In this document: in pieces, positions 1-64,000 of the stretch | Layout: every line of letters begins with the position of its first letter | How positions within the stretch are numbered: position 1 is the stretch's first letter | NCBI RefSeq assembly: GCF_004349065.1 | Contig: NZ_SMKZ01000019.1 | Span: forward strand, 57,762-121,761 | DNA from: Jiangella asiatica | GTDB lineage: Bacteria; Actinomycetota; Actinomycetes; Jiangellales; Jiangellaceae | DNA length: 64,000 nt | Direction: 5' to 3' | Notes under the pieces: generated by a model | The model's database searches: none | What the model saw: the letters and a program-made list of their open reading frames with translations, nothing else | Told to the model about the DNA's origin: nothing | Program-made: the position numbers and the translations under genes

Positions 1-328
1 TCGGCGCGACCGCTGGAAGATCGCAGTCCATCGCAGCGATCTCGCCAGTGTCAGGCCGAGAACCAGTGAGCTCTACGACCTCGACGACGATCCGCATGAG
101 CTCACCAACCTCTGGGATGCACCGGAGCATCTCGCGACCGAGACCGGGCAGATGGACAAGCTGCTCGACGTGCTGGTCGCTACGGGAACCGCAGTCAGAA
201 ACGAAAGGCACACCGGTGAGTCACGACTCGACGGACGAAGCAAGCGAAGCCGCACATCACCCACGTCCGCAGTTCCGGCGCCAGGAATGGCTGGACCTGT
301 GCGGCACGTGGCAGTTCGCGTTCGATGA
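1..328 (+). CDS. Sulfatase, C-terminal part only
   Basis: Partial gene entering from the left edge, reading frame beginning at base 2. The residues RRDRWKIAVHR followed by ELYDLDDDPHELTNLWD match the closing segment of type I (formylglycine) sulfatases, which end with an ELYDLxxDPxExxNL signature. The family usually stops soon after a motif like the RNERHTGES seen here, near base 218. This frame instead stays open to a TGA at 326-328, so it overlaps the next gene by 113 bp. Either the original stop was lost or the downstream gene starts later. With the second sulfatase and the GH2 enzyme it suggests degradation of a sulfated glycan. The catalytic part lies outside the window. Confidence 0.75.
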   Translation, partial: RRDRWKIAVHRSDLASVRPRTSELYDLDDDPHELTNLWDAPEHLATETGQMDKLLDVLVATGTAVRNERHTGESRLDGRSKRSRTSPTSAVPAPGMAGPVRHVAVRVR

Positions 329-2081
329 TAGCGATGAGGGGACGGAGCGTCGCTGGTTCGACGACCCGAGGTTCGACGCCACGATCCATGTCCCGTACCC
401 GCCGGAGTCGAAGCTGTCGGAGGTGCACGACCCCTCTTTCCACCCGGTCCTCTGGTATGCCCGTGAGGTCGAGGCGCCGCAACTCCGAGCCGACCAGAGG
501 CTACTGCTCCACTTCGGAGCGGTCGATTATCACGCGACCGTCTGGGTGAACGGCGAACACGTTGGGGAGCACCTTGGCGGCCACACACCCTTTACTTTCG
601 ATATCACCGAGGCGCTGAGCTCGGAGCGTGAGCGGCAGCTCGTGGTCGTCCGCGCCGAGGATCAGCCGAGAGACGCCAGCCAGCCCCGCGGCAAACAGAC
701 GACGTCCGAAGAACCTCGAGGCATCTGGTACGACCGGACGTCGGGCATCTGGCAGTCGGTTTGGCTCGAGACAGTGCCGATGTTGCACATGACCGGGCTG
801 CGCTGGACCACCGACATCGAGAACGACCTCATTCACCTCGACGTCACGCTCAATCAGGCGCCGGCGACGAAGCGTACGGTGACCGTCCGGCTCAGCGTCG
901 ATGGTGTGCTGCATACCGAACAATCGGCGACGACGTCGTGCCGTACGACCCGGGTGAGCATCGGCATCGACTCCCTGCGGAACGGCCATAAGACGATCAT
1001 GTGGTCGCCTGATGCGCCGAACCTGGTCGACGCTGAGGTGGTGCTCGAGGCCGACGGCGGTTTGCTCGAGGACAGGGCGCAGAGTTACCTCGGCCTGCGT
1101 AGTGTCGGCTTCCGTGACGGGCTCTTCCTGCTCAACGGCCATCCTTACTACCTCCGGATGGTGCTCGAACAGGGCTTCTGGCCCGAGTCACACCTGACCG
1201 CGCCGAGTCTCGACGCCCTGCGCCGCGAGGTGGAGTTGATCAAGAGGCTCGGCTTCAACGGCGTTCGGATCCACCAGAAGATCGAAGACCCGCGCTTCCT
1301 GTACTGGTGCGATCGGTTGGGGCTGGTCGTGTGGAGCGAGTTCCCGGCAGCCTTTGAGTACTCGCCGACGGCCGTGTCGAGAACCGTCCACGAATGGGTG
1401 GAAGCCGTGGAACGCGACCTCAGCCATCCGTCGATCGTGGCGTGGGTGCCCCTGAACGAGAGCTGGGGTGTGCCGAAGATCGCGACGTCGAAGCAACAGC
1501 AGGCCTTCGCCACGGCCATGTATCACCTGACCAAGGCGCTCGACCCGACTCGTCTGGTGATCTCCAACGACGGTTGGGAGCACACCATCAGCGACATCTG
1601 GAGTGTTCACGATTACACGCCGAGTGGCGCCAGCATTCGCGGCCGATACCACACCCGGGAGGCCGTGCATCGCACGCTGTACGAGGCTGGTCCGGGTCGA
1701 CGCAAGGTGATGCTCCTCGACGACGAGCGAGCCGGCCAGCCGGTGATGATCACCGAGTTCGGCGGTCTCTCGTACGCCCACGAGTTGGACGGCAAATGGG
1801 CTGGTTATGCCACTGTCGACTCCTCGGACGAACTACGCGACGGCGTCAAGGAGCTGATCGACGCGATCACGGATTCGCCCGAGATTTCTGGGTTCTGTTA
1901 CACGCAGCTCACCGATACCCAGCAGGAGCGCAACGGTCTGCTCACCGAAGACCGCGAGCCGAAACTGCCGATGGATGTCTTGCGGGCGATCATCTCGCGG
2001 CCGTCCCGTGCGATTCCGGCCGAGGACGTTGACGCCTACCGCCGTGCCAACCGCAGGGCACAGGATGAGAAGGAGGACTAG
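216..2081 (+). CDS. Glycoside hydrolase family 2 enzyme (beta-glucuronidase/galactosidase-like)
   Basis: Predicted 621-residue intracellular glycosidase. The N-terminal sugar-binding jelly roll is recognisable (QEWLDLCGTWQFAFD, then GAVDYHATVWVNGEHVGEHLGGH), followed by the immunoglobulin-like domain and a TIM barrel. The barrel carries the acid/base glutamate in VPLNESWG (about E415) and the nucleophile in ITEFGG (about E514). No signal peptide is seen. The GTG at 216 was chosen because GAAAGG lies 7-8 bases upstream and the protein then begins just before the conserved start of the family; an upstream ATG at 48 is in frame but lies inside the sulfatase. It abuts the next sulfatase (TAG then ATG), so they are one operon. 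Exact substrate (beta-galactoside, glucuronide or other) cannot be told. Confidence 0.88.
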   Translation: MSHDSTDEASEAAHHPRPQFRRQEWLDLCGTWQFAFDDSDEGTERRWFDDPRFDATIHVPYPPESKLSEVHDPSFHPVLWYAREVEAPQLRADQRLLLHFGAVDYHATVWVNGEHVGEHLGGHTPFTFDITEALSSERERQLVVVRAEDQPRDASQPRGKQTTSEEPRGIWYDRTSGIWQSVWLETVPMLHMTGLRWTTDIENDLIHLDVTLNQAPATKRTVTVRLSVDGVLHTEQSATTSCRTTRVSIGIDSLRNGHKTIMWSPDAPNLVDAEVVLEADGGLLEDRAQSYLGLRSVGFRDGLFLLNGHPYYLRMVLEQGFWPESHLTAPSLDALRREVELIKRLGFNGVRIHQKIEDPRFLYWCDRLGLVVWSEFPAAFEYSPTAVSRTVHEWVEAVERDLSHPSIVAWVPLNESWGVPKIATSKQQQAFATAMYHLTKALDPTRLVISNDGWEHTISDIWSVHDYTPSGASIRGRYHTREAVHRTLYEAGPGRRKVMLLDDERAGQPVMITEFGGLSYAHELDGKWAGYATVDSSDELRDGVKELIDAITDSPEISGFCYTQLTDTQQERNGLLTEDREPKLPMDVLRAIISRPSRAIPAEDVDAYRRANRRAQDEKED

Positions 2082-3605
2082 ATGCAGCCGAACATTCTGC
2101 TGGTGATGACGGATCAGCATCGCGCTGATTTCACGGCGAGTGAGGGCTTCGGTCTCGATACGATGCCGTTCCTCGATTCGTTCGCTGCGAGAGGCACGCG
2201 CGTCCGGCGTGCCTATACCACCGCGCCGGCGTGTGTTCCCGCGCGGACGAGCCTGCTGACCGGGCGCTGGCCGTCCACTCACCGAGTCCGGCAGAACTCG
2301 GCGACCCATGAGGTGGTTCGCGGCGCCGACCTACTGGATGTGCTGCGCGACGCCGGGTACGAACTGCACTTCAACGGCAAGCCGCATATGTACCGGGGCC
2401 CGGACAGCTTCGACTCCTTCTGCGGGCCGTACTTCCACGTGAACGGGCCGGACGGGGACGGTACGGACACAGAGTTCTCGACATGGCTGAAGTCGATCGA
2501 CCACGGACCAGCGCTGGAGCCGACGCCGTTCCCGCTCGAGGTGCAGTTCCCGCATCGGATCGTCTCCGATGCGATCGCGTCCCTCGACGAGCGCGACACG
2601 TCCAGACCGTTCTTCAGCTGGGTTTCCTTTCCCGAGCCGCATAACCCGTATCAGGTACCCGAGCCGTACCACTCGATGTTCGACGAGGTCGACATCCCCG
2701 ACCGGTCAGTCGGGCCAGAAGGTGCAGCTGCCAAGGGCGGGAAATTCCAATGGCTGCGTGAGCTGATCGAGTCGAAGCGGCCTGGCTATGACGAGCACTG
2801 GCGCCGCTACCGCGCGAACTACTGCGGGATGTTGCGGCTGATCGATGACCAGATCCGACGGCTGATCACGTATCTGGATGACAACCGCCAGCTCGAGAAC
2901 ACGATTGTGCTCTTCGTTGCCGACCACGGCGACTACGTCGCTGATTACGGGCTGCAGCGCAAGGGCGCCGGCATCCCTGAGGTGCTGATGCGTATTCCGT
3001 TCCTGGTCGTCGGGCCCGGTGTCGTCGCGCAGGACAACAGCACCGACTTCGTCTCGCTGGCCGATCTGTTCCCCAGCCTGTGTGAGGCCGCCGGCCAGGA
3101 CATTCCTCTGGGCGTGCAGGGCCGCAGCCTCTGGCCGATGCTCACGGGCGCGGACTATCCGGTGGGCGAGTTCAACAGCATCTACGCCGAGCACGGATAC
3201 GGCGGGATTCCGTATGACGACGACGCCCGCCCGGAGCTGCATTTCCCCTACGACACCACCAGGTACGACGAGCTCAACACAGTGACCCAGAGCGGCTTCA
3301 CCCGGATGGTCCGGCAGGGCGGCTGGAAGCTCAGCTACGACAACATCGGGCGGGCGGAACTGTACGACCTCTCGGCCGATCCGATGGAGCTGAACAACCG
3401 TTCCGACGATCCGTCGGCGGCCGCCGTCCGGGCCGAACTCACCGAAAAACTGCTCTGGTGGTCCACCCGGCTGACCGACGACCTCCCGGACGCGAAATAC
3501 CAAACCAGGCGCGCCGACCACAACTGGTGGTCCTTGTTTTCACGTGTTGGGCCTGGCAGATCTGCGACCAGTACACGTACCGCTAACGAGCCTGACAACG
3601 CTTAG
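2082..3605 (+). CDS. Type I sulfatase (arylsulfatase A / choline-sulfatase superfamily)
   Basis: A 507-residue sulfatase that hydrolyses sulfate esters. It has the N-terminal metal-binding motif NILLVMTDQH (D11, Q12), the formylglycine site ACVPARTSLLTGRWP with Cys51 in CxPxR context, and the second metal site VADHGDY (D281, H282). The C-terminal ELYDLSADPMELNNR signature is complete. The cysteine-type site needs a formylglycine-generating enzyme, not found in the window. Length is normal for the family and there is no signal peptide, so action on imported oligosaccharides is likely. The start ATG immediately follows the stop of the GH2 gene, with AGGAGG upstream. Substrate is unknown; the neighbours suggest a sulfated or uronic-acid-containing glycan. 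Confidence 0.93.
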   Translation: MQPNILLVMTDQHRADFTASEGFGLDTMPFLDSFAARGTRVRRAYTTAPACVPARTSLLTGRWPSTHRVRQNSATHEVVRGADLLDVLRDAGYELHFNGKPHMYRGPDSFDSFCGPYFHVNGPDGDGTDTEFSTWLKSIDHGPALEPTPFPLEVQFPHRIVSDAIASLDERDTSRPFFSWVSFPEPHNPYQVPEPYHSMFDEVDIPDRSVGPEGAAAKGGKFQWLRELIESKRPGYDEHWRRYRANYCGMLRLIDDQIRRLITYLDDNRQLENTIVLFVADHGDYVADYGLQRKGAGIPEVLMRIPFLVVGPGVVAQDNSTDFVSLADLFPSLCEAAGQDIPLGVQGRSLWPMLTGADYPVGEFNSIYAEHGYGGIPYDDDARPELHFPYDTTRYDELNTVTQSGFTRMVRQGGWKLSYDNIGRAELYDLSADPMELNNRSDDPSAAAVRAELTEKLLWWSTRLTDDLPDAKYQTRRADHNWWSLFSRVGPGRSATSTRTANEPDNA

Positions 3606-3635
3606 GTCGTCCCCTTCAATGAGGAGGCACGGATC

Positions 3636-5090
3636 ATGACCAGCATCTCGCGCAGAAAGTTCCTCCAAAGCACCGGATTGCTTGGTGCGGCGTCTGTGCT
3701 TGCCGCCTGCAACACCTCCCCATCGAGTTCTGGCGGCGAAGCAGGTGGCTCAGAGGGCAGCACCTTGCAATGGTGGGACCACAACGGCGGCCTGCAAGCG
3801 GCCAACAAGAAGAACTTCGAGTTGTTCAAGAAGGAATCCGGGGTCACCGTCGAGTACACCAACTATCAGCCGCCGAAGCTTGGCGAAGCACTGCAGCTCG
3901 CCCGACAGAGCGATCAACTGCCGGACGTTCACAGCCTCGCGGCACTGAAGTTGCCGCTTCCGGCACTTATCAAGGACGGCTGGTTCCAGCCGCTTCAGCT
4001 TGACGACGAGGCTCTGAGCAGGCTCCCCGAGGACGCACTGGTCGAGGGCATCCACATCTTCGATGGCAAGGTCTACACGATCCCGGTCTTCAACAGCAGG
4101 CAGTACTGGGGCGTCACCTGGCTCAACAAGGATATGCTCGCGGCCGCCGAGGTCGAGCCGCCGGGCACCTATGACGAGTTCCGTGCGGCTGCGAAGGCTG
4201 TCCAGGATACGGCGGGTGACGATACCTTCGGATGGATCTTCAATTTCGGCAACACGGGGCGGGTCGCGGAGATCGTCAACTACCTGGCACAACCGGCTGG
4301 GTTCGAGGGCTTCGGCGGCCGGCTCTTCAAGACAGGCGAGATCGAGTACCACCACGATGCCTACCTCGCCGTCATCGAGTTCCTCCTGTCCTTACAGCAA
4401 GACGGCCTGATGTTCCCCGGCTCGCAGACCTTGGTCGACCAGGATGCGCGGGTTCGGTGGGCAGCCGGTGCCGCGGGCTTCTTCTTCGATGGACCGTGGT
4501 GCACAAGCAGCGTCAAGTCGGACGCGGCCGAGTTCCTGGACAAGGTCGGTGTCGCACCGATGCTGGTGCCCGACTCCAGCGCTGAGCGGGTCGCCTACAA
4601 GGTGATTCAACGGGGCGTCTACCACCTCTCGGCATCGTCGACGATGCCGGCTGAGGCGAGTCAGCTCATCGGCTATCAAACCACCGAGGACTACTACGTC
4701 AGCATTGCTGAAGCCCTGGCACAGCCTCCACTGGACCTTTCGGTCATCGACAAGGCCGAGACACATTCGGCCTGGCGCACACTCATCGATTGGTACGGCG
4801 AGCAGGTCCACCTAGCCCCCGAGCCGGTCGTCAAGAATTCTGAGGTCGAGAAAGTAGCCGCCCAGCAGAAGCCCATACAACCGGATCTGGGCCAGATCGT
4901 GGCCGGCGCCTTCAGCGGCGACGTCCCTGACGTGAAAGCCGCTCTGAAAGAGTACAGTGACAAACTGACAGCGGATTGGGAGAAGAGTGTCGCCGCCGCC
5001 AAGAAGGACGGCGCCGAAGTGGAATTGGACGACTACGCGTTCCCCAATTGGAAACCCAAGCAGGACTACACGAAGGATATGTACATCTAA
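3636..5090 (+). CDS. Extracellular solute-binding protein of a sugar ABC importer (family 1)
   Basis: A 484-residue lipoprotein that would capture an oligosaccharide outside the cell. The N-terminus has a twin-arginine-like SRRKF motif, a hydrophobic stretch and a lipobox ending VLAAC (Cys about 25), followed by a Ser/Gly linker. The body has the usual binding-protein features (LQWWDHNGG, FFFDGPW). GAGGAGG lies before the ATG. No permease or ATPase follows: the next sequence is a decayed transposase, so the membrane genes were probably lost or lie elsewhere. Codon use is less GC-biased than in the genes after 5.7 kb. It probably serves the same glycan as the sulfatase and GH2 enzyme. Confidence 0.9.
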   Translation: MTSISRRKFLQSTGLLGAASVLAACNTSPSSSGGEAGGSEGSTLQWWDHNGGLQAANKKNFELFKKESGVTVEYTNYQPPKLGEALQLARQSDQLPDVHSLAALKLPLPALIKDGWFQPLQLDDEALSRLPEDALVEGIHIFDGKVYTIPVFNSRQYWGVTWLNKDMLAAAEVEPPGTYDEFRAAAKAVQDTAGDDTFGWIFNFGNTGRVAEIVNYLAQPAGFEGFGGRLFKTGEIEYHHDAYLAVIEFLLSLQQDGLMFPGSQTLVDQDARVRWAAGAAGFFFDGPWCTSSVKSDAAEFLDKVGVAPMLVPDSSAERVAYKVIQRGVYHLSASSTMPAEASQLIGYQTTEDYYVSIAEALAQPPLDLSVIDKAETHSAWRTLIDWYGEQVHLAPEPVVKNSEVEKVAAQQKPIQPDLGQIVAGAFSGDVPDVKAALKEYSDKLTADWEKSVAAAKKDGAEVELDDYAFPNWKPKQDYTKDMYI

Positions 5091-5145
5091 TACATGCAAC
5101 GTGATCGACTACCCAGCCCCACGCTGGTCCACCCACGCACCACCA

Positions 5146-5363
5146 CCTCATCGATCACGTTCGCGACCGTGCGGTCTCCGGACCAAGGTCACCAAAGGCG
5201 CCGGCTCGCGTGCGGCCGGGCTGGCCACGGCGTTCCAGCCATCGAGTCAGCACAGACCCGCTGGCGAGCCGGGAACGCGCCCGGACTTGTCGCGTTGGCT
5301 CGGGCAGGGGCCACCGTCGGCAGCGGCGCCCTTGGTGAGCGGCCCAAGGAGGACGCCGCATGA
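5146..5363 (+). pseudogene. IS256/Mutator-type transposase, decayed C-terminal fragment
   Basis: Joined across frames, the translation reads ITFATVR, then LRTKVTKGAGSRAAGLA, then IESAQTRWRAGNAP and LVALARAGA, ending at TGA 5361-5363. This is the characteristic end of IS256-family (Mutator) transposases. The pieces lie in two frames with at least two shifts, and nothing upstream in 5091-5145 continues it, so only the last ~70 codons remain. No terminal inverted repeat was identified. It sits directly behind the orphan binding protein and probably marks the edge of a rearrangement. Confidence 0.75.
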
Positions 5364-5725
5364 CGTTTCCTGCCGGCGTTCTGGACGCCTTCGCGGCCGC
5401 CCCCAGGCCGAACGTCCAGTTGGCTGCCCACCAGGAACAGTGCAGCGGGTTCACCGCGGCCAGCTGATCACCCGGCTGACCGACCAGCTCGGTCTGCTCG
5501 ACACTCACCTCGGCATGATCCTCGGGTCCTCGGCGGGGGCGGACGGATCGCGGGCATGCTGCTCTACGCGAGCGAGCTACTTCCGCGCAGCTCCCGATGG
5601 AGTTGGAGCATGATCGCACGTCTTCCTCGCCCTGCAGCAAACGTCCGTCGACAGCATCGCGGGAGCGGTTCAGCAATGACTGGAATGACGAGATCACCGG
5701 AATGACTGGATTGGAGCCTGCTCCC
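5364..5725. other. Non-coding stretch after the IS remnant
   Basis: No convincing gene. Short open frames here give low-complexity translations that match nothing recognised. Near the end, AATGACTGG occurs at 5675-5683 and again at 5701-5709, with AATGAC between them (5684-5689); this small direct repeat lies 17-50 bases before the GH51 start and could be a regulator site, but that is only a guess. TTGGAG at 5710-5715 is the likely ribosome binding site of the next gene. Confidence 0.5.
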
Positions 5726-7381
5726 ATGCCCGACTCCCACCACCAGGACCGTTCCCTTGGCCGTGAGGCCGTCGTGACCGTCGACACCCGCCGCCCGGCG
5801 GGGGAGGTCGACAACGACATCTACGGACACTTCCTTGAGTCCGCCTTCTTCGGCAACATCGAGGGAGGCGTGTTCGACGAGGGATCGCCGCTATCCATCG
5901 ACGAGCCGGGTCACCTGAACGGTCTCCGTGCCGACGTCCTCGAACTGTGCCGGGAGCTGCGGCCGGGGGCCATCCGCTGGCCCGGCGGCAACTTCACCTC
6001 GCCGTACCACTGGAAGGACGGCATCGGCCCACGGGACGAGCGTCCGACCCGGCTCGAACTCGCCTGGGGAGAGCTGGAAACCAACCGGTTCGGCACCGAC
6101 GAGTTCCTGGCCTGGTGTGAAGCGGTGGGTGCGGACCCATACCTGGTCCACTCCGCTCGCGACGTCGACGAGGCCGTGCGCTGGGTGGAGTACACCAACT
6201 CCGCCCAGGAGACGACCCTGACCCGACACCGCGCCGAGTACGGCCGGGCCGAACCGTGGAAGGTCCGGTACTGGGGCGTGGGTAACGAGGTCTACGGCCG
6301 GTGGCAGATGGGCCACCGCACCGCCGAGGAGTACGCCGCGGACGCTCGTGAGCACGCCCGCTTCATGCGCGCGGTGGACGCCGACATCAAGCTGATCGGC
6401 GTGGGCCTGCACCGGCGGCAGGATTGGACGCAGGCCGTCCTCGCCCGAGCCGGCCAGTTCCTGGACTACATCTCGATCCATCTGTACGGGGCAAGCACTC
6501 ACCTGTGGACCGGCGACGACTACGACGACGTGGTGGCGCAGGCACTCTACTTCGAGCAGGAGCTCAGCGCCTACTCTCAGCTTGTCAGCGACATCTCGGC
6601 GAAGGTCGGTCTGGACCGCCCGCCGGCACTGACGCTGGACGAATGGACGATGCGTCACCTCGAGCCCGCCGACTGGCCGCAGCCGCAACCCGGCGAGGAC
6701 GGCGGCATCGCACCGCGGGAGATGTCCGAGGCGAACGAGTCGACGGACCGGTTGCGAGTCAACCGATGGAGCCCGCGGACCATCGGCGACGCGGTCTTCT
6801 GCGCCGGAGTGTTCCACGCCATCCATCGGACGGCCGGACAGCCCGCCCCGGTGGCGATGGCGAATCCGGTGAACCTGGTGAACGCCAACGGCCTGGTAGT
6901 CGCCCGATCCAAGGGCGCCCTACGGTCCGCGATCTACCACGTCTGGCACCTGTACCGGCACCACACCGGCCGGACGGTGCTGCCGTGCGAGGTGGACGGC
7001 CCGGCGCGGTCGGCGATGGTGAAGCTGGGGGACGAGCGGGACCGCGACGGGCAGCACATCACCGCGCCGATGGCTGTGATGTACGTCGATGTCTGCGCCA
7101 CCCGTGCGGGCGACGGTTCGGTCCGGCTCGCGGTCGTGAACCGGCACCGCGACGAGACCGTGCGGCTGCGGCCGGTGTTCGACGGCGCCGCGGACGCCAC
7201 GCCCGGGCGAGCACATGTCCGGAGGCTCGGGGGAGACATCGCGGATCTATACGCGGTCAACGACCTGAGTACGCCGGACAGAATAGGAGTCCGCGACCTG
7301 GGCGAGGTCGAGGCCGCCGACGGAACGTGGGTGATCCCGCCGCACTCCGTGACGGTGCTGACAATGGGCGGCGAGACCTGA
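5726..7381 (+). CDS. Alpha-L-arabinofuranosidase, glycoside hydrolase family 51
   Basis: About 551 residues. Removes alpha-L-arabinofuranosyl groups from arabinan or arabinoxylan oligosaccharides. The N-terminus has the family pattern IYGHFLESAFFGNIEGGVFDE and IRWPGGNF. The acid/base residue is in GVGNEVYG (E188) and the nucleophile in LTLDEWT (E306), both in a TIM barrel followed by the C-terminal beta sandwich. No signal peptide, as usual for intracellular GH51. ATG 5726 was preferred because TTGGAG lies upstream and the conserved part starts soon after; an in-frame ATG at 5702 is possible and the frame is open further. Base composition matches the downstream region rather than the first 5 kb. 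Confidence 0.93.
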   Translation: MPDSHHQDRSLGREAVVTVDTRRPAGEVDNDIYGHFLESAFFGNIEGGVFDEGSPLSIDEPGHLNGLRADVLELCRELRPGAIRWPGGNFTSPYHWKDGIGPRDERPTRLELAWGELETNRFGTDEFLAWCEAVGADPYLVHSARDVDEAVRWVEYTNSAQETTLTRHRAEYGRAEPWKVRYWGVGNEVYGRWQMGHRTAEEYAADAREHARFMRAVDADIKLIGVGLHRRQDWTQAVLARAGQFLDYISIHLYGASTHLWTGDDYDDVVAQALYFEQELSAYSQLVSDISAKVGLDRPPALTLDEWTMRHLEPADWPQPQPGEDGGIAPREMSEANESTDRLRVNRWSPRTIGDAVFCAGVFHAIHRTAGQPAPVAMANPVNLVNANGLVVARSKGALRSAIYHVWHLYRHHTGRTVLPCEVDGPARSAMVKLGDERDRDGQHITAPMAVMYVDVCATRAGDGSVRLAVVNRHRDETVRLRPVFDGAADATPGRAHVRRLGGDIADLYAVNDLSTPDRIGVRDLGEVEAADGTWVIPPHSVTVLTMGGET

Positions 7382-7413
7382 ACGTGCGATATCGACGGTG
7401 CGGGACGGTCTGC

Positions 7414-7476
7414 GTCACTGGCCGCCCCAACGTTCTGCTCGTCTCCACCGAGCGGGATTGGCCGCGATCAGCACTT
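7414..7476 (+). pseudogene. Possible sulfatase N-terminal remnant
   Basis: After the GH51 stop, one frame reads TGRPNVLLVSTERDWPR, which resembles the first strand of type I sulfatases (PNVLLIxTDQxR). It runs out into an arginine-rich frame with no further similarity and is followed by the converging tctA gene. If real, it is a stub of a third sulfatase left by deletion. Only about 20 codons support it, so chance similarity is possible. Confidence 0.3.
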
Positions 7477-7514
7477 CGACGTCGGCGCCGACGATGTCCG
7501 CGAGGCTCGTGTTC

Positions 7515-9050
7515 TCAGGTCGGCCGGACCGCCTCCGGGCTGTCCTCGGACTCCGCCGGTTCCTGGACGCGCCGCTGACGAGCGGAGCGCCAGACGTAGA
7601 CGAGCGAGAGGACGATGAGCGCCCAGAAGACCAGAGACGCCGGCCGGGTGAAGAAGATGGTCCAGTCGCCGTGGGTGATGGTCATGGCGCGGCGGAAGTT
7701 CGTTTCGGCCATCGGCCCGAGGATGAGCCCGAGCACCAGCGGCGACACCGGGAACTCGTGGGTGACCATGAAATAGCCCAGGATCCCGAAGACGACGGTG
7801 ACGTACACGTCGGCGATCCGGTTGTTGATCGCGTACGAGCCGACCATGCAGAACATCAGGATCACGGGCACGAGGACCTGGTTGGGAACCCGGACGACGT
7901 GAACGAACAACCGCGCCGCCAACGTCCCCAGCAAAAGGATCATCACGTTGGCCACGATGAAGCTGGCGAAGATCGTGTAAACCAGCGACGACTGGCTACC
8001 GGTGAACAGGTCCGGCCCCGGCATCAACCCATGGATCAGGAGCCCACCAAGAAGCACCGCGGTGCCGGCTTCGCCGGGGATGCCGAGTGTGAACGTCGGA
8101 ATCATCGACCCACCGACGACGGCGTTGTTCGCCGACTCCGAGGCAGCCACGCCCTGTGGGTTGCCCTCGCCGAACGGGATCCGGCCTTTCGGCCGGCGCC
8201 TCGCTTCGGAGTACGAGAGGAAGGCGCCGATGTCGGTTCCAGTACCCGGGATGGCTCCGATGCCGCTGCCGATGAGCGATCCCCGCACCAGCGTGCCAGA
8301 GCTCGACCGCAGGTCGTCCGCCGACACGAACGTACGACCGGAGATCCGCGGCCGCTCCGTGACGCCGCTGGATTCGCGCACCATGACCAGCGCCTGGGTG
8401 ATGCCGAACACCCCGATGAGCACCGGGATGAGGGAGATCCCGCCGTAAAGCGCCTGCGAGCCGAACGTCAGCCGCAACTGCCCGGCGATCGGGTCGAGGC
8501 CGACGATGCCGACCACGAGACCGATCAACCCGGCAATGTAGCCCTTGAGCAGCGACTTACCCGCGACCGCGGCGATGATTGTCAAACCGTAGATCGCGAG
8601 CACGAAGAACTCGGGAGCCTGGAAGTTGAGCGCGAACCGGGCGATGACCGGCGCGAGAACACTCATGAGCAACGCCGAGACGAGACCGCCGACCGCGGAC
8701 GCGAACATGGCCATGCTCAGGGCCTCACCGGCTCGGCCCTTGCGCGTCATCGGGTATCCGTCGAGGAGGGTGGCCGCCGAAGCCGGTGTCCCCGGAACGT
8801 TCAGCAGGATCGCCGGAACCGAGCCGCCAGCGATGCCACCGGCGAAGACGCCCATGAGCACGGCCAGACCGGTCGCCGGTTCCATCAGGAACGTGAACGG
8901 CAGGAACAGCGCCATCGCCATCGTGGCCGTCAGCCCGGGCAACGCACCCACGACCATCCCGGCCACCACCGCACCGGCGATCGCCGCGATCAGGTGAGGG
9001 CTGGAGAACAGTGTCCCGAAGCCACCAAGAAGGGACGAGAAGATCTCCAT
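7515..9050 (-). CDS. tctA: Tripartite tricarboxylate transporter, large membrane subunit TctA
   Basis: 511-residue integral membrane protein with about 11-12 hydrophobic segments. The family hallmarks are visible: GALPGLTATMAMALFLPFTF near the N-terminus, the repeated glycine-rich LNVPGTPASAATLLDGYPM, and the second copy GAIPGTGTDIGAFLSYSEARR with SMIPTFTLGIPGEAGTAVLLGGLLIHG. It forms the ion-coupled channel for an organic acid captured by TctC. It lies one base after tctB in a tctC-tctB-tctA operon on the minus strand. The operon is preceded by the same operator found before the DapA/DhaKL operon. The name reflects the family; the substrate here need not be a tricarboxylate. Confidence 0.95.
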   Translation of the reverse strand: MEIFSSLLGGFGTLFSSPHLIAAIAGAVVAGMVVGALPGLTATMAMALFLPFTFLMEPATGLAVLMGVFAGGIAGGSVPAILLNVPGTPASAATLLDGYPMTRKGRAGEALSMAMFASAVGGLVSALLMSVLAPVIARFALNFQAPEFFVLAIYGLTIIAAVAGKSLLKGYIAGLIGLVVGIVGLDPIAGQLRLTFGSQALYGGISLIPVLIGVFGITQALVMVRESSGVTERPRISGRTFVSADDLRSSSGTLVRGSLIGSGIGAIPGTGTDIGAFLSYSEARRRPKGRIPFGEGNPQGVAASESANNAVVGGSMIPTFTLGIPGEAGTAVLLGGLLIHGLMPGPDLFTGSQSSLVYTIFASFIVANVMILLLGTLAARLFVHVVRVPNQVLVPVILMFCMVGSYAINNRIADVYVTVVFGILGYFMVTHEFPVSPLVLGLILGPMAETNFRRAMTITHGDWTIFFTRPASLVFWALIVLSLVYVWRSARQRRVQEPAESEDSPEAVRPT

Positions 9051-9051
9051 G

Positions 9052-9597
9052 TCAGCCTCCGAGGAACACGTCGATCGGGGCCGCAGGCAGCGGGACGGCG
9101 AACAGCCGCCCGAAGAAGATCATCACGACCCAGGTGATGACCACCGCGCCCCCGAGGCTCGTCCACCATCGGCGCGCCCCGGCCAGCAGGCCAGCGGCGA
9201 ACGCCAGACCCGTGAAGGTGACGAAGAAGCCGATCTGCTGCAACAGCAGGCCAGCGGCGGTCAGGGCTGCCACGGTCGCGATAACGCGGACGGGAAGCAC
9301 CGATGGCGCGCTTTGGCCCGGGAGGGCTGTGGAACGCAGCGTCTGGAACACGAGCGCGATCGCCGCCACGGCGCAGAGGAGTGCGACCAGAATCGGGATC
9401 GCGGCGGGACCAGGCTCCCCACCTGCTCCGTCCCGGTAGCCGCGCACGTCCACCGCGATGGCCACCGCCGCACCGAGCAGCAGGACCGCCATGCCCAGCG
9501 GCACCGTCCGCGGTCCGCCGGTGTGGCCGTCGGCCGCACCGACACGAACCGCGGCGGCCGGCCGCCCCGGCGTCCCTCGACCACTGTCTCCGGCCAT
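9052..9597 (-). CDS. tctB: Tripartite tricarboxylate transporter, small membrane subunit TctB
   Basis: 181 residues with four predicted transmembrane helices: around VPLGMAVLLLGAAVAIAV, IPILVALLCAVAAIALV, VIATVAALTAAGLLL and VITWVVMIFFGRLF. The lipid-facing pattern, length and position between tctC and tctA identify it as the small subunit. TctB is poorly conserved in sequence, so the call rests mainly on context. The start at 9597 is three bases from the tctC stop and the stop is one base from tctA, so translation is likely coupled. Confidence 0.9.
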   Translation of the reverse strand: MAGDSGRGTPGRPAAAVRVGAADGHTGGPRTVPLGMAVLLLGAAVAIAVDVRGYRDGAGGEPGPAAIPILVALLCAVAAIALVFQTLRSTALPGQSAPSVLPVRVIATVAALTAAGLLLQQIGFFVTFTGLAFAAGLLAGARRWWTSLGGAVVITWVVMIFFGRLFAVPLPAAPIDVFLGG

Positions 9598-9600
9598 GGG

Positions 9601-10578
9601 CTACTCGCTCTCACGCAGCAGGTCGACGTAGAGGTCACGGGCGTCCTCGAAGAACGGCTGGAACTCTTCGGTCTCCATCACCCGAATGCCGAAGCTGTTG
9701 TTCTCCATGACGTCGGCGAAGGTGTCCTCCTCGGCCATCTCCACGAACGCGTCGTTGAGTGTCGCCACGATCTCCGGGTCCATGCCGGCCGGCCCAGCGA
9801 TCCCCCGGAACGTACCGATCTCCACGTCGTAGCCCTGCTCGACGAAGGTCGGCACGTTCGGCAGCGCCTCGAGCCGTTCGGCCAAGGCGACGCCGAGTAC
9901 CTTCATCTCGCCGGCCTCGACTTGAGGATGGACCTCACCGATGGAGAACGCCATCGCGTCGAGTGTTCCGCCGAGCACTGCCTGGGTAGATGCTGCGGCT
10001 CCGTCGTACGGCACGTGCGTCAGCTCGATGCCGGCGGACCGCTCGATCGCGGTCGTGGCGAGGTCCCACGCGAGACCTGGCCCGGAGTTGCCGACCGAGA
10101 TCGCTCCAGGGTCCGCCTTCGCGTCGGCGACGAACTCCTCGAAGGTGTCCCAGGGCGCGTCCGCCCGCACGGCGAGCGCCGCGGGATCCTCGTTGAGGAG
10201 CGTGATGAGTGTGAAGTCGTCGAGGCCGAAGTCGTACAGCCCCTGTTCGTCCAGGAACCCGATCTCAGGCGACACCATCGTGAGCGTGTAACCGTCCGGT
10301 TGCGTCGCGTGCGCGATCTCGCCCCAGCCGACCGCGCCGGAGCTGCCGGGCTTGTTCACGACGTTGATGGGCTGCCCGAGGTGGTCCTCAGCCGACTGTG
10401 CGAAGGCCCGCATCATCACGTCGGTGCCGCCGCCGGCACTCCAGGCCACGACGGCCGTGATCGGTTTGGTCGGGAAATCCGACTCCCCGCCGGCGCCACC
10501 GCCTCCACCCGTTGCCGTATCGGCACAAGCCGACAACAGCAGACAGGCCGCGGCGGCCGGAATGAACTTCGTACGCAT
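9601..10578 (-). CDS. tctC: Tripartite tricarboxylate transporter substrate-binding protein TctC (Bug family)
   Basis: 325-residue periplasmic-type receptor. The N-terminus MRTKFIPAAAACLLLSAC is a lipoprotein signal (Cys 18), followed by a Gly-rich linker and the Bug-family start FPTKPITAVVAWSAGGGTDVMMRAFA. VVNKPGSSGAVGW is also typical. The frame stays open upstream to 10917, but ATG 10578 has GAAGGGA eight bases upstream and starts at the signal peptide. The promoter and operator at 10873-10917 imply a leader of roughly 300 nucleotides. Ligand unknown; family members bind carboxylates, and co-regulation with an aldolase suggests a sugar acid or small keto acid. Confidence 0.94.
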   Translation of the reverse strand: MRTKFIPAAAACLLLSACADTATGGGGGAGGESDFPTKPITAVVAWSAGGGTDVMMRAFAQSAEDHLGQPINVVNKPGSSGAVGWGEIAHATQPDGYTLTMVSPEIGFLDEQGLYDFGLDDFTLITLLNEDPAALAVRADAPWDTFEEFVADAKADPGAISVGNSGPGLAWDLATTAIERSAGIELTHVPYDGAAASTQAVLGGTLDAMAFSIGEVHPQVEAGEMKVLGVALAERLEALPNVPTFVEQGYDVEIGTFRGIAGPAGMDPEIVATLNDAFVEMAEEDTFADVMENNSFGIRVMETEEFQPFFEDARDLYVDLLRESE

Positions 10579-10872
10579 GGTGATCCCTTCGTCATTGGAG
10601 GCTTGGGATGCGTTCTGGACGGTGATCAGACGAGACCTGCACCACACAGGTGGACGGATGCGCGCTGAAGGCCACGGCGGTACGGCGCGCCCGACGACGC
10701 AGCCCCGCGGGTGCGATTCGGCCGTCTGCGCCTGGCCGTGATCTGGACCACGGTTCCGCTGAGTGCGACCGCGCAGCCGCGCCGGGTCAGTCTCATGGTC
10801 TGCTCCGATGCCTTGGCGAACGGGGACGGGAGACGCACGGCTCACCCGAGTTCTCGCCTCTCGACCAGCTGA

Positions 10873-10886
10873 TGTCACCGGTGACA
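10873..10886. promoter_or_regulatory. LacI-type operator O1 for tctCBA
   Basis: Perfect 14-bp palindrome TGTCACCGGTGACA. The same sequence occurs at 15921 and 16124, each next to a promoter. A short even palindrome with central CCGG/CG symmetry is what LacI-family regulators bind. It lies two bases downstream of the -10 element for tctCBA, where binding would block transcription. The LacI-type protein at 17155-18174 is the likely binder, by proximity. Confidence 0.8.
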
Positions 10887-10888
10887 CG

Positions 10889-10917
10889 ACTTTGCGACCA
10901 CAGTCTCGATATGTCAA
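10889..10917 (-). promoter_or_regulatory. Promoter of tctCBA
   Basis: On the minus strand, TTGACA (10912-10917) is followed after 17 bases by CAAAGT (10889-10894), a consensus -35 and a fair -10. The operator follows immediately. The same order of -35, -10 and operator recurs at 15921-15967 and 16086-16137. Confidence 0.6.
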
Positions 10918-11230
10918 GTGCAGCCTCCCCGTGAACTCGTCCCGCCGCAGCGACCCAGCCCCGACGCCAGCGAGTGCACCGCCTCATGAATATGCTGGTC
11001 AGAAGACTTTCGATCGATGATCCTCCCGGGTGCGAGCGGGACCCGACACTGGCGATCCACCGCATCACCGCCATCGCGGCGGGTCTGTAATCGGTGACAT
11101 TCCTTGGCTGGGACGAAGCGAGCCATGAAGGGACCTGAACCGAACCTGTGAGGCAGCGGTGTGTGAGGTCCGGCCTTGGTCCACGAGGAGAAGGCGGTGG
11201 CTGCGAACAGCCATTCGGTCCGGCTGGCCG
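10918..11230. other. Stretch without a recognised gene between the tct promoter and the FAD gene
   Basis: Both strands have only short frames or frames running in from neighbours, with no recognisable protein and no good ribosome binding site. No hairpin with a T-run was found after the FAD gene, whose stop is at 11231. The stretch is less GC-rich in places, such as around 10985-11020. I see nothing functional in it other than sequence upstream of the tct promoter. Confidence 0.5.
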
Positions 11231-12634
11231 TTACGCCGACGACGCTGCTGGCCGCCTTGGAGGCGCCGCTGCCTGCAGGGTGACGCCGTCGCGCGCGCCG
11301 AGCACGCCGCGGCGGCGCAGCAGGTCCTGCAGCCGCGGCACGTCCAGTGCCGCGACCGTCGTGGCGCCGTCGGCAACAAGTGCCGCCGCGACACCGGCCG
11401 CCTCGCCCGTCGCGAAACAGGTGCCGGTGATGCGCACCGAGCCGTTGCCCTCGTGGGTCGACGACACGCAGCGTCCGGCCACCAGCGCGTTGTCGAGATC
11501 GCGCGGGACGAGGCAACCGAACGGGATGTCGTAGGACGAGGCGATGGTGTCAGCGTGTTCCAGCCCGGGCGTGCTCGCGTCGTGGATGTCGATCGGGAAG
11601 GCGCCGGTGGCGACGCTGTCGGGGTGGCGGCGGCCGGAGACGACGTCGTCGCGGGTGAGCGTGGCCAGGCCGACGACGCGCCGGGACTCGCGTACGCCTA
11701 GCCGGTCGGCCACCGCGGAGAGGTAGGCCTCGCGGCCTCCCGGCACCAGCTGCCGGAACCAGCGCACGACCTCCAGGACCTGCTTCGACAGCCGCAGGTA
11801 TGCCGCGCCGCCGTCGAGCCCGGCACCGGGCCACGGCACTCGTGTGACGTTGAGGACCGCCTCGCCGCGTCGCGGCCAGCCGGCAAGGTGCAACTCGGTA
11901 CGGCGCAGCTCCAGCAGGCCCTGCCGGTGACCGGCGTCGAGCAGCCTTCCGAAGCCCCACAGGTTGACGCACTCGTCGTCCGGCGACCCGACGGCGTTGC
12001 CCGGCCGCAGGTCGTCCGGGTGGTCCGCGGCGTAGGCGAGCAGCGCCGCGAAGTCGACGCCGCCGAGCTTGAGCAGCAGCGACGCCGGTTGCCGGTGCGG
12101 GACGTCGTCGTGCACGGTGGCGCCGGCCAGCGTGGCCAGCACCGCGTCGCCGCTGGCGTCGACGAACACCGGGGCGGTGACGTGCCGCCGCCCGTCCGGC
12201 GTCTCGATGTCGAGGCCGCGGACGCGGCGGCCGTCGGTGACGGCGGCGACCACCGGGCAGTTCAGCAGCACCTGGACCCCGGCGTCGGCCAGCAGCGTCG
12301 CCTCGGCCATCGCCAGCTCGGCGTGGTTCACCGGCGTGCGGGTGGCCGTGTAGCCGACATCGTCGGCGATGTGTCCCGGGGTGCCACCGTACTGCCGGAG
12401 GCGGTCGACGATGCGCTGGCCGACGCCGCCGACCACCTGGTTGCCGCGGACGTCGTGGAAGCCCGCGCTGTGCTCGAGCAACTGCCAGGCCAGCGTGCCG
12501 CCCACGTGCCCGCTGGCCTCAACCAGGACGGTTCGCGCGCCGGACTCCGCGGCGGCGACCGCGGCCGCCACGCCGGCCGAGCCGGCGCCAGCCACGACGA
12601 CGTCGGCGTCCAGGGCGGAGGTGAGGTCGATCAT
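11231..12634 (-). CDS. FAD-dependent oxidoreductase (FAD_oxidored family)
   Basis: 467 residues. The N-terminal Rossmann motif is DVVVAGAGSAGVAAAVAAA with VLVEASGHVGG, followed by a second FAD contact (FVDASGDAVLATLAG) and a C-terminal GRCVSSTHEG...GTCFATGEAAG segment. Members of this family sit in sugar and organic-acid catabolic operons, but few have a known reaction. The ATG at 12634 has GGAGAGGA upstream; an alternative ATG at 12658 overlaps the permease end. It is the last gene of the SBP-permease-permease-FAD operon. A clear paralogue, with the same RESRRVxG and FPIDxHD / YPLDVHD segments, is at 33742, also beside an ABC importer. It probably oxidises the imported compound; substrate unknown. 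Confidence 0.85.
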   Translation of the reverse strand: MIDLTSALDADVVVAGAGSAGVAAAVAAAESGARTVLVEASGHVGGTLAWQLLEHSAGFHDVRGNQVVGGVGQRIVDRLRQYGGTPGHIADDVGYTATRTPVNHAELAMAEATLLADAGVQVLLNCPVVAAVTDGRRVRGLDIETPDGRRHVTAPVFVDASGDAVLATLAGATVHDDVPHRQPASLLLKLGGVDFAALLAYAADHPDDLRPGNAVGSPDDECVNLWGFGRLLDAGHRQGLLELRRTELHLAGWPRRGEAVLNVTRVPWPGAGLDGGAAYLRLSKQVLEVVRWFRQLVPGGREAYLSAVADRLGVRESRRVVGLATLTRDDVVSGRRHPDSVATGAFPIDIHDASTPGLEHADTIASSYDIPFGCLVPRDLDNALVAGRCVSSTHEGNGSVRITGTCFATGEAAGVAAALVADGATTVAALDVPRLQDLLRRRGVLGARDGVTLQAAAPPRRPAASSA

Positions 12635-12654
12635 GCGGTGGTCCTCTCCGGTCG

Positions 12655-13509
12655 TCATCCCTTCACGCTCCCCGACGTGATGCCCTTCTCGAACAGTCGC
12701 TGCAGCAGCGAGAAGATCACCACGATCGGCAGCGTGACCAGGGTGCCGAGCGCCATGATGGCGCCCCAGCGGATGTCGAACGAGGTCACGTAGCCGGCGA
12801 TCGCCACCGGAACGGTCATGGTGTCGCCTTGGGTCAGCACGCTGGCGAACAGGTACTCGTCCCACGACAAGATGAACACGAACAGCGCGGTGGTCGCCAG
12901 GCCGGTCCGTAACAACGGCACGGTGACCAGTGCGAACGCTCGCAGCTGCCCGCACCCGTCGACCAGGGCGGCCTCCTCCAGCTCGCGCGGCACCGACTCG
13001 ACGAACGACTTCATCAGCCAGATCGCCAGCGGCAGCGTCGTGGCGAGGTGCGCGACGACGAGGCCGCTGAGGTTGCCGACCAGTCCCAGTGCGGACAGCA
13101 GCAGGTACACCGGCACGAGCAGGAGGATCGACGGGAACAGGTACGCCACCACCAGGCTGCCCAGCAGCGTCCGGCGGCCGGGGAAGTCGAATCGAGTCAG
13201 CGCGTACGCGGCCAGCGTGCCGATGGTGACTGCGACCAGCGTGGTCGCGACGGAGACGGTGAAGCTGTTGGCGAACCAACGCAGCACGTCGCTGCTGGCG
13301 AAGACCTCGTCGTACCACTGGCCGGTCCAGCCGCGCGGCAACACCTGCGGCGGGTCCTGGAACAGCTCCGCGGGCGGGCGGAACGAGCTCAGCACCATCC
13401 AGACGATGGGCCCGCAGGCGAACAGTACGATCAGTGCGAGCGCGGCGACGCGCCAGACGCGGCTCGCGGTCGTCGTCAGGGTGCTGCCTGCAGTGGTGGT
13501 GGCGCTCAT
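12655..13509 (-). CDS. Sugar ABC importer permease (MalG-type)
   Basis: 284 residues with six predicted membrane helices. It has the EAA loop that docks the ATPase (ELEEAALVDGCGQLRAFALVTVPLL) and ends with the MalG-like tail FEKGITSGSVKG. It pairs with the MalF-type permease, overlapping it by 4 bp (ATGA). No ATPase is encoded here, so a shared ATPase such as the actinobacterial MsiK type probably energises it. Start ATG 13509 was chosen for the overlap and because the N-terminal tail and first helix follow directly. Confidence 0.93.
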   Translation of the reverse strand: MSATTTAGSTLTTTASRVWRVAALALIVLFACGPIVWMVLSSFRPPAELFQDPPQVLPRGWTGQWYDEVFASSDVLRWFANSFTVSVATTLVAVTIGTLAAYALTRFDFPGRRTLLGSLVVAYLFPSILLLVPVYLLLSALGLVGNLSGLVVAHLATTLPLAIWLMKSFVESVPRELEEAALVDGCGQLRAFALVTVPLLRTGLATTALFVFILSWDEYLFASVLTQGDTMTVPVAIAGYVTSFDIRWGAIMALGTLVTLPIVVIFSLLQRLFEKGITSGSVKG

Positions 13510-14447
13510 GCGGCCCTCCGAACCTTGCGGGCGACCATGACGACTGCGGCCAGCGCGAACAGCGTCAGGCCGGTGACGGTGGCGATCGCGGCCGCGTAGC
13601 CGAGCCGAAACTCGCCCATCACGATCTTGTAGATGTAGGTGGGGACGATGTCGCTGGAGTTGACCGGCCCGCCGCGGGTGGTCAGCCAGATCAGCTCGAA
13701 GTACATGAGCGTCCAGATGCCGCGCAACGCGACCAGCGCGATCACGGCGCCGCGCAGGTTCGGCAGCGTGATGCTCCAGAACTCGCGCAGCGGCCCGGCG
13801 CCGTCGACCTTCGCGGCCTCGTACTGCTGCTGGTCGATGCCCTGCAGCGCGGCCCAGAAGACCAGCATCGCGAACGGGAAGCCGCGCCAGACGTTGATGA
13901 CGATGACGGTCCACAGCGACGCCGACTCCATGCCCAGCGGGCTGGTGCCGTCGGGCACGACGCCGAGGCTCTGGAGGCCGGAGCCGAGGATGCCGTAGCT
14001 GCCGTCGAGCATCCAGGTCCAGATCAGCGCACTGGCGATGACCGGCACGACGTAGGGCAGCAGGAGCAGCTGGCGGATCCAGCGCATGCCCTTCCACGAC
14101 TGGTCGATCAGTATCGCCGCCAGCAGGCCCAGGGCCAGCTGGCCGGCCAGGCAGGCCACCGTCCAGAGCAGGGTGCGCCCGACGGTGCTGCGCAGCGTCT
14201 CGTCGCTGGCCAGCTCGCGGAGGTTGGCCAGCCCGACGTACTCGGTGCGGCCGGTGAGCAGGTCGACGGAGAAGAAGGTCGTGCGGATGTTCTCGAAGAT
14301 CGGGTAGGCCAGCACGGCCAGGAAGAGCAGCGTCGCCGGCAGCGCGAACATGATGCCGAGCCGTCGCTCCCGGGCCCGGATCGAGCCGCGCCGCTGCTGT
14401 CCGCGGGGCACAGCGCGCGCCGGCGGTGCCGTCGACGTCGTCGTCAT
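13506..14447 (-). CDS. Sugar ABC importer permease (MalF-type)
   Basis: 313 residues. A basic N-terminal tail (RRGSIRARERR) precedes six predicted helices. The EAA loop is YEAAKVDGAGPLREFWSITLPNL, and the closing WLTTRGGPVNSSDIVPTYIY is typical of MalF-like subunits. It follows the binding-protein gene by 30 bases and overlaps the MalG-type gene by 4 bp. With those it forms a CUT1-type importer controlled by operator O2. Confidence 0.93.
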   Translation of the reverse strand: MTTTSTAPPARAVPRGQQRRGSIRARERRLGIMFALPATLLFLAVLAYPIFENIRTTFFSVDLLTGRTEYVGLANLRELASDETLRSTVGRTLLWTVACLAGQLALGLLAAILIDQSWKGMRWIRQLLLLPYVVPVIASALIWTWMLDGSYGILGSGLQSLGVVPDGTSPLGMESASLWTVIVINVWRGFPFAMLVFWAALQGIDQQQYEAAKVDGAGPLREFWSITLPNLRGAVIALVALRGIWTLMYFELIWLTTRGGPVNSSDIVPTYIYKIVMGEFRLGYAAAIATVTGLTLFALAAVVMVARKVRRAA

Positions 14448-14477
14448 GGGCGTCTCCTCGTGGCGAAGTCGGGTCGG

Positions 14478-15836
14478 TCATTGCTCGCGGATCAGCCGGC
14501 GCAGGTCGGCGTCGATCGCGTCGACGGCCTCGGCCGCGGTGATGCGCCCAGTGGCGGCGGATTGCAGGTGGTCGCCGATGAACGTGGTCGCCTCGATCTG
14601 GCCGGCCAGCGGGTTGAGTCCGGCCTCCATGCCGTAGCGATACCAGCGCGGCAGCTCGACCTCGCGGATCGTCTCGATCTCGGCGGCGAACCGCTGCACC
14701 ATCGGGTTCGAGGTGTAGGTCGGCGACTCCGCGGCGCTGCGGGTCGCGGGCAGCGCGAAGACCGGCCGGGTGTTCGTGCGCTCAGCGACGAGGTCGGGCT
14801 GCAGGAGGCAGCCGACGACCTCCTTCGCCGCGGCCTCGCGGCGGGGGTTGCTCGCGCCGACCATGTAGTAGTAGCCGCCGCCGAGGATGCCGCCCGGCTC
14901 GGCGCCGGACACCGGCGGCGGCAACGGGAACGAGCTGATGTGGTCGAGCAGCTCCGGGTTCTGCTCGACGGCCATGCCGACCACGGCGCCGAAGTCCATC
15001 ACCATGGCGAGGTCGCCGCCGGCGAACGCGGTGCGGAACTCATTCCAGCCCCAGGTCCGCGCCTCCGGCGGCGAGGCCGCGGCGTAGAGGTCGAGCATGT
15101 ACTGGGTCGCCTCGACCGCCGCGTCGCGGTCGCGGTCGAAGGCGTACTCGCCGGTCTCGGGGTCGAACGTGTACACGCCGTTGGCGTAGAGGAACTGGTA
15201 GTACGTCTGCGGCGCCACCAGCGCGGCGCCCAGCGGCACGGCGAACCCGCGGGTCTCGCCGTCGACGCGGTCGACCGCCCGGGCCACCTCGAGCAGCTCC
15301 GGCCAGGACGTCGGGACGTCGACGCCGGCGGACTCGAACAGGTCCGTGCGGTACCAGACCTCCTGGTGCAGAGCCCAGTCGGGCACGGCCCAGACCTGGC
15401 CGTCCTTGCTGGCCGCGTGCAGGAAGGACGGGACGAAATCCGCACGGCCGTGGGCGTCGACGACGTCGTCGACCGGGGTGAGGTAGCCGCCGGCCTGGCC
15501 GAACGAGACTGCTCCCTCGATGGTGTTCATGATGTCCGGTCCCTCGCCGCCGCGGAACGCGGTGACCATGCGGGCGTACATGCTGTCGAAGGGCACCGCC
15601 TCGAACTCGATGCTCACGTCGTCCAGACCGGCCACGCACGACCGGGCCTGCTCCTCGATGACGCCGGCCTGCTCGTCGACGGTGAGGTTGGTCCAGAACC
15701 TCAGCTCGATCGGCCCGCTCTCGGAGTTAGGGTTGTTGTTGCCGAGCTGCGGGCTCGGCGGGCTGCAGGCGGCCGCGATCAGGACCGCGGTACCGCCGAG
15801 CGCCAGCGCACAGGCGGACCGCGCCAGTCTGCTCAT
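14478..15836 (-). CDS. Sugar ABC importer solute-binding lipoprotein
   Basis: 452 residues. The signal peptide MSRLARSACALALGGTAVLIAAAC ends in a lipobox (Cys 24). IELRFWTNLTVDEQAG and the FRGGEGPDIMNTIEG segment are typical of family 1 sugar-binding proteins. The frame extends upstream, but ATG 15836 has GGAG nine bases before it and starts the signal peptide. It is first gene of the operon that includes two permeases and the FAD enzyme, with promoter and operator about 100 bp upstream. Ligand unknown. Confidence 0.93.
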   Translation of the reverse strand: MSRLARSACALALGGTAVLIAAACSPPSPQLGNNNPNSESGPIELRFWTNLTVDEQAGVIEEQARSCVAGLDDVSIEFEAVPFDSMYARMVTAFRGGEGPDIMNTIEGAVSFGQAGGYLTPVDDVVDAHGRADFVPSFLHAASKDGQVWAVPDWALHQEVWYRTDLFESAGVDVPTSWPELLEVARAVDRVDGETRGFAVPLGAALVAPQTYYQFLYANGVYTFDPETGEYAFDRDRDAAVEATQYMLDLYAAASPPEARTWGWNEFRTAFAGGDLAMVMDFGAVVGMAVEQNPELLDHISSFPLPPPVSGAEPGGILGGGYYYMVGASNPRREAAAKEVVGCLLQPDLVAERTNTRPVFALPATRSAAESPTYTSNPMVQRFAAEIETIREVELPRWYRYGMEAGLNPLAGQIEATTFIGDHLQSAATGRITAAEAVDAIDADLRRLIREQ

Positions 15837-15920
15837 CGTGGGGCTCCGATGCTCGAGTAAAGGGTGGGGCGGCGACGTGAGGCCCGCCCGAATCCAGGTC
15901 TCCGTCTCGTGGACGGCAGA

Positions 15921-15934
15921 TGTCACCGGTGACA
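15921..15934. promoter_or_regulatory. LacI-type operator O2 for the ABC/FAD operon
   Basis: Second exact copy of TGTCACCGGTGACA, starting three bases downstream of the -10 element and 84 bp before the binding-protein start codon. Identity with O1 and O3 over all 14 bases in non-coding DNA is strong evidence for a shared regulator. Confidence 0.82.
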
Positions 15935-15937
15935 CCG

Positions 15938-15967
15938 ACTCTGGGCCCGATGCGGCGTTCCTGTCAA
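15938..15967 (-). promoter_or_regulatory. Promoter of the SBP-permease-FAD operon
   Basis: Minus strand TTGACA at 15962-15967, 18-base spacer, CAGAGT at 15938-15943, then operator O2. The -35 is a consensus match; the -10 keeps the second-position A and the final T. Confidence 0.55.
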
Positions 15968-16085
15968 CCCTCGCTCGTCAGGGCGATCCGCCGGATCCGC
16001 GACTCTCGCGGTCGCGGCGCCGATTCTCCGGGCATGTAAACGCCAGCTCAAGGCCGTTGTCCTGGTGCTCACGCGGCTCGTGGCA

Positions 16086-16115
16086 TTGACAACGGGCGTC
16101 TTTCATGGGGACGAT
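16086..16115 (+). promoter_or_regulatory. Promoter of the DapA-LacI-DhaK-DhaL operon
   Basis: TTGACA at 16086-16091, 18-base spacer, GACGAT at 16110-16115, then operator O3 eight bases further on. The -10 is weaker than the -35. It diverges from the minus-strand promoter at 15938-15967 within a 342-bp intergenic region. Confidence 0.5.
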
Positions 16116-16123
16116 GGCGTCGA

Positions 16124-16137
16124 TGTCACCGGTGACA
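16124..16137. promoter_or_regulatory. LacI-type operator O3 for the DapA/DhaKL operon
   Basis: Third exact copy of TGTCACCGGTGACA; here the symmetry extends to 18 bp (GATGTCACCGGTGACATC). It lies 41 bp before the DapA-like start. Because the lacI-type gene is second in this operon, the regulator would control its own synthesis. Confidence 0.82.
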
Positions 16138-16178
16138 TCAACCGTTCTCAACAGTGCTCGACGAGAGGACCCGCCTCC

Positions 16179-17069
16179 ATGTCGTTGAATCTCCACGGCG
16201 TCATCCCGCCGCTGGTCACGCCGTTCGACAGCGACGAGCATGTCGACGTCGAACTGCTGCGCGCCGAGGTGCGGCACCACCTCGATGTCGGTGTGCCGGG
16301 CCTGTGCGTCACGGGAAGCACCGGCGACGGCCAGATGCTGTCGGCCGAGGCGTCGGTAGCCGTCGCCCGGGCCGCGGTCGAGGAGACGGCCGGAGCGGTG
16401 CCCGTCGTCGCCGGAATCGTCCGCGACTCCACCGCCGAGGTCATCCGCTACGGGTTGGCGCTCAAGGAGACCGGCGTCGACGCGCTACAGGTCACACCGG
16501 TCCACTACCTCTTCCAGCCCGACGAGGCGACCACCGTCGACTACTACCGGCGCATCGCCGAGGCCACCGGGCTGCCGATCGTCGTCTACAACGTCATCCC
16601 GTACGCGCTGATCCCGGCGCCGACCGTCCTGCGGGTGCTGAACGAGATCCCGTCCGTTGTCGCCGTCAAGCAGTCCGGCGGCAACATCCACCAGCTCGCC
16701 GACCTGCTGCACGCCGACCCCGCGGGCGGCACCGTCCTGACCGCGGTCGACGACCTGCTGTACCCCGCGTACCTGCTCGGCGCGAAGGGCGCCATCAGCG
16801 CCACGCTCACCGTGGCGCCCGAGCTCGCGGTGCGCCAGTGGGACGCGGTCCAGGCCGGCGACCATCAGACGGCGCTGGCGATCCACAACAAGCTGCTGCC
16901 GGTCTGGCGCTCCATCGATGGGCCCAACATGACCGTCCGAATCAAAGCCGCGCTGCGGCTGCAGGGCCGCGACGGCGGCCTCGGCGCGAGCCCGCTGACC
17001 CCCGTCAGCGACGCCGAGCGCGAGGCCATCGCCACGGCCCTGACGGCCGCCGGGGTCACGGTCGTCTGA
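16179..17069 (+). CDS. DapA / N-acetylneuraminate lyase family aldolase
   Basis: 296 residues, a class I aldolase of the dihydrodipicolinate synthase superfamily. It has GVIPPLVTPFDSDEHVD at the N-terminus, GSTGDGQMLSAEE-like phosphate/carboxylate loop (GSTGDGQML), the proton-relay tyrosine in VVYNVIPYA (Y137) and the Schiff-base lysine in VVAVKQSGG (K164). Such enzymes make or split a C-C bond using pyruvate, or dehydrate keto-deoxy sugar acids. True lysine biosynthesis is unlikely because it is operator-controlled and grouped with dihydroxyacetone-kinase genes. ATG 16179 has GAGAGGA upstream; in-frame upstream starts would read through the operator. Confidence 0.9.
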   Translation: MSLNLHGVIPPLVTPFDSDEHVDVELLRAEVRHHLDVGVPGLCVTGSTGDGQMLSAEASVAVARAAVEETAGAVPVVAGIVRDSTAEVIRYGLALKETGVDALQVTPVHYLFQPDEATTVDYYRRIAEATGLPIVVYNVIPYALIPAPTVLRVLNEIPSVVAVKQSGGNIHQLADLLHADPAGGTVLTAVDDLLYPAYLLGAKGAISATLTVAPELAVRQWDAVQAGDHQTALAIHNKLLPVWRSIDGPNMTVRIKAALRLQGRDGGLGASPLTPVSDAEREAIATALTAAGVTVV

Positions 17070-17154
17070 ACGAGCCAGTCCGGTCCGGTGCGCCGGTACC
17101 ATCCGGTGATCACCGGGCCGGACGGTCCCGCTCACGGCAGGTACTGGAGGTCTC

Positions 17155-18174
17155 ATGGCGAGCATCCGGCAAGTGGCAGAGCATGCGGGCGTGTCGACCG
17201 CGACCGTCGCGCGGGTCCTGTCCGGGCGCATCACGGTGAGCCCCGAGCTCACCGAGCGGGTCCGTCGCGCGGTCGAGGAGCTGAACTACGTCCCCAACGA
17301 CATTGCCCGCAGCCTGTCCCGCGGCCGGACGAACATGCTCGGCCTGCTGGTCTCCGACATCGGCAACCCGTTCGCCGCGCAGGTGGCGCGCGGGCTGGAG
17401 GACGAGGCCGCTCGGCACGACTACCAGGTGCTGGTCGGCAGCTCCGACTTCGAGCTGGAGCGCGAGACGCGGCTGCTGGACTCGTTCGCGGCGAAGACGG
17501 TCGACGGGGTCGCGCTGGTGTCAGCACGCGGCTCGACGCCCGCGATGGCGCGGCTGGCCCGCACCGGGCTGCCGGTCGTCTACGTCGACCGGCGGCCTGA
17601 CGGCGACACCGCCGCGCCACTGGTGCGCACCGACAACGAGACCGCGGCGCGGCAGGCGGTGGGCCACCTCATCGAACTGGGCCACCGTGACCTCGCGATG
17701 ATCTCCGGGCCGTCCTGGTTGCCGACGGCGTCGGCCCGGCTGCGCGGGTTCCGGGCGGCCTGCGCCGAGCACGGGCTCACCGTGCGCGCCGAATGCGTCC
17801 GCCAGGGGCACCTCGGCGTGGACGGCGGCGTCCGGGCGATGCGCGACCTGCTGGACCTCCCCGAGCGGCCGACCGCCGTGTTCTCCTTCAACAACCTCAG
17901 CGCCGTCGGTGCCCTGCACGCCCTGCGGGAGCGGGGCGTCACGGCGCCGCGTGACATCTCGCTCGTGACGTTCGACGACATGGACCTGTTCCCGTTCGTC
18001 GACCCGCCGATCACCGCCATCGCACAGCCGGCCTACGAGATCGGCGTCGAGGCGGGCCGCACGCTGCTGGCCATGCTCTCCGGCGCCGCCGTCGTGCCGC
18101 GCGAGGTCGTCCTCCCCACCGAGTTCCGGATCCGCTCGTCCTGCGCGGAGCCGCCGCACCGAGAGAAGGTCTGA
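17155..18174 (+). CDS. LacI-family transcriptional regulator 1
   Basis: 339 residues. The helix-turn-helix and hinge are clear: IRQVAEHAGVSTATVARVLSG (residues 4-24), then LNYVPNDIARSLSRGRTNMLGLLVSDIGNPF. The rest is a sugar-binding periplasmic-type domain ending with VTFDDMD and AQPAYEIG segments. It lies 85 bp after the aldolase gene in the same direction. The three TGTCACCGGTGACA palindromes within 6.3 kb are its likely targets, so it would repress tctCBA, the ABC/FAD operon and its own operon until a ligand binds. GGAGG precedes the ATG closely. Confidence 0.93.
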   Translation: MASIRQVAEHAGVSTATVARVLSGRITVSPELTERVRRAVEELNYVPNDIARSLSRGRTNMLGLLVSDIGNPFAAQVARGLEDEAARHDYQVLVGSSDFELERETRLLDSFAAKTVDGVALVSARGSTPAMARLARTGLPVVYVDRRPDGDTAAPLVRTDNETAARQAVGHLIELGHRDLAMISGPSWLPTASARLRGFRAACAEHGLTVRAECVRQGHLGVDGGVRAMRDLLDLPERPTAVFSFNNLSAVGALHALRERGVTAPRDISLVTFDDMDLFPFVDPPITAIAQPAYEIGVEAGRTLLAMLSGAAVVPREVVLPTEFRIRSSCAEPPHREKV

Positions 18175-18176
18175 TC

Positions 18177-19181
18177 ATCAAGAAGCTGCTGAACGACCCG
18201 GCCGACCTCGTCGACGAGGCCCTGGAAGGGCTGCTGCTGGCACACCCGGGACACTTCGCGGCGAGCGAGCAGAATCCGCGGGTGCTGGTGCGCCGGGGCG
18301 GCACACCCGCCGGCCAGGTGGGCATCGTCACCGGCGGCGGCTCTGGTCACCTCCCGCTCTTCCTCGGCTACGTCGGACCCGGGCTGGCCAGCGCCGTCGC
18401 CGTCGGGAACGTGTTCTCGGCGCAGTCCTCCGACGCCGCGCTGGCCGCCGTCCGTGCCGCCGACAGCGGTTGCGGGGTCCTCGTGCTGATCGGCAACTAC
18501 ACCGGCGACCGGCTGAACTTCGAGCTGGCCGCCGACCTCGCCGAGGCTGAGGGCCGTGCGGTCCGCATCGTCCGGGTCGCAGACGACGTCGCCTCGGCAC
18601 CGCCCGAGCGGGCCGGCGACCGCCGCGGCGTCGCAGGGATCGTGTTCGCCTACTCCTGCGTGGGCGCGGCCGCGGCGCGCGGCGACTCGCTGGAGGACGT
18701 CGTCGCCGTCGCGGAGCGGACCATCGCTGCCACCCGCACCATGGGCGTCGGCCTGTCCGCCACCGTCCTGCCGACGACCGGCCGGCCGTCGTTCGAGATC
18801 GGCGCCGACGAGATGGAGATCGGCATCGGGATCCACGGCGAGCCCGGCCGGGTCCGGGGACCGCTGCGTCCGGCCGACGACATCGCCGACGATCTGTTGG
18901 ACAGCGTGCTGGCCGAGCTCGGCCTTGGCGCGGGATCGCGAGCGGCCGTCCTGGTCAACGGGCTGGGCGCGACCTCGCCGGAGGAGCTGTACGTCCTGGC
19001 CCGCCGCGCGCACCACCGCCTGTCCGCCCTGGGCGTGGAGGTGCACCGCACGCTGGTCGGCGAGTTCGCCACCAGCATGGAGATGGCCGGCGCCTCGATC
19101 AGCGTGCTGGCGCTGGACGACGAGCTGACCGCCCTTTTCGACGCTCCCGCCGACTCGCCGCTCGTCCCGAGGAGCCTCTGA
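18177..19181 (+). CDS. dhaK: Dihydroxyacetone kinase subunit DhaK-like, apparent ATC start
   Basis: About 334 residues. DhaK binds the triose covalently through a histidine. Here GIGIHGEPG supplies it (H220 from the proposed start), and VTGGGSGHLPLFLGYVG is the glycine loop. The N-terminus KKLLNDPADLVDEALEGLL matches the family exactly, yet there is no ATG, GTG or TTG in frame before it. The codon where the family has Met is ATC (18177). An SD-like AGAAGG (18164-18169) lies seven bases upstream and overlaps the end of lacI, supporting initiation there. CTG at 18171 is the other option; a naive ATG call at 18282 would remove 35 conserved residues. Coupled to dhaL by a 1-bp overlap. Confidence 0.85.
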   Translation: MKKLLNDPADLVDEALEGLLLAHPGHFAASEQNPRVLVRRGGTPAGQVGIVTGGGSGHLPLFLGYVGPGLASAVAVGNVFSAQSSDAALAAVRAADSGCGVLVLIGNYTGDRLNFELAADLAEAEGRAVRIVRVADDVASAPPERAGDRRGVAGIVFAYSCVGAAAARGDSLEDVVAVAERTIAATRTMGVGLSATVLPTTGRPSFEIGADEMEIGIGIHGEPGRVRGPLRPADDIADDLLDSVLAELGLGAGSRAAVLVNGLGATSPEELYVLARRAHHRLSALGVEVHRTLVGEFATSMEMAGASISVLALDDELTALFDAPADSPLVPRSL

Positions 19182-19801
19182 TGCGCGCCGCCGCCGCGGC
19201 CACCTGGGTGGCCGACGCCTGTGATCGGCTGACCGACGCCAAGGACGAGCTCACTGAGCTGGACGCGGCCGCTGGCGACGGCGATCTCGGGGTGACGGTC
19301 GCGGCCGGCGCCACCGAGGTTGCGGCGGCGCTGCGGGCACTCCGGCCGGACGCCGGGGTGGCCGACGTGCTGCGCGTGGCCGGCGCTGCGTTCGCCCGCG
19401 GCAACCCGTCGTCCTTCGCCGCACTGGTCGGCGGCGGGCTGGTGGCGGCCGCACGAGCGACCGCCGACGCCGTCGCGTTCGACCCGGCGACCGTGCGTGC
19501 GCTCGTCGCCACCGCGGCATCGACGATCGCCGAACGCGGCGGCTCCGCGCCGGGCGACCGGACGGTGCTCGACGTCCTGGTCCCGCTCGGCGACGCGCTG
19601 GCCGCGTCGTCGCCGGCGCCCCTCGCCGAGCTCGTCGCCACCGCGAGCGCCGGCGTCAACGCCACGACCACGATGGTCCCAGCGCGCGGCCGGGCCGCCT
19701 GGGTCGGCGAGCGCGGCCTCGGCGTCCCCGATGGCGGCGCCACCGCCGTCCTGCGCTTCCTGCAGGCGCTGGGGAGCACCCGAGGTGAACAGGCGGCCTA
19801 G
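19181..19801 (+). CDS. dhaL: Dihydroxyacetone kinase subunit DhaL-like
   Basis: 206 residues, all-helical nucleotide-binding subunit. The Mg-nucleotide site is visible as LDAAAGDGDLG (residues 29-39), with GDRTVLDVLVPL and the closing ARGRAAWVGERGLGVPDGGA. The A of the preceding TGA is the first base of ATG, so DhaK and DhaL are made together. No DhaM phosphoryl-donor protein is nearby, so phosphate could come from ATP, as in some actinobacterial ketose kinases, or from a distant DhaM. The usual SGALYG loop is changed to RGNPSSFAALVGG. The substrate may be dihydroxyacetone or a related ketose such as erythrulose released by the upstream aldolase. Confidence 0.85.
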   Translation: MRAAAAATWVADACDRLTDAKDELTELDAAAGDGDLGVTVAAGATEVAAALRALRPDAGVADVLRVAGAAFARGNPSSFAALVGGGLVAAARATADAVAFDPATVRALVATAASTIAERGGSAPGDRTVLDVLVPLGDALAASSPAPLAELVATASAGVNATTTMVPARGRAAWVGERGLGVPDGGATAVLRFLQALGSTRGEQAA

Positions 19802-19871
19802 CGAGTCCGGTTCTCGGTGGCCGAGCGGTCTGTCGAGCGGTTCGGCCGCGGTGGCAGGTGCATGGCCTGGA

Positions 19872-21413
19872 TCACGGTGACGAGATGACGTCGAGGCAGA
19901 ATGCGCCGAACCGAGCCGCGGGCAGCGGTGCGTCGCCGGGCGGCGAACCGTGCGGCGAGGCTGCGAAGATCCCGAGGTGTGCACCGGTCCAGAAGCCGGC
20001 CGTCGCCTGGAAGGGGGCCGGGATCGCGGTCCATTCTGTCTCGCCTACCCGCCAGGCAAGCCGCACCTCTGCTCTCGGGCTGATGGCGGCTCGCAGTTCG
20101 ACGACGGCGTCCCGGTCGAGCCTGGCCGGCGCCATGGAGAGCAGGTGTTCGCGGGGTCCGTCGCCTCCGGTGGCGGCGACGACGGCGAGGTCCCCGTCGG
20201 GACGGCCCTGGATTCCGAGCCAGCAGTACTCCCGGCCCAACACGACGAGGCCGGCCCGCGTCCCCGGAACCGCGTCGCGCAGTGACACCGTCACCTGAGC
20301 CGTCGACGCGCCGCCGGGCAGGCGCTGGGCCAGTACGTTCGGGAGTTCGCGCAGGTTGCCTGGATCGCCGGGGAACGCGGCCAGCTCGAGTTCGCCGTCT
20401 TTGGCGGCGGCCCATTCCGGGCGTGGGTTGGCCTGCCAGTACCACTGTAGGCCGATGCCGCCGGACCAGTCGTCGCTCAGCGGGATTCCCGTCTGGGACG
20501 CCCGGGCACCGACCGCGCCGGGACCGTCGAACGACGCCACGGGCTCGCCCGTCCCACCGTCCGCCACGGCGGTGCCGATCCGTGGCCAGCCGTCGTAGCT
20601 CCAGGACATGGGCTGCAGGTGGACCACGCGGCCGAACGGGCCGCGGTCCTGGAAATGCAGGTACCAGTCGCTGCCGTCGGGTGCGGTGACCCAGGTGCCC
20701 TGGTGTGGTCCGTTGACCGGCGACGAGCCCTGGGCGAGCACCGTCCGTTCCTCGTACGGCCCCCAGATCGAGCGGGCGCGGAAGACGGATTGCCAGCCGT
20801 CGGGTACGCCGCCTGCCGGGGCGAAGATCCAGTACCAGCCGTCGCGCTTGTGCAGCTTCGGCCCTTCGAGGACCGTGAATCCCGGCAGGTCGGTGCCGTC
20901 GATCACGGTGCGCCCTGGCCCGAGCAGCGCCGACGTGTCGGGCGCCATCTCGTGCAGGGTCAGTAGGTTGTTGATGCCGGCACGGGTGGTTGCCCAGCCG
21001 TGTGCCAGATAGGCGCGGCCGTCGTCGTCCCAGAAGGGACACGGGTCGATGAGCCCGCGGCCGGGGCAAAGCAGGTGCGGCTCGGTCCACGGTCCGGCCG
21101 GGTCGGTCGCGGTGACGACGAACAGGCCGTGGTCAGGATCGGGGTAGACGATGACGAACCGGCCGTCGTGGTGGCGCAGCGCGGGCGCCCACACGCCGCC
21201 GCCGTGGCGGGGTAGGTCGTAGTGGCCCTCGGGAACCAGCCGGGGTAGCGCGTGCCCGATCAGTTCCCAGTGCACGAGGTCCGCGGAGCGCAGGATCGGC
21301 AGGCCGGGGGCGCGGTTGAACGTCGACGCCGTCAGGTAGTACGCGTCGCCCACGCGCACGGCGTCGGGATCGGACCAGTCGGCGTCGAGGACCGGATTGG
21401 TATACGTGGTCAC
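19872..21413 (-). CDS. Glycoside hydrolase family 43 enzyme with C-terminal beta-sandwich
   Basis: 513 residues, no signal peptide. The N-terminal five-bladed propeller has the base in NPVLDADWSDPDAV, the pKa-modulating aspartate in GLIDPCPFWDDDGRAYL and the acid in VLEGPKLHKRDG. The C-terminal half (SDDWSGGIGLQWYWQANPRPEW onward) is the beta-sandwich seen in xylosidase/arabinofuranosidase members. GTG 21413 overlaps the hydratase stop (GTGA), so it is the last gene of the amidohydrolase-hydratase operon. It faces dhaL across a 70-bp gap without a clear terminator. Activity on a beta-xyloside or alpha-arabinoside is likely. Presence in an operon with acyl-CoA-type enzymes is unusual. Confidence 0.9.
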   Translation of the reverse strand: MTTYTNPVLDADWSDPDAVRVGDAYYLTASTFNRAPGLPILRSADLVHWELIGHALPRLVPEGHYDLPRHGGGVWAPALRHHDGRFVIVYPDPDHGLFVVTATDPAGPWTEPHLLCPGRGLIDPCPFWDDDGRAYLAHGWATTRAGINNLLTLHEMAPDTSALLGPGRTVIDGTDLPGFTVLEGPKLHKRDGWYWIFAPAGGVPDGWQSVFRARSIWGPYEERTVLAQGSSPVNGPHQGTWVTAPDGSDWYLHFQDRGPFGRVVHLQPMSWSYDGWPRIGTAVADGGTGEPVASFDGPGAVGARASQTGIPLSDDWSGGIGLQWYWQANPRPEWAAAKDGELELAAFPGDPGNLRELPNVLAQRLPGGASTAQVTVSLRDAVPGTRAGLVVLGREYCWLGIQGRPDGDLAVVAATGGDGPREHLLSMAPARLDRDAVVELRAAISPRAEVRLAWRVGETEWTAIPAPFQATAGFWTGAHLGIFAASPHGSPPGDAPLPAARFGAFCLDVISSP

Positions 21414-21874
21414 ACCGCACGCACCAGGCGCAGCACTGGCTCGGCCACGCACGCCGGTTTCGGCGCGCCCGCCAGCTCGATCACGCAGCGAATGACTGCG
21501 TCGGCGCCGTCGTCGAAAGGCGTGAACGACTGCACGGTCGCAGTCATCCGAAGCCGCGACCCCACCGGCACCGGCGCGGGGAAGCGCACCTTGTTCAGCC
21601 CGTAGTTGATCGACGTGACGCCGTCCGGCAGCGGGAAGAGCTCGTAGATCCAATGCGCGACGAGTGACAGCGTGAAGTAGCCGTGCCCGATGGTGCCACC
21701 GAATGGTCCAGCGGCGGCGCGGACGGGATCGACGTGGATCCACTGCCGGTCCTCGGTGATGGCGGCGAAGGTGTCGATGCGGTCCTGGGTCAGCGTCAGC
21801 CAGCCGGTTGGGCCGTGCTCTACGCCGGCCAGGCCGGCGAGCACGTCCACGGAGCTCAGGTCGATCGTCGTCAT
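21410..21874 (-). CDS. MaoC-like hot-dog dehydratase
   Basis: 154 residues with a single hot-dog fold. The catalytic dyad of R-specific enoyl-CoA hydratases is present in DRQWIHVDPVRAAAGPFGGTIGHGYFTLS (Asp and His about residues 48-53). KVRFPAPVPVGSRLRM completes the family pattern. It would hydrate or dehydrate a CoA- or ACP-bound acyl chain. ATG 21874 has GGAG five bases upstream; GTG 21880, overlapping the previous stop, is an alternative. With the SDR, CoA-transferase and thiolase of the divergent operon it could form a beta-oxidation-like series. Confidence 0.88.
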   Translation of the reverse strand: MTTIDLSSVDVLAGLAGVEHGPTGWLTLTQDRIDTFAAITEDRQWIHVDPVRAAAGPFGGTIGHGYFTLSLVAHWIYELFPLPDGVTSINYGLNKVRFPAPVPVGSRLRMTATVQSFTPFDDGADAVIRCVIELAGAPKPACVAEPVLRLVRAV

Positions 21875-21876
21875 CG

Positions 21877-22665
21877 TCACTCCGGGATGTCGAAGAGCCG
21901 CCGGGCGTTCCCGCCGAGGATCCTGCGCTTCGACTCGTCGGGAACGTCGGCGTGCAGGATCAGATCGAGGTCGAGACACCGGTCGCGCATGTAGGGGATG
22001 TCGCTGCCGAACATGAACCGGTCGTCACCGAGTTCCGCGACCACCCGCTCGATGGGGAACCCGTACTTCTGCGAGACGCAGGTGTCGAAGTACATGTTGG
22101 GCAGCTGCGGCGCCTGCCAGAGCGTGTACGACGTCTGGGTCGGGTCCATCAGGGCGTGCGCGTTGACGAACCGCAGTTCGGGGAAGGCGGCGGCCAGCTT
22201 GCCGACTTGGAACGGCGCCTCCAGCCACGAGTGGATGGCCGAGTGCAGCTGGGCGATCGCGCTCGGGTGCGCGGCCAGCCGCTCGATGATCGTGAACATC
22301 GTCGGGTGATCGGCCGGGAAGCCCTGGAAGTCGTTGTGGAACGACAGGCCGGAGAAGCCGAGGTCGCCGACCGTCCGGTCCACCTCGGGCAGCGCGGGCG
22401 CGCCGTGCCGCGGCTCGACGGCGGCGAGGATGCGTGGGAAGCGGTCCGGGTGCGCGTCGCGGGCGGCGGCGATGGCGTCGTTGACCGCGCGGGTGCTCTC
22501 GATGCCATCGGGATCCTCCTGTCCGGGAATGGGAGAGAGGACGGCGCAGCCGATGCCATTGACGTCCAGCTTGCGCAGCAGGTCGTCGACGCCGCCGGCC
22601 ACCGACAGCGCCGCGCTGGCGCCCAGATGCACGTGAACGTCGACAATGTCGTAGTGGTTGGTCAC
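21877..22665 (-). CDS. Amidohydrolase-family metal enzyme (ACMSD / gamma-resorcylate decarboxylase type), intact site
   Basis: 262 residues, TIM-barrel amidohydrolase of the type including decarboxylases and lactonases. Metal ligands appear at DVHVHLG (N-terminal HxH), NAHALMD (His) and FGSDIPYM (Asp), and the C-terminal ILGGNARRLFDI is the family ending. Members catalyse non-oxidative decarboxylation or hydrolysis of lactones. It overlaps the upstream paralogue by 4 bp and is followed by the hydratase. Substrate is not predictable; a lactone from the GH43-derived sugar or an aromatic acid are both possible. Confidence 0.87.
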   Translation of the reverse strand: MTNHYDIVDVHVHLGASAALSVAGGVDDLLRKLDVNGIGCAVLSPIPGQEDPDGIESTRAVNDAIAAARDAHPDRFPRILAAVEPRHGAPALPEVDRTVGDLGFSGLSFHNDFQGFPADHPTMFTIIERLAAHPSAIAQLHSAIHSWLEAPFQVGKLAAAFPELRFVNAHALMDPTQTSYTLWQAPQLPNMYFDTCVSQKYGFPIERVVAELGDDRFMFGSDIPYMRDRCLDLDLILHADVPDESKRRILGGNARRLFDIPE

Positions 22666-23453
22666 CGGGCCGCCTCCTCGAGGCCGAACAGCCGCCGGGC
22701 ATTGCCGCCCAGGATCAACGCTCGGTCGTCGTCATCGATGTCGGCGACTCGCACCATCTCGAGGTGGTGCGAGCGGGCGACGTCGGGGATGGCGCTGCCG
22801 AACAGGATGCGGTCGGCGCCGATCTGCTGTACCGCCCGTTCGACCGTCGACAGCTGGGTCTTCGCGCAGGCGAGGTCGAACCAGATGTTGGGCTGTCGCT
22901 CGGCGAGGTCGACGCTGGCCGCCTCGTGGGTGATGTCCATGAACGCGTTGAAGCTGACGAACCGCAGCGACGGGTTCCGTCGGGCGACGACGCCGAGCCG
23001 GAAGGGCGAGCGCAGCACGGAGTACGCCATGGTGAAGACCGCCATGACGGCGCCGGGCACGGTGGCCGCCGCATCGAGCAGCGGCCGCATGGCGTCGCCG
23101 TCGATCGGCTGCCCGCACACGTCGTTGTCGAACACCAGCCCGCTCAGCCCGAGCTCGGTCAGTGCGCGGTGCGCCTCGTCGGCTCCGCGCCGCCCGTGCC
23201 GCGGCTCTGCTACGCCCAGCCCGACCGGGAAGCGGTCGGGCCACGCGTCGACGGCTCGGCGGGCGGCGTCGTTCTGCGCCGCTGTGCTGCGCACCCCGAG
23301 CGGGGTCTCGTACGACGGTGACGGCGACAGGACGGCGGTGTCGATGCCGTTGGCGTCCATGGTGCGCAGCACACCCTCGACGGAGTCGGCCGAACCGGTA
23401 GGAGCGTCGAAAGCGACGTGCACGTGGACGTCGAGAACGGTCGGATCTGGCAT
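22662..23453 (-). CDS. Amidohydrolase-family paralogue with altered active site
   Basis: 263 residues and clearly homologous to the next gene along most of its length (VLSPxPxxEtPxGxxSTxAxNDA, AEPRHG, ILGGNARRLFGLE). The N-terminal DVHVHVAF is kept. However, the position of the conserved mid-barrel His reads FVSFNAFMD instead of VNAHALMD, and the FGSD aspartate is Ala (FGSAIPDV). It may therefore be a non-catalytic partner or have a different mechanism. ATG 23453 has GAGAGGA six bases upstream; an earlier in-frame ATG at 23507 is possible. First gene of the minus-strand operon controlled by the 23525 operator. Confidence 0.85.
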   Translation of the reverse strand: MPDPTVLDVHVHVAFDAPTGSADSVEGVLRTMDANGIDTAVLSPSPSYETPLGVRSTAAQNDAARRAVDAWPDRFPVGLGVAEPRHGRRGADEAHRALTELGLSGLVFDNDVCGQPIDGDAMRPLLDAAATVPGAVMAVFTMAYSVLRSPFRLGVVARRNPSLRFVSFNAFMDITHEAASVDLAERQPNIWFDLACAKTQLSTVERAVQQIGADRILFGSAIPDVARSHHLEMVRVADIDDDDRALILGGNARRLFGLEEAAR

Positions 23454-23524
23454 GTGGGGTCCTCTCGGCGGCGGTGCGTCCGCGCGGACCACCTCCGCCG
23501 CGGCCACCCCGCCCGGACACCACT

Positions 23525-23538
23525 CTTATTCGATTAAG
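23525..23538. promoter_or_regulatory. Second-regulon operator A (minus-strand operon)
   Basis: CTTATTCGATTAAG, one base away from the perfect palindrome CTTAATCGATTAAG at 23593. It falls between a minus-strand TTGACA (23547-23552) and a possible -10 AAGAGT, so binding would cover the promoter of the amidohydrolase-hydratase-GH43 operon. The likely binder is the LacI-type protein encoded at 23618. Confidence 0.75.
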
Positions 23539-23546
23539 TCCAGGGA

Positions 23547-23588
23547 TGTCAAGGGTCTTGACGATGGCCGGGGGGACGGGTCTACGAT
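23547..23588. promoter_or_regulatory. Back-to-back promoters of the second LacI regulon
   Basis: Two divergent -35 elements lie five bases apart: TTGACA on the minus strand (23547-23552) and TTGACG on the plus strand (23558-23563). The plus-strand -10 is TACGAT at 23583-23588 with a long 19-base spacer, just before operator B. The AT-rich operators stand out sharply from the GC-rich surroundings. Confidence 0.5.
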
Positions 23589-23592
23589 TGGC

Positions 23593-23606
23593 CTTAATCG
23601 ATTAAG
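23593..23606. promoter_or_regulatory. Second-regulon operator B (autoregulation)
   Basis: Perfect 14-bp palindrome CTTAATCGATTAAG directly after the plus-strand -10. Its last bases run into the ribosome binding site AAGGAGG (23604-23610) of the LacI-type gene, so bound regulator would block transcription of its own operon. Confidence 0.8.
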
Positions 23607-23617
23607 GAGGTGTCGCC

Positions 23618-24694
23618 GTGACCGCCGAACGGGACGGTGCGAAGCGATCGCGCGGCCGCCGCGTGACGCAGCGCGAGATCGCCGACATCGTGGGCGTCTC
23701 CAGCGCGACCGTCTCCTACGCGTTCAACGGCACCCCGGGCGTCAGCGAGGACGTCCGGCAGCGCATCCTCACTGTCGCCAAGGACCTCGGGTTCCGGCCC
23801 AATCGGACCGCCCAGGGGCTGCGGCGCGGCCGCATGAACATGATCGGGCTGCTGCTCGCCGACATCGCGAACCCGTTCTACCCGGAGCTGTCCTCCGGCG
23901 TCATCAACGCCGCGTCGGCGCACGGCAGCCAGGTGTTCCTGGCCCAGGTCGGCCTCGGCGGCATGCTCCAGGCCGAGGCCGCGCGCAACCTCGTCGATCG
24001 CGGCTGCGACGGCCTGGTCTTCACCTCCGTGGTCGACGGAGACACCGAGCTACTGCGCGAGCTGCAGGCTGCCGACACCCCATTCGTGTACGCAAACCGG
24101 CGGGTCGACGCCATCCCGGCCGACTGGGTGCACGTCGACGACTTCGCCGCGTCGCGCGAGGCGGCCGAGTGGGTCGTCCGGTCCGGGCGCCTGCAGGTCG
24201 CGGTCATCGGCGGCCCGTCGGAGTCGTCGGTCAGCCATGACCGGGCGCGCGGTGCGCTGGCGGCGCTGGGTGCGGCCGGACTGAGCCCCGTCGACGAGCG
24301 ACTGATCGACGGGGAGCTGTCCCGCGACAGCGGCCGCGAGCGGTGCGCCGCGCTCCTCGACTCCGGCGCCGCGGTCGACGCCATCGTCTGCGGCAACGAC
24401 ATGATCGCGCTCGGCGTCATGGACGTCTGCCACGCCCGCGGCGTGCTCATCCCCGAGGACGTCGCGATCGTTGGCTTCGACGACATGAGCTTCGCCTCGG
24501 CCGGCCCGCTGCAGCTGTCGACGGTGACCGTGCCGCGCCAGCTCATGGGGGAGCGGGCCGTGGCCATGCTGTTCGACCGCATCGACGGATACGACGGTCC
24601 CCCGCGCGAGGAGTGCCTGCCGCACCAGCTGCGGATCCGCGCCACCACCGGCCCGCGCACGGCCGGCCCCACCGACCAGAGAGGGACCGCATGA
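23618..24694 (+). CDS. LacI-family transcriptional regulator 2
   Basis: 358 residues. After a basic N-terminal tail (AKRSRGRRVT) comes the helix-turn-helix TQREIADIVGVSSATVSYAFNG and hinge RPNRTAQGLRRGRMNMIGLLLADIANPFY, then a periplasmic-type ligand domain with VGFDDMSFA. GTG start is supported by AAGGAGG seven bases upstream. Three AT-rich palindromes at 23525, 23593 and 28169 are the likely targets. It heads an operon with an SDR, CoA-transferase and thiolase, overlapping the SDR by 4 bp (ATGA). Confidence 0.93.
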   Translation: MTAERDGAKRSRGRRVTQREIADIVGVSSATVSYAFNGTPGVSEDVRQRILTVAKDLGFRPNRTAQGLRRGRMNMIGLLLADIANPFYPELSSGVINAASAHGSQVFLAQVGLGGMLQAEAARNLVDRGCDGLVFTSVVDGDTELLRELQAADTPFVYANRRVDAIPADWVHVDDFAASREAAEWVVRSGRLQVAVIGGPSESSVSHDRARGALAALGAAGLSPVDERLIDGELSRDSGRERCAALLDSGAAVDAIVCGNDMIALGVMDVCHARGVLIPEDVAIVGFDDMSFASAGPLQLSTVTVPRQLMGERAVAMLFDRIDGYDGPPREECLPHQLRIRATTGPRTAGPTDQRGTA

Positions 24695-25413
24695 CCCTGC
24701 ACGGACAGACGGCGATCGTCACCGGCGCGGCGGCCGGCATCGGGCTGGCCGTAGCCGCCCGGCTGGCGGCGGCTGGGGCCCGGGTGCACTGCGTCGACGT
24801 CAGCCCGGCGCTCGCCGACGCGGTGAAGGAGCTGTCCGGAGCGGTGCCGGTTCAAGCCGACCTCACCGACCGCGCCGCCACGCACCGCCTCGTTCATGAC
24901 ATCGCCGAGCGAGACGGAAGGCTCGACGTCGTCGTCAACGTGGCCGGCATCACCCAGGACGCGTTCCTGCACAAGATGACCGACGAGCAGTGGGATGCCG
25001 TGCTGGCCGTCAACCTCACGGCCGTGTTCACCGTCACCAGGGCGGCCGTGCAGATCCTGCGGGCGCAGGGCGGCGGGCGCATCGTCACCATCTCTTCGGC
25101 GAGCTGGCTGGGCAACCTCGGACAGGGCAACTACGCGGCGGCCAAAGCCGGCGTCGTGGGCCTCACCTTGACCGCGGCGCGCGAGCTCGGGCGCTTCGGA
25201 GGGACGGCGAACGTGATCTGCCCCGGGTTCATCGACACCGCCATGACCCGCGCGATGCCGCCGGATCTTCAGCAGGCCCAGGTGGCGAAGACGTGGCTCG
25301 GCCGCGCGGGCGAGCCCGACGACGTCGCCAAGGTCGTGGAGTACCTGGCCGGCGACGGCGCGGCGTTCGTGACCGGCGAGGTCGTCAACGTCGGCGGCGG
25401 GTACCGGATATGA
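24691..25413 (+). CDS. Short-chain dehydrogenase/reductase (3-oxoacyl reductase-like)
   Basis: 240 residues, NAD(P)-dependent. The cofactor motif is TGAAAGIG (residues 11-18), followed by NVAG, the catalytic serine in TISSASW and YAAAK with the catalytic Tyr and Lys. The closing FVTGEVVNVGGGYRI is typical of FabG-like proteins. It would interconvert a 3-hydroxyacyl and 3-oxoacyl thioester or a sugar-derived alcohol. ATG 24691 overlaps the regulator stop, and its own stop overlaps the CoA-transferase start (ATGA). Confidence 0.92.
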   Translation: MTLHGQTAIVTGAAAGIGLAVAARLAAAGARVHCVDVSPALADAVKELSGAVPVQADLTDRAATHRLVHDIAERDGRLDVVVNVAGITQDAFLHKMTDEQWDAVLAVNLTAVFTVTRAAVQILRAQGGGRIVTISSASWLGNLGQGNYAAAKAGVVGLTLTAARELGRFGGTANVICPGFIDTAMTRAMPPDLQQAQVAKTWLGRAGEPDDVAKVVEYLAGDGAAFVTGEVVNVGGGYRI

Positions 25414-26921
25414 GCCGCGTCCCCCGGTTCGTCACCGCCGACGAGGCCGTCGCCGCCATCCCCGACGGCGGCACCGTCGCGACCGACGGCTTCACCCTGC
25501 TCGGCGTGGCCGAGGAGGTGTTCGAGGCCGTCGAGCGCCGATTCCTCGCCACCGGCACCCCGCGCGGGCTCACGGTCGTCGCCGCGTCGGGTCAGTCCGG
25601 CAACGAGCTGGGCTTCGAGCACTTCGCGCACGAGGGTCTGGTCGGCCGGGTCGTCGGGTCGCACTGGGGGCTGCAGCCGCGCATGTCGCGGTTCCTGCGC
25701 GACAACGGCGCGGAGGCCGTGTGCCTACCGCAGGGCCAGATCTCCACGCTGTACCGTGCCATCGCGGCCCGCCGGGCGGGGAATCTCAGCCGCATCGGTA
25801 TCGACACCTTCGTCGATCCCGAGCGCGACGCCGGGCGCATCAACGAGGCGGCCGCCGCGGCACCGCCGTACGTCGAGTCCGTGCACATCGACGGCGAGCG
25901 GCACCTGCTGTACCGCAGCTTCCCCGTCGACGTCGCGATCATCCGCGCCACGTCGGTCGATCCGGACGGCAACTGCTCCATCGCCGAGGAGGCCGCCACC
26001 CTGGACCAGCTGGCCATCGCGCAGGCCGCGAAGGCGTCGGGCGGCATCGTCATCGTGCAGGCCAAGTACGCCGTCGACCGCGGCGCCATCGCACCGCGCG
26101 AGGTGATGGTCCCCGGCCAGTTCGTCGACCTGGTCGTCGTCACGACCGACGCCCAGCGGTACCACCGCCAGTCCAAGGGCTTCCCGTTCGACGCGCGGCT
26201 CGTCTCGGCCGGCGCCGTCCCCGCCGACCCGGCCGAATTCGTCCTTCCCGAGGACCGGCTGGCCATCGGCCTGCGCGCGGTGCGCGACCTGAGCCCGGGC
26301 GAGATCATCAACATCGGCACCGGCATCCCCGGCGACGTCATCAGCGCGGCACTCGCCGAGGCCGGGCTGGCCGGGCAGGTCACCGTCACCGTCGAGGCCG
26401 GCACCCACGGCGGTGCCCCCCTGGGCGGCACCGACTTCGGCGCGACCCTGCACCCCACGGCGATCATCCCGCAGTCGCACCAGTTCGACTTCTATGACGG
26501 CGGCGGGCTCGACGCCACGTTCATGGGCGTCGGCGAGGTCGACCGCTTCGGCAACGTCAACGTCTCTCTCTTGGGCGAGCGCGTCATCGGGTGCGGTGGT
26601 TTCATCGACATCACCCAGAGCACCCGGCGCATCTACTTCTGCTTCGTCCTCGGTGGACGCCATTCGAAGTTCGTCCGCGACGTGGGTCACCTGACATTCA
26701 ACGGCACCCGCGCTCACCGGGAGGGCCAGGAGGTCTGGTACGTCACGGAGCGGGCGGTCTTCCGGCTGACCGGCTCCGGGATCCGGCTGGTCGAGCTGCG
26801 ATCCGGCTACGACCTGCACGACGACGTCCTGGCGCTGATCCCGTTCGACATCGAGGTCGACAGCGACGCGCTCGCCGTGGCCGCCGCGCCACCCGTCACG
26901 ATTCCCTCGACCCAGCGCTAG
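25410..26921 (+). CDS. Acyl-CoA:acetate/3-ketoacid CoA-transferase (YdiF/propionate CoA-transferase type)
   Basis: 503 residues, with fused alpha and beta parts as in YdiF and propionate CoA-transferase. The N-terminal half has VPRFVTADEAVAAIPDGGTVATDGF and the C-terminal half begins GLRAVRDLSPGEIINIGTGIPGDV. The catalytic glutamate is E329 in TVEAGTHGGAPLGG, where the usual ENG/ESG is EAG. It activates a carboxylic or keto acid by moving CoA from a donor acyl-CoA. It lies between SDR and thiolase, so it probably activates the 3-ketoacid that the thiolase then splits. Confidence 0.92.
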   Translation: MSRVPRFVTADEAVAAIPDGGTVATDGFTLLGVAEEVFEAVERRFLATGTPRGLTVVAASGQSGNELGFEHFAHEGLVGRVVGSHWGLQPRMSRFLRDNGAEAVCLPQGQISTLYRAIAARRAGNLSRIGIDTFVDPERDAGRINEAAAAAPPYVESVHIDGERHLLYRSFPVDVAIIRATSVDPDGNCSIAEEAATLDQLAIAQAAKASGGIVIVQAKYAVDRGAIAPREVMVPGQFVDLVVVTTDAQRYHRQSKGFPFDARLVSAGAVPADPAEFVLPEDRLAIGLRAVRDLSPGEIINIGTGIPGDVISAALAEAGLAGQVTVTVEAGTHGGAPLGGTDFGATLHPTAIIPQSHQFDFYDGGGLDATFMGVGEVDRFGNVNVSLLGERVIGCGGFIDITQSTRRIYFCFVLGGRHSKFVRDVGHLTFNGTRAHREGQEVWYVTERAVFRLTGSGIRLVELRSGYDLHDDVLALIPFDIEVDSDALAVAAAPPVTIPSTQR

Positions 26922-26930
26922 GAGGCCAGC

Positions 26931-28109
26931 ATGCCCGATCCCATCGTCATCGTCGACGGCGCCCGCACCCCGGTGGGCGGCTTCGACGGCGCCCTGGCGT
27001 CGACGCCGACTCACGAGCTCGGCGCGACCGCGATCCGCGGGGCGCTCGAGCGCTCCGGGGTCAGGCCCGACGAGGTCGACGACGTCGTGCTCGGCTGCGT
27101 GGGCCAGGTTGGCCCCGAGGCGTTCAACGCCCGGCTGGCGGCGCTGAAGGCAGGGCTGCCGCCGTCGTCGAACGCCCTCAACGTGAACCGGCTGTGCGGC
27201 AGCGGCCTGCAGGCCGTCTGGACGGCGGCACTGCAGATCATGGGCGGCGACTCCGAGGTCGTCGTGGCGGGCGGCAACGAGAACATGAGCGCGCAGCCGT
27301 TCCTCGACTTCCAGGCCCGCGACGGCAACCGGCTGGCCGACCGCGTGCTCGTCGACGGCACGCTCAGCCTGGTCACCGACCCGTGGCGCCGGGCGCCCAT
27401 GGGCACGACGGCCGAGAACGTCGCCGAGCGCCACGGCGTGAGCCGCGAGCGGCAGGACGCGTTCGCGCTGGCCAGCCAGCGCAAGGCGGCCGCGGCCCAA
27501 GAGGCCGGCGTGTTCGCCGAAGAGATCGTGCCGGTGGTCGTGCCGTCGCGGAAGGGCGAGGTCGTCGTCGACCGCGACGAGCACCCGCGGCCCGAGGTCA
27601 CCCTCGAGAAGCTGGCCCGGCTGCGCCCGGCGTTCCGCCCTGACGGCAGCGTCACCGCGGGCAACTCGTCGGGCATCAACGACGGGGCCGCCGCGCTCGT
27701 GCTGATGCGCGAGTCGCGGGCCAGGGCGAACGGGCTGGAGCCGGCGGCCCGGATCACGGCCTTCGCCAAGTCCGGCACCGACCCCGACTACATGGGGTAC
27801 GCCCCGACGTACGCCATCGAGCGGGTGCTCGACCGGTCTGGGCTCACCATGGGCGAGGTCGGTGTGGTGGAGCTGAATGAGGCGTTCGCGGCGCAGGCGG
27901 TCGCCGTCGCCGACGATGCCAAGATCCCCGAGGACCGGCTCAACCCGTACGGCGGGGCGATCGCCCTCGGACACCCGGTCGGCGCCACCGGCGCCGTCCT
28001 CGCCCTCCGCGCGGTCTACGGCCTGCGCCGGCTCGATGTCGAACACGCGCTCGTCACGTTGTGCATCGGCGGTGGCCAGGGCGTCGCGATGGTCCTGAGC
28101 CGGTTCTGA
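26931..28109 (+). CDS. Acetyl-CoA C-acetyltransferase (thiolase)
   Basis: 392 residues, the standard thiolase II length. Catalytic residues fall at the classical positions: nucleophilic C89 in NRLCGSGLQAV, H348 in GHPVGATGA and C378 in TLCIGGGQG. NEAFAAQ is present before the histidine. It splits a 3-ketoacyl-CoA to acetyl-CoA plus a shortened acyl-CoA, or condenses two acetyl-CoA. In this operon cleavage is the more sensible direction. Ten bases after the CoA-transferase, with AGGAGG before the ATG. Confidence 0.95.
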   Translation: MPDPIVIVDGARTPVGGFDGALASTPTHELGATAIRGALERSGVRPDEVDDVVLGCVGQVGPEAFNARLAALKAGLPPSSNALNVNRLCGSGLQAVWTAALQIMGGDSEVVVAGGNENMSAQPFLDFQARDGNRLADRVLVDGTLSLVTDPWRRAPMGTTAENVAERHGVSRERQDAFALASQRKAAAAQEAGVFAEEIVPVVVPSRKGEVVVDRDEHPRPEVTLEKLARLRPAFRPDGSVTAGNSSGINDGAAALVLMRESRARANGLEPAARITAFAKSGTDPDYMGYAPTYAIERVLDRSGLTMGEVGVVELNEAFAAQAVAVADDAKIPEDRLNPYGGAIALGHPVGATGAVLALRAVYGLRRLDVEHALVTLCIGGGQGVAMVLSRF

Positions 28110-28168
28110 ACACCTTGGTTTCCAAGACGTCACCCCGGACGGCGTCCCAACGTCAGTGATAGCTTCGA

Positions 28169-28182
28169 CTTACTCGATTAAG
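28169..28182. promoter_or_regulatory. Second-regulon operator C (ABC importer operon)
   Basis: CTTACTCGATTAAG matches operator B at 13 of 14 positions and lies 69 bp before the binding-protein start, in the gap after the thiolase gene. A good -35/-10 pair was not found, so the promoter position is uncertain. It suggests that the importer at 28.2-31.4 kb belongs to the same regulon. Confidence 0.7.
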
Positions 28183-28250
28183 TGATCTCGTGGTGTATCG
28201 CCAGATCACTACGGCGGGAGCGCCGGTCGAGCCGCAAGGAGGCGGCTGTG

Positions 28251-29537
28251 ATGCGAAAGCAGAAGAACGTCTTGTTCTCCCTCTCCGTGGTGACGGTGCT
28301 TGCCGTCACCGCGGCCTGCGGGCCAGACTCATCCGGGACGTCCAGCGACTCCGGCGAGCCCGCAGGCGACATCACCGTGACGAGCTGGCGGTTCGCGGAC
28401 CCGTCGGCCGTCGGAACGCTGCATTTGGAACTCATCGACGGGTTCAACGAGAGCCAGGACGCCATCAACGTCACCACCGAGGCCATCCCGTACAACGACG
28501 TCAACACCGAACTGGTCAACTCCGTCCTCAGCGGCGCGCCGGCCGACCTCGTCGCCATCGGGCCGTCCGAGCTGGCCAGCAACGCCGAGTACCTGCAGCC
28601 CGTGGACGACTTCTGGGAGGCCGAGGGCGCGGAGTTCCAGGACGCGTTCAGCGAGACCGCCAGGGCACTGGCGACGCACGACGGCCAGCTGTGGGGGATC
28701 CCGATCGAGATGTCCACGACCGACGGCATGTGGTTCAACAAGGACGTCCTGGCCGACTCCGGCGTCGACCCGGAGCAGGCCGTCAGCTCATGGGAGAACT
28801 TCCGGGCGGCGCTCGAACAGATCAAGGCCGCCGGCCACACCCCGATGCTGTTCGAGGCGGCCAACGCAACCCGCATGGATCGGCACTGGTCCTGGTACGT
28901 CGCTGGCGGCGCCGACCTCACCGACCCCGACCAGTACGTCGAGCAGATGTGCACGCCCGAGTCTGAGGAGACCTTCACCTTCCTGACAGACCTTTACCTC
29001 GACGGGCTGACGCCCAACCCGGCCGGTATCGCCTACGACGAGGCCACCCGGCAGTTCTCCGCCGGCGACGTCGGCTTCTACGCCGACGGCCCGTGGGCGC
29101 CCACGACGTACGAGGCCTACGACGCGTCCATCCTCGACAAGCTCGGCTACACCCACCTGCCCCCGAAGGAGGAGGGCGGCGGGTACGGCGCCAACGTCGA
29201 TGGCCTGCTCTGGGCGATCCCCAAGGGCTCGGCGAACCCGGAGGCCGCCTGGGAGGTCATGAAGTTCATGAGCTCCGTCGACGCCGAGGAGCGGCAGGCC
29301 GCCAACGGCAACCTGCCGACCCGCACGGAGGTGCTGCAGTCCGCCGTCGTGGCCGACGACCCGATGCTCGCGCACTTCGGGGCGCTGATCGACGAGCACG
29401 GCTATCCGCGGCCGCGGGCCGACTTCATCGGCGAGTTCAAGCAGATCTTCATCACCGCCTACCAGGCCGCGGTCACCGAGCAACAGTCGCCGGCTGACGC
29501 GCACGCGTCGGCGTGCGACCAGCTGCGCGGACTCTGA
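28251..29537 (+). CDS. Sugar ABC importer solute-binding lipoprotein
   Basis: 428 residues with signal peptide MRKQKNVLFSLSVVTVLAVTAAC (lipobox Cys 23). ITVTSWRFADPSAVGTLHLELIDGFNES and the GFYADGPWAPTTYEAYD segment mark a family 1 sugar-binding protein. AAGGAGG lies eight bases before ATG 28251; the frame is open further upstream through the operator. It begins an operon with two permeases and an enolase-superfamily enzyme. The operator at 28169 suggests that its ligand is processed by the SDR/thiolase pathway. Confidence 0.93.
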   Translation: MRKQKNVLFSLSVVTVLAVTAACGPDSSGTSSDSGEPAGDITVTSWRFADPSAVGTLHLELIDGFNESQDAINVTTEAIPYNDVNTELVNSVLSGAPADLVAIGPSELASNAEYLQPVDDFWEAEGAEFQDAFSETARALATHDGQLWGIPIEMSTTDGMWFNKDVLADSGVDPEQAVSSWENFRAALEQIKAAGHTPMLFEAANATRMDRHWSWYVAGGADLTDPDQYVEQMCTPESEETFTFLTDLYLDGLTPNPAGIAYDEATRQFSAGDVGFYADGPWAPTTYEAYDASILDKLGYTHLPPKEEGGGYGANVDGLLWAIPKGSANPEAAWEVMKFMSSVDAEERQAANGNLPTRTEVLQSAVVADDPMLAHFGALIDEHGYPRPRADFIGEFKQIFITAYQAAVTEQQSPADAHASACDQLRGL

Positions 29538-29575
29538 CGTCCGCGATCCGCGGCAATGATGCGGAGGTCGAGACG

Positions 29576-30556
29576 ATGAGCGGCACACGACGGATGGAGC
29601 GGCCAGCTCCGGAGCGGCCGGCGACGCCGACCGCCGCCGGCGCCACCGGGGCACCTGGATCGCGCCCGAGGCCTCGACGGCGGACGGTCTCGGCCGGCGA
29701 CCGGGCGATCTTCTTCGGGCCGCTCATGGTGGTGCTCGTCGGCATGCTCGCGTTCCCCATCGGGTTCGCCCTCTACGCGAGCTTCGCCGACGTCGACAAC
29801 CTGTTCTCGCTCGAGTTCGCAGGCGCCGCCAACTACCAGGAGCTGTTCGAGCGTCCGGCCGACCTGGTCACGCCGTTCCTCAACACGCTGCGCTTCGTCG
29901 GCGTCTCGGTCGCGGCGGCGCTGGTGCTCGGGTTCGGCGGCGCCCTGCTGCTCAACACCACGCTGCGCGGTCGGCGCTGGTTTCGCAGCGCCCTGCTGTT
30001 CCCGTGGGTGATCCCGACCGTGCTGGTGGCCCTGCTGTGGCGCTGGATCATGGACTCCAACCTCGGTGGGGCGTTCAACGGCCTGCTGGCCGAGGTGGGC
30101 ATCATCGACGATCCGGTGAGCTGGCTGGGCAGCCCCGACTGGGCGCCATGGGTGATCATCCTGGCGCAGGTCTGGCATGGCTTCCCGTTCGTCATGATCA
30201 TGCTGCTCGCCGCGCTCCAGGCGATCCCGGACGAGCTCTACGAGGCCGCCGCGGTCGACGGCGCCGGCCCGGTCCGCCAACTCACCGCCATCACCTGGCC
30301 GGGCGTGCGGCCGATCTTCGTCCTGGTCGGGACCCTGGAAGGGCTGTACGCCTTCCGGGAGTTCGCGACCATCGACGTGCTGACGAAGGGCGGCCCGGCC
30401 GGCTCGACCGAGGTGCTCGCGACCCAGGTCTATCGGCTGTTCTTCGAGTACCACCAGTTCGGAAAGGCCGTCGCGCTGGCGGCGCTGATGTTCCTGCTCG
30501 CCCTGCTGGCGACGACATTCTTTTTGCGGCTGTCGATCCGAGGGGACGAGGACTGA
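29576..30556 (+). CDS. Sugar ABC importer permease (MalF-type)
   Basis: 326 residues: a long Pro/Arg-rich cytoplasmic tail, then six predicted helices. The EAA loop is YEAAAVDGAGPVRQLTAITWPGV, followed by LTKGGPAGSTEVLATQVYRLFF, the usual MalF ending. ATG 29576 has GGAGG eight bases upstream; an earlier in-frame start at 29513 would overlap the binding-protein gene. Its stop is directly followed by the next permease start. Confidence 0.93.
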   Translation: MSGTRRMERPAPERPATPTAAGATGAPGSRPRPRRRTVSAGDRAIFFGPLMVVLVGMLAFPIGFALYASFADVDNLFSLEFAGAANYQELFERPADLVTPFLNTLRFVGVSVAAALVLGFGGALLLNTTLRGRRWFRSALLFPWVIPTVLVALLWRWIMDSNLGGAFNGLLAEVGIIDDPVSWLGSPDWAPWVIILAQVWHGFPFVMIMLLAALQAIPDELYEAAAVDGAGPVRQLTAITWPGVRPIFVLVGTLEGLYAFREFATIDVLTKGGPAGSTEVLATQVYRLFFEYHQFGKAVALAALMFLLALLATTFFLRLSIRGDED

Positions 30557-31444
30557 ATGGCCACCATCACCGACACCGCCGTGCGGCAGCGCCCCGGGCG
30601 CCGCCCGAACCGGCGGCCGCGTTCTCGCTCCGTTGGGGCGACCGGACGGTACGTGCTGCTGGCGCTCATGCTGCTGTTCGCGCTGCTGCCGTTCGCCTGG
30701 ATGCTCATCACGGCCATCAAGCCGGCGGCCGAGGCATACACGACGCCGATCATCTGGTGGCCCTCGACGCCGACGGTCGAGAACTTCGTCGCGGTCCTCA
30801 CCAAGACCGACTTCCCGCGGGTCGTCCTCAACACCGTCATCGTGGCCGTGTCGGCGGCCCTGATCAGCACGACGGTGGCCGTACTGGCGGCATACGGGCT
30901 GTCCCGGTTGGCCGGGAAGCGCGCGCAGGTGCTGATGATCTCGCTGCTGTTCGCGCAGATGATCCCGACAGTGTTGCTGGTGATCCCGTACTTCCTCATC
31001 TTCCGGCGGCTCGGGCTGGTCGACACCTTGCTCGCGCTGGTCATCACGAACGTCTCGTTCACGGCGCCCATCGCGACCTGGTTACTGCTGCGGTTCATCG
31101 GCAAGGTGCCGAAGGAGCTGGACGCCGCCGCGATGATCGACGGTTGCACGCGGCTCGGCGCGCTGCGCCGCGTCGTGCTGCCCGCGGCGCGGTCCGGCGT
31201 GGCCGCTGTGTTCTTCTATACGTTCCTCGTCGCCTGGCACGAGTACCTGTTCGCGCTCTCGCTGACGTCGTCTCCGCAGAACCAGGTGGCCACCCTGTCG
31301 ATCGCCTCGCTGGTCGGGCAGTACTCGGTCTCCTGGGGGCAGTTGATGGCGCTGGGCATCCTGGTCGCCCTGCCGTTGATCGTGCTCTTCCTGATGGTCG
31401 AGCGGAGCCTGATCGAGGGCCTGGCCGGCGGCGTGAAGGGCTGA
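30557..31444 (+). CDS. Sugar ABC importer permease (MalG-type)
   Basis: 295 residues with six predicted helices. EAA loop: KELDAAAMIDGCTRLGALRRVVLPAA. The tail RSLIEGLAGGVKG is typical of MalG-like subunits. The start codon follows the MalF-type stop without a gap. There is no ATPase gene; the enolase-superfamily gene begins 2 bases after the stop. Presumably uses a shared ATPase. Confidence 0.93.
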   Translation: MATITDTAVRQRPGRRPNRRPRSRSVGATGRYVLLALMLLFALLPFAWMLITAIKPAAEAYTTPIIWWPSTPTVENFVAVLTKTDFPRVVLNTVIVAVSAALISTTVAVLAAYGLSRLAGKRAQVLMISLLFAQMIPTVLLVIPYFLIFRRLGLVDTLLALVITNVSFTAPIATWLLLRFIGKVPKELDAAAMIDGCTRLGALRRVVLPAARSGVAAVFFYTFLVAWHEYLFALSLTSSPQNQVATLSIASLVGQYSVSWGQLMALGILVALPLIVLFLMVERSLIEGLAGGVKG

Positions 31445-31446
31445 CG

Positions 31447-32655
31447 ATGACGAGGATCAGCGCGGTCTCCTTGTCCTTGCTCACCCACCCGTCGCCGGTC
31501 GGCCGAGACGCCGACGGGATGATCTCGGTGGGCACTCCGGGCGAAGGGCACGCCGTCGTCGTCCGCATCCGCACCGACGACGGTGCCGAGGGCTGCCACG
31601 TCGAAGACGACGTCATGGTGGTAGACCAGCTGCGCGCCGACCCCGGCATCGTCACCGACGTGGTCGCACCGGCCCTACTCGGTGAGGACCCGGCGTACCG
31701 CGAGCGCATCTGGCAGCGGCTCGCCCGACTGCAGCGACTGCATCTGACCCGGTTGCATGACCGCATCATCGCCGTCGTCGACATCGCTCTCTGGGATCTG
31801 GTCGGCCGGATGCTGAACAGCCCCGTGCACAGCCTGCTCGGCACGTACCGCGACACGGTTCCGGCCTACGCCAGCACCATGATGGGTGAGACGGCTGGGC
31901 CGTTGTCCACACCCGAAGGCTTCGCCGACTTCGCCGAGCAGTGCGCCGAACGCGGCTTCCAGGCATTCAAGCTGCACACCTGGGCACCGCTGGCCAGTGG
32001 CGATGCGGACTGGCGGCGCGACGCCTTGGCCTGTGAAGAAGTGCGCGAACGGGTCGGCGGGCGCTTGCGGCTCATGCTCGACCCCTGGCACTTCTACGAC
32101 CGCGAGGACGCCCTGCGCCTCGGCCGCGTGATCGAGGACCTGGACTTCTTCTGGTACGAGGAACCCATGACCGAAGCGTCGCCGGACAGCTACGTGTGGC
32201 TGTGCGACCGGCTGGACGTCCCGGTGACCGGCCCCGAGATCGCCGCCGGAGGGATCCGGACACGCGCCGACTGGATCGTCCGCGGCGCATGCGACATCGC
32301 GCGCGCCGGCGTGCTCGACATCGGGGGCATCACGCCCATGGTGAAGTGCGCGGCGCTCTGCGAGGCGCTCAACGTGCCGCTCACCCTTCACCTCGGCGGA
32401 GTCGCCAGCCTGCATCTGCTGGCCGCCATGCCTATCAACGGCTGGTACTACGAGCGGGGCCTGCTCCACCCGGATCTGGACCTCGACGCCGTTCCACCGT
32501 GGCTGGGCCGCCCGGTGGAGGTGATGTCCGCCGACGGGCTGATGGCCATCCCGGACGGTCCCGGCCTCGGCTGCGACTTCGATTCGGACTTCCTGGCCGC
32601 GCACGAGCAGATTCTCGGTGTCACGACCGAGCCGCCGACGCGCGTCCGGACCTGA
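31447..32655 (+). CDS. Enolase-superfamily enzyme (mandelate racemase / muconate lactonizing subgroup)
   Basis: 402 residues with the capping domain followed by a modified TIM barrel. Metal ligands appear at LMLDPW (D212), WYEEPM (E238) and GPEIAAGG (E264); base candidates are K175 in FKLHTW and H315 in LTLHLGG. The K-x-H form of the second-strand motif, rather than K-x-K, is typical of the mandelate-racemase/sugar-acid-dehydratase branch. It would abstract the proton next to a carboxylate, most likely dehydrating an aldonic or uronic acid. It is the last gene of the importer operon, so its substrate probably derives from the imported sugar. Confidence 0.88.
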   Translation: MTRISAVSLSLLTHPSPVGRDADGMISVGTPGEGHAVVVRIRTDDGAEGCHVEDDVMVVDQLRADPGIVTDVVAPALLGEDPAYRERIWQRLARLQRLHLTRLHDRIIAVVDIALWDLVGRMLNSPVHSLLGTYRDTVPAYASTMMGETAGPLSTPEGFADFAEQCAERGFQAFKLHTWAPLASGDADWRRDALACEEVRERVGGRLRLMLDPWHFYDREDALRLGRVIEDLDFFWYEEPMTEASPDSYVWLCDRLDVPVTGPEIAAGGIRTRADWIVRGACDIARAGVLDIGGITPMVKCAALCEALNVPLTLHLGGVASLHLLAAMPINGWYYERGLLHPDLDLDAVPPWLGRPVEVMSADGLMAIPDGPGLGCDFDSDFLAAHEQILGVTTEPPTRVRT

Positions 32656-32753
32656 GCCGACCGGTCTACGCGCAGCGTGGGCAGGCGCATCCGCACCGCC
32701 TGGAGCGGACCAGTCCGCCTCTGGGACGTTGGGCGGCCCGACCGGCGGCGTGC

Positions 32754-33638
32754 TCAGTCCATCGAGGGGTGGCTCTCGGGCGCGGGCGGGAGGGCGTTGA
32801 GGAAGACGTCGTGGGCGACGGAGTGCCGATCGGCCCGCCAGGCCACCACGAGGGTGCTGCTGTTGCCTTCGACGGGGACGAAGGACAGGCCGTCGGCGGA
32901 CCAGGAGGCGTAGCTGGCAGGCATGAACGAAATGCCGAAGTGCGCCCGGACCAACGCGAAGATGCCGTGGGTGCTGCCCATCTCGTCGGTGACGCGGGGC
33001 GCGAACGGCCAGTCCCCGCAGTGCGTCGCCATCCACGAGGGGTTGGAGAGGAACGGCGTGTCCGCGACCATGGCGAGGTCGCTGCGCGTGGCCAGCTGCC
33101 GGCCGGCGAGCGGATGGTCGTCCGGGACGACCATGCAGACCGGCTCGGTCGACAGGTGCGCGGTGCGCCAGGGCGCAGCTGGCGGCAGGTCGCGGACGAA
33201 CGCGAGGTCGTCGGTTCCGTTCTCCAGGCCCGCGGTCTGGAGAACCCAGGACCGGTCGATGAGGGTGAAGGTCAGTCCCGGGTGGTGCTGCCGGACGGTC
33301 TGTAGCGTGGGCATGACGAACGACTCCACCGCGGAGCCGATGAAACCGATGGACAGGTGCCCGATCTCGCCGCGGCCGGCGCCGCGTACCCGCTCGATGG
33401 TGCGCTCCAGATCGGCGAGCAACCTGGCCGCCTCGCGGTGCAGCAGCTTCCCGCATTCGGTCAGTGCGACCGTGCGAGTGTCGCGGACCAGCAGGTCGGC
33501 GCCGATGCGTCGCTCCAGGTCGCGGATCTGGCGGCTCAGCGCCGGCTGGCTCAGCAGCAGCCGGTTCGCGGCCCGGCTGAAGTGGAGCTCCTCGGCCACG
33601 ACGGCGAACGAGCGGAGCAGCCGGATCTCAACATCCAT
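32754..33638 (-). CDS. LysR-family transcriptional regulator
   Basis: 294 residues. Winged helix-turn-helix at the N-terminus (EIRLLRSFAVVAEELHFSRAANRL, then SQPALSRQIRDLERRIGADLL) and a two-lobed effector domain from about residue 92 (GHLSIGFIGSAVESFVMP). It is transcribed away from the FAD oxidoreductase at 33742 across a 103-bp gap, the classical layout for a LysR activator of the divergent operon. No clear operator was picked out, though the gap has an AT-richer TATCAATTAGGTA segment. The inducer is unknown. Confidence 0.93.
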   Translation of the reverse strand: MDVEIRLLRSFAVVAEELHFSRAANRLLLSQPALSRQIRDLERRIGADLLVRDTRTVALTECGKLLHREAARLLADLERTIERVRGAGRGEIGHLSIGFIGSAVESFVMPTLQTVRQHHPGLTFTLIDRSWVLQTAGLENGTDDLAFVRDLPPAAPWRTAHLSTEPVCMVVPDDHPLAGRQLATRSDLAMVADTPFLSNPSWMATHCGDWPFAPRVTDEMGSTHGIFALVRAHFGISFMPASYASWSADGLSFVPVEGNSSTLVVAWRADRHSVAHDVFLNALPPAPESHPSMD

Positions 33639-33741
33639 GCGTGCATCGTATCAATTAGGTACCACTCAGTATTGGACTGCATAGCTTGCACGTGGCTACG
33701 GTCCCGAGAGGAACGCACGATCGCGAGCGCGGAGGAAGCCG

Positions 33742-35139
33742 TTGAAGACCCTGGATCACTACGACGTCGTGGTCGCCGGCGGCGGGACCGCCGGTGCCTG
33801 CGCCGCCATCGCCGCCGCCCGGACCGGCGCTCGAGCCCTTGTCGTCGAGCCGTACTCCTATCTGGGCGGCAACCTGGCGCTGGGCATGAACGTGCTGGGT
33901 GCGGCCGACGCGGAAGGTCACTGGGCGCTGGGTGGGGTTGGCCGGGAGCTGGTCGACCGACTCGAACGCGACGGCGGTGCCACCGCGGCGGCCCTGGACC
34001 CGCAGTTCGGCTCGATCCTCGGCATCGACCCGGAGCTGGCGAAGATCGTCTTGCTCGAGATGGCGGTGGAGTCCGGCGTCGACATCCTCTACCACGCCTT
34101 GGTGGTGGACGTCGTGGTGACCGGTGGCGCGGTGACCGGCGTGGTGGTCGCCACCAAGCAGGGTGTACGGACCATCGCGCCGACGGTGACGGTGGACTGC
34201 ACCGGTGACGCCGACGTGCTGGCCAAGGCGGGCGGCGCGCACACGGTGGGCCGCGAGGCGGACCGCCGCACCCAACCGGCCAGCCGCATCTTCCGTGTCG
34301 GCGACGTCGACCTCAAGCGCGTGTACGAGTACCTGTCCGAGCACCCGGAGGACCTCAAGCCGCCGAAGGGCTGGAGCGGCGGCGACTACGACGTCGACAC
34401 GCTCGCCGCGACGCCCGGCGCCACCATCGAGGCATTCGGCGACCTCATCCGGCGCGCCCGGGCGGCTGGCGACTGGACCATCCCGCGCTGGCGACTCGGC
34501 CTCTACACGTTGCCCGGCCGCTCCGACGTCGGCGTCAACGTCACCCGCATTCACGGCATCGACGGCACCGACCCCGACGACGTCACCCGCGCTGACGTCC
34601 AGACGACGCTGCAGATGGCCGAGGTCATGCGGTTCCTGCGCAAGTACGTGCCTGGCTTCGAGAACTCGCGCATCGTCTCGGCGCCCCACCAGGTGGGTAT
34701 CCGAGAGACACGGCGGGTCCGCGGGGGCTACGCGCTCACGCAGGAGGACGTGCTGGAGGGCCGCAGCTTCGACGACCAGATCGGCCGGGGGGCGTACCCG
34801 CTCGACGTCCACGACGTGGAGCCGGGCCTCGGCGGCTCGGTACTGTGGCCGATCCGGCGCTCGTTCGGCATCCCGGCGCGCTGCCTGGTACCGGTCGACG
34901 TGGGCGGTCTGGTCATCGCCGGGCGTTCCATCTCGGCCACGCACGAGGCAGCCGGGTCGACCCGCGGCCAGGCGGTCTGCATGGTCACCGGGCACGCGGC
35001 CGGCACCCTGGCGGCACTGGCGGCCGCCGGCAACGGCGTCACCTCGGTCCAGGTGGGGCGTCTCCAGGACACCCTGCGCGGGCAGGACGCCGTGCTGGAG
35101 CGCGGCCGGCTCATCGAGTCAATGACGGACGGTGGGTGA
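33742..35139 (+). CDS. FAD-dependent oxidoreductase (FAD_oxidored family), paralogue of 11231-12634
   Basis: 465 residues. DVVVAGGGTAGACAAIAAA is the FAD-binding Rossmann motif, with VDCTGDADVLAKAGG as the second FAD contact and GRSISATHEAAGSTRG near the C-terminus. It has the same domain order and many identical blocks as the protein at 11231 (RETRRVRGGYALTQEDVLEGR, YPLDVHDVEPG). The TTG start is supported by GGAGG seven bases upstream and places the Rossmann fold near the N-terminus. It leads an operon with two permeases and a binding protein, all probably under the divergent LysR protein. Reaction unknown; a dehydrogenase for the imported compound is the likely role. Confidence 0.85.
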   Translation: MKTLDHYDVVVAGGGTAGACAAIAAARTGARALVVEPYSYLGGNLALGMNVLGAADAEGHWALGGVGRELVDRLERDGGATAAALDPQFGSILGIDPELAKIVLLEMAVESGVDILYHALVVDVVVTGGAVTGVVVATKQGVRTIAPTVTVDCTGDADVLAKAGGAHTVGREADRRTQPASRIFRVGDVDLKRVYEYLSEHPEDLKPPKGWSGGDYDVDTLAATPGATIEAFGDLIRRARAAGDWTIPRWRLGLYTLPGRSDVGVNVTRIHGIDGTDPDDVTRADVQTTLQMAEVMRFLRKYVPGFENSRIVSAPHQVGIRETRRVRGGYALTQEDVLEGRSFDDQIGRGAYPLDVHDVEPGLGGSVLWPIRRSFGIPARCLVPVDVGGLVIAGRSISATHEAAGSTRGQAVCMVTGHAAGTLAALAAAGNGVTSVQVGRLQDTLRGQDAVLERGRLIESMTDGG

Positions 35140-35145
35140 GTAGCC

Positions 35146-36093
35146 ATGACGACCTCGGTCACGCCAACGCTGTCGTCGACCGATGACCAGTCCCGCCCGC
35201 CAGGTACGAGGGCCTGGCGGGCCCGCAGACGCCGGTCCACCGGCTGGCTCTACATGGCGCCGGCGTTCTTGCTCGTGCTGGCCGTGACGGCCTACCCGCT
35301 GTACTTCGCCGCGCGGTACAGCGTGTTCCGGATGCGCATGTGGGAGCCGGTCGAGTTCGTCGGACTGGACAACTACGTTCACCTCCTGACGGAGCCTCGG
35401 TTCCTCTCCAACCTGGTCGCGTCGGCGGTCTACGTGTTCGCCGGTGTCGTGGGCTGCGCGGGCATCGGGCTGGGGCTCGCGCTGGCGCTGCGCAGCGGCA
35501 GCCGCTGGCAGCGGCTGCTGCGCACGTTCATCCTGATCCCGTGGATCACCTCGGAGGTGGTCGTCGCGATCACGTGGCGGTGGCTGCTCAACCCGCAGTA
35601 CGGCCCGCTGACCGCCGTATTCGAGCGGTTCGGCCTGCCGGACTTCCCGAACGTGTTCGCGTCGGAGACCAGTGCGCTGGTCGCGTTGACGCTGGTGAAC
35701 GTCTGGCGGTCGCTGGCCTTCCCGATGCTCATGTTCCTGGCCGCGTTGCAGGCCGTGCCGAAGCAGACCGAGGAGGCGGCGCAGGTCGACGGCGCCGGCT
35801 ACTGGCAGCGCGTGCGCTACGTGCTGGTGCCGGCGATCATGCCGGTCATCGTCGTGACCGTGATCGTACTCACGATCAACTACTTCAACATGGTCGTCCT
35901 GGTGCTCGACCTCACCGGCGGCGGCCCGACCGGCGCGACTGAGATCCTCGGTCTGCGGCTGTACCGCGAGGCGTTCGAGTACTTCAGCGTCGACACCGCC
36001 GCGACCCTGACCATGGTCATGCTGCTGATCAACTTCGTGCTGGCCATCTTCTACTTCCGGGCGCTGCGGCGCCAGGCGGGAGGCGAGGCATGA
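35146..36093 (+). CDS. Sugar ABC importer permease (MalF-type)
   Basis: 315 residues. After a charged N-terminal tail (AWRARRRRSTG) there are six predicted helices, the EAA loop TEEAAQVDGAGYWQRVRYVLVPAI and the ending LDLTGGGPTGATEILGLRLYREAF. Start ATG 35146 lies 6 bases after the FAD-gene stop with GGTGGG upstream. It overlaps the next permease by 4 bp. Confidence 0.93.
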   Translation: MTTSVTPTLSSTDDQSRPPGTRAWRARRRRSTGWLYMAPAFLLVLAVTAYPLYFAARYSVFRMRMWEPVEFVGLDNYVHLLTEPRFLSNLVASAVYVFAGVVGCAGIGLGLALALRSGSRWQRLLRTFILIPWITSEVVVAITWRWLLNPQYGPLTAVFERFGLPDFPNVFASETSALVALTLVNVWRSLAFPMLMFLAALQAVPKQTEEAAQVDGAGYWQRVRYVLVPAIMPVIVVTVIVLTINYFNMVVLVLDLTGGGPTGATEILGLRLYREAFEYFSVDTAATLTMVMLLINFVLAIFYFRALRRQAGGEA

Positions 36094-36977
36094 CGACGAC
36101 GGCGGGAGTGCGGCCGGCGGGCGGTCCTGGCCCGGGGATGCGGCGTCCGTCGCGACGGCGTGGCTGGCGGATCGCGGCGATCGTGCTGGTGATCCTGGGC
36201 GTGGTGGTCTTCTCGGCCAACTCGCTATGGGCGTTGAGCACGTCGCTCAAGGCGCCCGACGACATCCTGGCCTACCCGCCGTCGCTGATCCCGAACCCGG
36301 TCTCGTTCGACAGCTACACGCGCGTGCTCGACGGGCAGTTCGTGCGCTGGTTCCTCAACAGCCTCGTCGTCGCCGTCGGCACCGTGGTCGTGGTGCTCGC
36401 CGTCTCGATCCCGGCGGCGTACGGCGCGACACGCTTCCAGTTCCGCGGGCAGACGGCGCTGCTGTTCGTCATCCTGGCCGGCATGGCGGTCGGCCAGGTC
36501 GCCACCGTCGTCCCGTTCTACTTTCTGGCCTCGCGACTCGGACTGATCGACACCTACGTCGTGCTGATCCTCGTGTACTCGGTCTGGATGACGCCGCTGT
36601 CGGTGTGGTTGCTGCGCGGCTACTTCAAGTCGATCCCCGTGAGCCTGGACGAGGCGGCCATGCTCGACGGCTGCACCCGGTTCCGGGCAATGCTGCGGGT
36701 GGTGGTGCCGCTTGCCCGCCCCGGCGTCGCGGCCGCCGCACTGATCGTCTTCGTGTACGCGTGGAACGAGTTCATCCTCGCCGTGGCGCTGACGATGTCG
36801 GACTCGATGCGCACGGTCCCGGTCGGCCTGCACATGTTCCTGGCCACGTACGGCGTCGACTGGGGCGCCATCAGTGCCGGCTCCATCGTCTCGCTGCTGC
36901 CTGTGCTGATGCTGTTCCTCGTGCTGCAGCGGCAGTTCGTCTCCGGTCTGACCGCCGGCACGCTCGGAAGCCAGTGA
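36090..36977 (+). CDS. Sugar ABC importer permease (MalG-type)
   Basis: 295 residues with six predicted helices. The EAA loop is SLDEAAMLDGCTRFRAMLRVVVPLA, and the last segment QRQFVSGLTAGTLGSQ follows the MalG pattern. It overlaps the MalF-type gene by 4 bp and is followed closely by the binding-protein gene. This order (permeases before binding protein) differs from the other two ATPase-less importers here. Confidence 0.93.
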   Translation: MTTTAGVRPAGGPGPGMRRPSRRRGWRIAAIVLVILGVVVFSANSLWALSTSLKAPDDILAYPPSLIPNPVSFDSYTRVLDGQFVRWFLNSLVVAVGTVVVVLAVSIPAAYGATRFQFRGQTALLFVILAGMAVGQVATVVPFYFLASRLGLIDTYVVLILVYSVWMTPLSVWLLRGYFKSIPVSLDEAAMLDGCTRFRAMLRVVVPLARPGVAAAALIVFVYAWNEFILAVALTMSDSMRTVPVGLHMFLATYGVDWGAISAGSIVSLLPVLMLFLVLQRQFVSGLTAGTLGSQ

Positions 36978-36988
36978 GGGGAGTGGCG

Positions 36989-38284
36989 ATGCGATCGACT
37001 CGGGGACTGTCCCGCCGCGACTTCCTCGGCCTGACCGCCGGGGTCGCCGGCGCCGCGCTGCTCGGCGGCTGCGCGCGCGGCGCCCAGGCCCGGCCGGGCG
37101 TGCTGCGGTACTGGACGCTGCTGGACCCTAACGGCGACGACCCGCGCGGGCACGCCGAGCGGCAGATCTTCGACCTGTTCGAGGAACGTACCGGCCTGCG
37201 GGTGTCCGAGCAGGTGATCCCGTGGCAGGAGATCGACCCGAACCTGCTCACCGCCGTGCAGGCTGGGATCCCGCCGGAGATCTCGAGAACCAACTACTAC
37301 AACTTCCGCCGGCACGCCGAGGCGGGCAGCCTGGAGCCGCTGCAGCCGCTTGCCGACGCCGACTTCCGGAACGGGGAACTGGACGACTTCGTCGTCAGTC
37401 TCGAGGGCGAGGAGGGCGTCGAGGCGTTCCTCATCGAAAACGTCGGCAACGCGCTGTTCCTGCGCCGCGACTGGCTCGACGCGGCCGGCTTCGCCGTGCC
37501 GACGACCTGGGAGGAGTTCGTCGAGGTCGGCAAGGCGTTCACCGCGGCGCAGCCCGACGTCAGCGGGTTCCTCACCTTCGGGTCGACGACGGAGACCGGG
37601 CACGTCGCCTACATCTTCCAGCCGATGATCCTCGGTCGCGGCGGCCGCATCCTCGACGACGACGGCCGCGCCGCCTTCCACGAGGATGCCGGCGTCGAGA
37701 CCTTCGAGTTCCTCCGGTCGCTGGTGTACGAGCACGAGATCATGCCGCGCGACGCCGCGACCATGGCGTACTCGGAGCAGATCGACGCATTCATCGCCGG
37801 GCGCACCGGCATGATCATCGAGGGCTCGCACCGCTACGCCCGCATCATCGAGAGCATCGGCGCCGAGAACCTCGAGGTCGCCGTCATCCCCGGCCCGTCG
37901 GCGGACCGTCCCTCGCCGTGCAGCATCACCGGCTGGGCCATGGCCATCCCACAGGGCTCACCCGACATCGAGGGCGCCTGGGAGCTCATCAAGCACCGCA
38001 CCGACCCCGCCATGCAGGAGATCTGGGCCGAAGTGGCCTTCGGTCTCCCCACCCGAAAGTCCGCCCTGGAGCTGCCGTTCTTCCAACACGACGACGCCGC
38101 GATCATGCGCTGGTGGCTGGACTACATGGAGACCGACGGGCAGCTGGTGACGTCGCCGGTCGACGACACCCAGCTCAACGAGATCCTGGCCGAGGCGTTG
38201 CAGGAGGTCCTGCTCGACGACAGCGTCGAGGTCCACGAGGTGCTGAACCGTGCCGCCGACCGCTTCGACGCGGTCGTGCGGTGA
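36989..38284 (+). CDS. Sugar ABC importer solute-binding lipoprotein (Tat-type signal)
   Basis: 431 residues. MRSTRGLSRRDFLGLTAGV has the twin-arginine motif SRRDFLG and the signal ends in LLGGC, a lipobox (Cys 28), so it is probably exported folded and lipid-anchored. RYWTLLDPNGDDPRG and the FIAGRTGMIIEGSH segment fit family 1 binding proteins. ATG 36989 has GAGGGGAG upstream; GTG 36983 is also possible. It completes the third importer without an ATPase. Confidence 0.92.
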   Translation: MRSTRGLSRRDFLGLTAGVAGAALLGGCARGAQARPGVLRYWTLLDPNGDDPRGHAERQIFDLFEERTGLRVSEQVIPWQEIDPNLLTAVQAGIPPEISRTNYYNFRRHAEAGSLEPLQPLADADFRNGELDDFVVSLEGEEGVEAFLIENVGNALFLRRDWLDAAGFAVPTTWEEFVEVGKAFTAAQPDVSGFLTFGSTTETGHVAYIFQPMILGRGGRILDDDGRAAFHEDAGVETFEFLRSLVYEHEIMPRDAATMAYSEQIDAFIAGRTGMIIEGSHRYARIIESIGAENLEVAVIPGPSADRPSPCSITGWAMAIPQGSPDIEGAWELIKHRTDPAMQEIWAEVAFGLPTRKSALELPFFQHDDAAIMRWWLDYMETDGQLVTSPVDDTQLNEILAEALQEVLLDDSVEVHEVLNRAADRFDAVVR

Positions 38285-38292
38285 CCGGCTGA

Positions 38293-38487
38293 CTCGTCAG
38301 TCGGGCTCCGAGAGCCAGGCCGGGGACATCTGCGGGGGAGAAGACCGCCACGTCCAGCCTGCACCGGTCCTACGTGGCCGACGAGGAACCGCTGCCTTCC
38401 ACGGGCCGTTATCGGCTGGTCGACCGCGACGACGACACACTGGTCGTCGTCGAGCGGTTCCGCTGGTGGCCCGAGCTTCCCTGGTGA
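38293..38487 (+). pseudogene. Unrecognised open fragment, possible gene remnant
   Basis: Between the binding-protein gene and the converging DUF1707 gene, one frame is open for 64 codons and ends TGRYRLVDRDDDTLVVVERF then RWWPELPW before a TGA at 38485-38487. The alternating hydrophobic and charged pattern looks protein-like, but there is no start codon with a ribosome binding site. I do not recognise the family. It may be the C-terminal stub of a deleted gene. Apart from this, 38285-38565 holds nothing recognised. Confidence 0.3.
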
Positions 38488-38565
38488 CTCATCGCCGCGC
38501 GACGGCGGCGAAGTGACCTGGCCGGCTTGCTCCAGGCCACGACATCGCCGAGCCCCGAAGCTCAG

Positions 38566-39195
38566 CTACTGCGCGTTCGACGCCTCCACCCGCACGCTCC
38601 CGCCGATCATCGATCCCGTCACCGTGATCACGTGCGTCACCCTCGTCGCCGGCGCCGCGTGCCGCGAGACCTTGTCACGGACCCGTCCGCCGGACCTGGA
38701 GATCCCGCTCAGGTCCACCGCGACTCCCGGCGGCACCGTCAGGCGCACGCTGCCGCCGTACGTCGAGATGCGGAGCGTGCTGTGCCCGTCCTCCGGCAGC
38801 CGCGCTTGGGTGTAGTCCAGCCGCGCCGAACCACCGAACATGTTGAGCTCGACGATGGGCGGTACCCTCCAGGCGCCCTCCCGGCGAAACCGCTGGCCGG
38901 TCACGTGCCACTGCTCTACCTCGCCCTCCGTAACCGTCGGAGCCGGCGGTGCGGGCACTCGGGCGGCCGGCGGGGCAGGGGCGGCGACCGGCAGGTCCTC
39001 CGTGAGCGACTCGAGATCGGCGAAGGTGCGCGCGGTGAGCGCGCGCTCCACCCGCTCCTCGAGCTCATCGGTGTCCAACCGGCCGTCCGCCGCCGCATCG
39101 CGCAGGATCTCCACCATCCGGTCGCGGTCCGCGTGCGAGACACGCATCAGACTCCGGTCGCGCTCGGCTCGGCCGCTCGGCTCCTCGATGCTCAT
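38566..39195 (-). CDS. DUF1707 domain protein, possible envelope-stress component
   Basis: 209 residues. Residues about 17-70 (MRVSHADRDRMVEILRDAAADGRLDTDELEERVERALTA in part) form the DUF1707 domain, common at the N-terminus of actinobacterial proteins. The C-terminal half has repeated short beta motifs (LNMFGGSARLDYTQA, ISTYGGSVRLTVPPGVAVDL, GSMIGGSVRVEASN) as in the LiaF / cell-wall-active-antibiotic response domain. No transmembrane segment is seen. ATG 39195 starts just before the DUF1707 domain. A role in sensing envelope stress is inferred from the family only. Confidence 0.85.
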   Translation of the reverse strand: MSIEEPSGRAERDRSLMRVSHADRDRMVEILRDAAADGRLDTDELEERVERALTARTFADLESLTEDLPVAAPAPPAARVPAPPAPTVTEGEVEQWHVTGQRFRREGAWRVPPIVELNMFGGSARLDYTQARLPEDGHSTLRISTYGGSVRLTVPPGVAVDLSGISRSGGRVRDKVSRHAAPATRVTHVITVTGSMIGGSVRVEASNAQ

Positions 39196-39254
39196 AGAGG
39201 TACGGTACGACCCCGCCGGCACGACGAGTCCGCAACGACACCGAGCCGCTGAGG

Positions 39255-39611
39255 TCAGCGATCCTTGTCCGCTGCGGCGAGTGCCGCGTCGACATCGAGT
39301 TCCGTGACGGCGTCGATGACCTGGTCGAGCGCGGCCGCCGGCAGCGCGCCGGGTTGCGCGAACACCAGATGGCCCTTCTTGAAGGCCATCAGGGTCGGGA
39401 TGGACGTGATCTGCGCCCAGCCCGCTAGTTCCCGCTCGGCCTCGGTGTCGACCTTGCCGAAGACGATGTCCGGGCGCCGTTCCGCGGCCTGTTCGTAGAC
39501 GGGGGCGAACATGCGGCACGGTCCGCACCACGCGGCCCAGAAGTCGACGAGCACGATCTCGTTGTCCTCGACGGTCTGCGCGAAGTTCTGGCTGGTCAGT
39601 GTGGTGGTCAT
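39255..39611 (-). CDS. Thioredoxin
   Basis: 118 residues with the thioredoxin fold: VLVDFWAAWCGPCRMFAP holds the redox pair C29 and C32 (WCGPC), and ITSIPTLMAFKKGH holds the conserved cis-proline. Cytoplasmic, no signal peptide. It reduces protein disulfides with thioredoxin reductase. It stands alone, 59 bases upstream of the DUF1707 gene on the same strand, and GGGCACC rather than a strong ribosome binding site lies before the ATG. Additional paralogue, not necessarily the main trxA. Confidence 0.95.
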   Translation of the reverse strand: MTTTLTSQNFAQTVEDNEIVLVDFWAAWCGPCRMFAPVYEQAAERRPDIVFGKVDTEAERELAGWAQITSIPTLMAFKKGHLVFAQPGALPAAALDQVIDAVTELDVDAALAAADKDR

Positions 39612-39785
39612 CAGGTGGTGCCCTTTCCCGAACGCTGAGCCGACGTGCTGCCGGCGCAGATGCTCCTTGTGGTCAACACCCGCAGAGGGGCAGATTCTTC
39701 CCGGCCGGACCGGCGACCAGCAGCGGCGATGCCCATCGCGAGCGGAGCCGGGCGCCGGAACGATGCGATTGCCGAAGCAGGGACG

Positions 39786-40697
39786 TCAGCCTTTGACGGC
39801 GCCCATGGTGAAGCCCGCGACGAAGCGGCCGAGCAGCAGCGTGAACACCAGCGCGATCGGCACCGCGACCACGATGTTCGAGGCCTGTAGCGACTGCCAG
39901 AAGAACACGTCGCCGCGGATCAGCTCGGTGGGCACGCCGGTGCTCACCATCTTCTCCGCCGACGGCGAGATGAACGCCAGGGCGTAGATGAACTCGCTGG
40001 CGGTCAGGGTGAAGGCGAACACGACGACGGCGACGATGCCGGGGAACAGCAGTGGCACGACGACCCGGGCGAACGCGCCGAGCCGGCTGTACCCGTCGAC
40101 CATGGCCTGCTCCTCGACATCCTTCGGCAGGCCCTTGCAGAAGCCGATCAGCAGCCAGGTGCACACCGGGATGGTGATCGTCGGGTAGATCAGCACCAGC
40201 GACCAGGTGGAGTCCTGCAGGCCCAGCCAGACCACGACCCGGGTGAGGGAGAGGAACAGCAGGGTCGGCGGCACCAGGTAGACGAAGAACAGCGCGATGC
40301 CCGCCGGTCCGGCCCACGGACGGTCCAGCCGGGCCAGCGCGTACGCCGCCGGCAACCCGAACAGCAGCGTGATCGCGACGACCAGCGCCCCGACCCACAG
40401 CGTGTTGACCACGAAGGTCGGGAACGGGGTGTCCTGGACCAGGAACAGCACGTGGTCGAGCGTGGCCGGCTCGTTGAAGGCGAACGGGTTGTTGGTGGCG
40501 GTGTAGAGGTCGCTGTTGAGCTTCAGCGCCGTGACCGCGCTCCACACGAACGGCCCGGCCGCGACCATCGCGGCCAGCACCGCGAGGAGGTACAACCCGA
40601 CTCGACCCCCGCGCCGGCGCCACACATAGCGCCGCCGCTGCCGGTCGACCTCGGCCCGAGGCTCGGTGAAGACCGACGTGCTGGGGTTCGCATCCAC
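39786..40697 (-). CDS. Sugar ABC importer permease (MalG-type)
   Basis: 303 residues. Basic tail (RQRRRYVWRRRGG), then six predicted helices; EAA loop KDVEEQAMVDGYSRLGAFARVVVPLL and the ending GRFVAGFTMGAVKG. Last gene of a complete SBP-ATPase-permease-permease operon on the minus strand. It starts one base after the partner permease ends. The 174-bp gap to the thioredoxin gene contains no recognised gene or clear terminator. Confidence 0.93.
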   Translation of the reverse strand: MDANPSTSVFTEPRAEVDRQRRRYVWRRRGGRVGLYLLAVLAAMVAAGPFVWSAVTALKLNSDLYTATNNPFAFNEPATLDHVLFLVQDTPFPTFVVNTLWVGALVVAITLLFGLPAAYALARLDRPWAGPAGIALFFVYLVPPTLLFLSLTRVVVWLGLQDSTWSLVLIYPTITIPVCTWLLIGFCKGLPKDVEEQAMVDGYSRLGAFARVVVPLLFPGIVAVVVFAFTLTASEFIYALAFISPSAEKMVSTGVPTELIRGDVFFWQSLQASNIVVAVPIALVFTLLLGRFVAGFTMGAVKG

Positions 40698-40698
40698 G

Positions 40699-41637
40699 TC
40701 ACATCACCTGCATCCGCCGGACCGCGCGCAGGATGAGCACCGCCGCGGCCAGCAGCAGCGGGAACAAAAACAGCGCGATCGCCGCGCCCTGCGCCACGTC
40801 GCCGCCCTCGATGCCGCGAACGAAGGCCCAGCTCGCCAGCACCTGGGTGGAGTTGGTCGGCCCGCCGCGTGTCAGGACGTACACCACCGCCATGTCGGTG
40901 AAGGTGAAGATCGCGCCGAACAGCGCGGCCACCGCTATCAATGGCATCGTCAGCGGGATCGTCACCTCGAACATGCGCCGCCAGAAGCCGGCGCCGTCGA
41001 CGCGGGCCGCCTCGTCGATGTCGCGCGGGATCGCAATCAGACCCGCCATCATGATCACCGCCGCCAGCGGGACCAAGCGCCACACGTGCACCGCGATCAC
41101 CGATGCGGTCGCGAGCGTCGGCCGGCCGAGCCAGTACATGTTGCCCTCGAGCAGCCCGACCTGGCGGAGGATCCAGTCGATCGGCGAGAAGATCGAGTCC
41201 AGCAGCCACAGCCAGGACACGGTCGAGAGCGCGACCGGGGTCGTCCACGGCAGCAGCACCAGGAACCGGACCAGCCACTTGCCGCGGAAGTCGGCGATGA
41301 GGATGTTCGCCAGTACCTTTCCGAACAGCACGATCAGCACCATCGACACACCGGTGAACACCAGCGTGTTGCGCAGTGCCTGCCAGAACACCGGGTCGTC
41401 GAACGCCCGCCGGTAGGCGTCGAGGCCCGCCCAGTCATACGACGGGTCGCCGGCGGACACGTCGCTGAACGCGAACCCGATGGCCAGCACGAACGGGACG
41501 CCGACCAGGGCGACGACGTACACGACGGCCGGCAGGAGGAACAGCCAGGCCAGCGGCCCTTCGCGGTCGCCGAGCCGGCGGCGCCGCCCGGTCGCCGGCG
41601 CTGCCGATGGTCGGGTCGCGGTCGGCGCCTGCGTCAT
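40699..41637 (-). CDS. Sugar ABC importer permease (MalF-type)
   Basis: 312 residues with six predicted helices. EAA loop: DIDEAARVDGAGFWRRMFEVTIPLT; closing motif LTRGGPTNSTQVLASWAFV. ATG 41637 overlaps the ATPase stop (ATGA), which decides the start over an ATG 12 bases upstream. Part of the only carbohydrate importer here with its own ATPase. Confidence 0.92.
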   Translation of the reverse strand: MTQAPTATRPSAAPATGRRRRLGDREGPLAWLFLLPAVVYVVALVGVPFVLAIGFAFSDVSAGDPSYDWAGLDAYRRAFDDPVFWQALRNTLVFTGVSMVLIVLFGKVLANILIADFRGKWLVRFLVLLPWTTPVALSTVSWLWLLDSIFSPIDWILRQVGLLEGNMYWLGRPTLATASVIAVHVWRLVPLAAVIMMAGLIAIPRDIDEAARVDGAGFWRRMFEVTIPLTMPLIAVAALFGAIFTFTDMAVVYVLTRGGPTNSTQVLASWAFVRGIEGGDVAQGAAIALFLFPLLLAAAVLILRAVRRMQVM

Positions 41638-42689
41638 GACCGCGACCACGCCAGGGGTACGGCGTCGGTACGGTCGCCGGTCTCGGGTGCGAAGAACCGC
41701 AGCCGGTCGGTGGCGACGGTGAAGTCCGCGGTTTCCCCGGCGGTGAGGGGCGTGGCCACGGTCGACGGCAGCCGGGCGATCACCCGGGTGGCCTCGCCGA
41801 GCGTCGTCACGGTGCCGTAGACGTGACGGTCCCCGGACAGGTACTCGATCCGGTCCACGACGAAGGGGATCTCCACCGCGCGCTCGCGGACCACCTCGGC
41901 CGGCAGCAGGTGCTCGGGCCGGAACCCCACCAGCACCCCGTCGCGCCGGACCAGGTTCATCGGCGGCGAACCGATGAAGGTGGCCACGAAAGTGTCCGCC
42001 GGATCGTCGTACACCTCGCGTGGGTGGCCGAGCTGGCGGACCCGGCCGGCATCCATCACGGCGATCCGGTCACCCAGCCCCATGGCCTCGGCCTGGTCGT
42101 GGGTGACGTAGATGGTCGTGGTGCCGATGCGCTGCTGGAACCGCTTGAGCTCGTCCCGGGCCGACGCGCGCAGCTTGGCGTCCAGGTTGGACAACGGCTC
42201 GTCGAGCAGGAAGACCGCCGGCTCGCGGACCATGGCCCGGGCCAGCGCGACCCGCTGGCGCTCGCCGCCGGACAGCTCGCGTGGCTTGCGGTGCAGCAGG
42301 TGGCTGATGCCCAGCAGGTCCGCGGCCCACCGCGCCTTCTTCTCGCGGGCGTCCCGGTCCATCCGCTGGGCCTTGAGCGGGAAGACGATGTTGGCCCGAA
42401 CGGTCTTGTGCGGGTAGAGCGCGTAGCTCTGGAACACCATGGCAACCTGGCGGATCCGCGGCGGGAGTTCGTTGACGACGTTGCCGCCGATCAGGACCTC
42501 GCCCTGCGTGGGCTGCTCCAGCCCGGCGATGGTGCGCAGCAGCGTCGTCTTCCCGCAGCCCGACGGACCGAGCAGGACCAGGTACTCACCCTCCGCGGTG
42601 GCCAGGTCGATGCCTCGCAGCGCCTCGACCTGCTGATGCCGCCCGTCGAAGGTCTTGCGTAGCCCACGTACCTCCACGATCCGGGTCAC
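41634..42689 (-). CDS. Sugar ABC importer ATPase (MalK/UgpC type)
   Basis: 351 residues. Walker A GPSGCGKTTLL, Q-loop VFQSYALYPHKTV, signature LSGGERQRVALARA, Walker B VFLLDEPLSNLDA and switch histidine YVTHDQAEAMG are all intact. The C-terminal ~110 residues form the TOBE regulatory domain of MalK-like proteins. It sits between binding protein and permeases. It could also energise the three other sugar importers in the window that lack an ATPase, but an MsiK-type protein elsewhere is equally possible. Confidence 0.95.
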   Translation of the reverse strand: MTRIVEVRGLRKTFDGRHQQVEALRGIDLATAEGEYLVLLGPSGCGKTTLLRTIAGLEQPTQGEVLIGGNVVNELPPRIRQVAMVFQSYALYPHKTVRANIVFPLKAQRMDRDAREKKARWAADLLGISHLLHRKPRELSGGERQRVALARAMVREPAVFLLDEPLSNLDAKLRASARDELKRFQQRIGTTTIYVTHDQAEAMGLGDRIAVMDAGRVRQLGHPREVYDDPADTFVATFIGSPPMNLVRRDGVLVGFRPEHLLPAEVVRERAVEIPFVVDRIEYLSGDRHVYGTVTTLGEATRVIARLPSTVATPLTAGETADFTVATDRLRFFAPETGDRTDAVPLAWSRS

Positions 42690-42692
42690 GGC

Positions 42693-44108
42693 TCACCCGC
42701 CACCGCCGATGAGCCCGCGCGCCCGCCACTTCGCGAAGATCGCCTCGACCTCGGCGGTCGCGTCCGCCACAGACTGCTCGGGGTTGACCTCGCCGCGCGC
42801 CGCCCGGGCGAACATGTTCGGGATGATCGGCAGCCCGAACACCTCGCCCTCGGCGGTGTTGGCCGGTCCGGGGTGGCCGATGTTGGTCGCCCACTCGGTG
42901 GCGTCAGCGAGGAAGGCCAGCTTGTTCGCGGGCTCGGAGCCGAACGGGTCGTCCTCCAACCAGGCCTTCAGGTTGGGCACCAGACCGCTCCAGGCGGGAA
43001 AGTCGTACAGCTTGGAGTGGTACGCGGCCGACTCCAGGTTCGCCGTGTAGTGGAGCAGGAACTCCTTGGCGGCGTCGGGGTTGGCGGCGTGCTGCGGGAT
43101 GATCCAGTTGTACATGACGTGCTGCGCGGCGAGCGCGGTCGCGGGTCCCTCCAGCGCCGGCACGAAGAGCGTGTCGCCGGCGATGTCGGGGTTGGTCTCC
43201 TGGCTCGTCCGGTAGGCGGAGATCGAGTTCAGGATGTAGCTGAGCTGTCCCGCGACCAAGCCCTGGTTGTTGCTGGCGGCGTTCCAGGAGAACACTTCGT
43301 CGGTCATCGCGCCCTGGAACAGCCGGACCATGTAGTCCACGGCGGCGACGGTCTCCGGCGAGTCGAGCACGACGTTCTCGTTCTCGTCCTGGATGGACGC
43401 GCCGAACGACCACATCAGCGCGCGCCCGGCCATGTTGGAGTCGATCTCCTGGGACATCCCGATACCGAGCTGGACACCCTGCGTGGCCATGATCTCCGAA
43501 CCGCCCTCGAGCAGCTCGTCCCAGGTGCGTGGCCCGTCGGGGAAGCCGACGGGCTCCCACATGGTGCGGCGGAAGTTGCCCGGGTCGGGCACCCAGCCCG
43601 GGCCGAACGCGTAGAACTTCCCCGTCGTCGGGTTGAACGAGGACTTCCGGCAGATCTCCAGCTGCTCGCCGTACCGGTTGTCGGCCTCCTCGGTCACGTC
43701 GGCCAGGTCGAGCACGCTCGGCTCGAACTGGGCCAACGGAGCGATGTATTGCATCAGGTCGTGGCCCTGGCCGGCCGATAGCTCGGCCGCGATCCGGGCG
43801 GGCACACCAGCGACGTCGATGTGGTCGACGGTGACGCTCACCCCGGTCTGTTCCCCCCACTCCCGGGTGAACTGGTCGAACCACTCGTCGTGACTGGGCA
43901 CGAAGTGGCTCCACATCAGGATCGACAGCGACCCGGACAGCCGCGTCGTCGGCTCGGTGAACGCCGGGCTGGGGGACTCGGCCGCGGCGTCGGCGCCCTC
44001 GCCGGGACTCTCCGGCTCCTCCGCGCAGGACACGGCCGCCAGGCCCAGGCTGGCCAGGCCGGTCGTACGCAGAACGTCGCGTCGGGACCAGAGCGGATTG
44101 GGCCGCAT
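42693..44108 (-). CDS. Sugar ABC importer solute-binding lipoprotein (Tat-type signal)
   Basis: 471 residues. MRPNPLWSRRDVLRTTGLASLGLAAVSC carries a twin-arginine motif and a lipobox (Cys 28), then an acidic Ser/Pro linker. SILMWSHFVPSHDEWFDQF and the MATQGV / NAASNNQGLVAGQ regions resemble family 1 oligosaccharide-binding proteins. TAGGAGGTG lies six bases upstream of the ATG. First gene of a four-gene complete importer operon. No operator like those of the other clusters was found upstream. Confidence 0.93.
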   Translation of the reverse strand: MRPNPLWSRRDVLRTTGLASLGLAAVSCAEEPESPGEGADAAAESPSPAFTEPTTRLSGSLSILMWSHFVPSHDEWFDQFTREWGEQTGVSVTVDHIDVAGVPARIAAELSAGQGHDLMQYIAPLAQFEPSVLDLADVTEEADNRYGEQLEICRKSSFNPTTGKFYAFGPGWVPDPGNFRRTMWEPVGFPDGPRTWDELLEGGSEIMATQGVQLGIGMSQEIDSNMAGRALMWSFGASIQDENENVVLDSPETVAAVDYMVRLFQGAMTDEVFSWNAASNNQGLVAGQLSYILNSISAYRTSQETNPDIAGDTLFVPALEGPATALAAQHVMYNWIIPQHAANPDAAKEFLLHYTANLESAAYHSKLYDFPAWSGLVPNLKAWLEDDPFGSEPANKLAFLADATEWATNIGHPGPANTAEGEVFGLPIIPNMFARAARGEVNPEQSVADATAEVEAIFAKWRARGLIGGGG

Positions 44109-44377
44109 CGGGCACCTCCTACATTGCGACCGTAGGGCTGCCTATCCCTGTGAGAGAGGGCGACCAGATGGTCACCCGCGCAAGGGCCGGAACTACCGAT
44201 GCGCCCAGCAGCCGGTGACAGGTTCCAGGGTTACCTCGAATCGCGTTGTTCTGTTGAATATGGCAGGACCCTATACACCAACCCGAAGCAGATGACAGCC
44301 ATGGCGAGACCACCGACAAGGGTCAGGTCGCCGCGCAGTCGCCGCTGCGTCGTGGCCGGGCAGCGCGTCAGTACTCG
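44109..44377. other. Intergenic region before the importer operon
   Basis: It should contain the promoter of the minus-strand importer operon, but no confident -35/-10 pair was chosen. On the minus strand a short frame ending at TAA 44231-44233 reads LVGGLAMAVICFGLVYRVLP, like one membrane helix. It has no suitable start with a ribosome binding site, so it is not called as a gene and may be a remnant. Confidence 0.4.
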
Positions 44378-44509
44378 ATGAGTTCTCGGATCTCGCTGCG
44401 AGCGGTATGGCCGGGCATCCTTACCGTCGGCCTGTTCGCCGTCCTGTACGCCTGGAACGACTTCCCCGCCCCGCTGTTCCTCAGCTGTGGACGGATCAGC
44501 GGTCCATGA
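44378..44509 (+). pseudogene. Fragment of a MalG-type sugar ABC permease
   Basis: One frame reads SLRAVWPGILTVGLFAVLYAWNDFPAPLFL in overlapping parts, which is the segment after the EAA loop of MalG-type permeases (PLARPGxxTxxLFxFLYAWNDFxxPL). It begins abruptly and ends at TGA 44507-44509 after about 43 codons, so the rest of the gene is missing. It is not a piece of any intact permease in this window at the same sequence, so it marks loss of a further importer. Confidence 0.7.
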
Positions 44510-44610
44510 CGATGCACCCGGCCGGACCGATTCCTGCCGGGACCGATGAGATCCGTGCTGTGGTCCGGTCGAATCGAACGACACACACAAGCCGGAAGGG
44601 AACCACGACC

Positions 44611-45222
44611 ATGAAACTGACGACCGTCACGAACGTCTCTGTCGACGGAGTGATGCAGGGCCTCGGCACGGCGGATGAGGACCGCAGGGGTGGATTCGAG
44701 CGCGGCGGCTGGGCCCTGCCGCTGTTCGGAGACGAGGCCGAGACGTACCTCGGCCAGGTCTACCAACGCGCCGATGCCTTCTTGTTCGGCCGGCGAACCT
44801 ACGACATCTTCGCCGGCTCGTGGGGGATGATGCCCGATCCCGATGACAACCCCATCGCAGGCCCCTTGAACAGGCAACCCAAGTACGTCGCATCGACCAC
44901 ACTCACCGACCCCCGCTGGGCGGACACGACCGTGCTCTCCGGCGACGTCGCGGCCGCAGTCCGGGACTTGAAGGCCCAGCCGGCCGGTGAGCTGCAGGTG
45001 CACGGCAGCGGCAACCTGGTCCGCTGGCTGCTCGACAACCACCTGGTCGACGAGATCACCCTACTCACCTATCCCGTGGTCGTCGGCCAGGGCACGCGAC
45101 TGTTCCCCGACACCGGCCCGGACACAGCGCTGGACCTGGTCGACTCCCGAGCCTTCACGAGTGGCATATCGGTCCAGGTCTACCGGCCCAGCGGCCGCCC
45201 GCGGTACGCAACGGCCGCCTAG
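44611..45222 (+). CDS. Dihydrofolate-reductase-family protein (RibD C-terminal-like)
   Basis: 203 residues. KLTTVTNVSVDGVMQG, FLFGRRTYDIFAGSW and ELQVHGSGNLVRWLLDNHLVDEITLLTYPVVVGQGTRLF (partly) are the hallmarks of the RibD C-terminal / YyaP-YwjB type reductases. These bind NADPH; most have no proven substrate. ATG 44611 follows GGAAGGG. The stop overlaps the stop of the converging acetyltransferase (CTAG). A second member of the family is at 46114. Confidence 0.9.
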   Translation: MKLTTVTNVSVDGVMQGLGTADEDRRGGFERGGWALPLFGDEAETYLGQVYQRADAFLFGRRTYDIFAGSWGMMPDPDDNPIAGPLNRQPKYVASTTLTDPRWADTTVLSGDVAAAVRDLKAQPAGELQVHGSGNLVRWLLDNHLVDEITLLTYPVVVGQGTRLFPDTGPDTALDLVDSRAFTSGISVQVYRPSGRPRYATAA

Positions 45223-45626
45223 ACGGCGCGGTGGTGGTGGAGGACGACCTGCCGCGTCGGCCGGTATCCCAGCCGTTCGTAGTAGGGCGCGAGGTGCGCA
45301 GCGCTGAACAGGGTGAGGGGCGAGATCGTCTCGTGGAGGAGTTCGTGCAGCTTCCGCACGAGCGATGCGCCGATCCCGCGCCCACGTACCTCAGGGTGGA
45401 CGATGACGTCCTCGACGTAGGCCCGCAGCCGACCGTCGGTGACGGCTCGGGCGAAGCCCACGACGGTGTCGTCCTGCCACGCGGCCACGGCTGGAGACGT
45501 CCGCAGGACGGCTGCCATGTCTGCCGCGGTACGGTGTGGCCACCAATCTTCGTTCCGGAACAGCGCGATGACCATCCCCGGCACGATCGGCCGTTCCTCG
45601 TGGGACTCGATGCTCAGGGTCTGCAT
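45219..45626 (-). CDS. GNAT-family N-acetyltransferase
   Basis: 135 residues. The acetyl-CoA binding motif is VEDVIVHPEVRGRGIGASLVRKLHELL (residues about 73-99 in part), and the C-terminal LAPYYERLGYRPT is typical. It moves an acetyl group from acetyl-CoA to an amine; substrate unknown. ATG 45626 places the first strand and helix normally; the frame is open upstream without a good start. Confidence 0.88.
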   Translation of the reverse strand: MQTLSIESHEERPIVPGMVIALFRNEDWWPHRTAADMAAVLRTSPAVAAWQDDTVVGFARAVTDGRLRAYVEDVIVHPEVRGRGIGASLVRKLHELLHETISPLTLFSAAHLAPYYERLGYRPTRQVVLHHHRAV

Positions 45627-45788
45627 GGACTCGCACCGTAGCGCCGGGCCACGCGGCCCGGGGCACCCGTCGGCCCTGTCACCCGCGGCTGGGACAGTGC
45701 TGGGTCCACGGTGTCGACCCCCAGGGCGGTGTGTCGTCACTGGTTGGCGGTTCTGGGAGATGGCCGAGGCTCACGACGGCGGCTGCGA

Positions 45789-45902
45789 TCACGCTGCCAG
45801 GGCGAACACCGCCAGGGCGATGAGGATCAGGAACAGTATCGCGAAGATGATGAAGAACGGGCGCATCCGGCGAAAACCGGTCTGGGGCGCGGGCGTTTCC
45901 AT
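45789..45902 (-). CDS. Small single-pass membrane protein
   Basis: 37 residues: a short polar N-terminus METPAPQTGFRRMRP followed by one hydrophobic helix FFIIFAILFLILIALAVFALAA running to the C-terminus. GGAGA lies six bases before ATG 45902. Such tail-anchored small proteins are common but hard to name. No homologous family recognised. The frame extends upstream in an Arg-rich stretch, which is unlikely to be translated. Confidence 0.6.
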   Translation of the reverse strand: METPAPQTGFRRMRPFFIIFAILFLILIALAVFALAA

Positions 45903-46113
45903 GTTCGTCTCCGTTGCGGCTGGACGGGCGTGAGCGGCCCGACGGGCGGGCCGACCTCCGCGCCGCATGCCCCGGCCGCGCCGGCGACGCATCGATCGCC
46001 GGCATTATGCCATCCACGGACGGCGGGTCACGGCCCGTTCGGCATGATCGAGTGCGGGCGCGCTGGACCGGTGCGCCCGCTCTGGCGGCCACCGGGAGTG
46101 CTGCTTGCAGCGG

Positions 46114-46710
46114 TCAGCGCAGCACGCGATAGCTGAGGTGGGTCACCCGAGAGCCGCGCCGGATGGTCGGGTTGTCCAGTCGGACCGGTTTCGACGCGAG
46201 GTTCGCGAAGTACGGAGTCCCGGACCCGAGCAGGTAGGGCACCAGGTCGACGGTGATGACGTCCACGAGGCCCGCGTCGAGCGCCTGCTGCGCGATGCTC
46301 GGGCTGGCGATGACGACGTCCTTGTCACCGGCGACCGCCTTGGCCTGCGCGATCGCGCTCTCGACGCCATCGGTGACGAACGTGATCGGCGCGTCCTGAT
46401 GCGGCCATTCCTGCGGTGTGGGTGCCCGGTGCGTCACGACGAAGACCGGCGCTCCGGTCGGATGCGATCCGTTCCAGCCACCGGCAACGTCGAACAGGCG
46501 TCGCCCCGCGATCAGTGCCCCGGTGGCCGTGATCTCCTCCTGGAGGAACTCGGTGTCCTCCTCGGACTGACGCCAGGGGATGTCCTCGTTGGCCGACTCC
46601 GTCTCGACGGGCCCGGCGGTGTACCACTCGAACAGCTCGTCCACGCGGCCGGCGGGGTCCTCGATGAAACCGTCCAGCGACATCGACATGTTCGAAATGA
46701 CCTGTGCCAT
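46114..46710 (-). CDS. Dihydrofolate-reductase-family protein (RibD C-terminal-like)
   Basis: 198 residues. QVISNMSMSLDGFIEDPAG, LIAGRRLFDVAGGW and VVIASPSIAQQALDAGLVDVITVDLVPYLLGSG (in part) identify the same NADPH-dependent reductase-like family as 44611-45222, but the two are not close copies. ATG 46710 has GGAGGAGCTCACC upstream. It stands alone; role unknown. Confidence 0.9.
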   Translation of the reverse strand: MAQVISNMSMSLDGFIEDPAGRVDELFEWYTAGPVETESANEDIPWRQSEEDTEFLQEEITATGALIAGRRLFDVAGGWNGSHPTGAPVFVVTHRAPTPQEWPHQDAPITFVTDGVESAIAQAKAVAGDKDVVIASPSIAQQALDAGLVDVITVDLVPYLLGSGTPYFANLASKPVRLDNPTIRRGSRVTHLSYRVLR

Positions 46711-46806
46711 GGTGAGCTCCTCCTCGGTAGTGCCACCCAGTCGGGTGCACTCACCCATGGGTCGGAGCGGCCGCCGGATTTTCGACACGAGCCTAGGGCG
46801 CACCTC

Positions 46807-46835
46807 TTGACGCTCGGCCGAACCGGTCGTACGCT
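46807..46835 (+). promoter_or_regulatory. Promoter of the Dpp-type importer operon
   Basis: TTGACG (46807-46812), 17-base spacer, TACGCT (46830-46835), a good match to a housekeeping promoter. An inverted repeat that recurs before the enzyme operon lies four bases downstream. Confidence 0.6.
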
Positions 46836-46838
46836 CCC

Positions 46839-46854
46839 GCATACTGCTGTATGC
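46839..46854. promoter_or_regulatory. Putative GntR operator before the Dpp-type importer
   Basis: GCATAC-TGCT-GTATGC, a perfect 6+6 inverted repeat with a 4-base centre, followed by AATGGTCTAC. The site at 53455 aligns with it: both follow G-ATAC-4-G-ATGCAAT-GT--AC. It covers the transcription start region of the promoter. The GntR-type protein at 52728 is the likely binder. Confidence 0.65.
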
Positions 46855-46928
46855 AATGGTCTACGCAGCGCTGGCGCAGGCCGGCGCGCATCGACCGATT
46901 TCACCCGTCCGGCGAGAACGAGGTGACG

Positions 46929-47915
46929 ATGCTCCGCTTCACCGCCCGTCGGCTCCTCCACGCGATACCGCTGCTGTTCGGCGTCGTGACGCTGATGTTC
47001 TTCCTGCTCCAGCTGGCACCGGGCGACCCGATCCAGGCGCTGATCGGTGACTACCCGGCCACGCCCGAGTACGTCGCCCAGGTCACGAAGACGTACGGGC
47101 TCGACGAGCCGCTGATGGTGCGGTACTGGGAGTACTTGCAGCAGGTGTTCACGCTGGACCTCGGTGAGTCGCTGGCGAGCCGGGTCCCCGTCATCGACCT
47201 CATCACCGACCGGCTCGGTAACACGCTCATCCTCACCGTCACCGCGATGACGTTCGCCGCGATCATCGGGATCGCGCTGGGTGTGTGGGCCGGCGTCTCC
47301 CGCTCCCGGCTGCTTGACCACCTGGTGACCGGCGTCGCGGTGGGGTCGTTGTCGATCCCGATGTTCTGGCTCGGCCAGATGCTGGTCCTCATCTTCGCGA
47401 TCAAGCTGTCGGTGCTGCCGTCGCAGGGCATGTACTCCACCCGGTCCACGGCCGAGGGCATCGACCGGCTGTCCGACCTGCTGACGCATCTGCTGCTGCC
47501 GGCGCTGGTGCTGGCCATGCGCGAGATCGGCGTGGTGGCGCGGATCGTGCGCACCAGCGTGCACGACGTCCTCACGCTGCCCTACGTCGAGACGGCCCGC
47601 GCCAAGGGCTTCAGCCGGTCCAAGATCATCCGCCGGCACGTCGTGCGGAACTCGCTGCTGCCGGCGGTGACGGTCATCGGCTACAACTTCGGGTTCGTGC
47701 TGGCTGGCTCGGTGCTGGTGGAGACGGTGTTCGGCTGGCCCGGCATGGGGCAGCTGCTCTACGAGTCGATCCGGAACCGCGACAACGCGGTGACCATCGG
47801 CATCGTCCTGCTGATCGCCGTCGTCGTGGTCGTCGTCAACCTGATCACCGACCTGGTCTACGGCCTGGTGGATCCCCGCATCCGGGTCGGGGCGAGCACG
47901 GGAGGCCGGGCATGA
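46929..47915 (+). CDS. Dipeptide/oligopeptide-type ABC importer permease (DppB type)
   Basis: 328 residues with six predicted helices. MLRFTARRLLHAIPLLFGVVTLMFFLLQLAPGDP is the typical DppB/OppB start (shown here across its length), and the docking loop is YVETARAKGFSRSKIIRRHVVRNSL. ATG 46929 has GAGG seven bases upstream and precedes the first helix; the frame is open earlier. First gene of the dppBCDF-A-like operon. Members carry peptides, nickel, or various small compounds, so the family does not fix the ligand. Confidence 0.94.
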   Translation: MLRFTARRLLHAIPLLFGVVTLMFFLLQLAPGDPIQALIGDYPATPEYVAQVTKTYGLDEPLMVRYWEYLQQVFTLDLGESLASRVPVIDLITDRLGNTLILTVTAMTFAAIIGIALGVWAGVSRSRLLDHLVTGVAVGSLSIPMFWLGQMLVLIFAIKLSVLPSQGMYSTRSTAEGIDRLSDLLTHLLLPALVLAMREIGVVARIVRTSVHDVLTLPYVETARAKGFSRSKIIRRHVVRNSLLPAVTVIGYNFGFVLAGSVLVETVFGWPGMGQLLYESIRNRDNAVTIGIVLLIAVVVVVVNLITDLVYGLVDPRIRVGASTGGRA

Positions 47916-48859
47916 GCTTCGATCCCGACGTGACCGGCGCACTCGCCCCGCGCGGCGCGGCGCCGGACAACCCCGGACCGGCCGCACCCGGACCGGGCAC
48001 CGTCGCACCGGTCGCCCCCGTGCCGGTGCCCGGCGCCCGGCTGGCCGTGCGCCGCTTCCTGGGCCACGGCCCCGCCGTGGTCGGGCTGGCCATCTTGCTG
48101 CTGACCGCCGTCATGGCGATCGCGGCGGACTGGATCGCGCCGTACGACCCGCAGGCGGTCTCGACGGCGCTGCTCCAGCCGCCCAGCGGGGAGCACCTGC
48201 TCGGCACCGACACCGTCGGCCGCGACATCCTCTCCCAGGTCATCCACGGTGGCCGGGTGTCGCTGATCGTGGCATTGGTGACCGGCGTGGGCACGCTGGT
48301 GCTCGGCGCGCTGGTCGGGTCGATCGCGGGCTATTACGGCGGCCGGGTCGACGCGGTGCTGATGCGGATCACCGAAGTGTTCCAGGTGATCCCAAGCTTC
48401 GCGCTGGCGCTGATCATCGTGGCGGTCCTGGGCACGAACCTCGCCTACATCTGCGGCGCGCTAGTGATGGCGCTGTGGCCCCAGATGGCGCGGCTCGTGC
48501 GCGGCGAGGTCCTGAAGATCATGACGACGGACATGGTCGCGGCGGCCCGGACGGTGGGTCACTCCAACCGGCGGATCATCGTCTCCGACGTCCTGCCCAA
48601 CGCGCTGCCACCGCTCATCGTGCAGGCCACCATCGACCTGGGCAGCGCCATCCTGCTGCAGGCCGGCCTGGCGTTCCTGGGCCTCGGCGACCCCACGAAC
48701 CTCAGCTGGGGCGACATCCTCCAGCAAGCGCAGCGCGACCTCTCCGCCTGGTGGATGAGCGTGCCCGCCGGCGTCGTGATCTTCCTCGTCGTCCTGGCCG
48801 CCAACTTCGTCGGCGACGGGTTGAACCGTGCCCTGCGCCCCACGAGCAGCCACCTGTGA
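47912..48859 (+). CDS. Dipeptide/oligopeptide-type ABC importer permease (DppC type)
   Basis: 315 residues: a Pro/Ala-rich N-terminal extension of about 45 residues, then LAVRRFLGHGPAVVGLAILL and six predicted helices. HLLGTDTVGRDILSQVIHGGRVSL is the DppC hallmark, and the docking loop is MVAAARTVGHSNRRIIVSDVLPN. It overlaps the DppB-type stop by 4 bp (ATGA). Confidence 0.94.
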   Translation: MSFDPDVTGALAPRGAAPDNPGPAAPGPGTVAPVAPVPVPGARLAVRRFLGHGPAVVGLAILLLTAVMAIAADWIAPYDPQAVSTALLQPPSGEHLLGTDTVGRDILSQVIHGGRVSLIVALVTGVGTLVLGALVGSIAGYYGGRVDAVLMRITEVFQVIPSFALALIIVAVLGTNLAYICGALVMALWPQMARLVRGEVLKIMTTDMVAAARTVGHSNRRIIVSDVLPNALPPLIVQATIDLGSAILLQAGLAFLGLGDPTNLSWGDILQQAQRDLSAWWMSVPAGVVIFLVVLAANFVGDGLNRALRPTSSHL

Positions 48860-48870
48860 CCGGAGCTGAC

Positions 48871-49866
48871 ATGACGGAGCATGCGATGCACACGGGACTG
48901 TCGGTCCGCGACTTCTCGGTCGCGCTGAAGACACCGGGCGGGCCGATCACGCCCGTCGACCGCGTCAGCATCGACGTCGAGCCCGGCCGGCGGGTGGCGC
49001 TCGTCGGTGAGAGCGGATGCGGCAAGTCGATGATGCTGCGGGGCATCCTGCGGTTCATCCCGCCGTCGGTGCTGGACGGCGTGAGCGGTCGGGCCGCGTT
49101 CGACGGTGTCGACCTCGCCGAGCTGGACGACCGGCGGTTGCGCAACTATCGCGGTGACCGCATCGCGATGGTCTTCCAGGACGCGCTGGCCCGGCTCAAC
49201 CCGACGATGCCGGTCGGCGCACAGGTGGCCGAGGTGCTGACCGGCGGCGGTCGCGAGCGCGACGCGCAGGTCGCGGCGTTGTTCCGGGCGGTCGGCCTGG
49301 ACAGCTCGCGGGCCTTCCGCCGTCGCTTCCCGCACGAGCTCAGCGGCGGAATGCGCCAGCGGGTGCTCATCGCGATCGCGCTGGCCGGCGACCCGGAGCT
49401 GCTGGTGGCCGACGAGCCGACGACGGCGCTGGACGTCACCGTCCAGGCGCAGATCCTCGACACGATCGCCAGCGTGGTGCGCGAGCGCGGCATGGCGCTG
49501 CTCGTCGTCACGCACGACCTCGGAGTGGTCTCGGAGACCTGCGAGTACGTGTACGTGATGTACGCGGGCCAGATCGTGGAGTCGGGGCCGGTCGACGCCG
49601 TGTTCGACGAGCCCGGTCACCCGTACACGCAAGGGCTCATCGACTGCGTGCTCGACGTCGACGAGCCCGGGGAGCAGCGGGTCCGCACGATCCCCGGCGT
49701 GGTGCCGCCGCCGGGGAGCGTCACCGCCGGCTGCCGGTTCCGCGACCGTTGCCCGGCCGCGCACGACCGGTGCGCCGTCGATCCGCCCGTGGTCGAGCTG
49801 GGCCCGGGCCGCTCCGCGCGCTGCTGGCTGCGGGTGCCAGCCGAGACCGTCGAGGAGGCGTCGTGA
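48871..49866 (+). CDS. Dipeptide/oligopeptide-type ABC importer ATPase (DppD type)
   Basis: 331 residues. Walker A VGESGCGKSMMLRG, signature LSGGMRQRVLIAIAL, Walker B ELLVADEPTTALDV and VVTHDLGVV switch region are intact. The C-terminus has the cysteine-rich oligopeptide-transporter motif GCRFRDRCPAAHDRC that binds an iron-sulfur cluster in this family. ATG 48871 follows CGGAGCTGAC. It overlaps the DppF-type start by GTGA. Confidence 0.94.
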   Translation: MTEHAMHTGLSVRDFSVALKTPGGPITPVDRVSIDVEPGRRVALVGESGCGKSMMLRGILRFIPPSVLDGVSGRAAFDGVDLAELDDRRLRNYRGDRIAMVFQDALARLNPTMPVGAQVAEVLTGGGRERDAQVAALFRAVGLDSSRAFRRRFPHELSGGMRQRVLIAIALAGDPELLVADEPTTALDVTVQAQILDTIASVVRERGMALLVVTHDLGVVSETCEYVYVMYAGQIVESGPVDAVFDEPGHPYTQGLIDCVLDVDEPGEQRVRTIPGVVPPPGSVTAGCRFRDRCPAAHDRCAVDPPVVELGPGRSARCWLRVPAETVEEAS

Positions 49867-50915
49867 CCGACGAACCGGTGCTCAGCCTGACCGGCGTGAG
49901 CAAGAGCTTCGGGGTGCGCCGCGGCCTGAAGCTGGGCGGTCCGAGCCAGGCGCTCGCCGTCGACGGCGTCGACCTGCGGCTGCACCGGTCGCGGATGCTC
50001 GGGCTGGTGGGGGAGAGCGGCTGCGGCAAGAGCACGACGGCCCGGATCGCGCTCGGACTGTTGCGGCCCGACGGCGGCTCGGTCGAGCTGTACGGGCAGC
50101 CGATCGACCAGATGAGCCGGCGCGTCTACCGGCGCGAGTTCCGGCCCAAGGTACAGGCGGTCTTCCAGGACCCCGGCTCGGCGCTCAACCCGCGCAAGAC
50201 CGTCTTCGAGACGATCCGCAGCGCGATGGCCCTCTACGGCCGCACCTCCGGCGCCAGCGCCCACGACGACGTGGCAGGGCTGCTGGACCAGGTGGGTCTG
50301 CAGCCCGGCCGGCAGTTCCTGGCCCGCCGGCCGCACGAGCTCAGCGGCGGGCAGCTGCAGCGCGTGGGAATCGCCCGCGCGCTGGCCGTGGAGCCGGAGG
50401 TGATCATCGCCGACGAGCCGGTGTCCGCCCTGGACGTGTCGATCCGCGGCCAGGTGCTCAACCTGCTCGCCGACATCCGCGCCGAGCGGGCGATCAGCGT
50501 CCTGCTCATCACGCACGACCTGTCCGTGGTGGCGTCGACGGCGCAGGACGTCGCCGTCATGTACCTGGGCCGGATCGTCGAACAGGGACCGACCGAGCGG
50601 ATCTTCCGGTCGCCCCAGCACCCGTACACCCAGGCCCTGCTGGCGGCCACGCCACGGGTGCGCAGGCACGGGTCGCCGTCGAGCACCCGGCGCATTCTGC
50701 CCGGCGACCCACCGTCGGCGCTCACCCCACCCAGCGGCTGCCGGTTCCATCCGCGCTGCCCGTTCGCCATGGAGATCTGCTCCACCGTCGACCCTCCCTT
50801 GCTGCCGGTGCCGGATCACGGCCTGGCCGCGTGTCATCTGCTGTCCGAGCCGCCGGCCGAGCCGGTGGCCCAGAGTCGTCGCACCTCCGGTGTGGCAGAA
50901 AGCGACAGATCATGA
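49863..50915 (+). CDS. Dipeptide/oligopeptide-type ABC importer ATPase (DppF type)
   Basis: 350 residues. Walker A VGESGCGKSTTARI, signature LSGGQLQRVGIARAL, Walker B EVIIADEPVSALDVS and ITHDLSVV; the C-terminal motif GCRFHPRCPFAMEIC matches the DppD partner. GTG 49863 overlaps the previous TGA and has GAGGAGG upstream. Stop overlaps the binding-protein start (ATGA). Confidence 0.94.
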   Translation: MTDEPVLSLTGVSKSFGVRRGLKLGGPSQALAVDGVDLRLHRSRMLGLVGESGCGKSTTARIALGLLRPDGGSVELYGQPIDQMSRRVYRREFRPKVQAVFQDPGSALNPRKTVFETIRSAMALYGRTSGASAHDDVAGLLDQVGLQPGRQFLARRPHELSGGQLQRVGIARALAVEPEVIIADEPVSALDVSIRGQVLNLLADIRAERAISVLLITHDLSVVASTAQDVAVMYLGRIVEQGPTERIFRSPQHPYTQALLAATPRVRRHGSPSSTRRILPGDPPSALTPPSGCRFHPRCPFAMEICSTVDPPLLPVPDHGLAACHLLSEPPAEPVAQSRRTSGVAESDRS

Positions 50916-52519
50916 CCGTTCAGCTGGCTCGAGGCGGCCGCCTCGTCACGGCCGCCGTAGCCGCGGCCCTGCTCCTGGCCTCCTGCGGAGGCGACTCCGA
51001 TACCGGCTCCACCAACGGCGGTGGCGGCGGTGACACCACGTTCGTCACCGGGCTGGCGAGCCAGCCCGAGATGCTGGTGCGCAGCTTCACCTCCGACGCC
51101 ATCACGGCCACCGTCGGGCTGGCCATCGCCGAGGGCCTGGTGCGCACGACGAAGGACAAGGAGGTGGTACCGGCGCTGGCGCAGTCGTGGGACATCTCCG
51201 ACGACGGCCTGTCCTACACCTTCCACCTGCGCCAGGGCGTCACGTGGCACGACGGCGAGCCGTTCACGTCCGCGGACGTCGTGTTCAGCTTCCAGGAGGT
51301 GCTGCCGCTGTCGCCGACCGGCGCGGTGCTGACCGGCACCATCGACACCGTCACCGCGCCGGACGACGCGACCGTCGTGGTGACGCTGAAGCAGCCGCTG
51401 GCGCCGCTGCTGCTGGCGCTGGGCCCGCAGGACTTCAGCATCCAGCCCGCGCACATCTACGAGGGCACCGACCTGCTGGCCAACCCGAACAACCGGGCGC
51501 CGGTGGGCACCGGGCCCTACGTCTTCGACAGCTGGAGCGGTGACACCATCACGCTGACGGCCAACAAGGACTACTGGGACGGCGCGCCCGCCATCGGCCG
51601 GCTCGTCTACAAGGTGATCCCCGACAGCAACTCGCGCGCCAACGCGCTGCTGAACGGCGAGATCGACTACATCAACAAGTTCGACGTCGACGACACCATC
51701 GTCAAGGCGCTGGACGGCAACGACGAGATCACCCTGCAGAACGGCCGGGTCTCGGCGACGTTCATGACGATGTGGCTGAACCAGAACGAGGAGCCCTTGG
51801 GCGACCCGGAGGTCCGCAAGGCGCTGTTCATGGCCCTGGACCGCGACCTGATGGCCCAGTCGGCCGATCCGGAGTTCACCCAGCCCGCGACCGGGTCGTT
51901 CCCGATCGGCCTGTGGGCCACCGACACCGGCATCGACTACCTGGACATGTACGGCTACGACTCCGACGCGGCGGCCGCGCTGCTGGACGAGGCCGGCTAC
52001 CCAGAGCAGGGTGACGGCACCCGGTTCACCGTCAGGCTGCGGTACGTGGCGACCCAGCCGTACACGCAGGCGCTGGCCGCGATCATCGCCGACAACTGGC
52101 GGGCCATCGGCGTCGAGACCGAGCCCACCCAGGACGAGGCGACGGTGAACAGCTCGGCGGTGTTCACCGACCACGACTTCGGCACGAACATCCTGTCGCT
52201 GGACACCAGGCCGGACCCGGAGTTCGGGATCGGCCGCGTCTACAAGTGCAACCCGAACGACCTGGCGTTCAACAACCCGACCGGCTACTGCAACGAGGAG
52301 CTCGACGCCCTGTTCGTCGAGGCGGCGCGGACCCAGGACCAGCCCCAGCGCGCCGAGATCTACGCACAGGCGCAGGCGATCATCGCCGAGGAGCTGCCGG
52401 CCATCACGCTGCTGCAGATGGACCAGCCCGACGCGATCCGCTCGAGCTTCAACGGCATCGAGGAGTTCCTGTCCGGCGCGCTGTCCGGTGACCTCACCTG
52501 GAGCGCCCTGGAGCCGTGA
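50912..52519 (+). CDS. ABC importer solute-binding protein, family 5 (DppA/OppA type)
   Basis: 535-residue lipoprotein. Signal RGGRLVTAAVAAALLLASC ends in a lipobox (Cys 25) and a Gly/Ser linker. VPALAQSWDISDDGLSYTFHL, WHDGEPFTSADVVFSF and PVGTGPYVFDSW are the standard family 5 motifs. It delivers the ligand to the DppBCDF-type complex. Because downstream genes encode a dehydrogenase/decarboxylase pathway under the same candidate operator, the ligand is probably that pathway's substrate rather than a nutritional peptide. Confidence 0.94.
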   Translation: MTVQLARGGRLVTAAVAAALLLASCGGDSDTGSTNGGGGGDTTFVTGLASQPEMLVRSFTSDAITATVGLAIAEGLVRTTKDKEVVPALAQSWDISDDGLSYTFHLRQGVTWHDGEPFTSADVVFSFQEVLPLSPTGAVLTGTIDTVTAPDDATVVVTLKQPLAPLLLALGPQDFSIQPAHIYEGTDLLANPNNRAPVGTGPYVFDSWSGDTITLTANKDYWDGAPAIGRLVYKVIPDSNSRANALLNGEIDYINKFDVDDTIVKALDGNDEITLQNGRVSATFMTMWLNQNEEPLGDPEVRKALFMALDRDLMAQSADPEFTQPATGSFPIGLWATDTGIDYLDMYGYDSDAAAALLDEAGYPEQGDGTRFTVRLRYVATQPYTQALAAIIADNWRAIGVETEPTQDEATVNSSAVFTDHDFGTNILSLDTRPDPEFGIGRVYKCNPNDLAFNNPTGYCNEELDALFVEAARTQDQPQRAEIYAQAQAIIAEELPAITLLQMDQPDAIRSSFNGIEEFLSGALSGDLTWSALEP

Positions 52520-52727
52520 GCACGACGACCGCGGACGACGACCGCAGCGGAGGTGACGACCATGCTCAGACAGCGGACCAGAACCCGGGCACGAGCAGGG
52601 CCTGGGAAGATCGACACATCGGTTAGCCTCAAAAGTTCAACACGTGCCGGCACCCGTCGCCGCCCCGGCCGCGGACCCGGTGCGGACGTCGAGCCTGGCG
52701 TAGGTCGCCAGCCAGAAAGGCAGTCCC

Positions 52728-53408
52728 ATGGTCACGGTCTCTAGCGAAGGTCAGCGACGATTCCCGCCGCCGGACCGCAGGCCGAGCGCCTACGACAAGA
52801 TCAAGCAGGCGATCCTCTCCGGCGAGCTGGAACCGGGGCAGTCGCTGATCGAGGCCACGCTCGCGGAGTGGTGCCAGGTCAGCCGGACGCCGGTGCGTGA
52901 AGCCCTGACGCGCCTGGAGCAGGACGGCCTGATCCGGCGCGGCGACCGCGGCCTCGTGGTTCGCGAGAGCAGCCCCGAGGAGATCCTCGACATCTACGAG
53001 ACCCGCATCGTGCTGGAGGCGACAGCGGCTCGCTTCGCGGCTGACCGGCGCAACCAGAACGACCTGCTCCTGATGCGCCGGATGATCCCGCGGATGGCCA
53101 GCCTCGCCGACGCGGACGCCACCACGAAGGCAGCGGTCAACGCGGAGTTCCATCGGCTGATCTGGCGGGCCAGCCACAACGGCTCGCTGATCGACCTGCT
53201 CGGCCGGCTGAGCATGCACCTGGGCCGCTACCCGGCCACCACGCTGGCCTACCCGGGCCGGTGGGAGACGGCCAACCGGGAGCACGAGGAGCTCGTGGAT
53301 GCCATCGAGGCACGCGACGGCGAGCGCGCCGGCCAGATCGCCGGGCACCACTTCACCTCGGCCCGCGACATCCGGCTGAAGCTCTGGGAGACCGAGAGCC
53401 TGGCCTGA
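52728..53408 (+). CDS. GntR-family transcriptional regulator (FCD type)
   Basis: 226 residues. N-terminal winged helix: AYDKIKQAILSGELEPGQSL, then LAEWCQVSRTPVREALTRLEQDGLI. The helical FCD effector domain follows (YETRIVLEATAARFA, NAEFHRLIWRASHN, HEELVDAIEARDGERA) with histidines likely to bind a metal. FCD regulators usually sense carboxylates. Located between the importer operon and the enzyme operon; inverted repeats at 46839 and 53455 are its likely sites. The 208-bp gap upstream holds only a 10-bp palindrome GTGCCGGCAC (52644-52653) of unknown meaning. Confidence 0.93.
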   Translation: MVTVSSEGQRRFPPPDRRPSAYDKIKQAILSGELEPGQSLIEATLAEWCQVSRTPVREALTRLEQDGLIRRGDRGLVVRESSPEEILDIYETRIVLEATAARFAADRRNQNDLLLMRRMIPRMASLADADATTKAAVNAEFHRLIWRASHNGSLIDLLGRLSMHLGRYPATTLAYPGRWETANREHEELVDAIEARDGERAGQIAGHHFTSARDIRLKLWETESLA

Positions 53409-53454
53409 GCCAACCAACGTCCGCAGGCGAGCCTAGACGCCATTGCACGCCACG

Positions 53455-53470
53455 GTATACAGTCGAATGC
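53455..53470. promoter_or_regulatory. Putative GntR operator before the LLM/DUF3830 operon
   Basis: GTATAC-AGTC-GAATGC followed by AATCGTAGAC. It aligns with the site at 46839 over about 29 bases, keeping G-ATAC, G-ATGCAAT and GT--AC. It lies 27 bases before the ATG of the first luciferase-like gene. No clear -35/-10 pair was seen around it. Confidence 0.6.
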
Positions 53471-53496
53471 AATCGTAGACACGGAGGTCGTCGCGC

Positions 53497-54480
53497 ATGC
53501 GCTTTGGAGCAGCCATTCCGAACTGTCGCGAAGGCAAGGTCTATCCGCCCGGGTTCACCACCCCCGAGGTCCTGACCGAGCTGGCGGTGACGGCCGAGGC
53601 GAGCGGCTTCCACTCGCTGTGGGCCAACGACCTGCAGTCCACCTTCGACGAGGCGCTGTCCGGGCAGGCGCGGGCGACACCCAACTTCTTCGAGGCGCAG
53701 ACGACGCTGGCGTACCTGGCCGCACGGACCGAGCGGATCCGGTTCGTCACCTCCGCGGTCACGGTTCCGCTGCGCGACCCGATCCTGCTGGCCAAGCAGG
53801 TCGCCACGCTCGACGTGCTCTCCGGTGGGCGGTACGCGCTGGGGCTCGGGCTGGGCGGCAAGCGCACCGAGCTGGACCGGCTGCGCGGCCGCTTCAGCTC
53901 GTCGATCAACCGCGGCCGCTGGCTCGAGGAGTCGCTGGAGCTGATCGAGAAGCTGCTGACCGAGCAGGTCGTCGACCACGACGGCGAGTACTTCAGCGTC
54001 GAGGGCGCCGAGGTCTTCCCCAAGCCGCTCCAGCGGCCGTTCCCGCTCTACCTGACCGGCGCCGGCGACGAGATGCTGCGCCGCACCGCCCGGTGGGGCG
54101 CCGGCTGGATCCACATGCACATCACGCCGGAGCAGCTGACCGAGCGCATCCAGGCGCTGCACGAGGCGTGCGCGAAGGCCGACCGCGACCCCGCCGAGAT
54201 CGAGGTCTGCCTGCAGTTCGACGTGCTCGTCGCGCCCACGCGCGAGGAGGCGCGGCAGCGGTGGGAGAACTCCCTGGCCGCCGGCCTCGGCGCCGCTCGT
54301 GGCCGCTCGGCCGAGACGTCGTACATCGTCGGATCGCCGGACGACGTCGTCGCCCGGCTCGGCCAGTACCAGGACGCCGGCATGCAGCACGTCGGCCTGA
54401 TCCCCAGCGCGCACACGCCGGAGCAGCTGATCGAGCAGGTCCGGCTGCTGGGCGAGCAGGTCCTACCGCGGTTCGCCTGA
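53497..54480 (+). CDS. Luciferase-like (LLM) flavin-dependent oxidoreductase 1
   Basis: 327 residues, TIM-barrel flavoprotein of the bacterial luciferase superfamily, using FMN or coenzyme F420. RFGAAIPNCREGKVYPPG starts the barrel; SLWANDLQS, TERIRFVTSAVTVPLRDP and LSGGRYALGLGLGGKR are family motifs. The C-terminus VGSPDDVVARLGQYQDAGMQHVGLIP is typical. GGAGG lies nine bases before ATG 53497. First gene of the enzyme operon. It is probably a monooxygenase or dehydrogenase; cofactor and substrate cannot be told. Confidence 0.92.
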   Translation: MRFGAAIPNCREGKVYPPGFTTPEVLTELAVTAEASGFHSLWANDLQSTFDEALSGQARATPNFFEAQTTLAYLAARTERIRFVTSAVTVPLRDPILLAKQVATLDVLSGGRYALGLGLGGKRTELDRLRGRFSSSINRGRWLEESLELIEKLLTEQVVDHDGEYFSVEGAEVFPKPLQRPFPLYLTGAGDEMLRRTARWGAGWIHMHITPEQLTERIQALHEACAKADRDPAEIEVCLQFDVLVAPTREEARQRWENSLAAGLGAARGRSAETSYIVGSPDDVVARLGQYQDAGMQHVGLIPSAHTPEQLIEQVRLLGEQVLPRFA

Positions 54481-54556
54481 CACCGCGGTTCGCACGCTGC
54501 CGCAGCTGGCGCACCACCGCTGCCAGCACCACCGAGACGAATCGATGGGGTGAGGA

Positions 54557-54985
54557 ATGAAGAGGATAGAGGTCAGGGTCGGCGACGCCACAGCGCGCTA
54601 CACCCTGCTCGAGGACGCTCCGAAGACCGCCGAGGCCTTCTGGGAGTCGCTGCCGATCGAGGGCGTCATCACGCACGCCCGGTGGGCCGGCTCCGCGGTG
54701 TGGGTCAAGACGCCCAACCAGCCGATCGCCGCGCTCGACGACATCGAGCTGCCGGTGACGTCGATCTACCCGGGCACGATCGTGGTGCGGCCCAACCCGC
54801 GCGGCGTCGCCGAAGTGTTCATGTCCTACGGCGTCGCCGAGTCGCGCGGCCCGCTCGGGCGCACCTACGCCACCCCGGTCGCCGAGCTGGAGGGCGACGG
54901 CAAGGCGCTGATGGGCGCGTTCGGCGACACCTGGCAGGGCGGCTCGACGTCGGTGTCGATCAGCCGAGCGGAGGACCGGTCGTGA
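54557..54985 (+). CDS. DUF3830-like protein A
   Basis: 142 residues, small all-beta protein resembling the DUF3830 family (cyclophilin-like fold). Recognisable blocks: EDAPKTAEAFWESLP, THARWAGSAVWV, LPVTSIYPGTIVVRP and YGVAESRGPLG. No catalytic signature is known to me and no signal peptide is present. First of three adjacent homologues; GTGA overlap with the next gene. Members often lie in catabolic operons, and a role in substrate binding or as an enzyme subunit is a guess. Confidence 0.75.
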   Translation: MKRIEVRVGDATARYTLLEDAPKTAEAFWESLPIEGVITHARWAGSAVWVKTPNQPIAALDDIELPVTSIYPGTIVVRPNPRGVAEVFMSYGVAESRGPLGRTYATPVAELEGDGKALMGAFGDTWQGGSTSVSISRAEDRS

Positions 54986-55392
54986 CGAAGCTGCGGATCA
55001 CCATCGACGGCGTCAGCGCCGTCGCCGAGCTCAAGGACGCCGCCGCGCCAGCCGGAGTGGCCGCCGTCGTCGGCGCGCTGCCGCTGCGTACCCGCTTCGT
55101 GCACGCCAGCCGCAGCGGCAACTGCGCCGTGGCGCACGACGCCTCGCTGCAGCACCCGTCGGTGGGCATCGAGGGCCAGGTCAGCATGTACTACCCGGGC
55201 ATGCTCGCCTACGACCCGGCCCGCGGTCACCTGGTGTTGGCCTACGGCCAGGGCCAGGCGCGCAGCAACACCGGGACCCACTGGGTGACGTATCTCGGCG
55301 ACGTCGTGGAGAACCTCGCCGAGCTGGCGGTGAAGCTCCAGGACACCCGCGACCACGGTGCCCTGGACGTGCGGATCGAGTTGGGGGAGTGA
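54982..55392 (+). CDS. DUF3830-like protein B, divergent member
   Basis: 136 residues. It shares the outline of its neighbours, but with changes: AAPAGVAAVVGALPL, VHASRSGNCAVAH, VSMYYPGMLAYDP and LAYGQGQARSN in place of the consensus blocks. It uniquely carries GTHWVTYLGDVVENLAELAVKL. GTG 54982 overlaps protein A's stop and its own stop overlaps a GTG of protein C, so the three are translated in a chain. It may form a hetero-oligomer with A and C. Confidence 0.65.
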   Translation: MTKLRITIDGVSAVAELKDAAAPAGVAAVVGALPLRTRFVHASRSGNCAVAHDASLQHPSVGIEGQVSMYYPGMLAYDPARGHLVLAYGQGQARSNTGTHWVTYLGDVVENLAELAVKLQDTRDHGALDVRIELGE

Positions 55393-55394
55393 CG

Positions 55395-55817
55395 ATGACG
55401 CAGAAGCGCATCCGGTTCGAGTCCGGCGGCGTCGCCGCGGAGGCAGAGCTGCTGGAGGCGAACGCGCCCAAGGCCACCGCGGCCCTGTGGGAGATGCTGG
55501 CCGAGCCGATCGAGCGCAAGCTCATCTCGGCGAAGTGGTCCGGCGACGTCGGCGTCCTGCATCCCGGCGCCGGGCCGCTGCGCGAGGTGGCCGAGCTGGA
55601 GAACCCCGTCACCTCCATCTATCCGGGCGCCGTCGTCATGCGCCCGCGCGGCAGCGAGATCCTCATCGGATACGGGGTGGGGGAGTACCGCTGGGCCGTC
55701 GGGGTGGACTACACGACCCGGCTGGCCAAGATCGTCACCAACCGGTCGGAGTTCCTGTCCGTCGTGGCCCGCACAGCCGACCAGGGTCCGTCGTCCGTCG
55801 TCGTCTCCCGGGTCTGA
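55395..55817 (+). CDS. DUF3830-like protein C
   Basis: 140 residues. ANAPKATAALWEML, SAKWSGDVGVLHP, NPVTSIYPGAVVMRP and YGVGEYRWAVG match protein A closely in order and spacing. ATG 55395 has GGGGGAG six bases upstream; GTG 55389, overlapping the stop of B, is also possible. Followed after 30 bases by the second luciferase-like gene. Confidence 0.75.
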   Translation: MTQKRIRFESGGVAAEAELLEANAPKATAALWEMLAEPIERKLISAKWSGDVGVLHPGAGPLREVAELENPVTSIYPGAVVMRPRGSEILIGYGVGEYRWAVGVDYTTRLAKIVTNRSEFLSVVARTADQGPSSVVVSRV

Positions 55818-55847
55818 CCGCGTTCGAACACGTCGAGGGGAAAGCGC

Positions 55848-56837
55848 ATGGTGAAGTTCGCCTGGTTGTGCAGTCACGAGTCCTACCAGCCGGAGGAGCT
55901 GGTGGAACAGGCAGTCCTGGCCGAGCAGGCTGGCTTCGACACCGTCCTGGGCTCGGATCACTTCCACCCGTGGGTCGACGACGTCTCCGCGGCCGGCTTC
56001 GTCTGGAGCTGGCTGGGCAGCGTCGCGGCACGGACCGAGCGGGTCGAGCTCGGCACCTCCGTCACCTGCCCGTTGTTCCACTACCACCCCGGGCTGATCG
56101 CGCAGGCCTCCGCCACCGTGCAGCGGCTCTCCGGCGGCCGGCTCCTGCTGGGGCTGGGCAGCGGCGAGGCCATCAACGAGACGCCGCTGGGCTGGGAGTT
56201 CCCCGGGTATGGCGAGCGGATGGGCCGGATGCGGGAGGCGCTGGAGATCATCCGGCGGCTGCACGCCGGCGAGAAGCTGGACCACGACGGCGAGTACTAC
56301 CGCACGACGACGGCGCGCCTCTACAGCCCGCCGACGGCGCCGGTACCGACGCTGTTGGCCGCCGGCGGCCCGAAGTCGGCGGCCTTCGCCGGGACCCACG
56401 CCGACGGTCTTATCACCAGCGTCAAAAACCCGCAGGACACCCTCACCAAGGTGATCGAGCCGTTCCGCGCGGCCGCCGCCGAGCGGGGCAACGACAACCC
56501 GCGGATCCTGGCCACCCGGTGGACGGTCCTGGCCGGCGACGACGACGAGGCCTGGCGCGCGCTGGGCCCCATGCGCGGACTGCGCGCGCCCGGACGGCTG
56601 GAAGCCGCCGACCCGGCCGTGCTGCGTGAGCGCGCCGACGCGATGGACCGCGCCGAGGTGCTGGGCAGCTACACGCTGGTGGCCGACGCCGACGAGCTGG
56701 TCGAGGCCTACCGGCCGCTGGTCGAGGAGGTCGACGCGGAGTGGGTGTCGATCCAGGTCGCCAGCAACGACCCGGTGGCGGCCATCAAGCTGATCGGCGA
56801 GAGCGTCCTGCCGCGGCTGCGCGAGCTGGCGAGTTGA
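55848..56837 (+). CDS. Luciferase-like (LLM) flavin-dependent oxidoreductase 2
   Basis: 329 residues of the luciferase-like superfamily, with the F420-dependent glucose-6-phosphate-dehydrogenase-like pattern GSDHFHPWVDDVSAAGFVWSWLGSVAARTERVELGT (seen in part), LSGGRLLLGLGSGEAINE and AAGGPKSAAFAGTHADGLI. That resemblance favours F420 as cofactor. It is clearly different from LLM 1, so the two probably act on different steps. GAGGGGA lies seven bases before the ATG. Probably oxidises an alcohol or hydroxyacid in the pathway. Confidence 0.92.
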   Translation: MVKFAWLCSHESYQPEELVEQAVLAEQAGFDTVLGSDHFHPWVDDVSAAGFVWSWLGSVAARTERVELGTSVTCPLFHYHPGLIAQASATVQRLSGGRLLLGLGSGEAINETPLGWEFPGYGERMGRMREALEIIRRLHAGEKLDHDGEYYRTTTARLYSPPTAPVPTLLAAGGPKSAAFAGTHADGLITSVKNPQDTLTKVIEPFRAAAAERGNDNPRILATRWTVLAGDDDEAWRALGPMRGLRAPGRLEAADPAVLRERADAMDRAEVLGSYTLVADADELVEAYRPLVEEVDAEWVSIQVASNDPVAAIKLIGESVLPRLRELAS

Positions 56838-56841
56838 TCGC

Positions 56842-58449
56842 GTGACGAGCGAGGCGGCGAGCACCGCCGACCTGATGGCGGCCTACCTCGCCGAGGCGGG
56901 CACCGAAGCCATCTTCGCCTACCCCGGCGACCCGATCATCGAGTTCATGGAGCGCTCGCGGATCCGCGGGATCGACGTCGTCCTGGCGCGGCGCGAGGGC
57001 ACCGCGGCGTTCATGGCCGAGGCGCACGGCATGCTCACCGGTCGTCCCGGCGTCTGCCTGTCGACCTTGGGTCCCGGGTCGACGGCGCTGGTCAACGGCG
57101 TCGCTGCGGCCACGCTCGACCGGGTGCCGATGCTGGCGATCTCGGGGCAGATCGAGTCCGCCCGGGAGCCGTTCTTCACCCACCAGGTGGTCGACCACCA
57201 GGCGTTGTTCGCGCCGGTGACGAAGTGGGCCGGCCGGATGGACGCCGGTGCTGTCGCCACCGTCATGCGCAAGGCACTGCGCACCGCGACCGCCGAACGC
57301 CCCGGCGCCGTGCACCTCACCTGTGGGTCGGACACCTTCAAGGCGCCGGCCAGGGACGCCGTCGTCGCGGTGCCGCCGCTCGGCCCGCACCGAGGCGGTG
57401 TCAGCGTCAGCGGCGCCGACCCGTCGCGCCTGCTCGCGGCCGCGCGCCGTCCGGTGCTGCTGGCCGGCATCGGCGCGGTGCGCTGCGGTGCCACGGAGCA
57501 GCTGACCCGGTTGGCGGAAGTGGCGGGCCTGCCGGTGGTGGTCGCGCCGATGGCCAAGGGCGTCGTCGCCGAGGACTCGTCGATGTTCGCCGGCGTGCTC
57601 GACATGGCCTGCAACCAGGTGCTCTGGGACCTCCTGGCCTCCGCCGACCTGATCGTGGCGGCCGGCTTCGACCCCGTCGAGCTGATCAAGCCGTGGCGGG
57701 TCACGGCGCCGGTCGTGCACGTCGACACCACCGCGAACACCGACCAGGTGTACGCGAGCGACTGTGAGGTCGTCGGCGACGTCGCCGCCGCCCTCGGCTG
57801 GTTCGCCGACTCCTGGACCGGCGAGCCCCGATGGAGCGAGCGCGAGGTGAAGGAGCACCGGGCCCGGCTGCGCGAGGCCTACTACGCCGGGCGCGTCGCG
57901 GACCGGCTGAACCCGACCGACGTCATCGACGTGGTCGCCGGCCGGCTGGCCGGGGACGCGATCGTCACCACCGACGTGGGCTCGCACAAGCTCCTGGTCG
58001 GGCAGGGCTGGCCGGCCGCGTCGCCGCGCAGCGTGCTCATGACCAACGGACTGTCCGCGATGGGGTTCGGCGTGCCGGCGGCGATCGCGGCCAAGCTGCT
58101 CGACCGCGACCGGCCGGTGGCCGCTCTCGTCGGCGACGGGGGCTTCGCGATGGTGGCCACGGAGATGCGGCTGGCCGCCGGGCTCGGGCTGCCGATCGTG
58201 GTGGTCGTGTTCGTCGACGGCAGCCTCAACCGGATCGAGCTGAAGCAGATGGCGGCCAGCTACCCGAGCGTGGCGACCCGCATCGAGGACACCGACCTGG
58301 TCCAGCTGGCCGGTGCGATGGGGTGCGACGGGGTTCGGGTGCGCTCGGCGGGCGAGCTGGACCGTGCCCTGGAGAACGCCACCGGCCTGACCCGTCCGCT
58401 GGTGGTCGAGGCCCGGATCGACCCGGCCCAGTACGCGTCGCAGTTCTGA
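56842..58449 (+). CDS. Thiamine-diphosphate-dependent enzyme (acetolactate-synthase / sulfopyruvate- or benzoylformate-decarboxylase superfamily)
   Basis: 535 residues with the Pyr, central and PP domains. The proton-relay glutamate is E52 in ARREGTAAFMAEA. The diphosphate/Mg motif begins VGDGGFAM and ends DGSLN about 30 residues later, where the usual NN is SLN. It lacks an obvious FAD-site extension and is shorter than true acetolactate synthases, so decarboxylation or carboligation of a 2-keto acid is more likely. GTG start, four bases after LLM 2. Followed by an aldehyde dehydrogenase, which fits a 2-keto acid to aldehyde to acid sequence. Confidence 0.88.
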   Translation: MTSEAASTADLMAAYLAEAGTEAIFAYPGDPIIEFMERSRIRGIDVVLARREGTAAFMAEAHGMLTGRPGVCLSTLGPGSTALVNGVAAATLDRVPMLAISGQIESAREPFFTHQVVDHQALFAPVTKWAGRMDAGAVATVMRKALRTATAERPGAVHLTCGSDTFKAPARDAVVAVPPLGPHRGGVSVSGADPSRLLAAARRPVLLAGIGAVRCGATEQLTRLAEVAGLPVVVAPMAKGVVAEDSSMFAGVLDMACNQVLWDLLASADLIVAAGFDPVELIKPWRVTAPVVHVDTTANTDQVYASDCEVVGDVAAALGWFADSWTGEPRWSEREVKEHRARLREAYYAGRVADRLNPTDVIDVVAGRLAGDAIVTTDVGSHKLLVGQGWPAASPRSVLMTNGLSAMGFGVPAAIAAKLLDRDRPVAALVGDGGFAMVATEMRLAAGLGLPIVVVVFVDGSLNRIELKQMAASYPSVATRIEDTDLVQLAGAMGCDGVRVRSAGELDRALENATGLTRPLVVEARIDPAQYASQF

Positions 58450-58467
58450 GCACCTCGGAGGAGAACC

Positions 58468-59886
58468 ATGAAGCAACTGCGCTCGTTCGTCGCCGGCGAC
58501 TGGGTCGACGGCGAGCGAACCACCGTCGCCCGCGACACCTACACCAACGAGCCGGTGGCCGAGGTGCACGTGCCCGGTCAGGGCCAGGTGGGGGAGGCAA
58601 CCCGCGCGGTCGCCGCCGCCCAGGCCGAGCAGCAGCTCACGGCCTACGACCGGTACCGCATCCTGGCCCGGGCCAGTGAGCTGGTGCTCGAACGGGCCGG
58701 CGAGCTGGTCGACTCGATCGTCACCGACACCGGCTTCACCACCGTCGACGCCCGCCGCGAGATCGACCGGACGGCGCAGACGCTGCTGCTGTCGGGCGAG
58801 GAGGCCAAGCGGCTGCGCGGCGAGGTGGTGCCGATCGACGCCGACCCCGCCGCACCGGCCCGCGTGGCGTTCACCGTGCGCCGGCCGGTGGGCGTGGTCT
58901 GCGCCATCACCCCGTTCAACTCGCCGCTGAACACCGTCGCGCACAAGGTCGCGCCGGCGTTGGCGGCCGGGAACGGCGTGGTGCTGAAGCCGGCGCTGCA
59001 GACGCCGCTGACCGCGGACCTGCTCCTGCGCGTGCTGCTGGACGCCGGCCTGCCGGCGGGCCTGATCAGCGTGCTGTACGGCGACGGCTCGACGGTCGGG
59101 CAGTGGCTGCTGGAGGACGAGGTGCCCGCGTACTACGCGTTCACCGGCAGCACCGCGGTCGGCGAGCACATCCAGCGCACCATCGGCGTGCGCCGGGCCC
59201 AGCTGGAGCTCGGCAGCCTGGCCAGCACGATCATCTGCCACGACGCGGACCTCAAACGGGCGGCCCAGCTGTGCGTCAACGCCGCGTTCCGCAAGGCCGG
59301 TCAGGTGTGCACGTCGGTCCAGCGGCTCTACGTCCACGAGTCCGTCGTCGACGACTTCACCGGCGCGCTGCGGACGGCCCTGGACGGCCGCGGCGTCGGC
59401 GATCCGCGCGACCCGGCGACCTTCGTCGGCCCGCTCATCGACGAACAGGCGGCCGAGCGCGTGGCCGGCTGGGTGAGCACCGCCGCCGAGCAGGGCGCGG
59501 AGGTGATCGTCGGCGGTGGCCGCACCGACGCCGTCGTCCAGCCCACCGTCCTCACGAACGTCGCGCCGGACATGAACGTCATGTGCCGGGAGATCTTCGG
59601 CCCGGTCGTGTCGATCCGGCCGTTCACCGACGTGGACGCCGCGATCGACGAGGCCAACGACACCCCGTACGGCCTGGCGGCGGGGCTGTTCACCGCCGAC
59701 ATCGGCCGGGCGCTGCACGTGGCCGGCCGGTTGCGCGTCGGGACCGTGCACGTCAACGAGACCTCCAGCGCCCGCGTCGACCTGATGCCCTTCGGCGGGG
59801 TCAAGGCCAGCGGGTACGGGCACGAGGGCCCCGCCTACGCCATTCGCGACATGACCGAGGAGACGTTGTTGACGCTCGGCCCGTGA
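58468..59886 (+). CDS. NAD(P)-dependent aldehyde dehydrogenase
   Basis: 472 residues. The nucleophile is C281 in KAGQVCTSVQR and the general base E247 in LELGSLAS; CAITPFNSPLN and FTGSTAVGEHIQ are cofactor and phosphate-binding segments. EIFGPVVSIRPF and FGGVKASGYG follow as usual. Oxidises an aldehyde to the acid. GGAGGAG lies just before the ATG. It directly follows the thiamine enzyme, whose aldehyde product it probably consumes. Confidence 0.94.
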   Translation: MKQLRSFVAGDWVDGERTTVARDTYTNEPVAEVHVPGQGQVGEATRAVAAAQAEQQLTAYDRYRILARASELVLERAGELVDSIVTDTGFTTVDARREIDRTAQTLLLSGEEAKRLRGEVVPIDADPAAPARVAFTVRRPVGVVCAITPFNSPLNTVAHKVAPALAAGNGVVLKPALQTPLTADLLLRVLLDAGLPAGLISVLYGDGSTVGQWLLEDEVPAYYAFTGSTAVGEHIQRTIGVRRAQLELGSLASTIICHDADLKRAAQLCVNAAFRKAGQVCTSVQRLYVHESVVDDFTGALRTALDGRGVGDPRDPATFVGPLIDEQAAERVAGWVSTAAEQGAEVIVGGGRTDAVVQPTVLTNVAPDMNVMCREIFGPVVSIRPFTDVDAAIDEANDTPYGLAAGLFTADIGRALHVAGRLRVGTVHVNETSSARVDLMPFGGVKASGYGHEGPAYAIRDMTEETLLTLGP

Positions 59887-59936
59887 CGAACGGGGTCAAC
59901 GCGCCGTCCCCGTCCACCGGAGAAGCGGAGTACACC

Positions 59937-61424
59937 GTGCATCGACCGGGAACCAGCCCGCAGCCGCGCACCGACGTCGTCGTCGTGGGCGGCGGCAACG
60001 CCGGCTTCTGCGCCGCGCTCGCCGCCGCCGAGCGCGGTCGTTCGGTCGTGCTGCTGGAGAAGGCGGACCTGCAGCATGCTGGCGGCAACAGCTACTACAC
60101 CGCCGGCGCCACCCGGATCGTCCACGGCGGGCTGCCCGACCTGCTCGACATCGTCGAACCCGACGACAGGCACCGCGTCACGGAGGTGCCCGCCTACACC
60201 GAGGCCGAGTACGCGGCCGACCTGGCGAAGGTCACCGACGGGCGCAACGACCCCGAGCTGACCCGGGTGCTGGTGGCGCAGAGCCAGCCCGTGATGCGCT
60301 GGCTGCACGGGCACGGCCTGCGCTACCGCCTGATGTACGAACGCCAGGCCTATCAGCGGCACGACGGCAGCTACCTGTTCTGGGGCGGACTGCACATCGG
60401 CAACGTCGACGGCGGGCAGGGCCTGATGGCCGATCACGCCCGCGCCGCGGCCGCCGCCGGCGTCGACGTCCGCTACGGCCACCGGGTGCGGGAGCTGCTG
60501 GTCCAGGACGGTGCGGTCGTCGGGGTCTCCTACACGACCGGCGACGGCGCCACGGCGCGGCTCGGCGCGTCGTCGGTCGTCCTGGCGGCCGGCGGCTTCG
60601 AGGCCGACCCGGACCTGCGCGAGCGCTACCTCGGCCCCGGCTGGTCCAAGGCGCGTGTGCGCGGCACCCTGCACAACACCGGCGACCTACTGATGGAGGC
60701 GCTGCGCATCGGCGCCGCGCCGGCGGGGGACTGGTCGACCTGCCACAGCGTCGCCTGGGACGCGGGCCACCCCTGCAACGAGAGCAACCGCGAGCTCACC
60801 AATCGACTGACCAGGCAGAGCTACCCCCTGGGGATCGTGGTCAACCGCAACGGGGAGCGGTTCCTCGACGAGGGGGAGGACTTCCGCAACTACACCTACG
60901 CCAAGTACGGCAGCCAGATCCTCGAGCAGCCCGGCTCCGTCGCGTTCCAGCTCTTCGACGCCGAGCTGCGGCCGCTGCTGCGGACCGAGGAGTACGACAT
61001 GCCGGGCATCAGCGTGGTCGTCGCCGACACGGTGGAGGAGCTGGCCCGCGGTGCCGGGATCGACGAGCCCGGCCTGCGCAAGACGGTGGCGGAGTTCAAC
61101 GCCGCCATCGACACCTCCGTGCCGTTCGACCCGACCGTCAAGGACGGCCGACGGGCGGGGGTCGTGCCGCCCAAGAGCAACTGGGCGGCGCCGCTGCGCA
61201 CCCCGCCGTTCTACGCCTACCCGGTGACCTGCGGCATCACGTTCACCTTCGGCGGCCTGCGGTCGGACACGCACGGGCGGGTCCTGACAGCGCACGGGTC
61301 GGTGCTCCCCGGGCTGCTGGTCGCCGGTGAGATGCTGGGCGGCCTGTTCAGCGGCAACTACCCCGGCGGCACGGGGCTCGCGGCCGGCGCAGTGTTCGGG
61401 CGCCGGGCGGGCAGCATCGCGTGA
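59937..61424 (+). CDS. FAD-dependent dehydrogenase, TcuA (tricarballylate dehydrogenase)-like
   Basis: About 495 residues. N-terminal FAD motif DVVVVGGGNAGFCAALAAA with VLLEKA; GGNSYYTAGATRIVHGG is the TcuA/fumarate-reductase-flavoprotein loop; ITFTFGGLRSDTHGRVL and the closing GNYPGGTGLAAGAVFGRRAG complete it. Members oxidise carboxylic acids to enoic acids or reduce the reverse. GTG 59937 is preferred because CGGAG lies six bases upstream; GTG 59883 overlaps the aldehyde dehydrogenase stop (GTGA) and would add 18 residues. Last gene of the operon; its end overlaps the converging deacetylase gene by 67 bp. Confidence 0.88.
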   Translation: MHRPGTSPQPRTDVVVVGGGNAGFCAALAAAERGRSVVLLEKADLQHAGGNSYYTAGATRIVHGGLPDLLDIVEPDDRHRVTEVPAYTEAEYAADLAKVTDGRNDPELTRVLVAQSQPVMRWLHGHGLRYRLMYERQAYQRHDGSYLFWGGLHIGNVDGGQGLMADHARAAAAAGVDVRYGHRVRELLVQDGAVVGVSYTTGDGATARLGASSVVLAAGGFEADPDLRERYLGPGWSKARVRGTLHNTGDLLMEALRIGAAPAGDWSTCHSVAWDAGHPCNESNRELTNRLTRQSYPLGIVVNRNGERFLDEGEDFRNYTYAKYGSQILEQPGSVAFQLFDAELRPLLRTEEYDMPGISVVVADTVEELARGAGIDEPGLRKTVAEFNAAIDTSVPFDPTVKDGRRAGVVPPKSNWAAPLRTPPFYAYPVTCGITFTFGGLRSDTHGRVLTAHGSVLPGLLVAGEMLGGLFSGNYPGGTGLAAGAVFGRRAGSIA

Positions 61425-62059
61425 GCCGCCGGGTGGAGGATGCGCTCACCCCCCAGCACGATCAGCCGCTCGGCGCGGTCCTGGTGCCGCAGCCAGCGGT
61501 TGCGCAGCGGGTCGTCGGCGGGGAGCCCGGTGTGGCAGGCGATCGCGGCGCGCTGCCGGTCGCGATCGGCGTCGACCACCAGCACCTGGCGACCGGAGCC
61601 GGGGTCCGTCGCACGCAGCGACCAGGCGTAGAGCACGCTGCCGTGCTTGCCGGCGGCGCGGTAGGCCGCCCGCATCGCCCGGACGTGGTCAGGGTGCGCA
61701 CCCGACCCAGTCGCGTCGACGGTGAGCAGGGCGTCCACGCCGTCGGCGACGGCCAGGACCTCGTCGGCCAGGGCGTCGACGGCGGTCCGCCCGAGCGTCC
61801 CCGGAGCGTGGTCGAGCAGCGTCATCTCCTCCGCGCCGAGGTGACGGGCGGCGCGTCCCAAATCGCGGGCCCGGTCGACCCGCCGGCGGGGGCTCGGGTC
61901 CGCGCGCCGGCCGTGCGTGAGGCACAGGATGCGCACCGTCGTCCCCGCCCCGGTGAACGCCCCGATCACGCCCCCGAGCGCGAACGTCGCGTCATACGGA
62001 TGGGCGCAGACGACGAGCAGGCGCCGGACCGGAGGTACCGGCTTGGTGAGCTTCCCCAT
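61358..62059 (-). CDS. PIG-L/LmbE deacetylase family protein with altered active-site motif
   Basis: 233 residues. The fold pattern is clear: RRLLVVCAHPYDATFALGGVIG, then LCLTHGRR, a long helix (RRRVDRARDLGRAARHLGAEE), and GAHPDHVRAMRAAY with the third metal ligand. However, the family signature AHPDDE is AHPYDA here (H20, Y22, D23, A24): metal ligands His and second Asp remain, the catalytic first Asp is Tyr and Glu is Ala. Ability to deacetylate is doubtful. Start 62059 lies shortly before the conserved strand; 62110 is an alternative. Confidence 0.8.
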   Translation of the reverse strand: MGKLTKPVPPVRRLLVVCAHPYDATFALGGVIGAFTGAGTTVRILCLTHGRRADPSPRRRVDRARDLGRAARHLGAEEMTLLDHAPGTLGRTAVDALADEVLAVADGVDALLTVDATGSGAHPDHVRAMRAAYRAAGKHGSVLYAWSLRATDPGSGRQVLVVDADRDRQRAAIACHTGLPADDPLRNRWLRHQDRAERLIVLGGERILHPAAHAMLPARRPNTAPAASPVPPG

Positions 62060-62152
62060 GGCTCCAGCATCGCGATGCCGGAGCCATGGGTCGTAGGGGC
62101 GGAAGACCATGATCTCGGGACTTTCGGCCCGAGATCGGGTGATCTGTCCCGG

Positions 62153-62428
62153 TCAGCGGCTCTTGAGGTGCGTCGGTTCGTGGGTGACGTTCTCGACGTC
62201 CCTCGCGGCCACGTCCAGCAGGTCGTCGGCGAGCACGCGCAGCGCCCGGGCGGCGGCGATCTCGTCGCCGATCTCGGGGACGTTCACGTCGTGCGGGTTG
62301 AGGCGGGCCTTGCCGACCGCGCGGAGCCCGGCGGTGGCCTCCGTGGTGAGGCGGGCCTCCGCGTAGGTCTCGCCGTCGTCGCGCTCGCCGATGACGATGT
62401 CGACGGTCCAGTGCTTGGTGGCGGCCAT
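62153..62428 (-). CDS. DUF1876 (dsRBD-like) small protein
   Basis: 91 residues. HWTVDIVIGERDDGETYAEARL, VGKARLNPHDVNVPEIGDEIAAARAL (in part) and VENVTHEPTHL are typical of the actinobacterial DUF1876 family, with a predicted double-stranded-RNA-binding-like fold. Function unproven; several members respond to stress. GGAGGACATC precedes the ATG. Confidence 0.9.
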   Translation of the reverse strand: MAATKHWTVDIVIGERDDGETYAEARLTTEATAGLRAVGKARLNPHDVNVPEIGDEIAAARALRVLADDLLDVAARDVENVTHEPTHLKSR

Positions 62429-62524
62429 GATGTCCTCCTCGGCCGATCCCGGTGGTTTCCCCATTCTCGCCCTGACCCTCCGTTCATCGCGCGGTAGCCG
62501 TCTGGGACTCCGTCCAGCTCGACC

Positions 62525-62803
62525 GTGCGGTCGAAGACCGCCACCGCCTTGCTCCGCTCCGAGGCCGGCCGCAACCCCCACGATCGGGCGCTCACCGAGC
62601 TCATCGGCGAGCTGTCGACGCGCAGCGAGATCTTTCACATCCGCTGGGCCGCCCACAAGGTGCGCTTCCTCCGCAGCGGGGTAGAGAAGTTGCGTCCCCC
62701 TTTTGTCGGCGACCCGGGCCTGGACTACGAGACCATGGACTCCCGTCCGACCCCGGGCCTGACGCTGGTCGTGTACACGGCCGCGGCCGCCGCGCCGAGA
62801 CAC
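62525..62803 (+). pseudogene. MmyB-like XRE regulator, C-terminal ligand-domain remnant
   Basis: The frame reads LLRSEAGRNPHDRALTELIG, ELSTRSEIFHIRWAAHKVRF, VEKLRPPFVGDPGLDYETMD and LTLVVYTA, which is the C-terminal half of MmyB-type helix-turn-helix regulators (normally ~280 residues). The DNA-binding half is absent: upstream lies the DUF1876 gene on the other strand. The frame then runs on past the expected end without a stop, so this is a truncated remnant. Confidence 0.7.
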
Positions 62804-62822
62804 CCTCGAGGACGGAGTGAAT

Positions 62823-63227
62823 ATGGAGATCGTGCCCAAGCAGCCCAGCACCAAGGGCCCCGCCGAACAGTTCACCGGCGATGTCTGGTTCGACGTCGTA
62901 GCCCGCGGCGAGCGACCGTCTCTGGTGCGCGTGAACACCGTCCGGTTCGCGCCCGGTGCCCGCACCGCCTGGCACTCGCACGCCGTCGGCCAGACGCTGC
63001 ACGTCACCGACGGCATCGGGCTCATCCAGGCGCGTGACGGCGACGTCGCCATGGTCCGACCCGGCGACACCGTCCACACGCCGCCCGGGGAGTGGCACTG
63101 GCACGGCGCGGCGCCCGGCCACTTCATGATCCACACGGCCATCTGGGAGGCCGCCGGCGACGACACCCCCGAGACCACCTGGGGCGACCACGTCACCGAC
63201 GACGAGTACCGCGCCGCCTGGCGCTGA
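62823..63227 (+). CDS. Cupin protein resembling (R)-mandelonitrile lyase
   Basis: 134 residues, single cupin barrel. RFAPGARTAWHSHAVGQTLHV and PPGEWHWHGAAP contain the metal ligands H51, H53, Q57 and H92, with H94 beside them, matching the pattern of manganese-dependent cupin hydroxynitrile lyases in length and ligand spacing. EQFTGDVWFD and the end HVTDDEYRAAWR also fit. Many such proteins act on other or unknown substrates. ATG 62823 has CGGAG seven bases upstream. It lies between two broken genes, so it may have arrived with mobile DNA. Confidence 0.85.
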   Translation: MEIVPKQPSTKGPAEQFTGDVWFDVVARGERPSLVRVNTVRFAPGARTAWHSHAVGQTLHVTDGIGLIQARDGDVAMVRPGDTVHTPPGEWHWHGAAPGHFMIHTAIWEAAGDDTPETTWGDHVTDDEYRAAWR

Positions 63228-63620
63228 TTCGTTGGGCAGTATGCGGCGAAGGTCTCGAGGATCCCGTCGGCGGTCTTGGTCCAGATGAACGGTTCGGGGT
63301 CGGCGTTTCGACCGCGTGCGGCTTCAGTCCCGGCCGCTCCTCCAGCGTCTTGGTGATCACCGCTTCGACCCGCTCGTCGGTGATCACTCGTGGCCGGCCC
63401 GTGCGCGGCTCCTCCGACAGCCCGTCCAGTCGCTCGGACAGGAACCGCGACCCGCCACTTCGACACCGTCGCACGCGCCAGCCCGAACTCCTACGACACC
63501 TGCGCGATCATGCCGCCCTCAGCACAGCGCAGCACGATCCGCGCCCGCAACGCCAACGCCTGAGACGTCTTCCGCCGCCGCGTCCGCCCGGACAGCACGC
63601 CGCGGTGATCGCTGCGGCGG
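63228..63620 (-). mobile_element. IS630-type transposase, broken
   Basis: On the minus strand the N-terminal part reads GRTRRRKTSQALALRARIVL then CAEGGMIAQVS, stop, EFGLARATVSKWR; after a frame change LSERLDGLSEEPRTGRPR and VITDERVEAVITKTLEERPG; after another, GLKPHAVET joins DPEPFIWTKTADGILETFAAYC. These are pieces of an IS630-family transposase in correct order with an in-frame TAG, at least two frame changes and a large internal deletion that removes the DDE core. It ends right at the cupin stop. Terminal repeats were not identified. Confidence 0.8.
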
Positions 63621-63740
63621 CGAGCGCATGCCTGGCCGAGATCCAACGGTCGACACCGTGCTCCCGGGAACATCGTCGCCCCCGGCGGGACAGCCGCCTG
63701 GCGTTGCGCTGCTTTCGGCGGAGCTGGTCTGAGATGCGAG

Positions 63741-63756
63741 TCGAACAGATGTGCGA
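63741..63756. promoter_or_regulatory. LexA (SOS) box-like site
   Basis: TCGAACAGATGTGCGA differs at one half-site position from the actinobacterial SOS consensus TCGAAC-N4-GTTCGA. It lies 14 bases before the ATG of the DUF222 gene. In mycobacteria, genes of this 13E12 family carry SOS boxes, which fits. Confidence 0.55.
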
Positions 63757-63769
63757 TAGCGTGGGTGGC

Positions 63770-64000
63770 ATGGTTGCAGAGCTCGGTTCCTCGCCGGTGC
63801 CGGACTGGGTGGGGCTGCCGACGGGTGCGGAGCTGGCTGCGGTCTTGGAGGTCGTGGATCCGGGCGGGCTGGGTGATTCCGGTGTGGTCGATGTCGTGCT
63901 CGCGGCGGAGCGGCAGATCGCGCACCTGCGGGCGCTGCAGCTGCGCGCGATGGCGGAGCTGACCGGGCGTGAGAACTACGCCTCCTGCCGGGGTTGCGGG
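63770..64000 (+). CDS. DUF222 / 13E12-type HNH endonuclease, N-terminal part
   Basis: Runs off the right edge; 77 residues visible. ELAAVLEVVDPGGLGDSGVVDVVLAAERQIAHLRALQLRAMAEL (in part) is the usual start of the DUF222 domain, which precedes a C-terminal HNH nuclease domain outside the window. ATG 63770 was chosen because it follows the LexA-like box; an in-frame ATG at 63734 would place the box inside the gene. These proteins occur in many copies in actinobacteria and may be mobile. Confidence 0.75.
   Translation, partial: MVAELGSSPVPDWVGLPTGAELAAVLEVVDPGGLGDSGVVDVVLAAERQIAHLRALQLRAMAELTGRENYASCRGCG

Follow-up and report, generated by a model that had tools for sequence, protein, structure and literature searches.

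The window analysed here is the whole stretch of 64,000 nucleotides from Jiangella asiatica. Its features of interest, all on the + strand, are the following.

46841..46860, +, operator-like site ATAC-N4-GNATGCAATSGT, upstream of dppB and inside the inverted repeat GCATAC-N4-GTATGC
46929..47915, +, dppB-type permease, named by reading, start putative; 92-93% in L009 and L010
47912..48859, +, dppC-type permease, named by reading
48856..49866, +, dppD-type ATPase, named by reading, start putative
49863..50915, +, dppF-type ATPase, named by reading, start putative
50912..52519, +, SBP family 5 solute-binding protein (PF00496, 285 bits), start putative
52728..53408, +, GntR/FCD regulator (Pfam); 90% in L009 and L010, 41% in L011
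53457..53476, +, second operator-like site, upstream of LLM1
53497..54480, +, LLM1, F420-family LLM oxidoreductase (TIGR03619)
54557..54985, +, DUF3830 subunit A (PF12903), His40 and Glu95 kept
54982..55392, +, DUF3830 subunit B (PF12903), Gln92 where A has Glu95
55389..55817, +, DUF3830 subunit C (PF12903), Glu kept, His position variable among C rows
55848..56837, +, LLM2, F420-family LLM oxidoreductase (TIGR03557)
56842..58449, +, ThDP enzyme, acetolactate synthase-like (Pfam and NCBIfam searches)
58468..59886, +, aldehyde dehydrogenase, ALDH (Pfam and NCBIfam searches)
59883..61424, +, FAD protein of the TcuA (tricarballylate dehydrogenase) type (NF006130)

According to the ORF calls the last eight genes are closely packed between 53497 and 61424 in the order LLM1, DUF3830 A, B and C, LLM2, ThDP enzyme, ALDH and TcuA-type flavoprotein. 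Spacings from LLM1 to the FAD gene are 76 bp, -4, -4, 30, 4, 18 and -4, and GTGA is the overlap at both the A/B and the B/C junction. Gene calls and spacings thus confirm the same-strand, operon-like run described in the original prediction, which may form a single transcription unit. The start of C is a GTG, with an alternative ATG at 55395. A PIG-L gene at 61358-62110 was rejected as an operon member, having no match in L009 or L010.

The complete gene order is conserved in J. endophytica and J. muralis (loci L009 and L010), and the DUF3830 triple is present in six of twelve Jiangella genomes, J. asiatica counted; its own genome holds exactly three DUF3830 matches, which are A, B and C. Among 177 genomes from a single class of Chloroflexota, two (L011 and G564) also carry the triple together with LLM1, ThDP and TcuA-type genes; both are distant relatives of Jiangella, with low identity. 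ThDP, ALDH and TcuA-type genes are co-located in Jiangella and in L011. A and B of L011 pass the PF12903 cut-off and its third triple gene is without Pfam match; LLM2 and ALDH were not found in the 20 kb surrounding the triple in G564. Chance adjacency was rejected, since half of the Jiangella genomes have the triple, L009 and L010 preserve the whole gene order, and the core is found again in another phylum despite low identity. Further DUF3830 tandems were found neither in a sample of 393 genomes of the host's class nor in one of 396 phylum genomes (E 1e-12), with ten candidates scored per genome in both, and B has no relatives on PLSDB plasmids at E 1e-5.

DUF3830 corresponds to Pfam PF12903, with a gathering cut-off of 26 bits. 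A, B and C score 46.9, 44.7 and 30.7 bits, the match of C being limited to residues 10-59, so all three small proteins are DUF3830 homologues, C over part of its length. As this cut-off is passed three times and the neighbours are conserved elsewhere, the prediction stands on both points by which it could have failed. PF12903 is the only domain in these proteins of 136-142 aa. The predicted models of A and B have a full-length cyclophilin-like fold as in their best match 3KOP, followed by the Pictet-Spenglerases KslB and McbB, whose subtype of cyclophilin-like catalytic domain they share. Both are described as biosynthetic enzymes (PMC12513458, PMC7024544). In a search of the PDB the A profile by itself found neither KslB nor McbB, and the B profile aligned with McbB-like proteins over its first 57 residues only. 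The DUF3830 chains are single-domain and differ from these cucumopine synthase-like enzymes in that A, B and C lack the Cucumopine_C helical bundle (PF18631), which has no match in genome G000.

The column aligned with the catalytic Glu97 of McbB holds Glu in 34 of 34 A and 39 of 39 C rows and Gln in 21 of 21 B rows, hence B does not carry the catalytic residue. Arg72 and His87 of McbB align in A with Val67, conserved in more than 95% of A rows, and Glu86, in whose column Glu is found in 32 of 34 A and 37 of 39 C rows and His in two B rows. Counts are based on all 20 first-set and 11 of the 31 second-set A rows, on 36 C rows and on 12 first-set plus 7 second-set B rows, and take in the Jiangella, L011 and G564 triples; the 21 B rows leave out P0033, which is identical to L011_C. 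Alignment A4 (B model plus B profile) includes P0033 beside L011_C itself. The three gene positions differ in conserved residues in Jiangella, L011 and G564 alike, which makes an A-B-C heteromer plausible as judged from sequence.

In the tree (145 columns, with a long-branch warning) the A group needs one change, with support 74/95, and the B group two, one of which is P0033. The C group needs three, at least two of them forced, because L011_C falls beside B (95/84) and G564_C is unplaced. With L011_A also without placement, ancient A, B and C groups are not supported for the Chloroflexota.

Both LLM proteins pass NCBIfam cut-offs of families named F420-dependent, LLM1 that of TIGR03619 (191.7 versus 166.9 bits) and LLM2 that of TIGR03557 (229.5 versus 210.4). 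CofD, as a marker of host F420 synthesis, lies above cut-off in G000, G393 and G564. The earlier idea of flavin oxidation by the two LLM proteins is therefore not supported; they are F420-family members that may use F420 as cofactor. LLM2 resembles FGD-type enzymes in its TIGR03557 membership and in retaining His39, Trp43 and Glu108, but scores below the cut-off of the FGD model TIGR03554 (193.1 against 420) and differs in the phosphate pocket, where Jiangella has N, R and S in place of K197, K258 and R282. Given this loss, Jiangella LLM2 was rejected as a glucose-6-phosphate dehydrogenase. The L011 LLM2 passes the FGD cut-off and keeps the complete glucose-6-phosphate site; at that locus F420H2 would come from LLM2, leaving LLM1 as the reductase.

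Among the models listed, no family cut-off was reached by the ThDP, ALDH and GntR proteins, so that substrate naming from their family matches was rejected; the best model of the ThDP enzyme, acetolactate synthase NF006187, scores 387 versus an equivalog cut-off of 509. The FAD protein passes NF006130 (555.3 versus 369 bits) and does not reach TIGR02485 (263.3 versus 372.6). This likens it to TcuA of the TcuAB tricarballylate dehydrogenase, as does TcuB adjoining the TcuA-type gene in both L011 and G564, yet TcuB is absent from all three Jiangella genomes searched. We know of no counterpart in Tcu loci to the remainder of the Jiangella operon.

By sequence criteria the system is wider than the eight genes of the original prediction, with the GntR gene and a dpp-/peptide-type importer lying upstream and one operator-like motif preceding both the importer genes and the LLM1 operon. 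This motif has two matches in the window versus none in 100 shuffles, and two sites in each of the six operon-bearing Jiangella genomes versus none in the six operon-free ones; the stretch surrounding the site upstream of dppB is conserved in L009 and L010. Both sites may function as operators. The SBP family 5 protein, searched with 50930-52519 as query, has no NCBIfam family above cut-off.

Single-copy DUF3830 relatives share family and fold with the trio, as does 3KOP from Arthrobacter. Out of 121 matching genomes in one search and 86 in another, we examined 17 loci: L048 and 16 small loci from Chloroflexota that have a single DUF3830 gene. A urate/allantoin-type match lies nearby in 14, weak in L033 and L043, and none was found in L040, L042 and L048. 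Single DUF3830 genes adjoin allantoinase, dihydropyrimidinase, Asp/Glu racemase family and amidohydrolase genes, and occur in hydantoinase-type clusters too, whereas Jiangella has three diverged genes beside LLM, ThDP and FAD genes. The four single-copy proteins that were aligned all lack Glu95 and Arg97, both kept in A. Together with the neighbourhoods, this loss points to cyclic ureides rather than opines.

The reading that we prefer, tentatively and at a confidence that is rather low, is that a GntR-linked uptake and enzyme set imports and degrades a carboxylic acid that contains nitrogen and is probably cyclic or resembles an opine. In it, the DUF3830 proteins would form a heteromer whose target is a carbinolamine or iminium carbon. 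The predicted fold is near that of enzymes joining amines with aldehydes or keto acids, so that the trio likely acts jointly on such a bond. The SBP5-type ABC importer would take up the compound, LLM1 and LLM2 would shuttle hydride to and from F420, and Jiangella LLM2, its glucose-6-phosphate site lost, might oxidise a pathway alcohol. From an N-substituted intermediate the three DUF3830 chains, likely one heteromer, would release a 2-oxo acid and an amine part. Decarboxylation of the 2-oxo acid would fall to the ThDP enzyme and oxidation of the aldehyde so formed to ALDH; the di- or tricarboxylate that results would then be desaturated by the TcuA-type protein. This order of the ThDP, ALDH and flavoprotein steps is possible. 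Against this reading stand the limited reach of the A and B profiles towards KslB and McbB, the missing equivalents of Arg72 and His87 in A, the missing helical bundle, the Chloroflexota C rows outside the C group and the unplaced L011_A, the single-copy relatives in urate/allantoin and hydantoinase-type clusters, the absence of LLM2 and ALDH near the G564 triple and of TcuB in the three Jiangella genomes searched, and ThDP and ALDH scores below the family cut-offs of the models listed.

Somewhat less probable is that the trio would belong to a hydrolase that opens the ring of a cyclic amide or ureide and involves no carbinolamine chemistry. The analogy is 5-oxoprolinase, which has cyclophilin-like subunits, and both the amidohydrolase-type neighbours of single-copy genes and a formamidase-type gene adjoining the G564 triple argue for it. 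However, the eight Jiangella genes include no amidohydrolase, ATP-dependent lactamase or carbamoylase, the aligned single-copy proteins lack Glu95 and Arg97 of A, and the best characterised structural neighbours are Pictet-Spenglerases. We consider unlikely a linear route in which LLM flavin oxidation yields a 2-oxo acid for ThDP decarboxylation, ALDH and FAD steps, with DUF3830 for binding or as scaffold; gene order and the co-located ThDP, ALDH and TcuA-type genes of Jiangella and L011 fit it, but the F420 families of the LLM proteins do not, and the residue conservation of DUF3830 is strict for a mere scaffold.

ThDP enzymes are capable of C-C bond joining, and KslB and McbB are themselves biosynthetic, both of which would suit a biosynthetic set with DUF3830 proteins coupling an amine with an aldehyde or keto acid from the ThDP enzyme. 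This seems slightly more doubtful still, since the operator-like motif also stands before a peptide-type importer, the set is linked to a GntR/FCD regulator, genes of the ALDH and TcuA types usually belong to degradative pathways, and none of the eight genes matched an exporter family in the Pfam search. KslB and McbB match the A and B models far better than cyclophilins do; a role of the DUF3830 proteins in peptidyl-prolyl isomerisation, or as chaperones of the other operon enzymes, is highly improbable.

Literature searches found no paper combining at least four of five terms of this gene set and no mention of DUF3830; in a wider search none among the matches listed contained PF12903 or DUF3830. 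The papers found on cucumopine catabolism gave no connection to DUF3830, and the likeness to opine catabolic operons is confined to the fold resemblance with cucumopine-synthase-like enzymes. DUF3830 is thus a family with a solved structure, 3KOP, and no published function found in the literature searched. The operon makes this function directly testable, since it offers a defined triple with a conserved Glu/Gln/Glu pattern, a shared operator-like motif and a structural relative that is already characterised. The operon, which looks catabolic, also hints at a pathway with possible F420 use and suggests a likely chemical theme common to the single-copy genes of the urate and hydantoin clusters. 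More speculatively, and with little confidence, A-B-C might be a three-chain, F420-linked catabolic counterpart of Pictet-Spenglerases whose active sites use Gln in B and Glu in the other two chains. It would dismantle cyclic, opine-like amine-keto acid adducts, and DUF3830 would be a broad carbinolamine/iminium family. If true, a step of urate degradation in Chloroflexota, for example the cleavage of ureidoglycolate, would also be carried out by DUF3830.

We propose that the operon and its upstream importer would together form an uptake-and-breakdown pathway for an N-substituted acid, which the three DUF3830 proteins would split. The operon was located as follows.

53497-61424, + strand: eight-gene run with spacings of 76, -4, -4, 30, 4, 18 and -4 bp

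The three tandem DUF3830-like genes of the original prediction (A, B and C) held up in Pfam, scoring 46.9, 44.7 and 30.7 bits against a cut-off of 26 bits, with the match of C confined to residues 10-59. No DUF3830 match beyond these was found in a search of the own genome. The two luciferase-like oxidoreductases LLM1 and LLM2 both match Bac_luciferase, and a three-domain acetolactate synthase-like enzyme (ThDP) is followed by an ALDH and a TcuA-type FAD_binding_2 protein. The same + strand encodes, 5' of the operon, a peptide-type ABC importer of five genes and a GntR/FCD regulator; importer permeases and ATPases were named by reading, the family-library search of the importer concerning the solute-binding protein only. 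Importer, regulator and operon genes show 83-94% identity and unchanged order in J. endophytica and J. muralis, which also hold the nearest named relatives of protein B (83-84%). The last bases of the FAD gene are shared with a PIG-L-like gene of the - strand (61358-62110, identified by eye), for which the loci of these two species hold no match. Two RibD/DHFR-type reductase-like proteins, also identified by eye (44407-45222, + strand; 46114-46842, - strand), are encoded in the interval that separates the dpp genes of the importer from a sugar-type ABC cluster.

The operator-like motif ATAC-N4-G-N-ATGCAAT-S-GT has two sites in the window, at 46841 (5' of dppB) and 53457 (5' of LLM1), and matched in none of 100 shuffles. 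As it was derived from the window sites and the J. endophytica and J. muralis loci, other genomes form the fairer test: exactly two sites are present in all six Jiangella genomes with the operon and none in the six without, and a reversed control pattern has no site in any of the 12. The dppB-side site sits inside the inverted repeat GCATAC-N4-GTATGC, and the GntR protein is the predicted binder of both sites. Since the motif is shared by importer and operon and has this distribution, importer and enzymes are tied to one function.

All three genes (the triple) occur in 6 of the 99 genomes searched, own genome included, all from Jiangella (6/12 of the genus); 10 others among the 99 have a single DUF3830 match each. 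No tandem DUF3830 genes were found outside Jiangella in samples of 393 class and 396 phylum genomes, with 10 candidates scored per genome and the phylum sample at E 1e-12. In one Chloroflexota class 86 of 177 genomes have A+B+C profile matches, and two, G393 and G564, have the triple. In protein searches the longest contigs listed for A-, B- and C-type proteins recur at identical lengths (10974, 13892, 58060, 16529, 24977, 2533 and 6432 bases), which suggests, without proving it, that the triple is adjacent in further metagenomes. Locus L011, a contig of the Chloroflexi MAG G393, has its gene set on one strand, with the following identities to Jiangella.

GntR 41%, ALDH 35%, LLM1 36%, TcuA-type flavoprotein 34%
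A 35%, B 39%, C 32%, LLM2 35%, ThDP 34%
Also present: SBP3-type amino acid importer (between ALDH and LLM1) and TcuB (between TcuA-type gene and A)

In L011, Pfam did not match the third DUF3830-like gene, which was labelled C by its position. The order in G564 (locus L046) is:

TcuB, TcuA-type gene (54% to L011), two-domain DUF3830 gene, formamidase-type gene, ThDP (49% to L011)
C, B, A (32%, 38% and 39% to best query), then a divergent LLM1 (38%)
Further DUF3830 gene, dpp-type importer

Neither LLM2 nor ALDH matched within the 20 kb examined in G564, and its GntR-type match is on another contig. The core shared by all three gene sets comprises the triple, LLM1, ThDP, a TcuA-type protein and an importer; Jiangella and L011 additionally have LLM2, ALDH and a linked GntR in common. 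G564 has 15 DUF3830-profile matches, all on two contigs (C65, L046; C64, L047), with three open frames holding two matches each. These loci also encode LLM proteins, peptide-type importers, an aldehyde ferredoxin oxidoreductase and an FrhB-type protein. A shorter kit on G554 contig C180 (L048) consists of a dppB-type gene, a solute-binding match, DUF3830, GntR, another DUF3830 and LLM1; ThDP and TcuA had no match on this 10-kb contig.

Residues were counted in a 99-row alignment, leaving P0033 (identical to L011_C) out of the B rows. The Glu95 column (numbering of A) has Glu in 34/34 A and 39/39 C rows and Gln in 21/21 B rows, and this Glu, Gln, Glu order by gene position holds in Jiangella, L011 and G564. 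His40 is present in 33/34 A rows, all B rows and only 7/39 C rows, and Arg97 is invariant across the three types; four of four single-copy outgroup rows miss both Glu95 and Arg97. Thus A has both Glu95 and His40, B is without Glu95 and C is often without His40, a split that would be expected of a heteromer with divided roles and is no proof of a complex. The tree has long branches and few columns; it separates most rows by type, but puts L011_C next to B (support 95/84) and leaves G564_C and L011_A without a place. The tree gives no timing for the origin of the three types. The odds for the mechanism are unaffected by this result, because that claim was never based on the tree alone.

LLM1 and LLM2 exceed the cut-offs of TIGR03619 (191.7/166.9) and TIGR03557 (229.5/210.4), both named F420-dependent, LLM1 of L011 and G564 likewise exceeds that of TIGR03619, and CofD of F420 biosynthesis exceeds its cut-off in the own genome, G393 and G564. 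F420 use is therefore predicted from family membership. In the alignment LLM2 retains the catalytic positions His39, Trp43 and Glu108 of Rhodococcus F420-glucose-6-phosphate dehydrogenase. According to PMC5352752, the G6P phosphate is held in that enzyme by Lys197, Lys258 and Arg282. These positions are Asn/Arg/Ser in Jiangella LLM2 and Lys/Lys/Arg in L011 LLM2, which also exceeds the G6P dehydrogenase cut-off (481.5/420). LLM2 of L011 would then supply reduced F420 to LLM1, and that of Jiangella probably oxidises an alcohol other than G6P.

Among the Chloroflexota loci with DUF3830 and no triple, 14 of 17 examined have a urate/allantoin-type match (allantoinase, OHCU decarboxylase, urate oxidase, allantoate amidohydrolase or 8-oxoguanine deaminase), named by eye and not by family search, two of the 14 being weak. 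Single-copy DUF3830 lies inside such breakdown clusters in L033, L035-L039, L041, L043-L045 and L049-L057, often with an allantoinase-like neighbour and with genes resembling OHCU decarboxylase and urate oxidase opposite, and may contribute a step to the breakdown. Among plasmid records, 40 match a single-copy DUF3830 protein; in four of five viewed, a gene for an allantoinase, dihydropyrimidinase or another amidohydrolase is no more than a few genes away, and one has none. From both neighbourhoods, cyclic ureides recur around DUF3830. The strongest rival reading is ring-opening amide hydrolysis, with the DUF3830 trio as part of the hydrolase.

An amine-carbonyl adduct is an intermediate of ureidoglycolate breakdown as well as of Pictet-Spengler ring closure, and owing to this common adduct we place the DUF3830 step at an amine-carbonyl centre. 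In the proposed pathway F420-linked steps would prepare the N-substituted acid, the predicted A-B-C heteromer would cleave this acid at a carbinolamine or iminium carbon, and the 2-oxo acid would then be handled by ThDP, ALDH and the TcuA-type protein. Gene content, its conservation, the operator-like motif, family assignments and residue pattern are observed features; heteromer, cofactor use, chemistry, step order and substrate are predicted from them. Unlike the Pictet-Spenglerases KslB and McbB, the closest characterised structural neighbours of the A and B models, A, B and C miss the helical bundle, B has Gln for Glu and two further residues are not retained, so they were not classed as Pictet-Spenglerases. 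A Cucumopine_C-type protein of a congener (L067, G007:C8:17696-18112) has no cyclophilin-like domain in the same frame.
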